The notes beneath the pieces are model-generated. The model was given only the letters and a program-made list of their open reading frames with translations, was not told where the DNA came from and ran no database searches. Below are positions 1 through 64,000 of a stretch of DNA of 64,000 nucleotides, piece after piece. A program made the translations under genes and the position numbers. How positions within the stretch are numbered: the stretch's first letter is position 1; each line of letters begins with the position of its first letter. Origin of the DNA: Craspedostauros australis (taxonomy: Eukaryota; Bacillariophyta; Bacillariophyceae; Mastogloiales; Achnanthaceae); NCBI GenBank assembly GCA_026770025.1, contig JAMXDE010000004.1, forward strand, positions 2,232,001 through 2,296,000, given 5' to 3'.

Positions 1-747
1 ATTGCTTCGCTCCGCCGCGCTTCGCGCGCTCCGACCCACCACACCCGTCACACTTTCTCCTCCGATCACCGTCGCTCGCCAAAAACGGAAGTTGGTGCTC
101 ATGAAGCTCGTCCAATGCGACCGCTGATCATGAGATTCAGATGCGAACGAACACCATCGCCTTAAGTAGAAAATAACCGTTCCGTTGCGAATCCTGTAAA
201 CGGCAAAGATGATTCTGTGAGAAGCCGGTTGTTCATGTGTCACAACGACGCGCCACATAGGACAGTTGCAGGTTCACCTTGTGGAAATCAGGTCGTGTGG
301 ACAAAGCCTCGCCACAAATTTGCGTGTCAGAGCAAGCGAGCAACGGACGTTTTGCGCTGAGATGTGTCGCGGTCTCCCTCCGCCATCGTCACCCCAGTGT
401 GCGATTTCGTCACAACTTTCATTCATACCACCAGTCAAACCGTTGCAACATTAATACCGCACATACGACTACTCGGACGACCACATAGCACGAAGCACTG
501 CGACAGTCATCACATCCTGAGCTCGGGAGCGACACTGCATCCAAGTCATTAGACTATTACAATACAATACATTGCTTTGCTTTGCATTGCATTACTAATT
601 CGACATCTCCCACCTCTCGAGTTCAATCGTCGGAGAGAGATCTGAGACTTTTGCCCATCATCCAAGAGAGTGCACCAACGCACAATCGCACCAACGCACA
701 ACCGCGACCAGAGCCTGAACTTGGAAGCCCAGGTTTTCACAACAGCC
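1..747. other. Intergenic / 5' leader of the TPR gene
   Basis: No gene is recognised here. Short open frames overlap on both strands without protein-like composition. The last part is the presumed promoter and 5' leader of the TPR gene that starts at 748. Alternating TTGCTTTGCTTTGCATTGCATT-type simple sequence lies near 570-595. Confidence 0.5.
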
Positions 748-3718
748 ATGGTGCTCAATCGCTTGCGCTCGAGACGGATTCGGTCTCTGGACCGCAACAG
801 CAGCAACAGGGGCACCGACGCGCCCAAACCTGTGCCGAAGCCTGCCTCGCACTCCACAGCCCCGAGCACCGATGACGAGGACACCCATCTCAATCGCCTC
901 ATCGCTAATCGCACAGGCGAGGACATCAGCACCATCATGTACGGAGAGAGCGTCATATGGCAGGCGCAGACACTCAGGGCTCGACCGCAATCCACAGCCG
1001 AGCTCGATCAATTCCTGCCCACCCTCACGACCGGCAGACAAACCGACATCAGCCTCATGGGCGAGGAACGCAACGGGCAGCCGCACAAGGCCGCTGCGCA
1101 ACGGACCAGCATACAACGCCGACCTTCGGGTCAGTCCGCATTTGAGGAGAACGTGGAGGTCTTCAAGTACGGTCGCCGGCGGTTGCTCAAGGAGATCGAC
1201 GCGAATGGTGCTGGTGGCAGCCGTGACGGACAAGGCCTGTCCACCGATATGAGCCTGTTCTGTTTGTCACTCCTCAAGACTGAGACGGCTCCCAGGGCCA
1301 AGTCTTTGTCGGAGCGCATCGTGCGAGATAGTTTGCAACAGCATTTGGATCTGTACACGGGAAGCAACAGCGGAGGCGCGGCCATTGGTTCTGGGCACGG
1401 CAGCAGCGGCGCGTTGACCGAGTACATCACGGAGCCTGTCGATACTTCTATGAGTCTCAGCAGCAGCGGCGAAGGCAGTAGCGCTGGCAGCACTAGTGAC
1501 AGTGACAGCAGCTATTCTGAAAACGGAAACGATGACAGCAGATATCTGCATCCTGGAGTCACCTCGTCCAACCCCAACAAGCTGAACTCGATGGCCATCG
1601 AATGTCTCAAGACCAATGATTATCAAGACTCAATCGATCTTCTCATCAGGTTACTGGAGGTCCAGCGCAAGATACCCAATGCGAAGACGTCCGAAACGCT
1701 CAGTCTGCTCGCCATTCTGCATCTCGCGTTGGGACACCTCAACAGATCCATCATCTTTGCCAAGGAATCGCTGCGGCAAAATCGGGAGGAATGCTTGCGT
1801 GAGGAGGTGTCCGTCAGCCTCATGACCATGGGCCTCATCTACTTCCACGGCAACAAGATGGACAAGGCGCTGTCGACGTGGAGGGAGGCGATGCAGATAT
1901 CCTGCTCCGTCTTCGGATACGACCATCCCTACGTCGCCGTCCTGCTAAACAACCTCGGCTGTCTCTATTACCAGCAGGGCGACTTCCCGGCCAGTCTCAG
2001 ATCGTTCTCGGAGTCGTTGGATTTGCAAAAGTCCTTCCTCAAGGCGTCGTCGGGCACGATCACGGACCTCCTCCTGCTCGACATTGCCACCAGCAAGGGC
2101 AACATGGCCGTCGTCATGTCACGCGACGGCAACACGGATTCCTCCATGTCGCTGCTCGAGGAAACGTTGAGCCTGCAGGAGTCGGTCCTGGGCCCCGGCC
2201 ACCACTCCCTCATCAAACAGACAAGGTACAACATAGAATGCCTCGGCGGCGCGCTGGCACGACCGGCAACCCAAACGCGCAGCCACATGTTCTTCTCCTC
2301 CAGCATCGCGGGCAAGAGCAGCGTCACGGCGAGCCGAGGCGCCGTGGTGGGCGGGGCGCAATCCTTCCCATTCGAAACGCAGCAAACGAAATCGACCATG
2401 GTCTTTGGCGACAACGACGGCATCCCCATGCGACGATCCGGCGCCGATTCCACCATGTACGCCATGCAGGAGACGGATTGCTTCGATTTCTTGGAGTTCG
2501 GTGCGCTGTCGGCCGAGTACACGCCGCGCCAGCGCGTGCGTGCCGCCGTGCTAGAATGGTTCGGCAAGCATCTGCAGGACATTGCCGATCATGCGCAGCT
2601 ACCGTTCGTGCCGGCCTTCGATGCGGCCAATCAGCGCAAGCGATTGCGCATTCCGATTGATTTGGATCGCGAGAATGTCGTGGATGCGGAGCTGTATTTG
2701 GAGGGCATCCATGAGCAGGCCCAGGAGCACCTGGAGGTGAGTGCAAGAACAGATGTCGTTTGTGCCATGTGCGCGCGTGTGAATGCGTATAGTACGCGAA
2801 TGTGCATAGTATGCCAATGCGAATGTGTAGGGCTCCTGGAGACATCATGCAATCACCTCGCCTCAAAACATACACTAGATCTCACCTTTTGACCTCCTGT
2901 TTTGACAACCCGTTCATGGCGCTCAACAACAGTACAACGAAATCGCGGAAGCAATCAGCCTTTTCGAAAGCGTGCTTCAAAGTCACAAGGACAAGTACGG
3001 CAATGTCCACCACCTTGTTGGAACCGCCCATCACAATATCGGACTTGTGCACATGTTCGACGAGAAGTACCACAAGGCGAAGAAGTGCTTCGACAAGGCA
3101 GCAGAGATTCGGAAGAGCGCGTTGGAGGCCGATCACCCTGACGTCGCATCCTCGCTGACCAAAATCGCCATGATACACTTGGCATGCCGCGATCCCGAAA
3201 GCGCCCGCGATACCATGCTGGAGGTCAGCAAGACGCTGCCTCGGGTGTTTGGGTACAACTCGATTCACGTCGCGCGCGCACTGAACAACCTCGCCCTATC
3301 CCACTACGACCTGGGCGCCCCCGTGGAGGCCAACCGTGCCTGCCTCGAGGCAAAGGATATTCTGAACAAGCTGCTGATCGATGATTCGACATCGTCGACG
3401 CGGACGCCAACCACCGTCTGCGTGGATCACAAGCGCATCATCGAACTGGCGATGGCCCGCACGTTGGGCAACTTGGGCTTTCTGGAATCGCGCCGCAAGA
3501 AGTTCAAAGAATCCGTCCAATCTTTCTCTGCGGCGGTGAAGCTGCTGAGGCGGCACCTGGGCGTCGGCCATGCCGACTTGGACCTCGCCAACCGCAACCT
3601 CGCACACGCAAAGGAGAGCTTGACGGCGGCTCTGACGGTCGAATCCGTCACAGCAGAGAGAGGTGGCTTGCCCGACATCACTCAGTTCCTGGATGCTTTG
3701 TGTGCGTACGGGGTATGA
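748..3718 (+). CDS. Kinesin-light-chain-like tetratricopeptide repeat protein (two exons)
   Basis: Exons are 748-2736 and 2933-3718, giving about 924 residues. The intron (2737-2932) begins GTGAGT, ends CAG, and splits the frame at phase 0, so a TPR motif is rebuilt across the junction (HLE + YNEIAEAIS). The first ~270 residues are Ser/Gly-rich and low complexity. After that come helical repeats of the TPR_10/TPR_12 kind, e.g. VAVLLNNLGCLYYQQGDF, NIGLVHMFDEKYHKAKKCF and ARALNNLALSHYDLG, typical of kinesin light chain and of the many KLC-like proteins of diatoms. TPR arrays bind partner proteins; no enzyme domain is visible. ATG 748 was chosen over the in-frame ATG at 670 because the 26 residues between look like leader and the 748 site has the better context (AGCCATGG). 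The specific partner and role are unknown. Confidence 0.85.
2737..2932 (+). other. Spliceosomal intron in the TPR gene
   Basis: The 196-bp intron starts GTGAGTGC and ends CAACAACAG. Reading straight through exon 1 runs into a stop by 2892. Splicing at phase 0 restores a continuous TPR frame. Confidence 0.8.
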
Positions 3719-4032
3719 TGACATTCGCGACGAGATTGAATGTGGCTCACGAACGAGAGAGATCAAGCGAAGTTACAGCATGATTCCTGCGGTGGAATAA
3801 TACACGCACGAGCAGGGAGGAGTTCGTAGGAAAAGCAAGATCTGTGCAAGTCCTGCCACTTCAAAAGAAAGCACGTCGTAGCAAATTGGTATGCCGATAC
3901 ATGTTAGTACTAGTATGTACGGTACGAGCTGCATGTGGCTATTCGTCCATCCAAGTCGTTGTCGAGGACACTTGATGCATGGCATCGACGATGTCCTCCT
4001 GTGAGACGCCATCGTTCATCAAACATATCTCC
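3719..4032. other. 3' flank of the TPR gene, no gene seen
   Basis: About 310 bp between the TPR gene and the convergent tRNA gene. Nothing beyond a presumed 3' UTR is visible. Confidence 0.5.
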
Positions 4033-4037
4033 AAAAA
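4033..4037 (-). terminator. Pol III T-run terminator for tRNA-Thr
   Basis: On the minus strand a run of five T lies about 11 nt downstream of the tRNA 3' end, the usual RNA polymerase III stop signal. Confidence 0.7.
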
Positions 4038-4047
4038 GAGAGTTCAC

Positions 4048-4119
4048 AGCTAGCGGCGAGAATTGAACTCGCGACCTTCTCCTTACAAGGGAGATGCTCT
4101 ACCACTAAGCTACGCCAGC
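4048..4119 (-). tRNA. tRNA-Thr (anticodon TGT)
   Basis: The minus strand folds into a complete 72-nt cloverleaf including discriminator T. The acceptor GCTGGCG pairs with CGCTAGC (one G-T wobble). The D stem is GCTT/GAGC. The anticodon stem TCTCC/GGAGA encloses loop CTTGTAA, placing TGT at 34-36, which reads ACA (Thr). The variable loop is AGGTC and the T arm is GCGAG/CTCGC with loop TTCAATT. There is no intron and no encoded CCA, as expected for a nuclear gene. Internal A and B boxes are in the usual D-arm and T-arm positions. Confidence 0.96.
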
Positions 4120-5661
4120 TGGTTGATGAGAGGGGATCAAACTATGCTACAAATATAATCAAATTGTGTGCTGCACCATTTTTCGACCTCTGGTGAAGCG
4201 AGAAGATTGGGACGGAAGAAGAGGGAGGTGTAAACCCATCATCACTTTCGCTCCAGAATCGTCGTGTTCCTTCGTTGCTTGCTATGCCGTTCGATCAGGC
4301 GTGGTGACACAAGACCGAAACATCTGTGTCTCGCAGACAGGTGTCAGAAATCTGCCTCGGATTGTGCAAGTTGCAAGAGCCCAAATAGCTTGTGGCACTC
4401 TGACAAAGCTTGCCAAACAATGAACGTACGTCCACCAAATGTGCATCCCCATGTTCCTCTTCATAGAACGCTCTATCCCCCTCCCTCCATAGCTTCGATG
4501 ACCTGAGGCGACGAGTGGACAAGAACATTCATCGCATGCTCGACCATCAATGAGCAGCTACAACCCTTCGCGAGCTTCCTCTTGCTACCCACGATTGCAC
4601 AAGAAATCTCATCCTGCCTGTCTTGAGACTCTGCAGCTTTCGTCATGGATGCATTGCTATCCACGATAATGTATTATAGAATAGAATATAATATAATATA
4701 ATATAATATCATGCTCTGCTCCGAGATGATTTGCGATAAGAAAAGGAGAGAAAAACTACAGCTTCTGTTGTTTGTGCGTTTCCGCAACGCAGTCGGACTG
4801 GTCTGACGATGGTGTCCTCGCAGCGACCGTTGGTGACGTCACATCATTCTCGCACCTTCGCTGAATCTCGCATTGGCGGACAAACTGATGGGAAAAGGTA
4901 TCCGAACAACATGGGAAGTTTGATTTGTTTCTCTCTTTTTGTTCCACACCGTCTCGCTTTTCCACGACCGTCACCCGGCAATGATGTCACACGCGTCTTT
5001 GGTTTAAATTCCGACGATGAACTTTTCTTCTTCTTGACAAGTGGTGGTTGGCATCGACCATGGGGGCGGATCGTGACAAGTTCGCACTCGCAGAGCAGAG
5101 CACTGTGTCGTCCACAGCGAGAGTGCCTTGCTGTGTTCTGACACCCACATCTGTTTCCAGAAGTTCCACACAACACGAGGCAGCAGAGCCGATCGCACTC
5201 CGACTGCAACAACACTCGCACAAGAAGAGTGCAAGTATCCGAAGGAAAAGCTCAGAAAGACACAACACAAGAGCAACGACGCAGAGATTCCAACACGGTC
5301 ACCACAGAGAAGTTGGAAAGAAAAGAACAGGTGCCGAAGAACGCCGAGCAGTATTGGACTCAGGTGCACAAAAGACGATCGGCATCGATTCCAATTCCAA
5401 TGGAGTGACCTCCAATTCAAAGAATTCCATTCCATTGCACAGCACAGCACAGCACAGCACAGCATTGCAGAAGACCATCCAAGTACTCTACCTGCACTCT
5501 CCTCGGCTTCAATCTGCTTGGTTTCATCATCAAACCAAGGCCACACAAGCTGCAGCAGCATTGTTGACACTGCCATCACCACAGGCAACAGAAGTCACAA
5601 CATCAACAGCACTCAAGACAACGACGAAAACGACGACAACGACGACGAAGAAGAAGCAACC
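4120..5661. other. Intergenic region and 5' leader of the RING gene
   Basis: No gene is supported. The open frame running into the RING gene from 5128 is low complexity and Ser/Thr/His/Gln-rich (CACAGCACAGCA repeats near 5440-5465). It is more likely 5' UTR than protein, though an N-terminal extension cannot be excluded. Confidence 0.45.
4670..4708. repeat. AT-rich pentanucleotide microsatellite
   Basis: TATAATATAATATAATA-type tandem repeat of five-base units (TATAA) in intergenic DNA. Confidence 0.8.
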
Positions 5662-5971
5662 ATGCAGAAGTCATCCGTCAAGCGGCTGTTCTTGATTATC
5701 GCGGCGATTTCCGTCTGCCATTTCTCGTGGATCATCAGCAAGTCTCACGAGGAGGATCTCAATCAGTATGAATGGACGTGCGACCTCAGAGCCAGCAACA
5801 CGGTGCGATATGACTCCGATGCAGGTGCATTGGCAATATCAAAACAAGAGACGAACAACCAAGACGCACTTGATGGCAACGATGCAGATATGGAGACTGG
5901 AGACCGCCGACAGCGGGCCTTGCAATTTGCAGAATTTGGAACGTTGCTTCAAGGCCGAACACAACTAGAGT

Positions 5972-6008
<37 letters not shown>

Positions 6009-7368
6009 GACGACGGCGAACAACAACAACAACAACAACAACCTTCGAAGGAACGCCCAAGAGAATGCCTACCCATTCGAAGGTGATAACGATCAGACCC
6101 AGCAATCCAGCTCCACAATGCTGCCCGTCCGGCAATGCGGATGTGATGCTGCAATCAACTACTTCGAATGGACGCGATCCAGCGAGGATTCTGACTCCCA
6201 ACATGAGGTCGACCAGAATTCACCGCCACAGCTGGATCAGAACTACTGCCATGTCCAACATTCTCACTGTGGGTACACATCCATCCCAACCAAACGCTAC
6301 GATTCAGATCTGAAGCGATGGGTGCGTTCTGCCGACCGTTCGTATCAAATCACATGCTTCACACCGACCACCACATGGCAGCTCATCCTGCGCATCACGT
6401 GGCTCATCACGGTTGTTTCCTTCGCCATACTTCTGTGGGGCTCCCTCTTCACATCCACCGGCCGCCATGCCTTCCATTACATCCTTGACACGTTCTGCTG
6501 CTGCTGCAAGGACCACACCAGCAAATTGACGACGTGGATTTACCAACAGAACCCGTACTTTGCCAACGTCATGATTGAACGATTCCTCAATCGCAATCCG
6601 GAAGAACGTCGCGCGATGGAACAAATCCGTGCGGCGGAACGCGAAGCACGACGTTCACGACGCAGCATCCGTGTCACCAGGGAACGCCGATTGGTGTTGA
6701 AGACCAAGGTTTATTCCAGTTCCACAGGCACGCTCGCCATCAACAGCGATGACTCGAATCGCAAGACGTTGGAGCACCTCGAAACCGGGTCCTGCTCCTT
6801 ATCATGCTCCTCTGCATCGTCGACATCATCGTCACCGTCGCCGTCATTGGGTTCCTTGCAACGCGATGCCAGCGATCAGGAGCTTGGCGACAATGAAAAT
6901 TGTTCCGCAGCCCCGGCATCCGATGATAGCATCGCAAGCCATGATTACGACTCCCAATGCACAATCTGCTTTTGCCCCCTGGAAGAAGGCGTGCGCGTTG
7001 GTGCATTTCCATGCACGCACACATTCCATGTGGAATGCTTGAAGGCATGGTTGGCACGGCGGAATTGCTGTCCATTATGTCTGCATCAGGATGTCGCCAA
7101 AGCAGAAACAGTTGAAACGAGAGAAGTCATCGAACCAGCCGCCAATAGCATATCCACACACAGGAGCGATGGCGACAGCGACGAGCGCGGTGACCGCATT
7201 CAAAACGATACCGACGACGCCATTAACGCTGATGAGGCCGTTGACGCTGATGATGACGACGATGAAAATGACGACGGCGCCCGCGAAGATGACGATGAAC
7301 CATCGGACGAAGAGGTACCATCGCAGAACGAAGAGCACCCGACGGCCACCGATCAACCTTCACGATGA
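5662..7368 (+). CDS. Membrane-anchored RING-H2 finger protein (probable E3 ubiquitin ligase)
   Basis: A 568-residue single-exon reading from ATG 5662. An N-terminal hydrophobic stretch (about residues 8-25) follows basic residues and reads as a signal anchor. A second, stronger membrane segment lies at about 239-263, followed by a Cys cluster (CCCCKDH) and a basic helix. The RING-H2 finger spans 433-473 with the order C-x2-C, C-x1-H, H-x2-C and C-x2-C (CTIC, CTHTFHVEC, CPLC). RING-H2 domains recruit an E2 and transfer ubiquitin; with two membrane segments this is probably a membrane-associated E3. The C-terminus is strongly acidic (Asp/Glu/Asn runs). ATG 5662 was chosen because it places the hydrophobic anchor at the N-terminus, whereas the upstream in-frame ATG 5128 adds 178 low-complexity residues. 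Substrate and compartment are unknown. Confidence 0.85.
5968..6042 (+). repeat. CAG/CAA-type microsatellite inside the RING gene
   Basis: AACAGCAACAGCAACAG followed by ACAACAACAACAAC, encoding Thr/Ala alternation and a poly-Asn tract between the two membrane segments. It is likely length-variable. Confidence 0.85.
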
Positions 7369-8214
7369 GGAATGATATCGCAAGAAAGGTATTCTATTAT
7401 ATTATGCACTAGAATATATCATATAAAATGCCATCTGCAATACTCTCCTACTCAACTCAACATAACTCTCGTCCTGTCTCAATCGTCTTGGCCGATAATG
7501 ATTCATTCCTCGATCTGTTCTTGTTGTCTGTTTCGGATTTCGCGTCGACTGTCTGTTTCGTGAGACCTCTCGAAGCGCTTTCGATATGAAACGAAGACAT
7601 ACATACATAGGCATACATACATACAGACAACGTGATCAACGAGACACAAAGCGTTTGACAAGAATTAACAATGTGCAACTTCGCTTTTTGCACTTCTCCG
7701 CAATGATCACCCATCAAAACTTCTCGCTATCGCAGCTCATGATACATGCGAACACGCTACCACATGCGCAATGAGTGCGTTACCGGGCGCTCTCGCTCTT
7801 GCGAGGTGCCCTTTGAGTCCATCATCTGGGGTTGGCCGGTAGCACAAGAAGCACGTACCATTGGCACGACCTTCCGTGTGATTTGACAGATGGCCGGAGA
7901 GGCAACTGCAATAGTTCGTGAAAAATCACTTCGAGAATCAGGCGGATTTACCAGGATCTTCGAGTTACTCCGACCCCACACCTCGACCGCCTCTGTCCAA
8001 AGCAGAAGCGGGGAAAGGGTGAACCATTCACACACAGTGAAAAACTGGATCACTATCATGCGATTTTGCTTGGCCTTGGACATTAAACAGACAAAAAACT
8101 ATCTTGGCAGGACTCGATAGGCCTGACGGTCTTCATCGTATTGATGTTATGTTTGTCCGAAATAGGGCCACTGGGTTTGCTTTGGATGTGTCGAGCACTA
8201 GTTTGTTCTTGTGA
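7369..8214. other. 3' flank of RING gene and unassigned DNA
   Basis: Presumed 3' UTR, then a CATACATACATA tetranucleotide stretch near 7600-7625. A 108-codon minus-strand frame at 7757-8083 is open but matches nothing I recognise, so it is not called. Confidence 0.45.
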
Positions 8215-8218
8215 TTAT

Positions 8219-8337
8219 GACCCGGGTTCAACAGGATCGATGGATATTCCCCGATGATTCCAAATTGCTGCCTCTTAAACTTCACACATCGATAGCCCTA
8301 TATGTGAGGACCCTACACAACCCTCAAGACCCCCCCC
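8219..8337 (+). repeat. Left terminal inverted repeat
   Basis: 8219-8329 is the exact reverse complement of 11744-11854. It continues into a run of eight C (the right copy has thirteen). Weaker similarity persists to about 8362 (CTCCTTTAGTT against CTCCATTAGTT). Confidence 0.9.
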
Positions 8338-8519
8338 TATCTCCTTTAGTTTATAAGTTATAAGAGGTTAAAGTTGGGTCATCGCGCCGGCCGGCCAAAA
8401 GATTTCTCGCGATGCTCCGTGGTAAGATATTTAGCGTCTTCTGCGACACCGTTGAGATCGGCAAAAAACATGGTGTTTAGATCCCAAACACGTTCAAACC
8501 ATGGCAGGATCGGTGTTTG

Positions 8520-8588
8520 GACGTCCCGTCCATGGTGTGCTCGACGTCCCCCCTATGCTGTGTTCGACGTCGCACCCATGGTGTGTTG
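8520..8588 (+). repeat. Three tandem copies of a 23-bp unit
   Basis: Units start at 8520, 8543 and 8566. Each begins GACGTC and contains a CATGGTGTG-like core (TATGCTGTG in the second). It is subterminal in the TIR element, a place where transposase-binding iterons are often found. Confidence 0.75.
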
Positions 8589-11393
8589 GATGTCGGGTGA
8601 TGTTCTCCGGACATTCTCCACAAGACTCCTTCCCGCGGCTCGTACGAAAGCAAGACGACCGATCCTGTTCTTCGCAGCATGTCATGACATTTCTTTTCTG
8701 TTCTTCGTGCAAAATTGTCTTGCTTTTCTTTCGAAGAAGCTCCTTCCGGTTCTTTTTGTTTCTTTCGGCATCCAAAATGGTTTGGTTCGATTCAGTCGTC
8801 GGCGTCAGCCGACCATTGCCATCCGTTGTTCGGACGTTACCCTGTGCTACAGGTTTCGCTGGCGTCATCTTCTGTTGTATCGTTCGTTAAGTAGAATTGT
8901 GTCATTCTGCGTCACATGATGTCGTCGCACCGGCTTCTTCTCCAGAGTGGGAGAATTGTGTGGGGACGGGCAGACGTATTCGATGGTGGTTTTGTTTGTT
9001 TCATCATGGTGGCTTGCTCCTGTTGGCAGTCATCAAGTACCCTACTCCTGTGTGTGTGTGTGCTCTCCCCTGCGCACCGCACACAATCACCCCCTTCCTT
9101 TCGTCTCCTTCGCGCAAAAGCAGAATGCCAAAGGCACATGCCCTCTTGCGTTTCCATACAGCTCCGTGAGAGACGGGGGAGACAACACCAAGGTGCGGGT
9201 CGCTGTGGAGGGGGTGGCGAGAGACGTCAGTTTGTCGTGGGCGATTCATCCTGTCGTTTACCGCTGCAGTTCATCGGGCAGCCTCTTGCAGTTGGTCTTT
9301 TGCAGACGTTTGCACGTCCCCCTTCAGACGAGAAATGATTCGCTAGTTGACCGGCCTTCGGCATCACAATACCATCTCTATATCAACATATCGTATGTGC
9401 GGGACAGGCCAAATCGGGAGGCCATGGACATGCCAGCACCTCGAGTCCGTGCACAGTCCATGTCTGGAGATGGTCGATGTCGCTCGGAGACTCGGCTGTG
9501 GTGGCAAATCCCGAGAGCAGCGTGCCGCACCCCTTGCCTCGGCAGCACGCTGCATTCATGCAAAACGTCCGCATCGAACTTGACGTCGCCGTATCTGATG
9601 TTGCATCACATCATACGTCATCAGCATTGGAGTCTTTCACCGCTATCACAACCCCTCATCTCATGATGAAGCATCGCAATGGCAGCAGCTTCCGTATCCG
9701 TCATGGCAGGCAGCATCAGCAGCAGGAGCACTGCACATCGCATACAGCTACATCCCGTCCACGTCAGTCTCCGTGCTTGTCTTCATCTCCATGCCCGCGA
9801 GCAGCTGCACCAGCAACATGGCTCGTCACATGAGACCGCATGTCTATGGCGCGGAAGTCAGTGTCCTGGTGCACAATATGGATCAACCGCCCATCCCATG
9901 CAGCCGCCTCCGATCGATGTCGGCATCCGGAGTTCGTATCGAGCTGCATGCCTTTCCGCGATGGTGACTGCGGCCCTGGCTCAAATTACAAGACCAAAAC
10001 GGCCAACAGTGGCTAACCACTGGCCCTCTTTGTCAGCATCGGTGTCCGCATCCAACAACCGCACACCAAAATCAGGACCAGCACGAATGCAACTCCTCTG
10101 ACGCGTTATCTCGTCGCGTCAATCTTCATGTCTCTGCCCAAGACGCACCAAAGAAGATGCCATCGAACCCTGCCGCATTTCACCACCTACCATACAACGT
10201 TATTATGAGGGCATTGCCCACAGCAACCGCAGCAGCATCGCAGCCCACCGCGTTGGATCGGATGCAGTCGCCACTATCAACACATCATTTCATGATAGCA
10301 GAGCAGACTACGTCGCATCCGATCCATTTGGTCATTCATTCTCAGATACGATCACGCTTGTGTGCGCCACAATGGAATCACCTTGCGGTTAATCCCTTTG
10401 CGGTAGAATCACATCGCAGTCGAATCGCCTTGCCGTCCAACCACCCGCCCATCTGCAGACCGCCACACTAACACGCCACTACCCCATTCATTCTTTGAGC
10501 CTATTGCATCCGCATCCAGTCAATGGTCACCAGCAGTACCAACACCATCGCGGCCTGTATGATCTAATCAAACTGACAACCGCACCTGTGTCCATGCCTA
10601 CCAGCGGCCTCCCACGCATCGTGGATAGCGCACACCGCCTCCATGCCTGTGCGCATACCCCTATTCATCTTCTTCTTTTCGAATACGAACCGCAACGGCA
10701 GCAAGCAAATGAAAAGAAACACGGCCGGTTGCGATGCACAGCACCAAAGCGATCGCATATCCAACTGCCACCGCAACATACCTACTAATGCACTGTGATT
10801 TCTGTTTCTCCCTCGGCATTGCATCCCTTCTGTCGCTACGTGCGGAGGCGTGTATGTTTGCAACAGCATCGGCAGTGGCAGTGAGACACCCACATCGACG
10901 ACAACCGATCCACTCCGCGCCAAAGTTTGGGACCGTATCCGTTCGCGGTATCGACGCGGCCCATTGCATCGTGAGACGTCGACGGTTGAGTTGATGGTGA
11001 CAGCACTACCTGCATCAACAGGATCATTCACAGGTAAGTATAGAAATAAAACCCATCTTTGATGCACGGACTTGTTCTCTGAACAACGCTGGTAAATGAT
11101 GGAAACACTTCATTGCAACAGCTAATTCAACCACACGTACGTACGTATAATACTGTAGTATACCCTAGTATATTCAATTATCTTCTATTATACTCTATTC
11201 TATCATATCAGTAGTTCCGTCTGATTCCTGTTGAACTGCAACAACAGCCACGAGAGTTTTTCATCCAACTGCGCGATCCTGTTGTGCTTTGCGGACGGCA
11301 ATCACGAGAACAACTCCAAACCAGCAACAGCAAACCCCTGGTGATGCCATACAAAACGCACTAATACATACCGATACAATACACCATCAGTAC
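8589..11393. other. Interior of the TIR element, no gene recognised
   Basis: Both strands were read. Plus-strand frames (for example 8947-9666 and 9679-10101) interrupt one another and lack motifs. Fragments with hydrophobic or His/Ser-rich composition near 9600-10500 could be a decayed or intron-rich gene. A good splice-donor-like GTAAGT follows CATTCACAG near 11033, but no consistent exon chain could be built by eye. Confidence 0.4.
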
Positions 11394-11440
11394 TAGGGTT
11401 AGGTTGGGGTTAGTACTGGGGTTAGGTTAGGGTTAGGGGG
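11394..11440 (+). repeat. Interstitial telomere-like repeat (TTAGGG type)
   Basis: A G-rich stretch of degenerate TTAGGG/TTAGG/TTGGGG units, with the G strand on plus. It lies inside the TIR element about 300 bp from its right TIR. TTAGGG is the expected telomere unit of stramenopiles. Confidence 0.75.
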
Positions 11441-11730
11441 CTTGGGGTTCGGGATGCCACCACCAGGCAACATCAAATGAGCAGCGCACCGCTGTTCCGG
11501 AAGCCCAGCAAGTCGTGGAAACCATGGGCGCCAATTCTGCAACGGACAATGACATGTCGTGTTGGACTAGCTTCCCACTTTTCAAACACTGATTGTCGAA
11601 CGGGAACCCCAATCTTTCCCGAAATCCACACTCAAAAGTATCAAAACAGTGACGTCTGTACGTCGCCTCCAAATTAGTTGTAGCCTTACCTCAAAACTAA
11701 AATTAAAATAACTTCTGAACTAATGGAGAT

Positions 11731-11854
11731 GGGGGGGGGGGGGTCTTGAGGGTTGTGTAGGGTCCTCACATATAGGGCTATCGATGTGTGAAGTTTAAGA
11801 GGCAGCAATTTGGAATCATCGGGGAATATCCATCGATCCTGTTGAACCCGGGTC
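11731..11854 (-). repeat. Right terminal inverted repeat
   Basis: Reverse-complement partner of 8219-8337: 111 bp identical, plus a thirteen-G run at 11731-11743. The right end is followed directly by TTAT. Confidence 0.9.
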
Positions 11855-11858
11855 TTAT

Positions 11859-12492
11859 ATTGTGATGCTGGAGGTTCTCAATATGCCGTCGCAAAGAACA
11901 ACAATGCCATGAGAGAGTGGTTTTATTAGTCCAATGACGATGTCGTTGAAGTCGCCACGTTCTTCAGGGCAGTCGGAGCATGCCGTGTGTGCCTGCGCAG
12001 TTGAAATTTCGCGTTTAACAATCCACATTCACAGCCAACACAAAAAGAACAGACCCCAACATGGACCAAAACGATTCTGGTCATTCGTGATGTGGGGCAC
12101 AGGGAAACACAAGAGCAGAGAGAATCTCCAACGAAACGTCTCCACCGCTGTCTACAGGAGGTACTCGGTCGACCCTGAGCGTTGGGCTGTTGGGAGATGC
12201 AGATGTTCGCCACCGATCACGAACGACCAGTTCAGCGACGACGCCCGAATTGCTTTGTGCGCACCAACACCGTGCGACTGTGAACATTGGTGGCAACACC
12301 AAGAGATGATGACCACCAACCAAGGAAGGGGGACGCGATTCGGCTCGTCACATTTTTCCCCATCGCGTTTCAGGTTTCGATCCAACACAACGCAACAAGA
12401 GGCGACACACAACAACCTTCGCTACACCAACAATCGCCGAACTCACAACAAGCCAAGTGCTCCACGCCACTGAGCTCACATACGATGCCACC
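11859..12492 (+). other. Upstream region of STAND copy 1
   Basis: Presumed promoter and 5' UTR of copy 1. Homology to the 5' flanks of copies 2 and 3 begins only at about 12446 (ACAACAAGCCAAGTGCTCC). Everything upstream is unique to this copy, so its regulation probably differs. Confidence 0.5.
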
Positions 12493-15400
12493 ATGGTAGC
12501 TGACATGAGCAACAGCAACAGCAGCAACAGCAACAACAACGACAGCCCGCCGTCTCCTTCCACCATGGACAATCCCAACAAGTCTCCCGATCCAACCAGG
12601 AAACTGCATCGATCGAAGGAAACCGCACCATGGCGATCGGGTTCGTGCTTTCTCGGACGAGAAAAGGAACTGAAGCGGCTCCACCATGTCAACGAGAAGG
12701 TCATGGAATCATGGCGATCTCGCATTGCCGACGATGTTGCCAACTCTCCCTCCAAGCCGGCCATACAGGAAGAGAGCTCGCAAGAGACTGATGCCAATGA
12801 AAACGTGTACCCCGCCGTGCTGGTGTGGGGTATCAGCGGAACTGGTAAATCAGCCCTGATCGATCACTTTCTGCAAGAGTGCTGCACCTGCAACACAGAG
12901 CCAAAGCAGAAGACCGACAAGCAGCGAGAAGAAGATAAGAAGAAGACAACGACAACGCCAACGACAGAGACGAAGGAGAAGGCAGCGGCCAACACCTGCA
13001 CCTGCTGCTACGTGCTGCGCGGCAAGTACGACGAGTACACCGGTGGCAGCGATCCCTTCTCCGCCCTCATCCAGGCCATGCGCGACTTCACGTCTCAACT
13101 CAAGCGCGGACCGGCAGAAGAGCTCGATCGAATCCGCCGATGCGTCAAGGAAGCCTTTCCCACGGATGGATTCATTCCGCTCATCAAGGTGGTGCCGGCC
13201 CTTGCCATCCTCTCACCCCACGCAACAATCCATGAAGACGGATCGATCACTCATCACTCCACAAGCCAGCGCCGTTACAGTAAGTTCGTCGCTGGAGCTA
13301 TCAGCAATGCGGGAAGTATGAGTGTCAGCCAGAACCTAACCGAGGGCCTATCTTCGAGTGCCATGCCAGCAGCGGCTCAGCTGCTGGGTGATGGCTCATG
13401 GAACCAGCTGCAGTACATCTTCATGCAGTTCATCAAGGCCATATCTACGACGGAACGTCCCATCTACATGTTCCTGGATGATCTGCAGTGGTCATCTGGC
13501 GTTGGCTTGCGCCTCCTGGCCAGTCTGATGGAAGACACGGACCTCAAGAACTTCCTCCTTGTGGGTGCTGTCCGACAGGAGACGAATCCGCACAACGAGG
13601 AAGTGCTGGACTTGCCACCAAATCATGCGCTGTCGACTGCCTTCTTGCAAAAACTTGAGGCGACAGAAGACAGCGATGGTGGACTCAGCCACGGCGCTTC
13701 CCATCGGCAGCATCGAACGCTCAGCCACGTCACCATTGCAAACCTATCGTTGGCAGACACCACCGCATGGCTTGAGAGCATGCTGTGTTGCGAAGACATC
13801 GATATCCTCTCGAAGAAGCTGCACATCAAGACCAACGGCAACATCTTCTTCACGTTGCAGGCATTGGAAGAGCTGGAGAGGAAGAACATCCTCACATACA
13901 ACCAAGCTTCATCTCAGTGGGAGTGGAAGGTCCCAAACCAAGGAGGTGGCAAAGGCAGCAGCAGCTTCCGCGCCGTGGATCTGCCCATCAGTCACGACAT
14001 CGTCCACGCCATCGAGTCCAAGCTCAAGGATCTCCCACCACTGCTCCAAAGAGCCCTATCCGTCGCAGCCTACATCGGATCGACCTTCCACCTCTCTATT
14101 TTGCGGCTCGTGCTGCAGAATGAGCAAGGCCATGTGGATGGTGTGATCAGTGCTACGATCGATGAGGACGACATCGTCTCCAACGAACAAGCACTCTCTG
14201 AACTCCTGGAACAGGCCGTCCTCGAGCGTCTGGTCAACAACCCCATCGGCGGCACCATGTACAACTTCGCCCATGACCGCATCCAGCAGGCTGCACATGG
14301 AATGATCCCTCATGGCGAGGTCCGCGACAAGCTGCGGCTGCGTATCGGCCACTGCCTGCTGAAGAACTACCGGCTCGGACGGAATGACGACGATCCCTTG
14401 AAGGAGAATGACGATGACGACGAGCATGTCAAGTCCAAGGCACCATGCCATAAGCGGCTGCAACAGCACAGCATGCCAGCGCAATCAGCACAATCAACGC
14501 ACTCTACCTCGCAGACGAAACCATCCAAGTCATCATCCCCACGATTGGACGAGATCGAAGGCCTTCTCTTCGTGGCAATTGATCATCTCAACAGTATCCA
14601 GACCAAGGACCACATGTTCACCGTCATGATGAACCTCGAGGTTGGCGAGAAGGCATTGCAGATGGGGGCCTTGCAATCGGCATCCAACTACTTGGAGAAG
14701 GCGTTCACTGCCTTGCGTCGCGTGAAGAATCATACTTCCCCCAGTACCAACAGCACCAACTCCAACAGCAGTGCTGGCAGTATCAGCAGCACTTCTTCCG
14801 TCCAACAAGCTGTTCATCGATCAGCATGGAACAATGCAGAGCACTACGACGCGTGCTTGCGACTGTACCACGCCCGCTGTGATGTGGAGCTGTCGCTGAG
14901 CCACTTCGAGGTTGGGTACAAGCTCGGCTACGAAGTGTTGGACAGGGCTCGGTCGCTTGAGGACAAGCTCCCCACGTACTTCGCGATGGCCAAGGCGCTG
15001 GGCAGGGAAGATCGCCATCTGGACGCCCAGCAACTCGACAAACGAGCGCTCCGAGCAATGAAAGAGTTCCCGAAGAGATGGCACTTGCTGCGCAGCGCCA
15101 AGATGCTGCTGGATATCAAGTCGTTCCTGAAGAAGAACACGAACGAGCAGATCATGTCCTTGCCGCTGATGACAGGCGCCAGGACAATCTACGCAATGAA
15201 GATCGGCGCCGACTTTGGCGCTCGTGCCCATATCGTCCGAGACGTAACTGCGATGATATTCAATCTCTGCAAGGCAATAAAAAGAACCATTCGGTACGGC
15301 ATATGCGAAGACTCGGCAACTGCCTTCGTAACTTATGGTCTCATCATGAGCACCACAGGACACCAAACCCTAGCACAACGCTGCGCAGACATTGGATTTG

Positions 15401-16704
15401 GAATCATCGACAGAACCAACGGGAAGTCAAAGAGCGCGCTTGTTTCCCTTATCATAACGAGCTACATTTCGTCATTCAACGTGCCTTTCTTGGAGCTTCT
15501 ACAGCAATGTCGGAAGGGATACAAGGATTCAATGGAAGTTGGGGAATTCGAGATGGGCATAGTGACCTATCAAACCTTCATCATACTAGCTTTTGTAGCT
15601 GGATGCACACTACTTCCTCTGATCAAGGCAATCCAGGGAGCTCTCCAAAAAATCGACATTCATCAGGTCCTTTCCTTCAGCGGAATGGCCGAGGAAGTTT
15701 TGGTCATGCTGAAGTGGTTGGTTGGAGATACGCCGACCCCATGGCAAGACTTCGAGGCTGAAGCCGCACGAGGTCTCGACAAGCAGTCACTTGATCCGTC
15801 AGAAAGTTCAGGAGATACGGTGCACTTCTTTGCTCGGGTATTCCTCTCGATCTATCATCGGCGGTACACGACCGCAGAACGCTTCTTCAAGTGCTTTCAC
15901 TTCTTCGCTTCGAAAGACACATCCTATCTGAATTTGTTGGCGTTGCCGTTCTTCTCGGGCCTGATCGCGGCAGGAAGGTATAGGCAGACGGGGCACCGGC
16001 ACTACTTGTCAACGCTGCGCAAGTCCATCAAGACCCTCCGCAACATCGGGAAGACCAGAGGAAGGAACTGGATTCACACGGCATTCTTGCTGGAGGCAGA
16101 AGAACTGTCGATCACCGTAAAGGACAAGCGCCATTCCAGGATCCAGCACGCGTATAACCTTGCGATCATCACGGCCACGCAGTCCATGTGCATCCATGAT
16201 GTAGCTCTTGCTTATGAGCTGGCGGGGGAACACTACATCAGTCATGATGGCCCAGATCTGGTTGGTGACTACTTCGACAACGCCGTTGAGCACTACGCGG
16301 CATGGGGCTGCAAGACCAAGGTCGATGACATCAAGGAACGACGTGGTCAATTCGTGACCACACGATACCACCGCAGCAAGGCAAACCCAAAGCTCACGGA
16401 GTGGACCCGCCACAGCCACAAGATCGAAGAGCTATTCGGGATTGTGTCGAGGGCGAATCTCGCTGGATTCGAGGTTGTGCCACGGCCCAGTCCAACCGAA
16501 ATGCGTTCTGCAAATAGCCCTCGGTATAACGTTGATGGTTGCACAGATGCATCAGGTTCCAAGGCGAGGTCGAAGTCTAATAACACAGCCATAGCGTTTG
16601 ACGATGACAGCACAGAGCATCATGGCAAGCGCCACGACCACGACCACGACCACGACCATGATGATGACGATGATGATGTCTCGGCATTGACAGACATCTC
16701 ATAG
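12493..16704 (+). CDS. STAND/AAA_16 ATPase with helical repeats, copy 1
   Basis: 1403 residues. After a low-complexity Asn/Ser N-terminus an AAA_16-type NTPase domain starts at about residue 53 (FLGREKEL). Walker A GISGTGKS is at 113-120 and Walker B MFLDDLQW at 326-333. A winged-helix-like stretch (LPPLLQRALSVAAY) and the block YNFAHDRIQQAAH near 590 follow; this block is characteristic of the COG3899 ATPase module of bacterial multi-sensor kinases. The rest is TPR-like helical repeat, ending in a His/Asp tail. No kinase, GAF or histidine-kinase domain follows, unlike bacterial relatives. STAND ATPases are ligand-triggered oligomerising switches; the ligand here is unknown. ATG 12493 has an ideal context (GCCACCATGG). 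The upstream ATG used by copies 2 and 3 is absent. Copy 1 alone has a Thr-rich insertion near residue 158, and it departs from its paralogs from about residue 893 to the end. Confidence 0.88.
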   Translation: MVADMSNSNSSNSNNNDSPPSPSTMDNPNKSPDPTRKLHRSKETAPWRSGSCFLGREKELKRLHHVNEKVMESWRSRIADDVANSPSKPAIQEESSQETDANENVYPAVLVWGISGTGKSALIDHFLQECCTCNTEPKQKTDKQREEDKKKTTTTPTTETKEKAAANTCTCCYVLRGKYDEYTGGSDPFSALIQAMRDFTSQLKRGPAEELDRIRRCVKEAFPTDGFIPLIKVVPALAILSPHATIHEDGSITHHSTSQRRYSKFVAGAISNAGSMSVSQNLTEGLSSSAMPAAAQLLGDGSWNQLQYIFMQFIKAISTTERPIYMFLDDLQWSSGVGLRLLASLMEDTDLKNFLLVGAVRQETNPHNEEVLDLPPNHALSTAFLQKLEATEDSDGGLSHGASHRQHRTLSHVTIANLSLADTTAWLESMLCCEDIDILSKKLHIKTNGNIFFTLQALEELERKNILTYNQASSQWEWKVPNQGGGKGSSSFRAVDLPISHDIVHAIESKLKDLPPLLQRALSVAAYIGSTFHLSILRLVLQNEQGHVDGVISATIDEDDIVSNEQALSELLEQAVLERLVNNPIGGTMYNFAHDRIQQAAHGMIPHGEVRDKLRLRIGHCLLKNYRLGRNDDDPLKENDDDDEHVKSKAPCHKRLQQHSMPAQSAQSTHSTSQTKPSKSSSPRLDEIEGLLFVAIDHLNSIQTKDHMFTVMMNLEVGEKALQMGALQSASNYLEKAFTALRRVKNHTSPSTNSTNSNSSAGSISSTSSVQQAVHRSAWNNAEHYDACLRLYHARCDVELSLSHFEVGYKLGYEVLDRARSLEDKLPTYFAMAKALGREDRHLDAQQLDKRALRAMKEFPKRWHLLRSAKMLLDIKSFLKKNTNEQIMSLPLMTGARTIYAMKIGADFGARAHIVRDVTAMIFNLCKAIKRTIRYGICEDSATAFVTYGLIMSTTGHQTLAQRCADIGFGIIDRTNGKSKSALVSLIITSYISSFNVPFLELLQQCRKGYKDSMEVGEFEMGIVTYQTFIILAFVAGCTLLPLIKAIQGALQKIDIHQVLSFSGMAEEVLVMLKWLVGDTPTPWQDFEAEAARGLDKQSLDPSESSGDTVHFFARVFLSIYHRRYTTAERFFKCFHFFASKDTSYLNLLALPFFSGLIAAGRYRQTGHRHYLSTLRKSIKTLRNIGKTRGRNWIHTAFLLEAEELSITVKDKRHSRIQHAYNLAIITATQSMCIHDVALAYELAGEHYISHDGPDLVGDYFDNAVEHYAAWGCKTKVDDIKERRGQFVTTRYHRSKANPKLTEWTRHSHKIEELFGIVSRANLAGFEVVPRPSPTEMRSANSPRYNVDGCTDASGSKARSKSNNTAIAFDDDSTEHHGKRHDHDHDHDHDDDDDDVSALTDIS

Positions 16705-17025
16705 GGTGATGGCGAGATACTCCATCGGAGCATCTGATTCAGGATAGCACCATTATTCACACCATTCAGTGAACATGCCAACAGTATCACACGCGAAGGA
16801 GTAATAGAAGTGCATTAGTTCCACATGATGTTGCTTTCTGCAATTGTACTGCCGCGACCCAGGTACGCATGATTCCGTCCTTGCCTGGTGGGATTATCCC
16901 TTCGTGGACCAGCCCTAAAGGATCTGTCAGAGCCATTATAAAGCCTCCGTGTTAAATTTCTACAGCTTTTCCCTACCATGTCCTACGTATGAAAACTAAT
17001 TCTGTACCTGTCTCTAAACTGGATT
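16705..17025. other. Gap between convergent STAND copy 1 and piggyBac
   Basis: 3' UTRs of both convergent genes. It has no similarity to the shared 3' flanks of copies 2 and 3. A TTAA occurs at about 16953, but no matching terminal repeat was found to prove it is the transposon edge. Confidence 0.45.
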
Positions 17026-19680
17026 TTAGACTGTAATGGTCAGTTCACTCTCTTCAGAGTTGGTGATACTCTCGTCATCCTTCCCATGAAATACATTCCA
17101 GTGCAGCTTACAGACATGGATTCCACACACACTGCACACCCTTCTGACTCTGCTTGGTTCGTGTGTGGGCCTCCCTTCAAGCTTTGCTTTTGCTTTAAGA
17201 TAAGAACAGTATCTGCAAGTCTTCTGGCTTCCGTCCCTGCTGATGATCTCCTTGTGATCTTCAAATCTCCCCTCCAACCTCGATCTGGGCAGCTTTGGAG
17301 AGCAGGAGCTCATCCGATTCCTTGTTCGAATGGTGTGTGGGACTCTCTCGCGGCTTGACCTTGTTGCCATCAAGTCTGCCTCATTACCTTTGCGAACAAG
17401 AGCCTCAATCATTTCGATCATGAATGCCTTGCTTCTCAATCGATCTTGTTCCCTTGCCAGGTGATTGAATGCAATCCACGTATTGACGCGCATGATGTCC
17501 AACAAGTGGAACATCAGGGGCATCCATACTCTCTGAGCCCTCAAGTCAGGGCGATAGTATGCGATGAGTTGATCGCATTTGTCAACTCCAAGCATCCAAT
17601 GATTGTAGTCGTCAATCATCTTCGGGATTCGGATGTGAGCAGAGTACTTGCTCCCCCAGACCATCTCCAAGTGCCCTGCATTCACCTTGTTCTTTCTTGG
17701 CTTGTGGCGATTGCAAAGGACTGACTCGTTCCCATGGTGCACCGTACTGACCATCAACACCACATTGTTGTCAATCCACCTGGTCACCACGTACTGATTG
17801 TTCTCGATCCAGACATAGAGCGAGTTGAAGCGCATGTCATCGACCTCCTTCACCTCTGTGCTGGGGAAGCCGTTCCTCCTCCTTGCAGTGCCAACAACTC
17901 CGATGCCCATCTCTCTTGACTTCGCCATGACCGTCTTGGTTGTGAAGAGGTTGTCCATTGCAACGACATGGTGATTCGATGGGACCAATGTCTTCATGAG
18001 TTCCTCCACAGTGTTGTTGATCTTTGTTGTAGTATCCAGGCGTCCTGCAGGCAGTACATGATATCCAAATCCAGTCTTCGAGCAGCACAAAGCATAGAAT
18101 TTGTACCCCTCTTTGATGGGTTTCTGCTTCATCCGAGTGGTCTGCCTGGACCTGCCCTTGAATCTCACCATCATCTCATCGATTGCACAGGCAAAGCCTG
18201 GCTTGATGCAGATACTCTTCGACACCTGGTTGACGTGGTCAAGCAGTGGTTGGATCTTGTGATACCAGCTTCTGTTGCTGTCAACAATCGGTGTAGGAGG
18301 AATGTGGGGCTGCGTGTACAGGGTTTGGTTGGTGGCTGTGGATGCAGAGAGGCTCGAAGTTGCAGATCGAATTGAGGGCGAGCTGCTGATGGTTGCACTT
18401 GTGAGAGAATCGTACCGGCTCTGGACGAGATCGTCTTCGCTGTCACTGACATCCTCGTCATCTGAGTCAGTGGCCTTCTTCATGTCAGCAGCAATTGTGC
18501 CCCTCACAGCTGTGAAGTGAATGTGGTTCCACACAACTTCGTATCTTGCCCGTGGCATGTACTTTGTCAGCAAGTGGGATGGTACGCCAATGGAAGGGGC
18601 ACGCCAATAATCCCGCTTGGCCGGTGCCTTGAAGACTCCCATGTAGTAGTAGATTGCAAGGAAGAGGTAGATCTCCTTCACTGAAACGAAGCTGGCCGTG
18701 GATCCACTGTTGAAGATATGGTTGTTGGTGTGGACTTGAATGGATTCAATGAGTTGCCGTGAGAAGTAAACCTCCAGGATGGTATCAACTGATGGGTTGA
18801 CACCTCCAACTGACCGGAAGAGTGGTGCGTGGGAACTGATGGGAAGTGGTGCATAGGCAACATTTTTGTCGGCTCCATGCACAGGAATGGTTGTGCCATC
18901 AGCACCAGTTGCATTGCCATTTGCAATTCCGTTGTTGTCCATGATTGTGCCATCTGTAGCAGTTGCTCTGTCAGTAGCCATGGCAGCACCGATGAAAGTG
19001 GTGTGATCTGCACCCATTGATCCATCATTGATGGGTGTGCCATCGTTGCTGGGCGTGCCATTGTTGCTTGGTGTGCCATCGTGGCTGGGCGTGCCATCGT
19101 GGCTGGGCGTGCCATCGTGGCTGGCTGTGCCATCATTGGTGTCATTGGTTGCGATTGTGCCGTTTCTCTCATGATGGCTTTTTCGCCTCAACGCAAGTTT
19201 GCGTTTGAGGCGGTTGAGGATGCGACTGCTGCGCCTGTTGCTTTCGATTCTGCTTGCGGTGCTGCTGATGGTGGTGGTACCAGCCACGCTGATGCAGGCA
19301 CTGTTGCCATTGCATACTCCCTTGCTGCTCACAGTTGGTGCTCCTGCAGAGCGGTTTCCTGTCGCTCCATTAGTAGCATGAAGCAATTCTTTCCGATTGC
19401 CATTGAGGAATACCACAAAGGGTTCGGCACAATTGTAGCTTGCCGCGCCAATTGGGGGAGGCTTGGATGCTTTGACGTGCTTGGATGCTTTGACATGCTT
19501 GGATGTGGGAGAGGACGGAGATGATGTGGGCATGGCCGCGGATGGACGAGATCTGCTGTGCTTGTGTTGTGATGGGCGATCGATGATGTGGCATCGTTGG
19601 AATTGTGATTTCAATTTTGTGATCAACAATCGTGACGATCTCTTCGACGGTGAGAAGAAACAATCAAGGAGATTGAGCAC
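17026..19680 (-). CDS. PiggyBac-type transposase (DDE_Tnp_1_7), apparently intact
   Basis: 884 residues without interruption. The first ~290 are low complexity, including a repeated HDGTPS unit. The piggyBac core starts at about residue 300 (VDTILEVYFSRQLIESIQ). The predicted catalytic aspartates are D501 (AIDEMMVRFKG), D576 (VAMDNLFTT) and D700 with D703 nearby (MLGVDKCDQ). Spacings of 75 and 124 fit the family (78 and 101 in the insect reference protein). The C-terminus has a Cys/His cluster (CRYC, CSVCGIHVCKLH) like the family's C-terminal zinc domain that binds transposon ends. It cuts and pastes DNA at TTAA in the nucleus. I could not find flanking TTAA plus terminal repeats, so it may be a mobile element or a domesticated gene. 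It lies between STAND copies 1 and 2. The start could be a later ATG. Confidence 0.9.
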   Translation of the reverse strand: MLNLLDCFFSPSKRSSRLLITKLKSQFQRCHIIDRPSQHKHSRSRPSAAMPTSSPSSPTSKHVKASKHVKASKPPPIGAASYNCAEPFVVFLNGNRKELLHATNGATGNRSAGAPTVSSKGVCNGNSACISVAGTTTISSTASRIESNRRSSRILNRLKRKLALRRKSHHERNGTIATNDTNDGTASHDGTPSHDGTPSHDGTPSNNGTPSNDGTPINDGSMGADHTTFIGAAMATDRATATDGTIMDNNGIANGNATGADGTTIPVHGADKNVAYAPLPISSHAPLFRSVGGVNPSVDTILEVYFSRQLIESIQVHTNNHIFNSGSTASFVSVKEIYLFLAIYYYMGVFKAPAKRDYWRAPSIGVPSHLLTKYMPRARYEVVWNHIHFTAVRGTIAADMKKATDSDDEDVSDSEDDLVQSRYDSLTSATISSSPSIRSATSSLSASTATNQTLYTQPHIPPTPIVDSNRSWYHKIQPLLDHVNQVSKSICIKPGFACAIDEMMVRFKGRSRQTTRMKQKPIKEGYKFYALCCSKTGFGYHVLPAGRLDTTTKINNTVEELMKTLVPSNHHVVAMDNLFTTKTVMAKSREMGIGVVGTARRRNGFPSTEVKEVDDMRFNSLYVWIENNQYVVTRWIDNNVVLMVSTVHHGNESVLCNRHKPRKNKVNAGHLEMVWGSKYSAHIRIPKMIDDYNHWMLGVDKCDQLIAYYRPDLRAQRVWMPLMFHLLDIMRVNTWIAFNHLAREQDRLRSKAFMIEMIEALVRKGNEADLMATRSSRERVPHTIRTRNRMSSCSPKLPRSRLEGRFEDHKEIISRDGSQKTCRYCSYLKAKAKLEGRPTHEPSRVRRVCSVCGIHVCKLHWNVFHGKDDESITNSEESELTITV
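19032..19133 (-). repeat. 18-bp coding minisatellite in the piggyBac gene
   Basis: Tandem units around GTGCCATCGTGGCTGGGC encode six-residue repeats (xxDGTP) in the disordered N-terminal arm. Confidence 0.85.
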
Positions 19681-21384
19681 AACGAAGAATGATCCATGAG
19701 CGATGGGCCACGGAGATCACCAGTGAAGCCATGTGCTGGGAGGCATCCATGGAGCTGTATGAACACACATGCCAAGTGATGCATGCGAAAACGGCGATCG
19801 AGTTGAGAGACGTGAGCGATGTGAGCACCGAAAAAATCGTTGATGTGTTGCGAAAATCAGCGATGATGGCCTCGCTGATGAGTTTTCCCGTCAGTCCCGT
19901 CGCTGAAAAAACGATTCACGAGTACTTCGGAGGCCGATGGCGACCCAACCGCAGTAAGAAGACCCCTGATTCAGGAAGATTGGAAGAAGCGCAAACTCCC
20001 AGGGATTCCGTTGGTACAAGAAAAGTGGAGGGGTACATGTAAAAGTTGCGGTCAAAAACGGAATGGGGTGAGAATGAAATTTATATTGGATCGAAGTAAT
20101 CCCCTAGGTCACGAAGGGATACATGAAGGACACATTGATAGAAATAGTCTGTCCGAGGCATTGTTGTATTGAGTTCGGTATGATGTTGAAGATATCCTTC
20201 AAACAAGGTACCACCAAACAAAGTCAACCAAATTTTGTCTAGAATATGTTTGAAAACGTGCTTTTGTTGAATGATTTGTGACATTTTATTCTTGTGTGTG
20301 AGCATGTTTTTGAAATGGACAAAAAGCAAGAAATAATTCAAAATACTCCTTTTTGTTTTCCATATCATCAGAATGTGGGTCATTCCGATAACTGCAGAGC
20401 TCTGTTTGCCTCTGTTGGTCCCGAAGGTCGTGCATGGAGAACTGGCGGAGCAGTCGTTCTTCTTCATCCCGTGTTCGCGACCTCTCCATCCACCACCATC
20501 GCTGAGCAAAGTGTGGTTGTGGCAGAGAGTCTGTTGGCGCACCTGCGCTGATGGAGGCATAGCATGTGCCGTACGACTACTTCCCGCGCATCAGTTCTAG
20601 TAGTACGTTATCACGATCACGTACATACGAGTAAGGAGACATGAGTCATTCAATGCACTACTACTTTATGTTCCATTCATGCCCATCAGTGTTACTCCCT
20701 TGTACCTTGATTCTTCGACTGTTCGTTGCATTGCGCCAAGTTCGGCCTCCCTGGCTGGACTCCAGCCGAGAGGTTTTGCAACTGGCGTTGGCTGGACTCC
20801 GGCTGCATGGTTTTCACAACGTTGAAGAACAGAGTACTCTGGGTTACGTGCTCTGTCGGCATTGAAGTTGCACTCCAGACGCTGGCGTCGGTGGGAGGAG
20901 GATGAGACGATGCTGAAGCCACAGCTCGGTGATCGCAGATTCCTGAATCCTCCCAACACCTTGTCGCTCTTTTCTGTTCTGGTACCTCCAATGGATCGAT
21001 GATTATTGTTCCTTCTGTCGTGGGAGTACCTGCCCGATTGCCAACACGACGTTGCCAGACGGAAGGCAAGAGGGGAAGCGAGGATCTGTATCTCGGCTGT
21101 GCTTGCAGAGATAGCATAGAAGTCTTGTTGTCGACAATGATGTCAATTGCGAAACCGCCACCAACCTCAGGAACGACCGCGGAGTGTTGGCGCGAGCAGT
21201 ACAGCAAACGCAACACAAGGAAGCAAAAAAAGAGCAAGCAGGCACAAGAGTGAAACCTGCAGGCCACGTAAGCTTGGGAGATTAGACACGCGAATAGAAG
21301 TTCGGTCCCAAAACAGCCTCGTCTACGATTGCTATGACCAATGCTCTTCATCTTGTGCAAAACTGCGCAGACATCTCCGAAGAT
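19681..21384. other. Unassigned DNA between piggyBac and STAND copy 2
   Basis: A 117-codon plus-strand frame (19689-20042) abuts the piggyBac start divergently, but has no recognisable domain and is not called. AT-rich DNA with scattered short frames continues to about 21380. No RNA gene is seen. Confidence 0.45.
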
Positions 21385-22098
21385 CTTCTTCGCGGTTTTG
21401 GACCCATGCCATCGTGACGTCGCCTGAGAGTCTTTTGGGACTCATAATCGAAGAGCGACTTCACAACCAACAGAGTTAGCGCAATTGCTCCAGCCGGTAG
21501 AAAAACGCGGCGAGAGATGCACGGTAGTGACGAGCGGAATTGTCCTTCTTTCTGATCAGGAAACCTGATATCGCACTCGAATGCGCGCTATTACTGTAGA
21601 ATGCGTTCTTGACAGGCCAAAATACCTCGCCTCGATACGCTCGTGTTGATAACTATTATGGGATGGTGTTCACAACCACTGCGAATAGCGGAGGGAAAGA
21701 GAAGTCTGCGCTTCCGTGACGCGGACATGGTTGAAGTAGTCATTCTCCACACAGGACATTACAATCTGACACAGAACCTTCGCTCGCGCGACGCCTACAG
21801 AAGAATGTGAAAGGAACAGGGATGATCAAACGCAAATACGCAGTTCGCCGCCTACAAAAACGAGGTACTTGCCAGTCCGATTGAGAGGAACCAGAAGTAG
21901 GTTCGAGACTGTGTACGAGTACGCAGAGCACTCGAAACAACAGGAACGTCATCAGGGATTGAATCGGAATGCGATCCCACCCAAGCCGTCTCCTTCATCC
22001 TCCGAGTCCACTCGAAAACTCAACACACACTCATACCGAGGATAGTACCGAGGATAGTACCGAGGAGAGGCCACAAAACACTCGCACCCTGCACCACC
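21385..22098 (+). promoter_or_regulatory. Upstream region of STAND copy 2, homologous to that of copy 3
   Basis: About 710 bp upstream of the start aligns, with divergence, to 37315-38011 before copy 3. Shared landmarks are GAAGAGCGACT, CAGGAAACCTGAT, TTCTTGAC and GAAGTAGTCATTC followed by ACAGGACATTACAA. Conservation of short blocks in otherwise diverged DNA marks them as candidate promoter elements. Confidence 0.55.
22034..22069 (+). repeat. Three 12-bp tandem units upstream of copy 2
   Basis: TACCGAGGATAG twice, then TACCGAGGAGAG, ending 29 bp before the start codon. It is absent before copies 1 and 3. Confidence 0.8.
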
Positions 22099-25000
22099 AT
22101 GTCATCGATCGTCAAACCCGCAACAAGCCAAGTGCTCCACGCCACTGAGCTCACATACGATGCCACCATGGTGGCTGACATGAGCAACAGCAACAACATC
22201 AACATCAACAACAACAACGACAGCCCGTCGTCTCCTTCCGTCATGGACAATCCCAACAAGTCTCCCGATCCAACCAGGAAACTGCATCGATCGAAGGAAA
22301 CCGCACCATGGCGATCGGGTTCGTGCTTTCTCGGACGAGAAAAGGAACTGAAGCGGCTCCATCATGTCAACAAGAAGGTCATGGAATCATCGCGATCTCG
22401 CATTGCCGACGATGTTGCCAACTCTCCCTCCAAGCCGACCATACAGGAAGAGAGCTCGCAAGAGACTGATGCCAATGAAAACGTGTACCCCGCCGTGCTG
22501 GTATGGGGTATCAGCGGAACTGGTAAATCAGCCCTGATCGATCACTTTCTGCAAGAGTGCTGCACCTGCAACACAGAGCCAAAGCAGAAAACCGACAAGC
22601 AGAAAGAAGAAGATAAGAAGAAGACAGCGGCCAACACCTGCACCTGCTGCTACGTGCTACGCGGCAAGTACGACGAGTACACCGGTGGCAGCGATCCCTT
22701 CTCCGCCCTCATCCAGGCCATGCGCGACTTCACGTCTCAACTCAAGCGCGGACCGGTAGAAGAGCTCGATCGAATCCGCCGATGCGTCAAGGAAGCCTTT
22801 CCCACGGATGGATTCATTCCGCTCATCAAGGTGGTGCCGGCCCTTGCCATCCTCGCGCCCAACGCAACGATCCATGAAGACGGATCGATCACTCATCGCT
22901 CCACAAGCCAGCGCCGTTACAGTAAGTTCGTCACTGGAGCTATAAGCAATGCGGGAAGTATGAGCGTCAGCCAGAACCTAACCGAGGGCCTATCTTCGAG
23001 TGCCATGCCAGCAGCGGCTCAGCTGCTGGGTGACAGCTCATGGAACCAGCTGCAGTACATCTTCATGCAGTTCATCAAGGCCATATCCACGACGGAACGT
23101 CCCATCTACATGTTCCTGGATGATCTGCAGTGGTCATCCGGCGTTGGCTTGCGCCTCCTGGCCAGTCTGATGGAAGACACGGACCTCAAGAACTTCCTCC
23201 TTGTGGGTGCTGTCCGACAGGAGACGAATCCGCACAACGAGGAAGTGCTGGACCTGCCACCAAATCATGCGCTGTCGACGGCCTTCTTGCAAAAACTCGA
23301 GGCGACAGAAGACAGCGATGGTGGACCCAGCCACGGCGCTTTCCATCGGCAGCATCGAACGCTCAGCCACGTCACCATTGCAAACCTATCGTTGGCAGAC
23401 ACCACCGCATGGCTAGAGAGCATGCTGTGTTGCGAAGACATCGACATTCTCTCGAAGAAGCTGCACATCAAGACCAACGGCAACATCTTCTTCACGTTGC
23501 AGGCATTGGAAGAGCTGGAGAGGAAGAACATCCTCACATACAACCAAGCTTCATCTCAGTGGGAGTGGAAGGTCCCAAACCAAGGAGGTGGCAAAGGCAG
23601 CAGCAGCTTCCGCACCGTGGATCTGCCCATCAGTCACAACATCGTCCACGCCATCGAGTCCAAGCTCAAGGATCTCCCACCACTGCTCCAAAGAGCCCTA
23701 TCCGTCGCAGCCTACATCGGATCGACCTTCCACCTCTCTATTCTGCGTCTTGTGCTGCAGAATGAGCAAGGCCATGTGGATGGTGTGACCAGTGCTACGA
23801 TCGATGAGGACGGCATCATCTCCAACGAACAGGCACTCTCTGAACTCCTGGAACAGGCCGTCCTCGAGCGTCTGGTCAACAACCCCATCGGTGGCACCAT
23901 GTACAACTTCGCCCATGATCGCATCCAGCAGGCTGCGCATGGAATGATCCCTAATGGCGAGGTCCGCGACAAGCTGCGGTTGCGCATCGGCCACTGCCTG
24001 CTGAAGAACTACCGGCTCGGACGGAATGACGACGATCCCTTGAAGGAGAATGACGATGACGACGAGCATGTCAAGTCCAAGGCACCATGCCATAAGCGGC
24101 TGCAACAGCACAGCATGCCAGCGCAATCAGCACAATCAACGCACTCTACCTCGCAGACGAAACCATCCAAGTCGTCATCCTCACGATTGGACGAGATCGA
24201 AGGCCTTCTCTTCGTGGCAGTTGATCATCTCAACAGCATCCAGACCAAGGACCACATGTTCACCGTCATGATGAACCTCGAGGTTGGCGAGAAGGCGTTG
24301 CAGATGGGAGCCTTGGAATCGGCATCCAACTACTTGGAGAAGGCGTTCACTGCCTTGCGTCGAGTGAAGAATCATGCTTCCCCCACCAACAACAGCACCA
24401 ACTCCAGCAGCAGTGCTGGCAGTATCAGCAGCACTTCTTCCGTCCAACAAGCTGCCCATCTCTCAGCGTGGGACAATGCAGAGCACTACGACGCGTGCTT
24501 GCGACTGTACCACGCCCGCTGTGACGTGGAGCTGTCGCTGAGCCACTTCGAGGCTGGGTACAAGCTCGGCTACGAAGTGTTGGACAGGGCTCGGTCGCTT
24601 GAAGACAAGCTCCCCACGTACTTCGCGATGGCCAAGGCGCTGGGCAGGGAAGATCGTCATCTGGATGCCCAGCAACTCGACAAACGAGCGCTCCGAGCGA
24701 TGAAAGAGTTCCCGAAGAGATGGCACTTGCTGCGCAGCGCCAAGATGCTGCTGGATATCAAGTCGTTCCTGAAGAAGAACACGAACGAGCAGATCATGTC
24801 CTTGCCGCTCATGACAGATCCGGGTCAGATCTACAGCATGAGGATCGGCACCGACTTCGGCATTCGCTCCAACCTCATCCGCAAGGTGGTTCCGTACCTC
24901 TTCAATCTGTTCAGGACGATTCAGTGTACCATTCGGTACGGCATCACCGAAGACGCGGCACCTGCTTTCGGAGCCTATGGCATCCTCATGAGTAGCATAG

Positions 25001-26310
25001 GAGACCAAACGATGGCGCAACGCTGTGCCGATCTTGCAACCGCAGTCATCGATAAAACCAACGGAAAGTCGAAGAGCGCGATTGTTTCCATGATCAGAAC
25101 CAACTACATCATCTCTTTCACCGCTCCTTTTCTCCAGCTAATGCGGGAATGTCGAAAGGGGCATCACGATTCGATGGAAGTTGGAGAGTTTGAGATGGGC
25201 ATCGCGAACTACCAAACTACTATCATGATGGGTCTTGCAATTGGATGCTCGTTGCCTACTCTGATCAAGGCGTCCCATTCAGTGCATCAAAAAATCGCCA
25301 TCCACCAAGTTCGTTCCTTGGGCGAAATGGCTGGGGGAATGGCCCAGATGTTGAAATGGTTGGCTGGTGATGAGGCGATCCCATGGCAAGACTTCGAGGC
25401 TGAAGCCGCACGAGGTCTCGACAAAGAGTCATTGGATCCATCTGAAATTTCCTCAGATACGATGAATCTATTTGCTCGAGAGTCGATCTTGATTTACCAT
25501 CGGCGGTATGAAACCGCGGAACGCTTCTACGACTCATTTGACTTCTTTGCTTCCAAAGACCCAGCCTATCTGATGGTTATGGCCTCACCCTTCTTCGCAG
25601 GCCTGATCGCGGCGGGAAGGTACAGAGAGACAGGACACCGCCGCCATCTCGCAACCCTGCGCAAGTCCATCAAGACCCTCCGCAACATCGGCAAGACCAG
25701 AGGAAGGAACTGGATTCACAAGGCATTCTTGCTCGAGGCTGAAAAGCGCTCGATCACTATCAAGAACAAGCGCCATTCCAGAATCCAGAACGCGTACAAC
25801 CTGGCGATCGTCACCGCCGCGCAATCTATGTGCGTCCATGATGTAGCTCTCGCCTGTGAGCTGGCAGGCGAGCACTATGCTCAGAACGATGCCCCAGACC
25901 TGGTCAGCGACTACTTCGACAACGCTGTTGATCACTACACAGCATGGGGATGCAAGACCAAGGTGGATGACATCAAGGAACGACGTGGCCAATTCGTCAC
26001 CACACGGTACCGACATGGAAACCTCAACCCGAAGCTGGCGGAATGGACCCGCCGCAACCGCAAGCTCGATGAGCTGTATGGAATTGCATCGCCTGCGAAT
26101 CTCTCTGGATTCGAGATCATACCGAAACCCGGTCCAGCCGACATGCGTTCTAGAAACAGTACGCGCAAGGGCATCGATGGCTGCACTCACGCCACAGGCT
26201 CCAAGACGTACAAGACAGACGCATTGTCCGAGGATGGCGAGGCAGAGTACGACTATGATGACATGGACGAGCACGATGACGATGTCTCGGTGCTAACGTA
26301 CGGTTCTTGA
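22099..26310 (+). CDS. STAND/AAA_16 ATPase with helical repeats, copy 2
   Basis: 1403 residues from ATG 22099 (CACCACCATGT); a second well-placed ATG at 22168 matches the start of copy 1. Walker A GISGTGKS is at 137-144; Walker B MFLDDLQW and the YNFAHDRIQQAAH block are conserved. The domain order is as in copy 1: AAA_16, winged-helix-like linker, TPR-like helices, acidic tail ending DDDVSVLT. The first ~960 residues differ from copy 3 by only about twenty substitutions plus low-complexity indels. Residues 962-1156 differ from copy 3 at 54 positions without gaps. The last 247 residues are identical to copy 3. The variable block lies in the helical-repeat part, where STAND proteins usually recognise their trigger. 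The downstream 3' flank is also shared with copy 3. The role is unknown; signalling or a self/non-self sensor is inference. Confidence 0.9.
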   Translation: MSSIVKPATSQVLHATELTYDATMVADMSNSNNININNNNDSPSSPSVMDNPNKSPDPTRKLHRSKETAPWRSGSCFLGREKELKRLHHVNKKVMESSRSRIADDVANSPSKPTIQEESSQETDANENVYPAVLVWGISGTGKSALIDHFLQECCTCNTEPKQKTDKQKEEDKKKTAANTCTCCYVLRGKYDEYTGGSDPFSALIQAMRDFTSQLKRGPVEELDRIRRCVKEAFPTDGFIPLIKVVPALAILAPNATIHEDGSITHRSTSQRRYSKFVTGAISNAGSMSVSQNLTEGLSSSAMPAAAQLLGDSSWNQLQYIFMQFIKAISTTERPIYMFLDDLQWSSGVGLRLLASLMEDTDLKNFLLVGAVRQETNPHNEEVLDLPPNHALSTAFLQKLEATEDSDGGPSHGAFHRQHRTLSHVTIANLSLADTTAWLESMLCCEDIDILSKKLHIKTNGNIFFTLQALEELERKNILTYNQASSQWEWKVPNQGGGKGSSSFRTVDLPISHNIVHAIESKLKDLPPLLQRALSVAAYIGSTFHLSILRLVLQNEQGHVDGVTSATIDEDGIISNEQALSELLEQAVLERLVNNPIGGTMYNFAHDRIQQAAHGMIPNGEVRDKLRLRIGHCLLKNYRLGRNDDDPLKENDDDDEHVKSKAPCHKRLQQHSMPAQSAQSTHSTSQTKPSKSSSSRLDEIEGLLFVAVDHLNSIQTKDHMFTVMMNLEVGEKALQMGALESASNYLEKAFTALRRVKNHASPTNNSTNSSSSAGSISSTSSVQQAAHLSAWDNAEHYDACLRLYHARCDVELSLSHFEAGYKLGYEVLDRARSLEDKLPTYFAMAKALGREDRHLDAQQLDKRALRAMKEFPKRWHLLRSAKMLLDIKSFLKKNTNEQIMSLPLMTDPGQIYSMRIGTDFGIRSNLIRKVVPYLFNLFRTIQCTIRYGITEDAAPAFGAYGILMSSIGDQTMAQRCADLATAVIDKTNGKSKSAIVSMIRTNYIISFTAPFLQLMRECRKGHHDSMEVGEFEMGIANYQTTIMMGLAIGCSLPTLIKASHSVHQKIAIHQVRSLGEMAGGMAQMLKWLAGDEAIPWQDFEAEAARGLDKESLDPSEISSDTMNLFARESILIYHRRYETAERFYDSFDFFASKDPAYLMVMASPFFAGLIAAGRYRETGHRRHLATLRKSIKTLRNIGKTRGRNWIHKAFLLEAEKRSITIKNKRHSRIQNAYNLAIVTAAQSMCVHDVALACELAGEHYAQNDAPDLVSDYFDNAVDHYTAWGCKTKVDDIKERRGQFVTTRYRHGNLNPKLAEWTRRNRKLDELYGIASPANLSGFEIIPKPGPADMRSRNSTRKGIDGCTHATGSKTYKTDALSEDGEAEYDYDDMDEHDDDVSVLTYGS

Positions 26311-26720
26311 GAGCGATGTCGAGACAGCCCGAGCAACCGAAGTGCTCGTATGAGTATGCTGCTAGCAACAACGAGCACGTTGTGACATCGTGACATACCA
26401 CACCATGACATACATGGCATACATGGCATACATGACATACATTGAATTGATGAATACGCGTACAGTAAAGTGTAGAGTATTGCACATTGCGCACCATTGC
26501 ACAACCGCAGAGGACGCCATTCCACGATTCTGGTATTACTCTGGAGTAGACACGCGTAAAGATTGTATGGTACTATTGTAATGTGCTGTGTTAGGATCGT
26601 CTCTCTTCAGAGCTTTGGCGAGGACAGTTACAGGCGAGGCCGGGGGCTGTACCAAACTGATGCGCAAGCGCATAGTATTATGGAGGATTGGGCGCCTTTT
26701 CTGCGAGGATCTGCGAGGAA
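26311..26720 (+). other. 3' flank of copy 2, near-identical to that of copy 3
   Basis: About 330 bp after the stop match 42284-42610 with only a few changes; similarity then decays by about 26720. It includes a CATACATGG-type short tandem repeat near 26400-26440. It marks the downstream limit of the duplicated unit. Confidence 0.75.
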
Positions 26721-27571
26721 GAATCATCTACTTAACTTCAGTGTGAACCAGCAATCGAAAACGAGAGCGACGCCACGGTGAGAACATGGGGCACCAGGTG
26801 ACGTGATATTGCACATATATGAAGAACAAGCCTATCTTCATACAAAGCAGAACTCCGATTTATCATCCCCATTGTACCATAGGTCAGCGACGGTACTTTC
26901 CTATGTCCATCCTGCTCTGGCAGCTGTTTCATTGTTTGGATGGCCGCGTTGTTGGAGATTCGATATGGGGGTTGCGGTAGATTAAATAATATTTTCTCTT
27001 CAGAACAACAAATTGGTTAGGGATTTACGGGATAATAATTAATACAACAGGAAATGAGTTTCCAGACACCAAACAACGCAAGAGATCGAAGGAAAAATGT
27101 AATTTAATGTAGTTTGTGCGGATAGAGTGAAAGTTGTGGTAATGAATGTAAATGATAAAAAAACTTCGATACCAAGCTTTACGTTGTGGAGCGTGGATGA
27201 TGCGAAGATGGTTACTGTTGGAGATGGAACAACTTCACCCGTAACATGTTCATGGAAGAGCCAAAGGGCAAGGATTCGCAAACCGTCACACAAACTGCGA
27301 TGCGAAGAAGCTCGTATGGTACGACACTGCATTCAATGTACCAGCACATGCTTGTTGCTCGCACAATCCGAATACACCACCAACGTTGAGAGCCCTTTTG
27401 TACCAGAAACTTGCGAGCGATTTGAGACGCAAGCAAGTTTGCCCACGTAGACAAAATGATTATCGTGTCGTGATCCTCTTTGTTAACCTGATGGTGCTGG
27501 CAGAAAGCCACGTGTTGCATTTTCACGAAGAGGGGTCAACGAACAGAAACCAATGGGATGTTGTACATACG
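26721..27571. other. Unassigned AT-richer DNA
   Basis: No gene or repeat was recognised on either strand. Short frames lack protein-like composition. Confidence 0.45.
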
Positions 27572-27619
27572 ACCTCCAGGTCGCAGTTGATGCACTCACG
27601 ATAACACTAGTTGTGGAGT
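27572..27619 (-). repeat. 48-bp inverted repeat, left member
   Basis: Exact reverse complement of 37110-37157. The outer edge begins ACCTCCAGGTCGCAG; the inner edge reads CTAGTTGTGGAGT. A truncated third copy is at 52351-52374. Confidence 0.9.
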
Positions 27620-29497
27620 GTTTTTTGAGTTTTACTCGTGATGAGTCGTGATAAAGTAGACTAAATTAGAGCACACCCAAAACCATCCAAACAACTGCTT
27701 ATGATGTTATATCTCAACAACGCACCATTTAAAATTAAAACTAGACAGTTCATTCGGACGCTTGGCTATCGTTTATTCTGAATATCTTAGTTAAATTTGT
27801 ATGAACTTTATTTTTAATGTCGTTTTGGCTTGCTGTCTGTCAGGTGGTGGGTGCAAAAAATTCTCGATGGCACCATGCTGCCCTACCTTCAGCACCCATG
27901 ATCATCATTATCATCCCTGGCATTTTCACAATCTGCGCACCACACTGGCTCCGGATACCCCCCATCTATCCACTCCATGAAGATCCTGCGCAGATAGCCG
28001 CATCTCATACTCCAAACTGTCCCTGCACTGAAACGCAGAATTTTCGAACACCCGATTCCGACACGGATGCCGTTCGGATTTGGATCCGTATCTCGTCGAT
28101 ACGATCCTTGCAGCTCCTTCACATGCCCCTCATGCGTTCCCACATTCTCTGGCGACACACTGATGTGTTCAGAATGGGTGGGGCGCTCATACCTCCAAAG
28201 GTGCACCTCCATGTGATGATGCCATCATGATGTTTTTCCGACACCCAAAAAAATCCCTTTCGTGTGCATCCCAGGCTGCGGCCTCTTCCAGACCGTATCT
28301 GCGCAGGATACTTCGCCATGGCCATCTTGAGTTGATTCCTAACACATCTTGAATGGGTGGTTTGGCGATATGGGTGACTTTTCAATGGCACCCATCACCA
28401 GCGAAGTCACGTGATGTGTCCGCCGCCACCCGCCAAAAAACTCTTGCCCGCCACTTGTTTCTTGCGGAGGGCACCTTCCAGGCCACCCCCGACCCTCAAA
28501 CTTCGTGTGCATCTTCACCGTATCCTCTTGGATACGTCTTGCCCATCCATGGTCGTTGGAATGGCCTGTGCATTCCAGGCAGAGACCATATCCAATGAGC
28601 ATATTTTCCTCCGAATCGTGCCGTGTGCGCGTGGGCCTGCCACGGCCCCAAATAAGCCAAGATGACATCCCGCTCTCGCTCATCCACCAAACTTTCCATG
28701 GCGGTTCCGCCTATGCCCTCAGATCTTGCACTGGACCGCTGGTTGTGGCAGTGCCGTCGATGCCATTCGACAGCGCTTGTGGAGTTTTGTTGTGTTTCTC
28801 CATTGTCGTGTTGTTGTGTTGTGTTTGGTGTTCTCAAACAGTTTTTGCTGTTGGGGGCCATGGAGATTAACCACAATTCTACCGACTGTGCCAACCAATG
28901 CGAACACTTTGCGAGTCCCGAATTGCACCTCCATTCCACAACGACACAGCGAAGGCACAAAATCCTCCTCACAAAGTCGACAGAGGAAACACAGCGCATC
29001 TCAAACGAGTTCCTCCTGTTTCTCTGCTGCTTGTAGTCATAGCTTACACAGAATGTAGAATGACTGTGACCTTCCCACAAAGGAAAGAGTGGATGGTACA
29101 AGGCACCTTGTGACCATCCTCCTGTGTTGTCCATGCCGTTCTGTGGTGCGCTGCGCCGTGCTGCGCGTCGATGACTGGTGATGCGCTGTGCTGTGCTGTG
29201 CTGTGCTGTTCTCCTTGTGTGCCTGGTGTGCGTCATGACCAGCCAATCTCGTACAATCAGCTTGCAACCTCTATTGACACACAGCTAGTATTCACCATGA
29301 GTTCCCTTGTTGTTAGACCATGTGTGCTGAATCAATCCAATCGTTGTTCGAGTTTTGAGTTCTTTGTGTCAGTCACACTTCGATTCGAAAGATCCAAGAA
29401 AACTACTCGAAAGAATTCGGAAAATGTGATGCGGGTTTCAGACCCAAGACAAAATTAGGAAGATGATCCAAGAGGATCAAAGAGACTCTATTAGACC
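27620..29497. other. Dispersed-repeat DNA upstream of the mariner-like gene
   Basis: 27620 to about 28210 is a diverged reverse-complement match to about 51990-52350. Shared landmarks are the ATGATCATCATTATCAT and CATCTATCCACTCCATGA blocks and a TTGAGATATA motif. The rest holds overlapping short frames with no recognised product. A GCTGT microsatellite occurs near 29186-29212. Confidence 0.5.
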
Positions 29498-29527
29498 TCC
29501 AAACATGTGTCATTGCACATGTTTGGA
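29498..29527. repeat. 12-bp perfect hairpin upstream of the mariner-like gene
   Basis: TCCAAACATGTG and CACATGTTTGGA are separated by six bases, about 270 bp before the transposase start. It could be a terminal or regulatory structure. Confidence 0.7.
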
Positions 29528-29794
29528 CACAGATACACTAATTAGCAAGAGTAACCAGAAGTTTGGCATGGTTACAACACGATGGACAATGGTGAATAGC
29601 ACCATTAGTGGAGCCAAGAAGTAGAAAACAGGAAGATGATGAGCTCTTATTGATGAGCTCATAATCTCAACAAACTTAACTTTGTAAACCATCACTTCAA
29701 ACAAGCACACACAATAACACAGTTCTATCAACCTTCACCAACATTGGACGTAGTTGTATCATCCCGCAACCACTGAACTCTTCACCTCGCAAGC

Positions 29795-32341
29795 ATGCTG
29801 CGCGCTGGTGACTGTGTGAAGGTGGCATCCCACCAGAGCTCAAGCGGCAGGGTCCATGACCTGGGCGTATGTCATGTTGATTTTGCAATGAAGCAGACCA
29901 CGGACGGCGCTACAGTCAAACGCAATGGGCCTCTTGCACCAGGAGAGGTGGCAATGGTCATGGTGACCCCAGTGATGGGGCAGAGCCAAATGTATGTTGT
30001 TCGCGAGGATCTGTGCACACCACACAGCCTCGCTACCTTCGCACGGACTTGCACTGCTGGAGGCCTTGCTAAGCCTTCCCTCCTTTCTCCCCAGCATCAC
30101 TCCGTCGCTGCCACGCGTGTCAACAACAAGGCTAAGCCCCCCACACCATCCCCAACTACCACAGAATCGCAAGAAGCCAAAATCGCCGCTTTTCTCGAGG
30201 TCTCGCGGCGTCAGAAAGCAACAGCAATCGCCCAGTTCACGAACCAGATGAAGAAAGGCGCGAAAACAAAAGGATGGTTGCGAAAGGATGGAGGGCATAG
30301 TATTGCTAAGCCTGGTAATCTTAGCAAGCGCCTTGACAAAGAAGACAATCGGAACTACACTGTTCTCTATTTCAATTTGGGTGGGATTCCTGAACATGCA
30401 GAGTTGATCGCCCATGCATGGGGTATCAACCGCACCACAGTGGGGCGCAACATTGTGAAATTCCAAACGGAGACGCTCGAATGCAAGAAGCGAAGTGACG
30501 CAGGCAGCAGCATCTTCACCTGCCCCATCAAGCAACGACAGTACTTCACGCAGCGCGCAGCCTTCGAGAAACAACTACGTCTTCGACATCCAGAGCAACA
30601 GTTCAAGAACGACGAAATTGCTTCTGCCTATGCCTCTGCTTCGCCGGAAGAGCTGGCATCCGCAAAAGTGCTGGCTGATTTGTGGTTGGAGCGTGGTCCC
30701 TTCCTGCAATTTGAGCTCCAGGATGTGTTGCGACGGTGCAATGGCGCAATCTCGTGGGACAGAATTGCATGGAAACTGGCAGGCAGCGGAAACCCGCAAG
30801 TCGTTGGTCCGAAGTGTATTCGCAAATTCGTCATGGGATTGGAAGGCAGTGAGTACCGTTCTACAACAATACTCCCTCTGATCAATGGCACCACTACAGC
30901 AAAGCGCGACATCTGGGCTCAGGACTTCTGTGTGTTCTGGGAATCAGCTGAGCTGTTTGAGAATACGCAAGTTGTCCTTGTCCACATGGACGAAAAGTGG
31001 TTCTATTCCATTGTCGCTCGCATGCATCTGAAACATGTGCCCCAGATGGGAGTTAAGCCTGTGAAGCAGACTGTGCATCACAAGTGTCACATTGACAAGA
31101 CCATGGCAATTGCATCAACAGCATTTGCCCCAACAAATAACTGTTTTGCGAAAGGAGGAAAGGCGTATAAGGTGAACTTCGAACGTGTTGGGCGCATGGT
31201 CCGAGCGCAGAAGACCACGTACAAGCGAACTTGGGTCTCGCCGACCAAGTACAAGCACCTTCCTGATCCCGAGAAAATCTCTCGCAAGAAGGGTGAACTG
31301 TACTTCCAACCACTGGAAATCACGGGCAGCAAGGAAACAGATGGTCATCGTGTTAAGCCCAAGCCGAAGTACAGCCTCAAGAAATTCTTCCGCGAAAAAG
31401 AACTCCCCGCACTGGATTCGCTCGCCAGCAAAATCAAGGCCGAAACCGGAAAGAACGTGGTGATTCGGTACCAGATGGATGGCGCAGGGCCACACAGAGA
31501 CACGGAGCTACTTAGATTCATCAACAAGGAGTTCGACAGTCGCGGATGGCACTTACGACTGCAACCACCAAATTCTCCCATCACGAATGTGAAAGACGAT
31601 GCGATATTCCCAGCGATGTCAAAACACGTGTCAGCGTATCAAGGTGAGCACCATGGAAGCCGATTGCTTACCACTGAGGCATTGTGGAATGCTTGTGGAA
31701 CCTGTTGGAAACAATTCAAGCTGGACAAGGTGGCTAGCGCGTATGTTCGCCACCATCAGATTGCCTACGCAATTTGTGCTGCAAAAGGAGGTGACGAATT
31801 TGTGACGGAGCGCAAGGGACTGCACATGAATGTGCGGAAACAAACGTCCACGGAATTCGACAAAGAGGGCAACGAGATCGGCGTTACTGTGTCTCACACG
31901 GACTTCGTGTTGGAGGAGGAGGAGGCAACCCGCGCGACCACCAAGAAACCAACTGCAACAGGCAACAAAGGCAAATCAGCTGGCTTCAAATACGCCAAGC
32001 CCGACATCAAAGGTATGTATGATGATGCGCTCAAGGTGATGGCTGTCAGTGGACTGCAGTGCCTGAAAACGAATCTGCCAACAACCAGCAGCCTCATTCC
32101 GTTTCTGGAGAAGCAAATCGTTGCGACAACCAGAGCCAACGAGGAGGCTGAGCAACAGAAGAAAGACGAGAAGAGAAAGAAGCAACCCAGCAAGAGCAAA
32201 GCCGACATCATTGAGCCTCGCAACAACAACAGCAAAGCCGAAGCAGCACCCACCATGAACACATTCGAAGTGGCCATGTTCGTTGGCAAGGACGAGCATC
32301 ACAGCAAAGCAGAGCAGGATACCAACACAGCAGAGATGTAG
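29795..32341 (+). CDS. Mariner-like (plant-type, DD39D-like) transposase, apparently intact
   Basis: 848 residues, uninterrupted. The N-terminal ~170 residues are unassigned. A helix-turn-helix-like part follows (WGINRTTVGRNI), and then the DDE core: D399 in VHMDEKWFY, D562 in YQMDGAGPH and D601 or D602 in NSPITNVKDDAIF. The second gap of 38-39 residues and the QPPNSP...NV signature match plant mariner-like elements (QPPNSPDLNV with DD39D). The first gap (163 residues) is much longer than usual because of a Lys-rich insertion around 455-545. The C-terminus is Lys/Glu-rich. Transposases of this superfamily excise elements flanked by a TA duplication. I found no TIRs close to the gene; the 48-bp repeats at 27572 and 37110 are candidates. 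A dead relative lies at 62420-63095. Confidence 0.87.
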   Translation: MLRAGDCVKVASHQSSSGRVHDLGVCHVDFAMKQTTDGATVKRNGPLAPGEVAMVMVTPVMGQSQMYVVREDLCTPHSLATFARTCTAGGLAKPSLLSPQHHSVAATRVNNKAKPPTPSPTTTESQEAKIAAFLEVSRRQKATAIAQFTNQMKKGAKTKGWLRKDGGHSIAKPGNLSKRLDKEDNRNYTVLYFNLGGIPEHAELIAHAWGINRTTVGRNIVKFQTETLECKKRSDAGSSIFTCPIKQRQYFTQRAAFEKQLRLRHPEQQFKNDEIASAYASASPEELASAKVLADLWLERGPFLQFELQDVLRRCNGAISWDRIAWKLAGSGNPQVVGPKCIRKFVMGLEGSEYRSTTILPLINGTTTAKRDIWAQDFCVFWESAELFENTQVVLVHMDEKWFYSIVARMHLKHVPQMGVKPVKQTVHHKCHIDKTMAIASTAFAPTNNCFAKGGKAYKVNFERVGRMVRAQKTTYKRTWVSPTKYKHLPDPEKISRKKGELYFQPLEITGSKETDGHRVKPKPKYSLKKFFREKELPALDSLASKIKAETGKNVVIRYQMDGAGPHRDTELLRFINKEFDSRGWHLRLQPPNSPITNVKDDAIFPAMSKHVSAYQGEHHGSRLLTTEALWNACGTCWKQFKLDKVASAYVRHHQIAYAICAAKGGDEFVTERKGLHMNVRKQTSTEFDKEGNEIGVTVSHTDFVLEEEEATRATTKKPTATGNKGKSAGFKYAKPDIKGMYDDALKVMAVSGLQCLKTNLPTTSSLIPFLEKQIVATTRANEEAEQQKKDEKRKKQPSKSKADIIEPRNNNSKAEAAPTMNTFEVAMFVGKDEHHSKAEQDTNTAEM

Positions 32342-33682
32342 CTGCAAATCGAAGTAGTAGTATTATATGTTATAGGCACACCTGTGATTGGAGTGCCTGT
32401 GTGCACATCGTCTGTTTGATGGCATGGAGGATTGTGATGTGTGGTGTGTGGTGTGGTGTGGTGTGGTGTGGTGTGGTGTGGTGTGGTGTGGTGTGTGATG
32501 TTTGTTTTGTGTTTTGTGACGAGTGGTGTGAATTGTGTGACGCGGACCGTATTTTTGTGTCGTGAATGGTGTGCGTCGTGGAGCCATCGCGTCGTGGAGC
32601 CATCGCGTCGTGGAGCCGGCACGTTGTGTTGTGCCGTTCTGGTCGGAAAATTTCCATCCGAACCACACACAAAAACGCTCCAAGGCCTCAACTGCGTCGA
32701 TCGGAGCGCCAGCACAATCGGTGTGTGTCGCACAAACCAATCGAATGGCAAAGCCTCCTCTTGGTTGGTACCGCACTCGTACATCTGTACCACATCGTGC
32801 CATGCCAGTATTCCGCTTTCTCTTCATCACACATGTGCAACCCTCGCGATCGTTGCTGCCATCAAGTCCAAGCGTCTGTACTCGTCACTGGAGCACCAAC
32901 GATGCATCCTCTGATCATTCATCTCTGCTCGTGCCCTGCCGACGGCGCTGCCACTAGCACAATCGTCATGTATTGGTAGAGTAGAGTAGAGTAGAGCGCA
33001 ACGAATCCACACCATACCATGCTCATATGCTATACTATGCTATGTTGTGATGTGCTAGTGCAGCTCCTATAATATGTTACATTCGATGAGCTATTCCGTC
33101 GTCTGCGTGCTGAAGACGAACACGCAGGACGCCCCCTTCTGCAGATACAGACGTTCTGGGTAACCAAACGTGGCATCACCGAGTCTTCGTTTTAGTTCGC
33201 ACATAACGTTTCCTCGCTGAGCTGGCCTCGAACAAGACAAGTTTAGAATACTCGACGAGTTGTACGACAAGAACGCAAGTGCACTCGTATGGATGTCTGG
33301 ACGGAGTGGTTGAAACTGTAGTCAAGTTGTGTGGTTCATCTTCGGATATGCTCCCTTGAAGTCATGGGCAAAGGTACCATATCATGCTATACTAGCACAT
33401 GGAAGTACGAGAATGCACAACTGGCAAGGCGCAGCACAGCACAGGATGCAAACGATTGTTCCATGACTGTATTGTAACATGTATTCTATTCTTCAATCAT
33501 CGTGCCATATGCAACGATGGAGTTGAGTTGAGCCATTCGTTCTGAATATGGATCGCATCCATGCTGTCTTGCCGCTGCGGAAGATGCGACCGTATGAGCA
33601 TGGGCGTACATGTGGACATGTCGCGATGTTTGTACTCCCACTCCTGTTCGCGCCCTGAGAGTGCGGTCTGCCATTTCATTTT
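32342..33682. other. Gap between mariner-like gene and secreted-protein pseudogene
   Basis: Starts with a GTGTG microsatellite, followed by overlapping short frames on both strands and no supported gene. A TAGAGTAGAG run occurs near 32976-32997. Confidence 0.45.
32440..32496 (+). repeat. GTGTG pentanucleotide microsatellite
   Basis: About eleven units of GTGTG/TGTGG, 100 bp after the transposase stop. Confidence 0.9.
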
Positions 33683-36405
33683 TCAAGAGCATGCATCGTT
33701 ATTTTGTCCAGGGCAGTCGTTGGATGGGCTGTCGATGATGTAGGTCCGGCCAGGAGAGCCGCTGCACATGTCTGTCGCCACGCAGTCCTGACAGTTGCTT
33801 GGAGCCGCGCAGGTGTTCGCCGCCACGACCAGATCATCAACCGCCAAGTTGGAGTTTGCAACACCGTTACAGCTGTCTTGTGACAAGCATGTGCCACTGC
33901 CGATGGTGATACAACCGAGAGTCTTGAACGGGCCAGCGTGAACATTCTGACTAGCGCGTTGTCCCTCACAAGCGTTCATCCCCACGTCGATGTTGGCAAG
34001 CGTAGGTGTGGCGATACTGGGAGACTGGTCGGCGCAAATTCCAAGGCCTTTGCAGCCGTCCCCGCCATTTCATCCTGCGTGTTGGGTCCGGATGTTACCA
34101 TAGATGTTCTGCCCAAGATTCTCGCAGCTGTTTGTGCTGGTTCATGCGGCTGGCCCGATGATCTGGTAGCCAATGGTGGCCGTGGCACTGGGAGGGCTGG
34201 AACAAGATCCAAGATTCTTGCAGGATTTTGGTCCCAGACAGCTGCTGAGGATGATGGCATCCTTCAAAACCTCTTCGCAGGAACTATCACTTGCACATGA
34301 GTCCAGGGTGATGGTGATGTCGCTCCTGAGAGTCCAACCGAGAGTTCCTCGGCGGCAGGCCCCGCCCACAGCACCGCATCTTGTGGATAGGCTTGCGGCG
34401 TTCGCAGTGAGAAGGATGCCATCGCCTTCGAGAGCAGTGAGGATGGCTACGATTGCTTGGGGGTCATTCTTGATGCGATCAAATCGTACCTGCACCTGTT
34501 GCTGCGACGTCCGGCTGCCTTGGTCGTCATCGCATCCGAAGATGCTTTTCACGAACCTGTCCTTGTTCGTTGGGAGAGACTCGTTGTCGTTGACGAATTG
34601 TGCGCATGTGCCCACATCATCATCGCAGAGGACGACTTGTCTGGAGGTGAAGCCTGCAGTAACCTCCCCAGCCTCATTCAAGCAAAGGGTCTGCAGGGTG
34701 GTCTTGTTGATGGTTGGGGAGTTTGTTGGAACAAAAGTTGACAGATCGGATGGCTGCTCTGTCGGAATCATCGTTGGGGTATCGCTTGCCAGCGGAGAAG
34801 GGGGCGAAAGTTGGGCAATCTGTTGGGCGTTGGTCTTTGTTGATGCAGAATTGATCGACTCTTTTCACTGGTTGGGTCGCCATCGACGTCTTTGGGGCAG
34901 GCGACGGCAGCATCGTAGATAATGAAGACTTCGTCGCTGTCGCAGTTGGTTTTTGTCATGCATTCGTAGCATGCGCCGCTGCTGTCACAGCCATAGTCTG
35001 GCACAATGATGTCAGTTGTCACTGAGTCACCGAATCCCAATCCCGGGCAAGCGTAGGCTGCGGCGCAGGCATTGTCGCCGATGCTCAAGCTGCCCTGAAT
35101 CTTCGCAGGTGATGGCAACGATGTGCATGTGCAGTCGTAGTAACCGCTCGCATGTGCTGCGGTGCATGCATATTCACCAAGGCATGCGTTGAACCCAATT
35201 CTGACGTGGCTCTGGGAACGGCTGGGCCCGTACTGTTCAACGCAGTAGCCAACGCTCGCACAGGCGTAGGGTCCAACGCAGGCGCCGCTTTGTATGATGG
35301 CGTCTCTGTAGGAGTATGTGCCAGCAAGGACGCAGGAAAGATAATCAGTGCAGGCCAGTTGACCAATGAAGGTGACACCGTATGTTGGGTGAGGACCATA
35401 GCAATTGGAAACATAAAGAGAGTTCATGCCGGCACATACCCCTTTGCTGGTACAGGATGAAGCCAGGACCAATGTGTTTCGTCCCATCCTGTCGCAAGAT
35501 CCAGACCCAATGCAGGCAGTGGTGGCAATGGTCATGAAACTGTAACCGTCGGCGCTGGTACAGTGATACTCCTCTGCACAGCTTGGAGCCCCAGCGTCCT
35601 GGCACATGTAGTAGATGTCCTCGCCACCGAGAGCTGTGAGCAGAGTGGTGCCGGCGGCGGACAATAGCTTCAGCTCCTCAGCTAGCAAGGGGCTGGACGC
35701 ATATCGGTTGAATAGCTTGTGCGCATCCCCCTCGGTCAAGAGGCCAGCGCATGCAAAGTAATTCTGCAATCCTGGTGTGCTTCGAACAGCAGTGACGACC
35801 TCGCGGTACGATGTCTTGGATGGATTGCAGATGATGGTCTTCGGCTCGGATGCCTCTGGCGGAAAGCATGGCGGCGCAACATCTGGCTCGCAGGCCACGG
35901 AGATGCTGGAATCAAATGCAAACGAGATGGTTGTCAGTGCAGATGTAGGCCCTGATGTCGGCATGCTGGTTGCTCTGCCTGTTGGCTGGTCGGTCGGTGA
36001 TGAGGTAGGCCTCAGGGTTGGATTGCTGGTTGGCAAGGCAACTGGCCGCCCAGTTGGCCTTGAAGTTGGTGCCCCAGTTGGTGGCAAGGTTGGTGTAGAA
36101 GTCGGTGTTGTCGTCATTATTCAGGCCAACGCAGTTGGTGCCAATGTAGGAGAGCTGGTAGGCGAACTGGTTGGTGCCACACTGGGATTGCTGCTTGGAT
36201 TGTTGGACGGTGCTCCCGTCTGTTTGTTACCCTTGACGTTCTTTGGAATGAAACCGCCGTCGCCCTTCAGCAGTCTGGTTGCCTGCATTGCAACATGAAG
36301 TTCGTTGGTTGGGTCAATCAATCTATGGCCGCAAAGGATGGCATCGATCGTCTTGCATTCGGCGAGCAAGATCGCCGTGATGGTAACTGCCTTGAAGTTG
36401 AGCAT
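33683..36405 (-). pseudogene. Secreted Cys-rich repeat protein with PT linker (interrupted paralog of 57858-60826)
   Basis: Begins with a signal peptide (MLNFKAVTITAILLAE), then a PT-rich linker, then two Cys-rich repeat domains with units like GACxGxxAC every 24-30 residues, which suggests a disulfide-rich solenoid. The domains are joined by a PTDCPTF hinge. The frame is broken by TGA at 36121-36123, an extra base in an A4 run (34862-34865), and TGA at 34142-34144 and 34070-34072. The reading frame continues in phase through every TGA. The last two TGA codons align, without gaps, to cysteines of the plus-strand paralog. The stop is at 33683. It is probably a decaying extracellular or cell-surface protein gene; stop readthrough or selenocysteine is a less likely alternative. 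No catalytic motif is seen. Confidence 0.75.
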
Positions 36406-37109
36406 CTTCGGTTTCCACGTGATCTTTGCTTGGTTGTGGTTTGCTGGAATGCTGTTTCTTTCCTCTCGAATTTGGACGAGCGGTTTACTATTGCTCGTAT
36501 TTGCTTCGAGGCTCCTTCACACTCGTGGCTGGATCGGTACTTTCGGTTGTGTTGATGTCGTCCCTTGCGCCTTGGCGTTCATGCAGGAGGATCGTGCTGC
36601 ACAGTTGCGCAGGATGCATACCGTACCACGTTGATCATGTGCGCACCGCATGTTATCGGAGAAGAAAAATGGAAACAGCAACAGTGGCAAGAAAGTGGAT
36701 TGGCTGAGCTGTGCATGCATCATTCACAGGATTGGCAGCCAAGATGAAGACGATGTCGTGGTGATTGGCGAAGCACTGTCATCTGCGTCGTACAGATCGC
36801 CAATGCGCTTCGTCGTATTCCGAGACGATTGGATGTTGCTGGTTTCCATTGTGAGACTGGTCAACGTGGAGTGTTGTTGGCTGTCCTGGCCTGGCACATT
36901 CTGTTGTTGCTTCGCACAGTCATCACGTTGTCTTGCAGAGGAAGAGTCACACGATGTCTCTTCCTCTGTTGTGACTCGTTTCTCATGACGTGGAATACGT
37001 TCCCTGTGACGTAGAAGACGGATCAGCGAGAGCAAACACACAATAGCTCTAAATATCCAATCGCCGTTTCTCCCAAAAGCAAGCAAACCAGTGACAACAA
37101 GGGGCCAAA
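36406..37109. other. Upstream of the secreted-protein pseudogene
   Basis: Would contain that gene's promoter (minus strand). No other gene is recognised. Confidence 0.45.
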
Positions 37110-37157
37110 ACTCCACAACTAGTGTTATCGTGAGTGCATCAACTGCGACCTGGAGGT
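37110..37157 (+). repeat. 48-bp inverted repeat, right member
   Basis: Perfect reverse complement of 27572-27619. It begins ACTCCACAACTAGTGTTATC and ends TGGAGGT. Interior flanks of the two members do not match. Confidence 0.9.
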
Positions 37158-38011
37158 AGTACTCCTCCATGTTTCTGGAGAGGCATCTCTAGCTCCTGCG
37201 ATATGAGCCACTCTAGACTCTAGAGAGCAGACGGTCGGTCCCGAACAAGCTGATTTGTGATCACCACGATTGTTCTTCGTGGTCTTGCGAAACCGATTCG
37301 CGATCTCGGCGATGGTCTTTCGAAGTCTTGAAGTCATGTCATCAACGTGTCGTATTAGAGTCTCGTGAGACTCACGATTGAAGAGCGACTACTGGCGATC
37401 TGGAGCCCAGCTTAAATCTCGAAGCTGGTAGAATAACGCGCTGCGCGACACATCCGTTTGAGGAGTGGTATTCTCCCTTGACATAAACAGGAAACCTGAT
37501 TTCGTACCGGAAGCAGCGCGTTTTGGTCCCGAACGTGTTCTTGACGAGCCAAACAGCTTCTGTGGAACCGCGCATGTCAAGCGTTGATTGCTACGATTGA
37601 CGACGATCGCAAACGTTGATGGAAAGAGAAGTGTCTGTTATCATGACGTTGTCTTGCAGACAGAGCAGGATCTCGTGAAGTAGTCATTCCAGATACAGGA
37701 CATTACAAGGTAGCAGAGAACCTTCGCTTCCTCGCTACTCGACGTTGCAAGGAACACAACAACTACACAGCCAGTACTCCAGTGGTTCACTGGGACGGTT
37801 CTGTTCGCCACTAACCACGCTGCGCACCCTGTGGAGATGCGGAAGCGACCTTCTCGCGAACACACGGTATTGGCGCCAGCAACAAGAAGGGAACGCTTTC
37901 TCACCTAAGCCGCTCCTTTCATTCCACATTCCAAACCTCAAAAGGAGGGCACAAAATACTCACACTCCACTCGCACGAGCTACTCGTATGTTCCATACGA
38001 CCCACACCACC
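37158..38011 (+). promoter_or_regulatory. Upstream region of STAND copy 3
   Basis: From about 37315 it aligns with the copy 2 upstream region (short conserved blocks such as GAAGAGCGACT and ACAGGACATTACA). An in-frame open stretch from 37745 reaches the gene without a stop. The shared ATG at 38012 is preferred. Confidence 0.5.
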
Positions 38012-41000
38012 ATGTCATCGATCGTCGAACCCGCAACAAGCCAAGTGCTCCACGCCACTGAGCTCACATACGATACCACCATGGTGGCTGACATGAGCAA
38101 CAGCAACAACAACAACAACAACAGCAACAACGACAGCCCGCCGTCTCCTTCCACCATGGACAATCCCAACAAGTCTCCCGATCCAACTAGGAAACTGCAT
38201 CGATCGAAGGAAACCGCACCATGGCGATCGGGTTCGTGCTTTCTCGGACGAGAAAAGGAACTGACGCGGCTCCACCGTGTCAACAAGAAGGTCATGGGAT
38301 CATCGCGATCTCGCAATGCCGACGATGTTGCCAACTCTCCCTCCAAGCCGACCATACAAGAAGAGAGCTCGCAAGAGACTGATGCCAATGAAAACGTGTA
38401 CCCCGCCGTGCTGGTATGGGGTATCAGCGGAACTGGTAAATCAGCCCTGATCGATCACTTTCTGCAAGAGTGCTGCACCTGCAACACAGAGCCAAAGCAG
38501 AAGACCGACAAGCAGAGAGAAGAAGATAAGAAGAAGGCAGCGGCCAACACCTGCACCTGCTGCTACGTGCTGCGCGGCAAGTACGACGAGTACACCGGTG
38601 GCAGCGATCCCTTCTCCGCCCTCATCCAGGCCATGCGCGACTTCACGTCTCAACTCAAGCGCGGACCGGTAGAAGAGCTCGATCGAATCCGCCGATGCGT
38701 CAAGGAAGCCTTTCCCACGGATGGATTCATTCCGCTCATCAAGGTGGTGCCGGCCCTTGCCATCCTCGCGCCCAACGCAACGATCCATGAAGACGGATCG
38801 ATCACTCATCACTCCACAAGCCAGCGCCGTTACAGTAAGTTCGTCACTGGAGCTATAAGCAATGCGGGAAGTATGAGTGTCAGCCAGAACCTAACCGAGG
38901 GCCTATCTTCGAGTGCCATGCCAGCAGCGGCTCAGCTGCTGGGTGACAGCTCATGGAACCAGCTGCAGTACATCTTCATGCAGTTCATCAAGGCCATATC
39001 CACGACGGAACGTCCCATCTACATGTTCCTGGATGATCTGCAGTGGTCATCCGGCGTTGGCTTGCGCCTCCTGGCCAGTCTGATGGAAGACACGGACCTC
39101 AAGAACTTCCTCCTTGTGGGTGCTGTCCGACAGGAGACGAATCCGCACAACGAGGAAGTGCTGGACTTGCCACCAAATCATGCGCTGTCGACGGCCTTCT
39201 TGCAAAAACTCGAGGCGACAGAAGACAGCGATGGTGGACCCAGCCACGGCGCTTTCCATCGGCAGCATCGAACGCTCAGCCACGTCACCATTGCAAACCT
39301 ATCGTTGGCAGACACCACCGCATGGCTAGAGAGCATGCTGTGTTGCGAAGACATCGACATTCTCTCGAAGAAGCTGCACATCAAGACCAACGGCAACATC
39401 TTCTTCACGTTGCAGGCATTGGAAGAGCTGGAGAGGAAGAACATCCTCACATACAACCAAGCTTCATCTCAGTGGGAGTGGAAGGTCCCAAACCAAGGAG
39501 GTGGCAAAGGCAGCAGCAGCTTCCGCACCGTGGATCTGCCCATCAGTCACAACATCGTCCACGCCATCGAGTCCAAGCTCAAGGATCTCCCACCACTGCT
39601 CCAAAGAGCCCTATCCGTCGCAGCCTACATCGGATCGACCTTCCACCTCTCTATTCTGCGTCTTGTGCTGCAGAATGAGCAAGGCCATGTGGATGGTGTG
39701 ACCAGTGCTACGATCGATGAGGACGGCATCATCTCCAACGAACAGGCACTCTCTGAACTCCTGGAACAGGCCGTCCTCGAGCGTCTGGTCAACAACCCCA
39801 TCGGTGGCACCATGTACAACTTCGCCCATGATCGCATCCAGCAGGCTGCGCATGGAATGATCCCTCATGGCGAGGTCCGCGACAAGCTGCGGTTGCGCAT
39901 CGGCCACTGCCTGCTGAAGAACTACCGGCTCGGACGGAATGACGACGATCCCTTGAAGGAGAATGACGATGACGACGAGCATGTCAAGTCCAAGTCCAAA
40001 GCCGACGGCAAGAGCAGCAGCCCAAGGAGGGATAGTCTCGACAAAGCCAAGGCACAAAGCCGCCGGCGGCTGCAACAGCACAGCATGCCAGCGCAATCAA
40101 CGCGCTCTACCTCGCAGACGAAACCATCCAAGGCGTCATCCTCACGATTGGACGAGATCGAAGGCCTTCTCTTCGTGGCAGTTGATCATCTCAACAGTAT
40201 CCAGACCAAGGACCACATGTTCACCGTCATGATGAACCTCGAGGTTGGCGAGAAGGCGTTGCAGATGGGAGCCTTGGAATCGGCATCCAACTACTTGGAG
40301 AAGTCGTTCACTGCCTTGCGTCGAGTGAAGAATCATGCTTCCCCCATCAACAACAGCACCAACTCCAGCAGCAGCAGCAACAGCAGTACCAGCAGTGTTA
40401 GCAGCACTTCTTCCGTCCAACAAGATGCCCATCTCTCAGCATGGAACAATGCAGAGCACTACGACGCGTGCTTGCGACTGTACCACGCTCGATGTGATGT
40501 GGAGCTGTCGCTGAGCCACTTCGAGGCTGGGTACAAGCTCGGCTACGAAGTGTTGGACAGGGCTCGGTCGCTTGAGGACAAGCTCCCCACGTACTTCGCG
40601 ATGGCCAAGGCGCTGGGCAGGGAAGATCGTCATCTGGACGCCCAGCAACTCGACAAACGAGCGCTCCGAGCGATGAAAGAGTTCCCGAAGAGATGGCACT
40701 TGCTGCGCAGCGCCAAGATGCTGCTGGATATCAAGTCGTTCCTGAAGAAGAACACGAACGAGCAGATCATGTCCTTGCCGCTCATGACAGATCCGGGTCA
40801 GATCTACAGCATGAGGATCGGCACCGACTTCGGCATTCGCTCCAACCTCATCCGCAAGGTGGTTCCGTACCTCTTCAATCTGTTCAGGACGATTCAGTGT
40901 ACCATTCGGTACGGCATCACCGAAGACGCGGCACCTGCTTTCGGGGCCTATGGTGTTATGATGGCCATGACAGGAGACCAAGCGATGGCACAACGCTGTG

Positions 41001-42283
41001 CCGATCTTGCAACCGCAGTCATCGATAAAACCAACGGAAAGTCGAAGAGTGCGATTGTTTCCATCATCAGAACCAACTTCATCTCATCGTTCAACTCTCC
41101 TTACCTAGACTTGATGCGAGAATGCCGGCAGGGATATAATGATTCGATGGAAGTTGGGGAGTTTGAGATGGGCATCGTGAACTACCAAATCACTATCATG
41201 CTGGGTTTTCAGATTGGAGGCGCATTGCCTCCTCTGATCAAGGCAACACAAGGAGTGCTTCAAAAAATCGACATCCATCAAGTTCGTTCCATGAGCAAAG
41301 TGGCTGGGATATTGGCCCTGCTGTTTAAGTGGCTGACTGGTGACGAGGCGATCCCATGGCAGGACTTCGAGGCTGAAGCCGCACGAGGTCTCGACAAAGA
41401 GTCATTGGATCCATCTGAGGTTCCAGCAGATTTGATAAACTTTTATGCTCGGGAGTGGACCCTTGTATACCATCGGCGGTACGAAACTGCGGAACGCCTC
41501 TTCGACTCATTTGACTTCTTTGCTTCCCAAGACCAAACCTATCTGATGGTTATGGCCTCACCCTTCTTCGCAGGCCTGATCGCGGCGGGAAGGTACAGAG
41601 AGACAGGACACCGCCGCCATCTCGCAACCCTGCGCAAGTCCATCAAGACCCTCCGCAACATCGGCAAGACCAGAGGAAGGAACTGGATCCACAAGGCATT
41701 CTTGCTCGAGGCTGAAAAGCGCTCGATCACTATCAAGAACAAGCGCCATTCCAGAATCCAGAACGCGTACAACCTGGCGATCGTCACCGCCGCGCAATCT
41801 ATGTGCGTCCATGATGTAGCTCTCGCCTGTGAGCTGGCAGGCGAGCACTATGCTCAGAACGATGCCCCAGACCTGGTCAGCGACTACTTCGACAACGCTG
41901 TTGATCACTACACAGCATGGGGATGCAAGACCAAGGTGGATGACATCAAGGAACGACGTGGCCAATTCGTCACCACACGGTACCGACATGGAAACCTCAA
42001 CCCGAAGCTGGCGGAATGGACCCGCCGCAACCGCAAGCTCGATGAGCTGTATGGAATTGCATCGCCTGCGAATCTCTCTGGATTCGAGATCATACCAAAA
42101 CCCGGTCCAGCTGACATGCGTTCCAGAAACAGTACGCGCAAGGGCATCGATGGCTGCACTCACGCCACAGGCTCCAAGACGTACAAGACAGACGCATTGT
42201 CCGAGGATGGCGAGGCAGAGTACGACTATGATGATATGGACGAGCACGATGACGATGTCTCGGTGCTAACGTACGGTTCTTGA
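38012..42283 (+). CDS. STAND/AAA_16 ATPase with helical repeats, copy 3
   Basis: 1423 residues from ATG 38012 (CACCACCATGT), the start shared with copy 2. Walker A GISGTGKS is at 137-144; Walker B and the COG3899-like FAHDRIQQAAH block are intact. Copy-specific changes include an insertion of about 20 residues (ADGKSSSPRRDSLDKAKAQS) after the DDDDEHVKSK acidic stretch, and an expanded Ser/Asn linker near residue 790. The window from about 40953 to 41546 differs from copy 2 at 54 of 195 residues; upstream and downstream are near-identical or identical. It has the same TPR-like C-terminal half and DDDVSVLT tail. It lies 11.7 kb after copy 2 in the same orientation, with transposon DNA between. 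An upstream in-frame ATG at 37745 would add 89 residues not present in the paralogs. Confidence 0.9.
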   Translation: MSSIVEPATSQVLHATELTYDTTMVADMSNSNNNNNNSNNDSPPSPSTMDNPNKSPDPTRKLHRSKETAPWRSGSCFLGREKELTRLHRVNKKVMGSSRSRNADDVANSPSKPTIQEESSQETDANENVYPAVLVWGISGTGKSALIDHFLQECCTCNTEPKQKTDKQREEDKKKAAANTCTCCYVLRGKYDEYTGGSDPFSALIQAMRDFTSQLKRGPVEELDRIRRCVKEAFPTDGFIPLIKVVPALAILAPNATIHEDGSITHHSTSQRRYSKFVTGAISNAGSMSVSQNLTEGLSSSAMPAAAQLLGDSSWNQLQYIFMQFIKAISTTERPIYMFLDDLQWSSGVGLRLLASLMEDTDLKNFLLVGAVRQETNPHNEEVLDLPPNHALSTAFLQKLEATEDSDGGPSHGAFHRQHRTLSHVTIANLSLADTTAWLESMLCCEDIDILSKKLHIKTNGNIFFTLQALEELERKNILTYNQASSQWEWKVPNQGGGKGSSSFRTVDLPISHNIVHAIESKLKDLPPLLQRALSVAAYIGSTFHLSILRLVLQNEQGHVDGVTSATIDEDGIISNEQALSELLEQAVLERLVNNPIGGTMYNFAHDRIQQAAHGMIPHGEVRDKLRLRIGHCLLKNYRLGRNDDDPLKENDDDDEHVKSKSKADGKSSSPRRDSLDKAKAQSRRRLQQHSMPAQSTRSTSQTKPSKASSSRLDEIEGLLFVAVDHLNSIQTKDHMFTVMMNLEVGEKALQMGALESASNYLEKSFTALRRVKNHASPINNSTNSSSSSNSSTSSVSSTSSVQQDAHLSAWNNAEHYDACLRLYHARCDVELSLSHFEAGYKLGYEVLDRARSLEDKLPTYFAMAKALGREDRHLDAQQLDKRALRAMKEFPKRWHLLRSAKMLLDIKSFLKKNTNEQIMSLPLMTDPGQIYSMRIGTDFGIRSNLIRKVVPYLFNLFRTIQCTIRYGITEDAAPAFGAYGVMMAMTGDQAMAQRCADLATAVIDKTNGKSKSAIVSIIRTNFISSFNSPYLDLMRECRQGYNDSMEVGEFEMGIVNYQITIMLGFQIGGALPPLIKATQGVLQKIDIHQVRSMSKVAGILALLFKWLTGDEAIPWQDFEAEAARGLDKESLDPSEVPADLINFYAREWTLVYHRRYETAERLFDSFDFFASQDQTYLMVMASPFFAGLIAAGRYRETGHRRHLATLRKSIKTLRNIGKTRGRNWIHKAFLLEAEKRSITIKNKRHSRIQNAYNLAIVTAAQSMCVHDVALACELAGEHYAQNDAPDLVSDYFDNAVDHYTAWGCKTKVDDIKERRGQFVTTRYRHGNLNPKLAEWTRRNRKLDELYGIASPANLSGFEIIPKPGPADMRSRNSTRKGIDGCTHATGSKTYKTDALSEDGEAEYDYDDMDEHDDDVSVLTYGS

Positions 42284-42862
42284 GAGCGATGTCAAGACAG
42301 CCCGAGCAACCGAAGTGCTCGTATGAGTATGCTGCTAGCAACAACGAGCACGTTGTGACATCGTGACATACCACACCATGACATACATGGCATACATGGC
42401 ATACATGACATACATTGAATTGATGAATACGCGTACAGTAAAGTGTAGAGTATTGCACATTGCGCACCATTGCACAACCGCAGAGGACGCCATTCCACGA
42501 TTCTGGTATTACTCTGGAGTAGACACACATAAAGATTGTATGGTACTATTGTAATGTGCTGTGTTAGGATCGTCTCTCTTCAGAGCTTTGGCGAGGACAG
42601 CTACAGGCAAGGCCGACCTGGTGCGCAAGTGCATAGTAGTCCGAAGGATTGGGCACCTTTTCCGTGAGGGTCTGCGAAGAAACACCGTCACGTTTTTTCT
42701 GGTGTTCGAACTCGTACGCGGACAAAGAATGTTCGATTCATGGCATAGGTGGAGACTGTGGTCTGACGAACAGCGGAATTGGTCTTCCGTGTCTTTTGCA
42801 CGTTGTCAGGAGTATGATCTGTCCTTCAACCGGTTTTTGGCGCCGTTTGATGTTGAGAACAA
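42284..42862 (+). other. 3' flank of copy 3
   Basis: The first ~330 bp are near-identical to 26311-26640, with decaying similarity to about 42690. No gene. Confidence 0.7.
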
Positions 42863-43440
42863 AGCTGTGTCGGCAAGTTCCGTGATTGGAAGCCTACGAT
42901 CGTGGAAGACGGTGTTGTTGATAGTCGTTCTGTTTGCTATTTCATTACGTTGAGACTCCGATCCTCTCGGTGTCCTCTCTCTTGCCCGATGCTCTCGGCG
43001 CTTCAATCTGTTTCGTAGATTGGGTCTCCGACTATGAGTCGGTACACGAGATGATCTCTCGCTGCTATCGTATTCTCTCTCTCTCAATTTTCCATGTTCA
43101 TGTTACACGACACTCCGTGTTCGATGCGTGCTCCACATTCGACACTCCGTTCATTCGCTACTGGTTCCTACTCCATGAATACTTACCACTTGAACTCCTC
43201 TTCGTGTATCCATGATCTCGATGCTCTTTGATCATCGAATCTTCACCTTCTACTTCTGACATGGAGACAGATGTCGACATGGTGACATGATGGCATCCTG
43301 TCAACGTCAGTAGGCATTCTTCTGCTTTCCAGATGTCACATTCCGTCAATGATGCGATGGTCTCTCAGATGATATTGTCATCTGGGGTGTAGTTGGGAGG
43401 TACCTCGAGCTTCGCTCGATACCATACGTGTCCATTGATG
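42863..43440 (+). repeat. Dispersed repeat family R1, copy a
   Basis: Diverged similarity to 63270-63870 (plus) and to 51830-52020 (minus). Landmarks are GGCAAGTTCC, TTTGCTATTTCATTACGT, CCGACTATGAGT and a TCTCTCTCTC tract. It precedes the copia remnant and may be part of an LTR or leader. Confidence 0.6.
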
Positions 43441-43671
43441 GATGGACGGACGATGTTCCTGATTCTCTCAGAAATCGCTGATTACAAATTTCCTCCAGAA
43501 ATTCTGCTCATTTTCATGTGTTCCATTTCCACTGTGACTTTGACAAATCACATTATACTAACCACACGAGTGTAGTTTTACCGTAGAAAACACGTATGAG
43601 AGAATAATGGGTGACCGATGCACATGTACACATACATCTTGACATATACACGCATGTACATCTCGACATAC

Positions 43672-45000
43672 GTCATGTCAGGGTCTGAATTCGGCGCGCT
43701 TGAAGGAAAGCCGATGATCATCCACAAAGGCTTGTACAGGTTGCGAACATCCAGTGCAAGATTCCACGAGCACCTGGCATCATCATTCTGCAAACTTGGC
43801 TTCCAACCAACACAGTATGACAATAATCTGTGGATCAGATAACATGAAGACCACTATGAGATGATTGCTTCATATATTGATGACATCCTCATATTCAGCA
43901 GATCACCCATGGACATCATGAAGGTGCTGCAGGAGAAATACATCATGAAAGGAGTCGGGGTACCCATGTACTACCTCGGAGGCAACATCTCACAACTGGA
44001 TGACATCTGGCAGAAAGAAGGTGTGTTCACAGCGCTGTCTGCAAAGACATACACCGGAAGCGCATGTGAGAAGATTGAGACGCTACTGGGGAAATCCCTA
44101 CCAAAGGTGGCAACCCCGATGGCGGAATCATACCATCCGGAAACCGACGACAAAGATCTCCTGAACCCAGCAGAAAAGAGCAAATTCAGGAAACTCATTG
44201 ACAGTGCAAATTGGATCATCACTCTGGGCCGCTATGATGTGCAGTTCGCGACGATGGCACTGTCACGTTTCTCGATGATGCCACGCATTATCCACCTGAA
44301 AGCCATGACTCGAGTCTTCGGCTACCCCTCAAGACCCACCGGAACGGGATGCTGCTGTGTGATCCAACCCTACCGCAACACCCACAAGCAGATTCCGATG
44401 AACACAACAAGTGGCTTGAGTTCTATCCACAAGCAACTGAGGAGATGCCACACAACCAACCAAGGCCAAAGGGAAAACCAGCCAGAATCACAGTGTACGT
44501 GGATGCCGATCATGCACACGACATCTTGACACGCAGATCCGTCACAGGCATTGTAGCAAAGATCAACGGGATGGTGGTGCGCACGTTCTGCAAGCGACAG
44601 AAGACAGTGGAGTCGTCCACGTATGGTTCCGAGTTGGTGGCCGTGCGCATTGCCATGGATATGATCGTTGAGCTGAGGACAGCGCTCTGTGTCATTGGCG
44701 TTCCCATCGACGGACCTGCACTGCTCTTGGGTGACAACAAATCCGTGGTCATCAACATGACAATACCCACCAGCGTGCTCAAGAAGAAGCATTTTGGCAT
44801 CGCCTACCACCGCATCCGCGAAGCAATCGCTGCTAAAGCGGTGCAGTTCGTGCACATCTCATCGGAAGACAACGAAGCTGATTTGCTGACAAAACCCGTG
44901 GCAAAACACACGTTCTACCGCCTCATCCGCATGTCCCTATTCCGTCTACCAAAGCAACTTTCCAAAGCAAAGCGCGACACGAAGAAACCAGATCAGGCTG
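43672..45000 (+). pseudogene. Ty1/copia retrotransposon remnant: reverse transcriptase C-terminus and RNase H
   Basis: Conceptual reading from 43672 shows the copia RVT_2 region (EFGALEGKPMIIHKGLYRL, then SSARFHEHLA). An in-frame TAA is at 43840-43842, and the YIDD catalytic box (ASYIDDILIF) follows in the same frame. A frame break near 44325 (GGCTACCCCTC) moves the reading to another frame, where RNase H is intact in motif order: DADHAHD, ESSTYGSEL, LLGDNKSVV and EADLLTKP. Gag, protease, integrase and the N-terminal RT are missing, and no LTR pair was found. It is dead as an autonomous element. Confidence 0.88.
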
Positions 45001-45324
45001 GACATGGCAACCGCAAGCAGACCAAGACACTCGTGAAGGTGGTTAGGACCTCGCAGGTCTTCATCCTTGACACGTCCAAAAGGTGCGTATTGGAGCGAAA
45101 CCAGTCACGAGGACTCGGGTGAGTCACGAGCCGCAGAAACAGAACACTGGCGACACAAATCCGAGATCTGCTTCCTCGGGCCACACAGAAGTCTGCGACA
45201 TGGAAGCCACACAGAACACCAGCACCAACCAGAACATCAACACAACACAACACAACACAACACCCAAACTCACTCAACTCCTCAACCACCAACGCACAGA
45301 ACAAAGTCCCCATCATCATCCACC

Positions 45325-48125
45325 ATGGCGAGTTTCGTCGAGGCAAACAGCAACTTCGTTCTCAAGCTGAAGATCGAGATCGAGAATGGTGAGTTCGCAG
45401 GCTGTTGTCCATGCTCTGATGTTGATGTTGGTGTCCACGTTGCTGATGGCGTCTGAAGAATCTGTCCCGAATTTGTTCTGTGGCGTTGGTGTCAACAGCC
45501 TCCGCGTAGAATTCAGTACTCGTTGTACGCAAACATGGGGATCCTGGGTCTGGTTAACTCGTATCCCATCCTGCGGCATCACACACCAGCTTCTCACCAT
45601 CACCACCATCGCCACCACGATCGCTTGCCACTCCACCGACAACGACAATGCAAATGGCAATCGCAATGGCAATCGCGAATGATACGCTCTGAAACGCTCT
45701 GAAACGTTGCACAGGAGAAGCCCAATTCCGACGCGTGAAGCTTCCTCGCATCGCAGATGGCAACGGCGATGTGTCGTACAATGAGCTCTGCGGTCTCGCC
45801 GTGACCTTTGTCTTTCCAGATGCATCCTGCCCAAGCAACTACCATGTCATGTTGACGTACAAAGATGTCGATCAAGATGACGTGATCATCGCCTCTAACG
45901 AGGAGCTCCTCGATGCAGTGGAGCAGTTCGCTGACAAGGGCATCCTGCACATCACAGGCGAAGTGCGTCCCAAGAACCCCAATCACATCAACCACGCCAA
46001 GCCGCTGTCTCAATCGACCATTGCGCAGACACCCACCAAACCGGATGAGACCAATGAGCCTGCCTCCGACATTGCGGCTGCAGTACAAGCAGTAGCAACC
46101 GCAGCGGCAGCATTCGGCGGAGCAGATCAGAACGTCCTCGAGTCCTTCGTCGGCGAAATGGCAAACGCCGTCATCAACCTCGAAAAGGGACTTGCGCAAC
46201 CAGCCAAGGCAGCGTCAAAGGATGTCGCCAAGACAGCCAAGCAAGTCTCCCGTTCCGTGACCAGCAGCGTCGATGCTCTGTCCGCGCCGCTCACGAAGAA
46301 ACAGCCAACCAAAAAGCCCGCACCAAAGCCAGCGCCCAAGGCGAAAGAGGAGGCAGAGGAGCAGAAGGAGGAGGCCCGTCCCTTCATCCACGGCCGTCAT
46401 ACGTGCGACGGCTGCCTGTGCACACCTGTGGTGGGTCCCCGCTATCATGCGACCAACATCGACGGCTACGATCTTTGCCAGAAGTGCTACAACAACTACC
46501 ACGGCTCCGAACTCACATTGGAGCCTGTAGAAAGCCACCGTGATGCCAAATACCAGCAGCGCTGGTGGAACAAACACGAAGCTCGTCAACAGAGACTCAG
46601 CCGCGCCCGACGTCCAAGTTCGGGATCGGACAGCGGGAAGAAGAACGCCAAGTCCAAGAACGGCAACGCCAACCGCGGAGACACCACCCCACCATCAGCC
46701 ACAAACCCAGCCACACAAGCAAAATCTCCCACCGCACCTCCTAATGTCCACACGAAGGATCCAGCCCCAACGACAGAGGCCACAAATGCGAGCGTGAGCC
46801 TGAGCACAGAGATCCCCAATGTGCCCACCGACATCGAGACAGGCACTCCGGACAGTCTTCAACGCGCTGACGAAGTGCAAGCTGCAGAGCCACCGCCAGC
46901 ACCGGAGGCTCCAAAGGCCCCCGCTGAACTAGAGATGGAACCACAGAAGATTGTCTCGCAAGAGCCAGAGCCAGACATTGTTGTCGAATCACCAGCAGCA
47001 CCAGTCACCAAGGTCGCACCAACTGCGACGCTCATCGTCGACACCACCACTGCCGCCAGCGCACCTACCGTTGTCGTTGTCGAGACCGTCGACGAGGCCG
47101 CCTCGGAAGCGAACACCACCGAAGCCGCAGCAGCCGACACATCAGCAGCAGATGAAAAGACCAAGGTGGATGTGCACGGAGAAGTTGCCGAAGACGAGGG
47201 CGTCCCAGAAGTTCAGGCTGAGCCAGAGCCAGAACCATCCACCAATGAACAAGACGTAGAGACCGCTTCGTCTGCTTCAGCGAGCATCGCATTCATCGAG
47301 AAGAGCGACGCAACCACCGACAGCAATACGGATCAGCTTACCAATCCTGCTTCCTCATCCTCCGAAGCAAATGTCTCATTCAAGGAAGATGCCGTCGGCA
47401 GCGGCGAGCTCGCCGAAGCCATGGGGGATACCTTCGACACCGTGGCAACCGTCATCGACGAGATGCTAAGCGATACCTTGGGAAGCTGTGCCGATAACGT
47501 TGAGCCAGCAGCGGATGACGTTAGCCTCGCTCTTTCCGATGAAGAACCAACGTTGTACACTGGCGCCACAATCGTGGATGGCGCCGCAAGCACTGTGCGA
47601 TCGTCCGAGATGTTCGGCAGTGTTGGGTGTGAGTGGGAAGTCGTGACCACTGATGACTGTAACTCTGACGTCGCGGGGGGTAGCGGTGAGGCTGCCGATG
47701 CCTCCGCCGCCACTCGCAACGATGTGGGAGCCGCAGCCATTATGATGGGATCCGGATCCCTGGAGAACGACGACAGCACCAATTCTGACGAGGACGACGA
47801 AGACAGCCAGAGCAGCCAAAGCGAGGGTGACGACAGCACAACTTCTCCGACAACGTCCTCGGACGAGGATGGCTCCGAGTTCTCCATGCCGTCATCCGTG
47901 CCATCTGAGATGTCTTCCTTCGCCTCCTGCACGACTTCAAAAGTGACCACGGACCAGCGCACCGCATGGCAGTCGGAGCTGAGCAAGCCTGACGAGAATG
48001 GACCCATGGATGAGGATGCCTCCGCCAAAGCCCTCGAACGCGTCCAGGCCGCGAACATTGGAGCCGACAGTGATGAGCGACCCAGCCTCAACGGTGCCAC
48101 CACCTGGCTCTTTGGCAATTCCTAA
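45325..48125 (+). CDS. PB1-ZZ protein resembling p62/NBR1 selective-autophagy receptors (two exons)
   Basis: Exons are 45325-45388 and 45715-48125, giving 824 residues. A PB1 domain spans about residues 11-104, with Lys in FVLKLKI and the acidic OPCA box YKDVDQDDVIIASNEELL; the intron falls inside it. A ZZ zinc finger lies at about 250-300 (CDGC, CQKC). A long acidic, Pro/Thr/Ser/Ala-rich region follows. WEVV at 662-665, flanked by acidic residues, fits the LC3/ATG8-interacting W-x-x-L/V pattern. PB1 plus ZZ plus LIR is the layout of p62/SQSTM1 and NBR1, which polymerise and deliver ubiquitinated cargo to autophagosomes. No UBA domain or NBR1 FW domain is visible, so cargo recognition would have to differ. 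The start has good context (CACCATGG). It lies directly downstream of a copia remnant; an ACAACACAAC leader repeat precedes it. Confidence 0.82.
45389..45714 (+). other. Spliceosomal intron in the PB1-ZZ gene
   Basis: The 326-bp intron starts GTGAGTTC and ends GCACAG, phase 1. Splicing joins KIEIEN to GEAQFRRVKLP and completes the PB1 fold; reading through hits a stop. Confidence 0.8.
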
Positions 48126-48587
48126 GCTGAAGCAGACTAGGTGCAACCACCAACGGCCGGCCCCGTTGCAACCCAAAAGAGAGGGCGATCAACGCTCGAA
48201 ACTGAAATCACGCCAGTCCATTTTGAATCATGATTGATGGACCTATCCTTCATGATATCCGTAAGGAATTTTCGGGACTGGTGAATCCACTTAGCCGTAA
48301 GTGGATTTGCCAGTCCAATATTTGAGAAAATAACGACTACTTCGATTAGTTAATTTCAAACGATTTCTTTTGAGGCTCACGCTCGACATCCGATTCTCGT
48401 TTTACTCGTATCACTGCGTGTAAACTCCTCCTCATGGCTTCCTTGTGCTCTGTGTCAACTCATCCCTTTTGCCCACTACGTCTACCACGCGAGTGTTCAT
48501 GTATCATTCCAAGCACCTTCGTCTGTTGTTGTTTTCGAACAGCGTCATTTTGTGTTGTTCCCATGTATTATTCTTATCCTATGTATA
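48126..48587. other. 3' region of PB1-ZZ gene
   Basis: Presumed 3' UTR, containing the strong hairpin at 48275-48316. No gene. Confidence 0.5.
48275..48316. repeat. 19-bp-stem hairpin with GCCG loop
   Basis: GGACTGGTGAATCCACTTA (48275-48293), GCCG, then a 19-base arm at 48298-48316. All 19 positions pair as RNA, two of them G-U. It lies 150 bp after the PB1-ZZ stop. Confidence 0.85.
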
Positions 48588-49109
48588 CTAGCCATTATGT
48601 ATCTCGTTCAATTTGCGATTTCGTTTCTTTGTATTGCGTCCATGACTAATGATGCCTGCCAATCGGCCTTGAAGCCTGGCTTCCGCTGCAGCTCTTCGTG
48701 CCGCCTCCATTGCTTCATCGAGATTGACTGCCATGTGCCTGTGTTTGTTGCTTCTGTAGTTCGTGGCGCGGCGTTTGCATGCTTGAGGTTCCTCACTGGT
48801 ATTTGATGGAGCGGCATTGCCGACTGGTGGAGTGATGTTAAGGGTTGTTGGCGTCGAAATTCCTCCTATGTTCGACTCCACAGATGAAGCATCGTCTTTG
48901 TCGCTGTCGCTCTTGCTGTGATTGTTGTTGTTTGGTGGATTGGTTCCTTCTTTCTTCTCCCGAGCAAACTGCGCTTTCACTTTCTCAGCCCAGTCCACCC
49001 CTTCAGTGTGAGCGATGCGATGGCAGCAGTTCTGGATGACGATAGCATTGGCGAGCTTCGTTATGTTCATGAGAGTGACCGTGGGGGGATGCCGCATTTC
49101 TGCAACCAT
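48588..49109 (-). CDS. Hypothetical 173-residue protein (weak call)
   Basis: An open frame with protein-like composition: an amphipathic N-terminal half (AEKVKAQFAREKKE), an Asn/Ser/Asp linker, and a basic Ala/Arg-rich helix (EAARRAAAEARLQGRLAG). I recognise no domain. The start abuts the ATCACAGC minisatellite. It could be a real small gene, a transposon accessory protein, or chance. Confidence 0.3.
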   Translation of the reverse strand: MVAEMRHPPTVTLMNITKLANAIVIQNCCHRIAHTEGVDWAEKVKAQFAREKKEGTNPPNNNNHSKSDSDKDDASSVESNIGGISTPTTLNITPPVGNAAPSNTSEEPQACKRRATNYRSNKHRHMAVNLDEAMEAARRAAAEARLQGRLAGIISHGRNTKKRNRKLNEIHNG

Positions 49110-49116
49110 TCTCGCT

Positions 49117-49312
49117 TCACATCATTACAGCATCGCGACATCTCGGCATCACATCATTGCGACATCACAGCGTCGCAGCATCACAGCGTCGCAGCATCGC
49201 AGGATCACAGCATCGTAGCATCACAGCATCGCAGAATTGCAGCATCATATCATCATGGCATCACAGCATTGCAGCATCCCAACATTGCAACATCACAGCA
49301 TCAGATCACATC
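49117..49312. repeat. Minisatellite of CATCACAG/CATCGCAG units
   Basis: Roughly twenty degenerate units of 8-10 bp over 195 bp, interspersed with CATTGCAG and CATCATATCATC variants. Confidence 0.85.
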
Positions 49313-49957
49313 AGTCCAAGTTGCATCATTGTTGATCCCCCAAAGAAGCCATCAGGAAAGTGCACACCCCCCACAGGCACATTGCCATCCTTGCCCACAC
49401 ACAAGCCCCTTGCATACGACAGGTCGCCCAACAGCAGCTCACGGCCACATATCATATTCCTGAATGGTGTACCTTCCTCTGCCATCTTCTTTGGAGACAA
49501 CAACAGCACATCTAATTCTGAGCGAAGTCCAACCTACAGAGACTGCCATGGACACAATGAATCCTGCAACACCAGCAACATCTGGGGTAATCCTGATCTG
49601 CCTGCTTTGGACGCCACTGCCTCCTCATTGGACATTGATGCCAACCATCAGTCCTGCCATGACGATGCCACAAATGGCATCACAGTCAGCCCCATCCCTT
49701 TGCCAACACAAAAATCCTACACCAACAGCAGTACTACATCGGAGTTCTCCAGGGACAGCACCACCACACAAGGAAGTTTGGAGGGTTCTGCATGCTTCAC
49801 TGGTGATGACAGCAACCAGAGAACCATTCCACAACTGAATTTCCCTCCATTCCCAACACCAACAGATGGGCAATCCAGACACAATACTGTCATCTTCTCC
49901 AAAGAATCCACCAAGCCACCCTGGGATTCCTGCCATGCAGCCTCCCCAGGGTTTTAA
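49313..49957 (+). other. Long open frame of unknown meaning
   Basis: A frame open from 49157 to 49957 continues out of the minisatellite and encodes Ser/Thr/Pro/Asn-rich sequence with no motif known to me. It may be a transposon gag-like remnant or noncoding. Confidence 0.3.
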
Positions 49958-50636
49958 GAATTGGAGGTGCAACTTCGTAAGGATACCCATGATTGCCACA
50001 CCTCCCAAAGATTATTCACCACACCTTTCAGTCTTATCCATCACACTTGTGAGCCAAGATAAATGTGATTGATCTCAGTCCCAACAAGAAAAACAGCCTG
50101 TCCTCCTCGAACCAAGAAAAAACACGACATTGTAAGACAGGATGTCCCAACATCAAATCAAACAACATTGTCATAGGGGAAAGATTGATGACCAGCAGGC
50201 TTGTGATCACCCCATCTGGAGAATGACACACGTGCATCTCATGGACTGGAATATCGCATGATTGAACAATCAGAACAACTCAGAAAAGACATCAAGCTGA
50301 CATCAATCGTAAAACAGGTTTCACGGAATCAAGGACAAAACCTATGATCAGACAAATGCACGATTGTGGAATTGTACCACATGAATGTAGGCAATGACAA
50401 GAGTGATGATATGTATGATGAAGATGCATGATGGAAGACCTGATGAGATGCATGCAAGGAAACATGATGAAGACAACATGAATACAGCAGTATGACAAGA
50501 TGTTACTACAGGAAATGCCTGATATGAAATTGAAATTGAAAGAAATGAAGAGATTGAGCTCACAGTTCTAAAACGGTACGATCGAATAGCAGACTAGGTT
50601 CCTACTATCATAACCCTGGATTTCCAACACCAGGGG
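49958..50636 (+). repeat. Dispersed repeat family R2, copy a
   Basis: Diverged direct repeat of 61161-61891. Shared landmarks are GATACCCATGATT, ACAGCCTGTCCTCCTC, CAGTTCTAAAACGGTACGAT and the terminal block GGATTTCCAAC. It could be a solo LTR or the leader of a transposon. Copy a runs straight into the piggyBac remnant. Confidence 0.7.
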
Positions 50637-50674
50637 ACAACATCACCAGACATCTGGTACCTCTTCTTCACCCC

Positions 50675-51299
50675 ATGGCTCCTCCTCCATATACGCCCCT
50701 ACCCATTGGAAATCACAAGCCAAGATTTGCTGGCATTCGGAATTTGAAGACAACAGTGCACAGCCTTCTCGAGATCATTTTTCCACATACATTGATGGAA
50801 AGAATCCAACGGCATTCGCACAATCATCTGCAGAAGAGCGGCAGCATGGCCCCTGCCATCACAATTTCCGAGCTGTACACATTCCCGGCAATGCACTACT
50901 ACATGGGAGTACGGAACGCACCATCAAAAGAGGGACTATTGGCATGACACCTGCGTATCCGTCCCTACCAACACACTCATGACCCACTTGAGCAGGAATC
51001 GATATGGCATCATCTTCCAGCATATCCATTTCACTGCAGAGCTTCCAGATGATGACAACGGATCATCAGCATCTTCCACCACACCCATCAGCTTCGATGT
51101 CAATGAAGATGATATGCGGAGGAGTGCAGACAGTACCACCATTGCATCACGAAGTCAGCTATCATCCATCAGCACAACTTCATTGAAGGTGAACAGTGCA
51201 GAGTCCAAGGATACCGGAGCCTCCAATACGAAGCCACCAGCACAAAAGAAAGCCATATTAGCTCAAACTAGTATTCCCATTAGTCGTGTTAAGATATAG
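50675..51299 (+). pseudogene. PiggyBac transposase fragment, frameshifted and truncated
   Basis: Matches the N-terminal part of the intact piggyBac protein: FPHTLMERIQRHSHNHLQKS parallels its YFSRQLIESIQVHTNNHIF region, and FPAMHYYMGVRNAPSKEGL parallels its IYYYMGVFKAPAKRDYW region. A frame break near 50944 moves the reading to 50979-51299 (YGIIFQHIHFTAELPDDDN against YEVVWNHIHFTAVRG). The DDE core is missing. Confidence 0.85.
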
Positions 51300-51829
51300 T
51301 CTAGTTAGTCAACTGTCCAACTGCTCAGAATGTTTGAGCGAGATTGAAGCGTGACTCGATGTCGGTGGGATGGGGTCCCACGGGGTCCCACCGCACGAAT
51401 CATGCTCGACTTAGGACGAAATCGCTCGTCTGACCAATTGGGGATTGAGCGATCGTGCCATCCCACACCACTTATGGGTGTGACATGGGTCGTCCCGGAT
51501 GGACAAACGTACCAGACCGTTGAATGAACATCATTCCCCAAAAGCGATCGGAAGAGAGTGAACAACAAAACACTCTCTCTCCGGCCATCACGAAATTGAT
51601 GTCTCCTCTCTCGAATGGTAACATCGACACTGTGATGATTGCACGTGGGAGACTCAACGCTCCGCAATACCACTAGTAATAGAGATGATGCAGATCCAAC
51701 TATAATGGATGCTGCTCATCACCTGCTCACAATCCTTTTGAAAGTCTTGTTTGGATGCGTTACAGCTGTAAGACTAAGAAACACACACACCCACAACTTC
51801 ATCAACCTACTGCACTATCACAGATTGAT
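51300..51829. other. Unassigned, probably repeat-derived
   Basis: Follows the broken piggyBac fragment. It contains a short duplication GGGGTCCCACGGGGTCCCAC near 51372 and no gene. Confidence 0.45.
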
Positions 51830-52374
51830 CACCCTTTGGTGTACAGTAAGTTACCCTCGTTTTCATTTTCGTTCTATCAGCCTTCCCTTCCGGATCGTGT
51901 TCCACCAGCACACGAAAATCCAACTCTACGTAATGAAATAGCAAACAGAATACCAAACAACAACGCCGTCTCCCACGATTGCAAGGTATCCATCTACGGA
52001 ACTTGCCAACACACTTTGGGGTGTGCAATGTGGCAGAAACGTCCTGTGTTTCATGGAGTGGATAGATGGGGTGTATACAGAGCCATTGTTTTGTGCATTT
52101 TGAAGAAGTACAATGATGATGATGATCATGGGTGCTGAGTGGAGGGCAACATTGCCCAAAATGAAATTTACAATAAATTCTATATTAATTCAACTTCAAT
52201 ATTCTGAATCACCGATAGTCAGGTGTCTGAATTTACTGTTTAGATTTAATTGTAAATGATGTGTTGTTGAGATATAGCATGATAAACAGATATTTGGATG
52301 TTTTTGGGTGGGGTCTAGATTAGCCTACATATCACAACCCATCACCCACAAAACTCCACAACTAGTGTTATCGT
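51830..52374 (-). repeat. Mixed copy of repeat family R1 and the 48-bp-repeat subterminal region
   Basis: 51830-52020 is a diverged minus-strand match to R1 (42863 and 63270). 51990-52350 matches the DNA just inside the left 48-bp repeat (27620-28210). 52351-52374 repeats ACTCCACAACTAGTGTTATC and then departs. Confidence 0.65.
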
Positions 52375-52389
52375 GGCAATGCACACCCA

Positions 52390-53096
52390 TCACACAGTTT
52401 CTGTCTCATCATCCAACACAGCCTCACTTTCTGTGTTGGCCTTCATTGTGTGAGCATCACACCACATCTGGTCCAGTTCCTCTTCCTCTCTCTGCAACTC
52501 CTCTTCTCTTTGTTCCTCCTCTGTTTCAGCTGTTGCTGTTGCTGTTGCTGTTGCTTTGCTTGTTGTGTTGGTGTTGTGTGTTGTTTTGGTCTCTATCTTG
52601 ACAAGTGTAGTCTCCTTTTGTTTGCGTTGTTTGGCGTTGTACGCTGCAAACAACAACACTTTTACATGCTTTGGATTAGCATGTAGTTGCACATACCAGT
52701 CAGTTTTGGTTTTGTCATTATACATCAAGTGCTTGTGTGCTTTGTGTTTGGATGGTTTGTTTTTGGGTCTTTCATGGATGCTTCGCAGATGTTCTTCAAT
52801 TTCACCATAATGTAGCCTGGCAGATCCACTGGTTTGTGCATTGTTTTGCTTGCCCAGCCTTGCACTGCAAGTGGTGGGTGTTCTGTTTCCTTGGCCTGAT
52901 CTTGTAATGCAATGGTGTGATTGAATAGAATGTGTGCTTGTCTGTCTTCGATGGCTTTACCGAATGTGAGTGCCTTGCTCTTTGCAGCTGTGCGCCCAAT
53001 TTTGCGTGTCTTGTCCCTCTTCCTGGATGATTCCGACGTGATTGGCGGTTTGTCACACGTGTGCATTTCCAAGGAGAGATGCATGTAATAGAGCAA
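52390..53096 (-). pseudogene. Unknown charged protein gene with one frame break
   Basis: Two overlapping minus-strand frames (53096-52725 and 52728-52390) look like one protein of roughly 230 residues split by a 1-base indel in the A5 run near 52755. Joined conceptually it has a basic N-terminal half (SSRKRDKTRKIGRTAAKSK), a middle with KTDWYVQLHANPKHVKVLLF, a Thr/Ala repeat and a Glu-rich helix. No domain is recognised. It sits just outside the truncated 52374 repeat end, so it may be transposon-associated. Confidence 0.4.
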
Positions 53097-54527
53097 AACT
53101 AGTACCTACCTTAGAGAGAGAGACTACGAACCATCTGACCTGTCAGCATTCCAATAGATCAAATGCATACCTCACCGGCCCCCACGTTTGGGGACCGATC
53201 CAGAACATTGAAGCAGATCTTTGGAACCCGTGTCAAGGAACCAGAAGGGTTCCGATAACCAGGTCACTGACACCCATCATCGCCAAAAACGCTGACACAT
53301 GGAGACGGTGCCTCAGTAACGCACATCATCGACCCTTGTCTCTCACGGAACTCAGCCAAGGGATCTCGACCCACGGTACTTGGGCTACGTGACCCATACA
53401 CACTGTCACTCAGGACACCACAGGAGACCCTCCCCGCAGGGAAGAACCATAGCAATAATCTCATAATCCGCACGTTTCTTCACCCTCTACCAGTATTCTC
53501 AATTGACTACTTGTGGAACAGAAGACTCACGTTCAGACCACTTGCCAATCAAGCCTCTGCCCTACAGCTAACAACAGCCAACAAGACAACAGCCATTACG
53601 TTTGGGCTCTATTAGCATGTGCAAGGGTTAAATTGCGAAATGGTGCGAACACGGGTGTCACCCATAAGCAACCTACACTAGATGGAGCAATGCATGTGTA
53701 CGGTTGGATAAGCCTCATAATATTCATCTTTATGGGTTTGCCACCTCTATTTTTGGTTTCATGCGTGCAATGACTTGAGAAGATTCGTTCTTTGCCAACG
53801 GCGGAATGTCGAGTTTGGCTTTCTCGTGTCTGGGTGACAAAATCGTTGTTGGGTGTCGAATTAGTCGAATTAGTCGTACTAGTCGAATTTCCGTTTTGAT
53901 GATTTTCCGGGTGTCCCAGTTCCTGGAGAAACTGAGTCAAACACAACAGGAACAATTGAAACAACAGGACACCCTGATGCCACCAAATCGAACAACAAGC
54001 CAGCCGAAAACCACCATGCCAGCGACCCCAAGTTGTGGGATAATATGGTATCCGAGAATCACATGCGGGACTCAACTGGTATCCAAGACTCGAATCGATC
54101 GACTCGAAGGTATCCGAGAGTCAGACATGTGACACGATCGTATCCGAGACTGAGAAGGATCCCAGAAGCATAGCTCTACCGCCCCGCACAGTATACTACT
54201 TCAAATCGGATCCTGGAAGAGAGGCATGATTGGTTCAAAAGGTCCCGCCTACCAATGACACGGATGCACGATACATTCAAACCAAAAGAGGAGAAACTTC
54301 AGATAGCAATGCGAATGCCAAGCAACTCAATGAAGCAACATCCATACATAATTACACTCACAATTAGCAGCACAGTTACAATGCATTCCTAAGTTGCTAG
54401 TTGTCACCAGAGCCAAGCAGCGTCCTCGTCCAAACCAGGCGAGTCCACTGCTGGGAAACAACACAAGTGTGACCAACAACCGTGACAACCCACACCAATC
54501 CTGACGTATCCTGACATATCCTGACAA
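53097..54527. other. Unassigned DNA with short tandem motifs
   Basis: No gene supported. Small repeats are present: GAATTAGTC units near 53858-53890, GTATCCGAGA units near 54050-54150, and three 10-bp ATCCTGACxT units near 54498-54527. Confidence 0.45.
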
Positions 54528-55973
54528 GTGGACATTGACATCGTTCTAGTAACGAACGGCAACACCGCCAACAAAGTCAACAACAAAACGAAGCAGGCAT
54601 CGACGACCAGAATACAAATCCCCGTCGTCGGTCCCATCCTGCAGGCGCTACCGTTGCCCGTCGGCAGCGAGCTGATCCTGGATCCGCCGACGCCGTTGCA
54701 ATGGAAGACGATCGAGGAATGCGTCCAAATTCACAACGACAGGGAAGAGCAGCCGACAGACACCGTCGTCAAGGCCACCGTCGATGCGGCACCCCTCGTG
54801 GCCATCCTCGATCACCAATACGATGACAACGGCAACAGCAACTACCTCGCCGATGGACGATACGCCACACTGGCTGCCATCGTCGGCATCTCCACGTCGT
54901 CGTCGGCCGCCACGACGATTGACACGACCGACACGGCCAGCTTCCGCGAATCCCTCATGGGCGTGCATTCCGAATCCAACATGCTCAATTCGCAGGAAAG
55001 CCGCATTCGGTTGACCGGCATCGGACGTGCCAAGTTGCATCATTTTACTGATGAGGAAACAACGTTTGACGTCGTGTTTCGGGAACAGAAAGAAGCGGCG
55101 GCCGCGGCGGAAGGCGAGGACGAAGATGAAAACGAAGAAGACAATTCCAACAAGAACATACCAGAAGGCATGTCGCAAGAGGAACTGTGGCGTATGCAGC
55201 AGCGACAGCAACAGCAACAACGCAGTGGTGATCACATGTACGGCGATGTCAACAATCCACAAAAACATAACAGCGATGAGGACGAGGATGATGACGCCAT
55301 GGCGCACATGATCATTGACACCGAAAGCCGCATCCTTAAACCGAGATGAATCTCCTCATGGACAGCAACGATTTGGAGTTGGCCTTCGAGCAGTGGGAGG
55401 ATCTGGATGGCATCGGTCAGCTCTTTGCCGACGACTACGATGCCAAGAAATCGCCGCCGCTGCCGCAACGTCTCGTCAACGGGAACCGCCAGCGCGAGGC
55501 GTCGCCGCAAGTTCAGAAACAGCAGCAGAAGCTCAAACCGCAGTTGCAGACCCATTTCATCCAGTCCAATCAATCCAGATCCATCTCCAAATCGGCGCAG
55601 GAGCTGCTGCAAAAGACCAACTACGGCATGGGATGCTTGCCAACGTCGTACACAGCTGCCATGGCCCGCGGCGGAAACGCCAGCGCGCAGCCTCTCACTG
55701 CCATGGTCCAGGTGCTGCTGGAGAGAGCTGCGTCCGTACTATTCGCAAGAACAGCTCAAGTCGGAGTCGTTTGGCTACACCGCTCTTTCACTGGTGGCGC
55801 TATCCAGCTTGCAGTGCACCATCTCGACGCAGCAACTATCGATGACGCTGCAAACCACGGACATGGTCGAGTGTCTGGAATGGATGGAGGAGTATTCGAA
55901 TGGATTGCAGGAAATGGCAGAAAGTCGCAAGCAGGAGCTGTTGGATTGTGGTGAACGCACGGGGGATTTGTGA
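54528..55973 (+). pseudogene. LON-domain-like protein gene with two frame breaks
   Basis: The first frame (to 55349) carries the pattern PLPVGSELILDPPTP, ATLAAIVGIS and RIRLTGIGRAKL, which resembles the PUA-like N-terminal domain of Lon-type proteins. The reading then moves to another frame at an ATGA overlap (55346-55349), giving LELAFEQWEDLDGIGQLFAD. It returns to the first frame in a GAGAGAG run near 55725 and ends with a helical stretch (RPYYSQEQLKSESFGYTAL, then TTDMVECLEWMEE) typical of the LON domain's C-terminal helices. There is no AAA or protease part. No ATG opens the first frame, so a 5' exon or the true N-terminus is missing. It is either a decaying gene or one with two sequence errors. 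Confidence 0.55.
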
Positions 55974-57857
55974 AGCGGCGATGCAACACTGTGGAACGCG
56001 ACGTGACGCGACGTGACGCGACGATGATGGATTAATTGAGGCACATAGTAGTAGAGCAATGCTTCAGTCCTACGATTATGTATGATCGACGATGCGGTGC
56101 AAACACCTAGCCCGTATTCGATTTACATGATGGGGATGATACTGCCAAGAGAAACAGTTCCTTGCAGCTGACGTCGTTGTGCAAGCCGTCTCGCCAACCT
56201 CGTCCATTCTTGTTTCCATTCCATACGTTTGGTATCTCAAGTCAAGCAAATGCAGGTATCGGGAGAATCACATTACGATCCACTCGACTCTTCCACGGTA
56301 TCACCTCCAACCCAACCGACGAACAGAGAGCTCCGATTGCAGCATGGATGGGGACACCCACGCTACCATTCTGATGTGATGAACACGAAGTCTACATGTG
56401 TTTGGAAGGTGCACAACAGAGCGCCTACACCAAGTGGCGAAACGCCTGATGCACTTGAAGACAATTGCGAACGTGGGTGACAACTCCTGCAATTATGTGA
56501 CTGAAGCACGAAGGCTACCAATGGGGATGCTTTCCATTCATTGATGAACCATAAATTATGTGGCTGAAGAGGAATTGTTATGTGCATGGGGACGTTGTCG
56601 AGGCTGTGATACAATTGCAATTAGGGGAGAGATGACAAGTTGCGAAGGTGTGAGGTTCAGCGATTGTTCGCCTGTCGTGACAGGACCAGTTTCCAGACAT
56701 TGTTTCTCCTCCCAGCCCACGCTTCAACATCTTTGTTGTTTTTCTCAGTGCTTCTCTGGGTGCATCACATTCATAATGAATTGGAAAGAGCAGATTTGCG
56801 CCAGGACCAACAATAAAGAGGTTCGCATTTATCGTATCGTATGTTATGGTGTGGTATTGTGTTCTGCACCATGGTAGAATATGTACCATGCAAATGGACG
56901 TGCTGTTCCCTCCATCACATGATAGCATCAAATCTGAGGCTTCCTTCGCATCCTTGGACGGGAAGGTTGAGGTTCGTCGGCAGCTAGGGAAGCCATCGCG
57001 TGGAAGGTCGGCCGATTCAGCAAGGGAACACACGCACGAGCCATACAAAGAGGTACCACATCCATAATTGGATGACGTTGAACTTTCTCGTGATCCTGGA
57101 GAGCTTGGTGTAGAATTCTACCCTTGCACATTGCCAACTCAGAGGACGCAACCTCCGATGCCGAGAATCAAAGTGAAGCCTCCCGAGAAGCAAACCCGAA
57201 TTACACCACAGAGATGACCAACCACCAAGCAAACATTCGCAGCAAGGCTTGCAATGCGATGCGCACCAGCGTTCGACTCTGATACGACCACATCTGGTGC
57301 AGGAGGATGGTGGAAGAATTCATTCATCTGCGGCATGGCTTCAACGCACGTCGCGGTGTTCATCGCTTGTCGGCCCGCTCCGCCCCGCCGCTCGAGAAAT
57401 CATTTGTCCTCCTCCAAAACCGATCTTGTCAGTCTCATAAAACCAATCGACCACCAGATTGCAAGACATCACATCACCACAGAACAGACAACAGCCAACA
57501 ACCGTTAACCAACAACCATCGCAAGGTGAGCACAGGTCAATCCGAGGCTGAAGAGACGACGAGCTATCCAAAGACGCTACGGATCCTCACCCTGTCTTCC
57601 CATGACAATACCAGACTCGCACTAGGCAACATCTTGCTGCCGAATCCTCCAACTCTGCCAGCCTTCATTGACTCACGCTTTCCCTTTCCACATCACCGTT
57701 GCTTTCGCATGCACACCTCGTCGAATCATCGCAACATCCTGCTGATTCCACAATCTATCTGTGCTCTATTCGGATTCATCGCGAACTTGGCGCACACACA
57801 ATTGATCCAACCACTCTCGTTACGACAACGGCAACGACAACGACAACGACAGCAACC
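55974..57857. other. Unassigned DNA and 5' leader of the secreted repeat gene
   Basis: No gene supported on either strand. GTGACGCGAC units occur near 56003-56022. The last 300 bp lead into the signal-peptide gene and contain a CGACAACGACAACGAC run directly before its ATG. Confidence 0.45.
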
Positions 57858-60826
57858 ATGATCTACGCCAAGGCAGCCTTCGTCGCTTTTCTCGCTCTCG
57901 CCGACACGGCAACGGTCCACGCTGTGCTCCGCGGCAACAGGACCCCCTTGGACCCAACTAAGGAACTCCGCACGGCGATGAACAAGATCCGCGCCCTCAA
58001 GGTCGGCGCTGATGACAACGCGAAGGCGACGAAACAAAACAAGGGCGAACGAGAGCCACCCACTGAGAACCCGGCTGCTGCAGCAACAGCCGCGCCAACC
58101 GCATTGCCTACTGGGCCGCCGACAGGCTTGATTTCGGAGATGCCCTCGATGACACCTGTGGCCCAGCCAACCGCGTCGCCGACCTCTCAACCGACTCTCC
58201 TGCCAACATCAAAGCCAACAGCCGCTCCAGCCATCTTCGATTCTACCATCGAAGTTTTTTGCAAGCCCGATGGAATCACCGCCCTCTCATCACAAGAGGT
58301 AAGCGCCAAGACCATCATCTGCGATGCGAACAAGCCATCCTGCCGCGAGGCCGTGACTGCCGTGAGGGAATCCGAGCAGCTGCAGAACTTCTTCGCGTGC
58401 GCTGGAGACCTCGGGGAAGGAGCCGCACGCAAGCTCTTCCAAAAGTACTCGTCGAATGACATCCTTGTTGGCCAATTGGTCCTGATCGCTGCCACCAACG
58501 CAATCCTCGTCACCGAACGTCCGGATGCCATGAAGGCAGCTTGCGCGGCCATCGCGGCGATGCAATCGCCTGCCGTCGCGGACCCATGCTGCCAAGGATC
58601 GTCTGGATGCACCTCAGTCACCGGTTCCGCCTCCAACTCCCCGCCATTCATGACCATCGCCATCACGGCATGTACTGGCGACAGCGCTTGCAAGGACATG
58701 GGCCCCAATCCCCTCATCCTCGGTTCCTCCTGCACTGGCACGAGTGCATGCGAGTTGATGAATGAGAACGAGGCCAATCCCTTCATCACTGGAGTCACCT
58801 TCGTTGGTGAGATGGCATGCACCACCCCTCAATCTTGCGAGGGAGTGGGACGCCGCTCCCATGGCGATGTCACCATCCAGACCGGCGCATGCATTGGATC
58901 AGATGCATGCAACTCCGCTGGACGCCGCGTCGTGCAGAAGTCACCATCATATCGCTTCCGCAGCCACATCGACATTGGCCCGAATGCGTGCGTAGGCGCC
59001 AACGCCTGCAAGGATGCCCATTCCACTGTCAACCATGGTACTGCTGGCAAGCCTGCAGGCAGCCTGACCATTGGTGCTGGTGGTTGCGCTGCCGATGGGT
59101 CATGCGAGAAGATGGGCTTCAGTGACAGGATGAGAACCGACATCGTCGTTCCTCCAGCTGGATGCGGCAGTGTCGAAGGCTGCAGAGGATGCATGACGAA
59201 GGATGAGTGCAGCCCTGATGAATTCTACTTCATCAGCGATATCGATGGAGCCTGTCCTAAGGGAGGCAGCAGCTCGGGGGAAATCCTACTGGGGACAAAG
59301 TGGAGGAGTACTGTACTGGCAAGGACACCTTGCCCACAGACTCTCCAACTTTTTCTCCCACTCCTTTCCCCACACCCCTCACGTCCAGCCCAACCAGCGC
59401 CCCATCCAACTCGCCGTCTCGGACGCCCTCATATTCTCCGTCAGACGCGCCATCCCGAGCCCCGTCTGAGATGCCGTCAGATATCCCGAGCTCGCTCCCG
59501 TCGAGCAGTCCATCACAAGTCCCGTCTGAGGTGCCGTCCGCACAGCCCTCCGACCTTCCGTCCGAGGAGCCGTCAGCACAGCCCTCCCATCTTCCTTCCC
59601 CACAGCCCTCCGACCTTCCGTCCGAAGTGCCCTCCCAACAGCCCTCCCAACAGCCGACCGAGGTGCCGTCCGCACAGCCCTCCCAACAGCCGTCTGAGGC
59701 GCCGTCCACCCAACCATCTGACATGCCGTCAGTTTCTCCAAGCTCACAGCCTTCGCAAGGGCCTACAACAACAAGTCGTCCAACTATCCTCCTGCCATCC
59801 TTGAACGTAGGATGTCTCTCAGAACCAGGTAACGGCGCATCAATGTTCAATGCGATCTCTACTGACATGTTCTGCGATGATGTGGGAGGCACATGCGAGA
59901 ACTTCGTCTCCATGGTTGATGCTCTGGCTGACGAGGGCAAGCGCAACATGATCAAGAGCATCTTTGGATGTGATGAGCAGGACCCTCCAACGATCGTGTC
60001 GACGGAGGTGGCGCAGGCACGCTTTGATAAGATCAAGAACGACCAAAGCGTGACCGAAGCTTTGTTGGAGATCGTGGAGACCAAGACGCTCTTCACTGGC
60101 AGCGCGTCTGTGGTGACGGATGCGTGCGGTTCCTCGTGCTGCACTGGTGAAGATGCCTGCACCAGTGGAGCTGGCGGCGGTGTCATAACGGTGAGCTCAG
60201 GGTCCTGTACCGGACAGCTGTCATGCTCAGAAGCACGTCCCAACGCAATCATACTTGACAGTTGCAAGAGCATAAATTCTTGTGGTCAGTTTGGCATTTT
60301 CTTTCCATCTGAGCCAGCTCTTGGGGTCGAGACCGGTTTCAGGGTGATCGGACCAGGAGCTTGTCTCGGAACGGTGAGTTGCGGTGCTCTTGGATCTAAT
60401 GTCTATGGCAATATACGAGTGGGAGATGGAGCATGCGATGCAACCAGAGCATGCGCTAGCACTGGATCGCGCAGCACCCAATTGTCTACAACGGCACCGA
60501 TTGTGGTAAGTATCTTCATTGGAAAGAATGCGTGCAAAGGGGAAAGAGCTTGCGGCGCATTGCATCAGCGCGCAAAGACCAAAATTGCAGGAAGCTTGAC
60601 TGTCGAAGACGGTGCCTGCTCGGGAGACAGCACGTGCAGAGATGTTGCCAACACTGACGATGCAACCAATGACCTCATTATCAAAAAAGGAATCTGCCAA
60701 TTGAGCTCCTCCTGCCGAGACTGCGCCCAAGGAGAAATGTGTTTGTCAGACACAGCAACGTACGTAATTGCCAGCAAATTCACGGATTGCCCTGGACCAG
60801 AGGAAGCTGCTTGTCAAGAACTTTAA
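57858..60826 (+). CDS. Secreted Cys-rich solenoid-like protein with PT and PS linkers (one apparent frameshift)
   Basis: ATG 57858 opens a signal peptide (about residues 1-22, MIYAKAAFVAFLALADTATV). A PT-rich linker follows, then domain 1 with repeats like ACTGDSAC, SCTGTSAC, ACIGSDAC and ACVGANAC. Next comes a hinge (PTDSPTF), a 120-residue PSxxPS linker, and domain 2 with CSEARPNAIILDSCKSINSC-type repeats, ending CQEL. The pairs are mostly C-x5-C every 24-30 residues, suggesting a disulfide-stapled solenoid outside the cell or in the cell wall. The two halves are in different frames: the switch needs one extra base in the G5 run at 59276-59280. It is a paralog of the broken gene at 33683-36405, which breaks within about six codons of the same place. 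Domain 2 could be adhesive or structural; no enzyme motif is seen. Confidence 0.75.
59340..59770 (+). repeat. Coding repeat for the PSxxPS linker
   Basis: Degenerate 12-bp units (CCGTC-GAC, CAGCCCTCC) encode alternating PSDxPS, PSQQPS and PSExPS tetrads, as in many diatom secreted proteins. Confidence 0.85.
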
Positions 60827-61160
60827 TCATCACATACACATCTACACATACGAGCATGCTCCAGCTCGTACTCTATGTTTCTATTTTGTGCTGGCAAAGA
60901 AGAGCACTCTGTGACGATAATGTAAAATCTAGTTTCGCTTTTGTCATCTACACTGTCTCAGTCACTAGTCGAATCAAGGACACCATCTGGGCACCAAATG
61001 TCTCTTTGTCGTTGTCATTGCTGTTGCCGTTGTTGATGTTGTTTTCCGCGGAATGGCAAGCAACGGTCATTGACATCATCACTACCAACACACAAATTGG
61101 ATTCAAGTTGGGAACAGTCCTTGGCGAGTACTACTCCGCTCGCACGAGTTTGCTGTGTGT
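60827..61160. other. 3' flank of the secreted repeat gene
   Basis: Presumed 3' UTR, no gene. Confidence 0.5.
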
Positions 61161-61891
61161 TAGGAATCGGAGGTACGCTTTTACCAAGATACCCATGATT
61201 ACCGCACCTCCCAAGTTGTCAATGACGACTGAATAAATCGACTCTTGTTGATCGCACCCTTGACCCAACGCGAACGTGACTGAACTCAGTCTCACCAAGA
61301 AGGACAGCCTGTCCTCCTCTAACATGACCACCATGGCAATGCACAACAGGGACTCCTGATCCAAGCCGACAAGACATCTCTTGGTCAGTGAGGTATATCC
61401 AAAAGGGGCGCAGGGGCAGTGGGTAGGAATCGTATCCCATTTGGAGAAACAGAAACAAGTGATGCACATGCTCCTGACGGACAAGACCAATCATATGATT
61501 GACAACAAGAAAGATTCAGAAAAGCAATCAAGACCGATCAATTGTAAAACAGGTGGAGTCAACGACAACAAGGGATTGAGATGAAACCTGTGATGAGATG
61601 GATGCATGACTGCGGAATCGTACCGCATGAATGTAGACGAGAATGAAAGTAAGGATATGCATGATGAAGATGCCTGATGAAAGGCATCATGAGATTTATG
61701 CAATGGAGTATGATGAAAGGGCATGACGACAACGATGAATGCAGCAGTATTGCAAGATGTTGCTGCAGAAGATGTCTGATATGAAAACGAAATCAAAAGA
61801 GATGATGAGATTGAGCTCGCAGTTCTAAAACGGTACGATCTAATAACAACTTAGATTCTTACTAACTATAACCCCGGATTTCCAACAGCTG
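61161..61891 (+). repeat. Dispersed repeat family R2, copy b
   Basis: Diverged direct copy of 49958-50636 in the same orientation, sharing GATACCCATGATT, ACAGCCTGTCCTCCTC, CAGTTCTAAAACGGTACGAT and GGATTTCCAAC in the same order. Confidence 0.7.
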
Positions 61892-62419
61892 TGGGAAATG
61901 AGTTGGGACTGTATTTAACAGTAAAGGGTTACATTGAAAGCTGCGGTAAAATTGTACTCCTCCGTCCGCAAACGATTTCGGCACCTTGCCCGCTCGCAGT
62001 TCGTTTTGAACCCCGCTCAGTCCATATGTAAGCTGTGGTAAATTAAAAGGGAAAATCAAGACGAGCTCAAACTGGTTTGATGAATGACCGATGACTGTCG
62101 CAGCTTAGCATCGGGTCATTTTGTTGGCCATGTCATACAATCTCTGCCAGATCTGAACTCTCTTTGACCTTCTCTATGCATACCATATCCTGAGTACCTT
62201 GGTCTGACTCTGTAGATCTGATGTGATACCATTCGTATAGAGCATTCACCTCATCTCACACAGTTAGTCTATCTTCGATAGTGAATCGGGTTATCCGCTA
62301 TTCTCCTATGCGTGCCTGCTGTGACGAATTAGACTAAAATACATACACGCGTCGATAGACACAGCGTGCTGCTCATCGCACACTCCTACCTTCGTCAGAC
62401 TCAACTGAAAGGCAATGCG
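61892..62419. other. Unassigned DNA
   Basis: No gene or repeat recognised. Confidence 0.45.
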
Positions 62420-63095
62420 TCACTCTGCAACATAGCCAATCTTGCCGTCCAACCACTCGCCGTAGACAGGATCAATGCGTGGCTTCGCCACTGCTGCGAG
62501 AAACATCACCGATTGGATTGTGGGCGTGGCTGTGTTTCCGTATCGGACTGGAGAGTCTCCACCTACAATGCACCTTCGCCCACAATAGACAAGTGAACGA
62601 AGAACCACTTCTCATCCACGTGGATGACATCATTCAAGCTCTGAAGCAACCCATCATCTGCGATGTGATTGCCACAGAAGCAAAGGCGATCTGCCATGTG
62701 CTTGTCTGTGAGTCCGAATATGTTCTTGATACGATGCTTCATTGCAATGCTCATATCGTGTAGCGTAGTTGGTGGCACACCAGGGCAGCAGCAGTTGTGC
62801 AGATGGTTGCCGCATCGTTGTCGTCAAGCACCCGAAGGCGCGTCTTGAGATCCTTCCTATCCTACTTATGTGCTCTACTGCAAACATCATGATGTGGCAG
62901 CAACCTCCAAGATGATTGGAAGTTTCAGACCATAGCCTTTCTCACATTGGTCATCATTTTCTGGACCGTGGTGCGATAAATGTCGTAGAGTGCCTTCAGA
63001 TGATCGAGCACCCCTCCCTTGAAACGGCCGTTGGCTTACGACAGCAAGAGCGCCACAACGATCTGAGTCCGTTCGTCTGCAGATAAACCTATCCT
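62420..63095 (-). pseudogene. Mariner-like transposase remnant
   Basis: On the minus strand, from 63095 downward, a helix-turn-helix part reads LSADERTQIVVALLLS, an in-frame TAA, then ANGRFKGGVLDHL. Further frame breaks lead to NDVIHVDEKWFF (first catalytic Asp region), a TAG stop, and QSVMFLAAVAKPRIDP followed by EWLDGKIGYV. This order matches plant-type mariner-like transposases. The second and third catalytic Asp regions are missing. Confidence 0.8.
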
Positions 63096-63269
63096 CTTCT
63101 TGCATACCGTCAATTTCATCGTCTAGATGAGACTTGTGACAAGAAATATGCGAAGGGCTCTTGTCTGAAGCTACGCACTGAGGAATTGGCAAGAGGAATC
63201 AGGGGACTGTCGATGCCAACAAGTCAGAGCGAAACGGGCAAGTTCCAGTGCGCAACGCACAGCATTCAC
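63096..63269. other. Flank of the mariner remnant
   Basis: Possibly the 5' portion of the dead element; nothing else seen. Confidence 0.35.
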
Positions 63270-63870
63270 AAATGTTGGCAAGTTCCACACATAGAGACTA
63301 TTTGCTCGACTGATAATGGTGGTGGTGGTGTTACGATTTCAATTCCTATTTCATTACATTGTTGTTCCGATGGCCCGACTATGAGTTGGTACGCAAGATG
63401 CTCTCTTGCTGTTTCTTGTGTTTCTCTCTTTCTCTATTCTGTATTGTTACTGCACAATACTACGTATTCGATACACACTCGATTGTCTCCTCTCATATTG
63501 ACCTACTACTTCATGGGTAGTCATCAATATCTTGTCCAAACTCCTCCTTGCATAGCCACAATCTCCATGAAACCATGGTCATAGAATCTTTGGCTTCTTG
63601 TTCTGATGCGAAGTCAGCTGTTGACGTAGTGACACAATGACATTGTGTAAATGCCAGCTGTCGTTCCATGCTCCTTCAGATTCCATATTCCGTTGATGAT
63701 GTAGATGGGAGGCAAGGTATTGTCATTTGGAGTTCAGTTGTGAAGTACATCGATCTGGACTCGATGTCACTTGTTTCTGTCAAATGGATGGACAGAGTTG
63801 GATTTTCGTGTGCTGTTGTGACACGATCCGGAAGGGATGGCCTAGTTGACTGCCAGATTTGAGGAATCTG
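63270..63870 (+). repeat. Dispersed repeat family R1, copy b
   Basis: Diverged match to 42863-43440: GGCAAGTTCC, CTATTTCATTACATTG, CGACTATGAGTTGGTACG, and ATTCCGTTGATGATG against ATTCCGTCAATGATG. Its last part matches the reverse complement of about 51890-51920. Confidence 0.6.
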
Positions 63871-64000
63871 ATGGTGAAGTCAACTTGGGGCGACCGTCTG
63901 GAGATTAGTAGTATGTGACAATGAAGTAGATTAGTGTTGTTGTGCTGATCTTGAGTTGTGCTATTTGTTATTTGAATAGTCTGCATTGTGAGTTGATCAG

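Follow-up and report, generated by a model that had tools for sequence, protein, structure and literature searches.

We found that c1 to c3, three gene copies in a 64-kb window of the Craspedostauros australis genome (contig JAMXDE010000004.1; the window is the whole stretch of DNA analysed), are, on balance, probably members of a large diatom repertoire of STAND-like sensor proteins, in which the ATPase engine is homogenised and the sensor is diversified by patchwise exchange between copies and perhaps by weak diversifying selection. Each protein joins an AAA_16 ATPase to a superhelical sensor of TPR-like form, through a linker that aligns collinearly with bacterial relatives. The copies and their features are located as follows:

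12457..16704, + strand: copy 1 (c1), a frame without interruption, start codon uncertain
22099..26310, + strand: copy 2 (c2), 1403 aa
38012..42283, + strand: copy 3 (c3), given from the ATG at 38012 that aligns with the c2 ATG; its listed ORF begins further upstream, at 37745
22486..23205, + strand: AAA_16 nucleotide-binding domain of c2, residues 130-369 (Pfam, 2.2e-15)
24181..26130, + strand: predicted TPR-like alpha-solenoid of c2, residues 695-1344 (AlphaFold2 and PDB comparison)
24811..25698, + strand: c2 residues ~905-1200, the region that varies when all clades are considered
24982..25566, + strand: c2/c3 segment reported in the initial annotation, c2 residues 962-1156
15169..16056, + strand: variable region of c1, equivalent to c2 ~905-1200
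40784..41671, + strand: variable region of c3, equivalent to c2 ~905-1200
26278..26298, + strand: acidic motif DDVSVLT in the C-terminal tail of c2, conserved and characteristic of the family

The initial annotation had proposed a STAND-like ATPase, and this was borne out by the Pfam match to AAA_16 (58 bits against a cut-off of 32.6), a P-loop NTPase core in which both Walker motifs, A and B, are intact. GISGTGKS and FLDDLQW could be read from the sequences of c1 to c3; in c2 we take GISGTGKS to be Walker A and MFLDDLQW to be Walker B. The helical-repeat sensor that had also been proposed was recovered as a predicted TPR-like superhelix. The AlphaFold2 model of c2 residues 695-1344, computed from 45 rows, had a pLDDT of 83.9 and a pTM of 0.81 (three copies of the c2/c3 segment alone gave a pLDDT of 34), and together with the PDB comparison it points to a superstructure-forming repeat sensor at the C terminus; a 12-row profile had no sequence relative among solved structures at E<=0.1. 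Residues ~410-640, compared at the sequence level, were collinear with bacterial AAA_16 proteins and matched no winged-helix model. At the C-terminal end, columns 1394 and 1397-1400 of a 12-row alignment were invariant, and the tail motif pattern had 36 exact matches in the genome compared to 0 for a reversed control. In all eight family members scanned with Pfam, AAA_16 alone was above cut-off; no NB-ARC or NACHT, no known effector domain, and no N-terminal kinase, GAF, histidine-kinase or cyclase domain was detected. NCBIfam matches were weak and well under their cut-offs, a TOMM kinase/cyclase model coming closest, and of two proteins run against PADLOC one had a single weak AAA match. Thus, of the NLR-type hallmark claimed at the outset, the conserved ATPase and the variable sensor held, whereas known NLR nucleotide-binding and effector domains were absent from the eight members, and we use "NLR-type" as an analogy.

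The differences between c2 and c3 matched the initial counts exactly: 54 of 195 amino acids and 22 further silent codons differed in residues 962-1156, without an indel, and the 247 residues that follow showed no amino-acid and 5 silent differences. N-terminal of the segment the changes were indeed few and many lay in low-complexity stretches; however, 28 were counted instead of about twenty. The flanks were as anomalous as the segment itself, since dS was 0.325 in the segment compared to 0.007-0.073 in the flank blocks. Silent divergence jumps at the same place, and in these copies the edges of the segment are recombination edges. Over the tested range of 470-1340, the best synonymous-elevated interval was 956-1140 for c2/c3 (2lnLR 62.7), 958-1166 for c2/c4, 983-1167 for c3/c4 and 902-1332 for c1/c2, while in some pairs the synonymous peak lay outside the variable region (L023/L027, 574-682; L019/L024, 470-699). 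The sharp bounds described for c2/c3 therefore hold for that pair, but when all clades are compared, variation extends further, across about residues 905-1200. The nearest relatives of the c2 segment were found in its own clade (85, 85 and 83%), so that neither a chimera of distant paralogs nor an origin of the c2 block in some distant subfamily is supported.

Among the clade A neighbours, the flanks were homogenised and residues ~905-1200 retained an older divergence. In c1, the N-terminal part was common to c2-c4, and the C-terminal half from residue ~905 was old, with a dS of 0.59-0.80 against c2-c4. Conflicting genealogies were found among blocks within the variable region and also between the region and its flanks, and the copies therefore exchange patches.

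The initial annotation had suggested a family in a microalga; it proved to be very large, with about 150 detected places in this genome, and its variable region recurred in independent clades. A DNA motif scan followed by a search with the diatom profile revealed bacterial relatives collinear over ATPase, linker and sensor. The profile matched all 79 motif-bearing bacterial ORFs (E<=1e-3), and in 49 the match covered more than 200 of the 296 positions in the variable region. The bacterial part of alignment A3 consists of 42 of these 79 ORFs, chosen for a single long match spanning the region, with three Legionella rows (L077, L127 and L133) removed by choice. A kinase was present in four of four bacterial relatives scanned, and a C-terminal GAF/HK or cyclase in three, the fourth ending at the locus edge. 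Peptide-pattern searches for homologs found no relative in viral contigs or genome contigs.

Residues ~905-1200 were variable in four clades of the family, and in six of nine close pairs the region carried more nonsynonymous change than the flanks (the enrichment was not significant in the other three). In clade B the region differed without raised dS; a tandem pair of this clade with 1,351 identical upstream bases had 45 nonsynonymous and 9 synonymous differences in the region, compared to 4 and 14 in the flanks. In none of 15 pairs did dN significantly exceed dS across the region; the lowest bootstrap P, 0.108, was that of L030/L037 (dN/dS 1.49). The initial annotation had taken a family-wide dN/dS well below 1 as evidence against its reading. 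This is what the described copies showed (means of 0.27-0.57 in the clade A copies of the segment), as did the region means of clades A, C and D, whereas clade B was near 1 and a small class of sites was above 1. The one-ratio estimate for the region in clade A (0.40) was no higher than that for one flank (0.44). The codon models were run with our own script, not PAML, on 3 to 6 sequences per clade, and all p values given here for them are indicative. L013 (a fragment of the broken copy c6) and nine unclustered members (L017, L018, L020, L021, L025, L026, L028, L029 and L032) were excluded from the clade tests, except that L018 served as the third sequence for clade D in the site-model fits; c1 was excluded from most clade A tests.

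A combination of relaxed constraint and uneven gene conversion would also produce a variable sensor. The sensor would be the least constrained part, the conserved ends would be homogenised without any selection for ligand diversity, and, once diverged, the mismatch of the region would hinder further conversion there. Such a history would fit a mean dN/dS that stays at about 1 or less everywhere except in L030/L037, as well as a dS that in clades A and D rises together with dN. It would also fit three recent pairs in which the pooled dN/dS was 0.80-0.98 in the region, with inner helices, outer helices and loops alike, compared to 0.14 in the flanks. We nevertheless consider it rather unlikely, as about half of the region's sites were near dN/dS 0 in clades A and B under M1a, 142 of the 150 places lay in long open frames, and the same region was variable in several clades. 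Two further results from clade B argue in the same direction. When separate trees were used per block, M2a, in which 1-2% of sites were above 1, was preferred in clade B (p 0.002; clade A, p 0.07); in the site-model fits used for clades C and D it gave p 0.11 and no support, respectively. Sites that vary in three or more other clades had a dN/dS of 5.0 in clade B (P 0.001), compared to 0.60, 0.72 and 0.64 in clades A, C and D, respectively. Collapsed or switched haplotypes could likewise mimic divergent copies; clade B members on contigs C3 and C34 had flanking DNA that was 87-90% alike, and some "paralogs" might therefore be alleles. An assembly or haplotype artefact is nonetheless very improbable as an explanation of the whole pattern, since c1 to c4 lie in order on one contig, L030 and L037 share a contig, the frames are open, and the pattern repeats in several clades.

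In the favoured reading of an exchanged and diversified sensor, the variable region would line the ligand groove of the superhelix, by analogy to maltotriose in the groove of the MalT sensor (from the title of the source) and to peptides in the groove of Rap proteins (from PDB entry titles). Each copy would recognise a different ligand, and binding would release the ATPase from its closed, ADP-bound state and lead to assembly; selection would keep the engine the same and the sensors different. Since no known effector domain was found, we propose that the signal would pass to a partner, which may dock at the acidic tail motif. The initial suggestion that changes fall on exposed helix faces found less support. 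The changes concentrated on alternate, presumably inner, helices of the predicted solenoid, but this bias was not significant in clades B and D, variability showed no relation to hydrophobicity, no consistent helical face was seen, and the variability moment had no consistent angle to the hydrophobic moment of the bacterial relatives. Candidate ligands would be non-self or pathogen molecules, mating or colony signals, or environmental compounds. Receptors for self, mating or environmental ligands, whose divergence would follow ligand change without an arms race, would share this mechanism and differ in ligand class alone, so that the odds of the two readings overlap. MalT (sugar) and Rap (peptide pheromone) were among the ligand-binding TPR sensors in the PDB comparison and the bacterial relatives are kinase and cyclase signalling proteins, which speaks for such receptors; still, we think them rather unlikely, because the repertoire size and the exchange resemble candidate recognition families of fungi and brown algae, as described in PMC4986451 and PMC11378527.

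Among known systems, the TPR-sensor STAND proteins of MalT type (MalT, PH0952) differ from the diatom family, which belongs to AAA_16, has no known effector domain found, and forms a huge set of paralogs whose sensor region varies. The collinear core is shared by bacterial proteins of the layout Pkinase-AAA_16-helical-GAF-(PAS)-HisKA/HATPase or cyclase, which by record title come from cyanobacteria, myxobacteria, Chloroflexi and others, but their kinase, GAF and HK parts are missing in the eight diatom members. According to PMC4986451, fungal NLR-like STAND proteins (WD, ANK, TPR) likewise combine a conserved NTPase with a variable repeat sensor and exchange between members, and their positively selected positions lie on the concave TPR face; however, those named there carry NB-ARC or NACHT (one an AAA domain) and effector domains, compared to AAA_16 and none found in the diatom, and their repeats are highly alike and vary in number, whereas the diatom repeats are degenerate and the c2/c3 segment has no indel. 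The brown algal NB-ARC-TPR and LRR-ROCO candidates are also stramenopile proteins with a variable repeat sensor and a proposed immune role, but they diversify by shuffling of repeat exons, in contrast to the single open frames exchanging patches seen here (c1 to c3 are uninterrupted, and most relatives likewise seem to match over one frame); no diatom or other SAR species is reported to have more than four ROCO genes (both from PMC11378527). An effector domain at either end of STAND proteins is general but not universal, as stated in PMC6468293. No such diatom family was described in the titles and opening abstracts of the open-access literature covered, a partial set, and the terms AAA, STAND and ATPase were absent from the main text of the Seminavis robusta genome paper (PMC7335047).

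An ATPase near-identical between neighbouring copies, joined to a changing, reshuffled sensor, is the pattern expected of recognition receptors, and an immune role may be envisaged. It is conceivable, if doubtful, that about 150 or more intracellular receptors of bacterial-kinase ancestry, with a uniform engine and traded sensor blocks, constitute an NLR-like and possibly anticipatory system of non-self recognition in diatoms that evolved independently of NB-ARC and NACHT receptors. For the intracellular recognition of viruses, bacteria, parasites or fellow cells by single-celled algae, this large and mostly intact family, in which the switch is uniform and the sensor reshuffled, offers a concrete, testable candidate. 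If this is true, the core of bacterial signalling kinases would have been turned into a eukaryotic recognition repertoire.

The 74.8-Mb genome (90 contigs) that includes the window C2:2232001-2296000 contained 88 matched stretches for the silicon-transporter family (PF03842; best E 4e-249), some of which sit among an array of the AAA_16 family on contig C3, and 1 of 14 control genomes gave a match, below the cut-off. This result points to a diatom. Silicon transporters also occur in a few other silicifying protists. Three tandem copies of the AAA_16 family (c1, c2 and c3) are located in the window with the following neighbors:

12457-16704: c1, a single unbroken frame, ~1,400 amino acids
17026-19680, minus strand: DDE_Tnp_1_7 gene (Pfam: Transposase IS4) between c1 and c2, which we take to be piggyBac-type
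22099-26310: c2, a single unbroken frame, ~1,400 amino acids
26278-26298: C-terminal acidic motif of c2, DDxSVLTD
34768-36117, minus strand: protein with a PT-rich start (Pfam: PT repeat alone, just under the cut-off)
38012 (ATG aligned to the c2 ATG) to 42283: c3, a single unbroken frame, ~1,400 amino acids
57699-59804, plus strand: protein with a PT-rich start

The AAA_16 ATPase domain scored above the cut-off in each of c1, c2 and c3. A fourth copy (c4) lies just outside the window, c5 lies on a different contig, and c6 is broken. Homology of c2 to c3, c4 and c5 ends 7 to 11 bases 5′ of the c2 ATG (upstream of window 22092) and continues 86 to 410 bases beyond the stop codon; the c2 upstream region differs from those of the other three. 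The two proteins with PT-rich starts have a common cysteine-rich region and, judged by eye, look related.

The initial annotation had counted 54 amino acid and 22 silent differences between c2 and c3 at residues 962-1156 (c2 numbering), and both numbers were exact. The 247 residues 3′ of this stretch are identical, as claimed, with 5 silent differences, and 28 amino acid differences lie N-terminal of it. Inside the stretch, dS for c2/c3 was 0.325; outside it, the values were 0.013 (N-terminal core, 100-640), 0.073 (800-900), 0.044 (901-961) and 0.007 (1157-1340). The dN/dS ratio inside was 0.27-0.57 (six pairs of c2-c5). In a likelihood scan, excess synonymous change was greatest at 956-1140, 958-1166 and 983-1167 (the three pairs among c2, c3 and c4) and, in c1/c2, at 902-1332. 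Thus, the flanks of neighboring copies have been homogenized, while the divergence that the sensor block retains is older. Within that block, c3 is closer to c5, on the other contig, than to c2 (dS, 0.18 versus 0.33), whereas outside it the order is reversed (0.078 versus 0.013 in the core).

With the 195-residue stretch as a query, at least 149 places were matched at E≤0.01 (150 of 181 candidates scored; two rows both fall within c6). The corresponding clade D query matched at least 150 places at E≤0.001 (150 of 185 candidates scored), and 142 of the 150 matches listed lie in frames of at least 1,000 amino acids. DDxSVLTD had 36 exact matches genome-wide (reversed control, 0); 32 are directly 3′ of listed family places, and four are away from them (C8:758174, C19:182878, C24:287039 and C51:304395). 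The clade set comprised 29 usable members, including clades A (c1-c5), B (4), C (6), D (2) and E (2-3). Residues ~905-1200 (the region) form the main variable part in clades A, B, C and D. There, dS was also raised in clade A, in clade D (914-1092; 2lnLR, 39.5) and in the clade C pair L027/L034 (1012-1157; 23.2), with weaker rises in L022/L027 (1027-1112; 15.5) and L022/L034 (1027-1247; 10.0). As counter-cases, the synonymous peak lay elsewhere in L023/L027 (574-682; 37.7) and L019/L024 (470-699; 13.8), and two clade B pairs displayed only weak peaks, outside the region.

Exchange between copies was examined by site patterns and trees. In clade B, 55 of 60 informative sites in the flanks backed one pairing, that by contig, compared to 7 of 25 in the region, where the trees favored by individual blocks differed: 905-960 preferred one topology (by 13 lnL) and 1011-1060 another (by 11). 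An identical-tract permutation test gave global P values of 0.0037 (A), 0.038 (B) and 0.001 (C); a simpler runs test on informative sites was weaker (A, 0.051; B, 0.023). Flanking DNA of the clade B members on C3 and C34 is related and 87-90% alike, and therefore some copies on these contigs might be alleles.

Nonsynonymous-to-synonymous counts differed between region and flanks (p<0.05) in six of nine close pairs; the others were c3/c4 (p = 0.065, or 0.008 with the narrower stretch and nearly full-length flanks), L033/L036 (0.11) and L027/L034 (0.51). The cleanest case is the clade B pair L030/L037, spaced 22.5 kb apart on C34 with 1,351 identical upstream bases in common. Its differences peak sharply in the region, with 45 nonsynonymous and 9 synonymous changes, against 4 and 14 in the flanks (481 codon positions); a direct test for dN>dS in the region gave a ratio of 1.49 (bootstrap P = 0.108). 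Codon models (own implementation) yielded one-ratio dN/dS values for the region and two flanks of 0.40 and 0.44/0.28 (A), 0.77 and 0.13/0.10 (B), 0.37 and 0.12/0.14 (C) and 0.23 and 0.09/0.16 (D, with L018 included). In A and B, about half of the sites were near 0 and half near 1, and an extra class above 1 (1-3% of sites) improved the fit (A, p = 0.008; B, 1e-4). For clade C, this class gave p = 0.11 (M2a) and 0.034 (M8), and in clade D it brought no gain. With one tree per block, B still reached p = 0.0023, while A dropped to 0.069. At positions that vary in three or more other clades, dN/dS was 5.0 in B (P = 0.001), compared to 0.60 (A), 0.72 (C) and 0.64 (D). In most clades, then, replacement is more frequent in the region than in its flanks, and diversifying selection is supported in one clade only.

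Mobile elements were found in and around the copies. A copia-type retroelement (RVT_2, copia gag and Pol_BBD domains) lies inside the variable region of the broken c6 (L040, C1:754001-764000, frame 2359-6855); the gene parts on either side of it share 5 bases (c2-equivalent 25087-25091), as expected of a target-site duplication. Between c2 and c3, a 55-bp inverted repeat (96%) flanks 9.6 kb (window 27568-37161), and the stretch from ~27565 to 28400 recurs at at least 39 further places among the matches listed (40 of 419 candidates scored), with 100% shown for 28 of these. This segment therefore appears to be a TIR element with recent activity.

We read the family as STAND-like switch proteins in which the engine is kept uniform and the TPR-like sensor diverse. 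For MalT, a well-studied STAND protein with a TPR sensor, opening of the closed ADP form is described as coupled to inducer binding (PMC6468293); by analogy, ligand binding would open the closed ADP form of the diatom proteins. In fungal NLR-like proteins with TPR repeats, positively selected positions are reported to lie on the concave face (PMC4986451), and brown algal ROCO and NB-ARC-TPR genes are presented as candidate immune receptors diversified via exon shuffling (PMC11378527). The diatom family would work like both systems but belongs to neither: it carries AAA_16 instead of NB-ARC or NACHT and, unlike the brown algal receptors, has no repeat exons. No known effector domain was detected in the 8 of 8 members scanned. 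The NLR-type idea of the initial annotation is thus an analogy, and immunity would be one among several ligand classes for this family.
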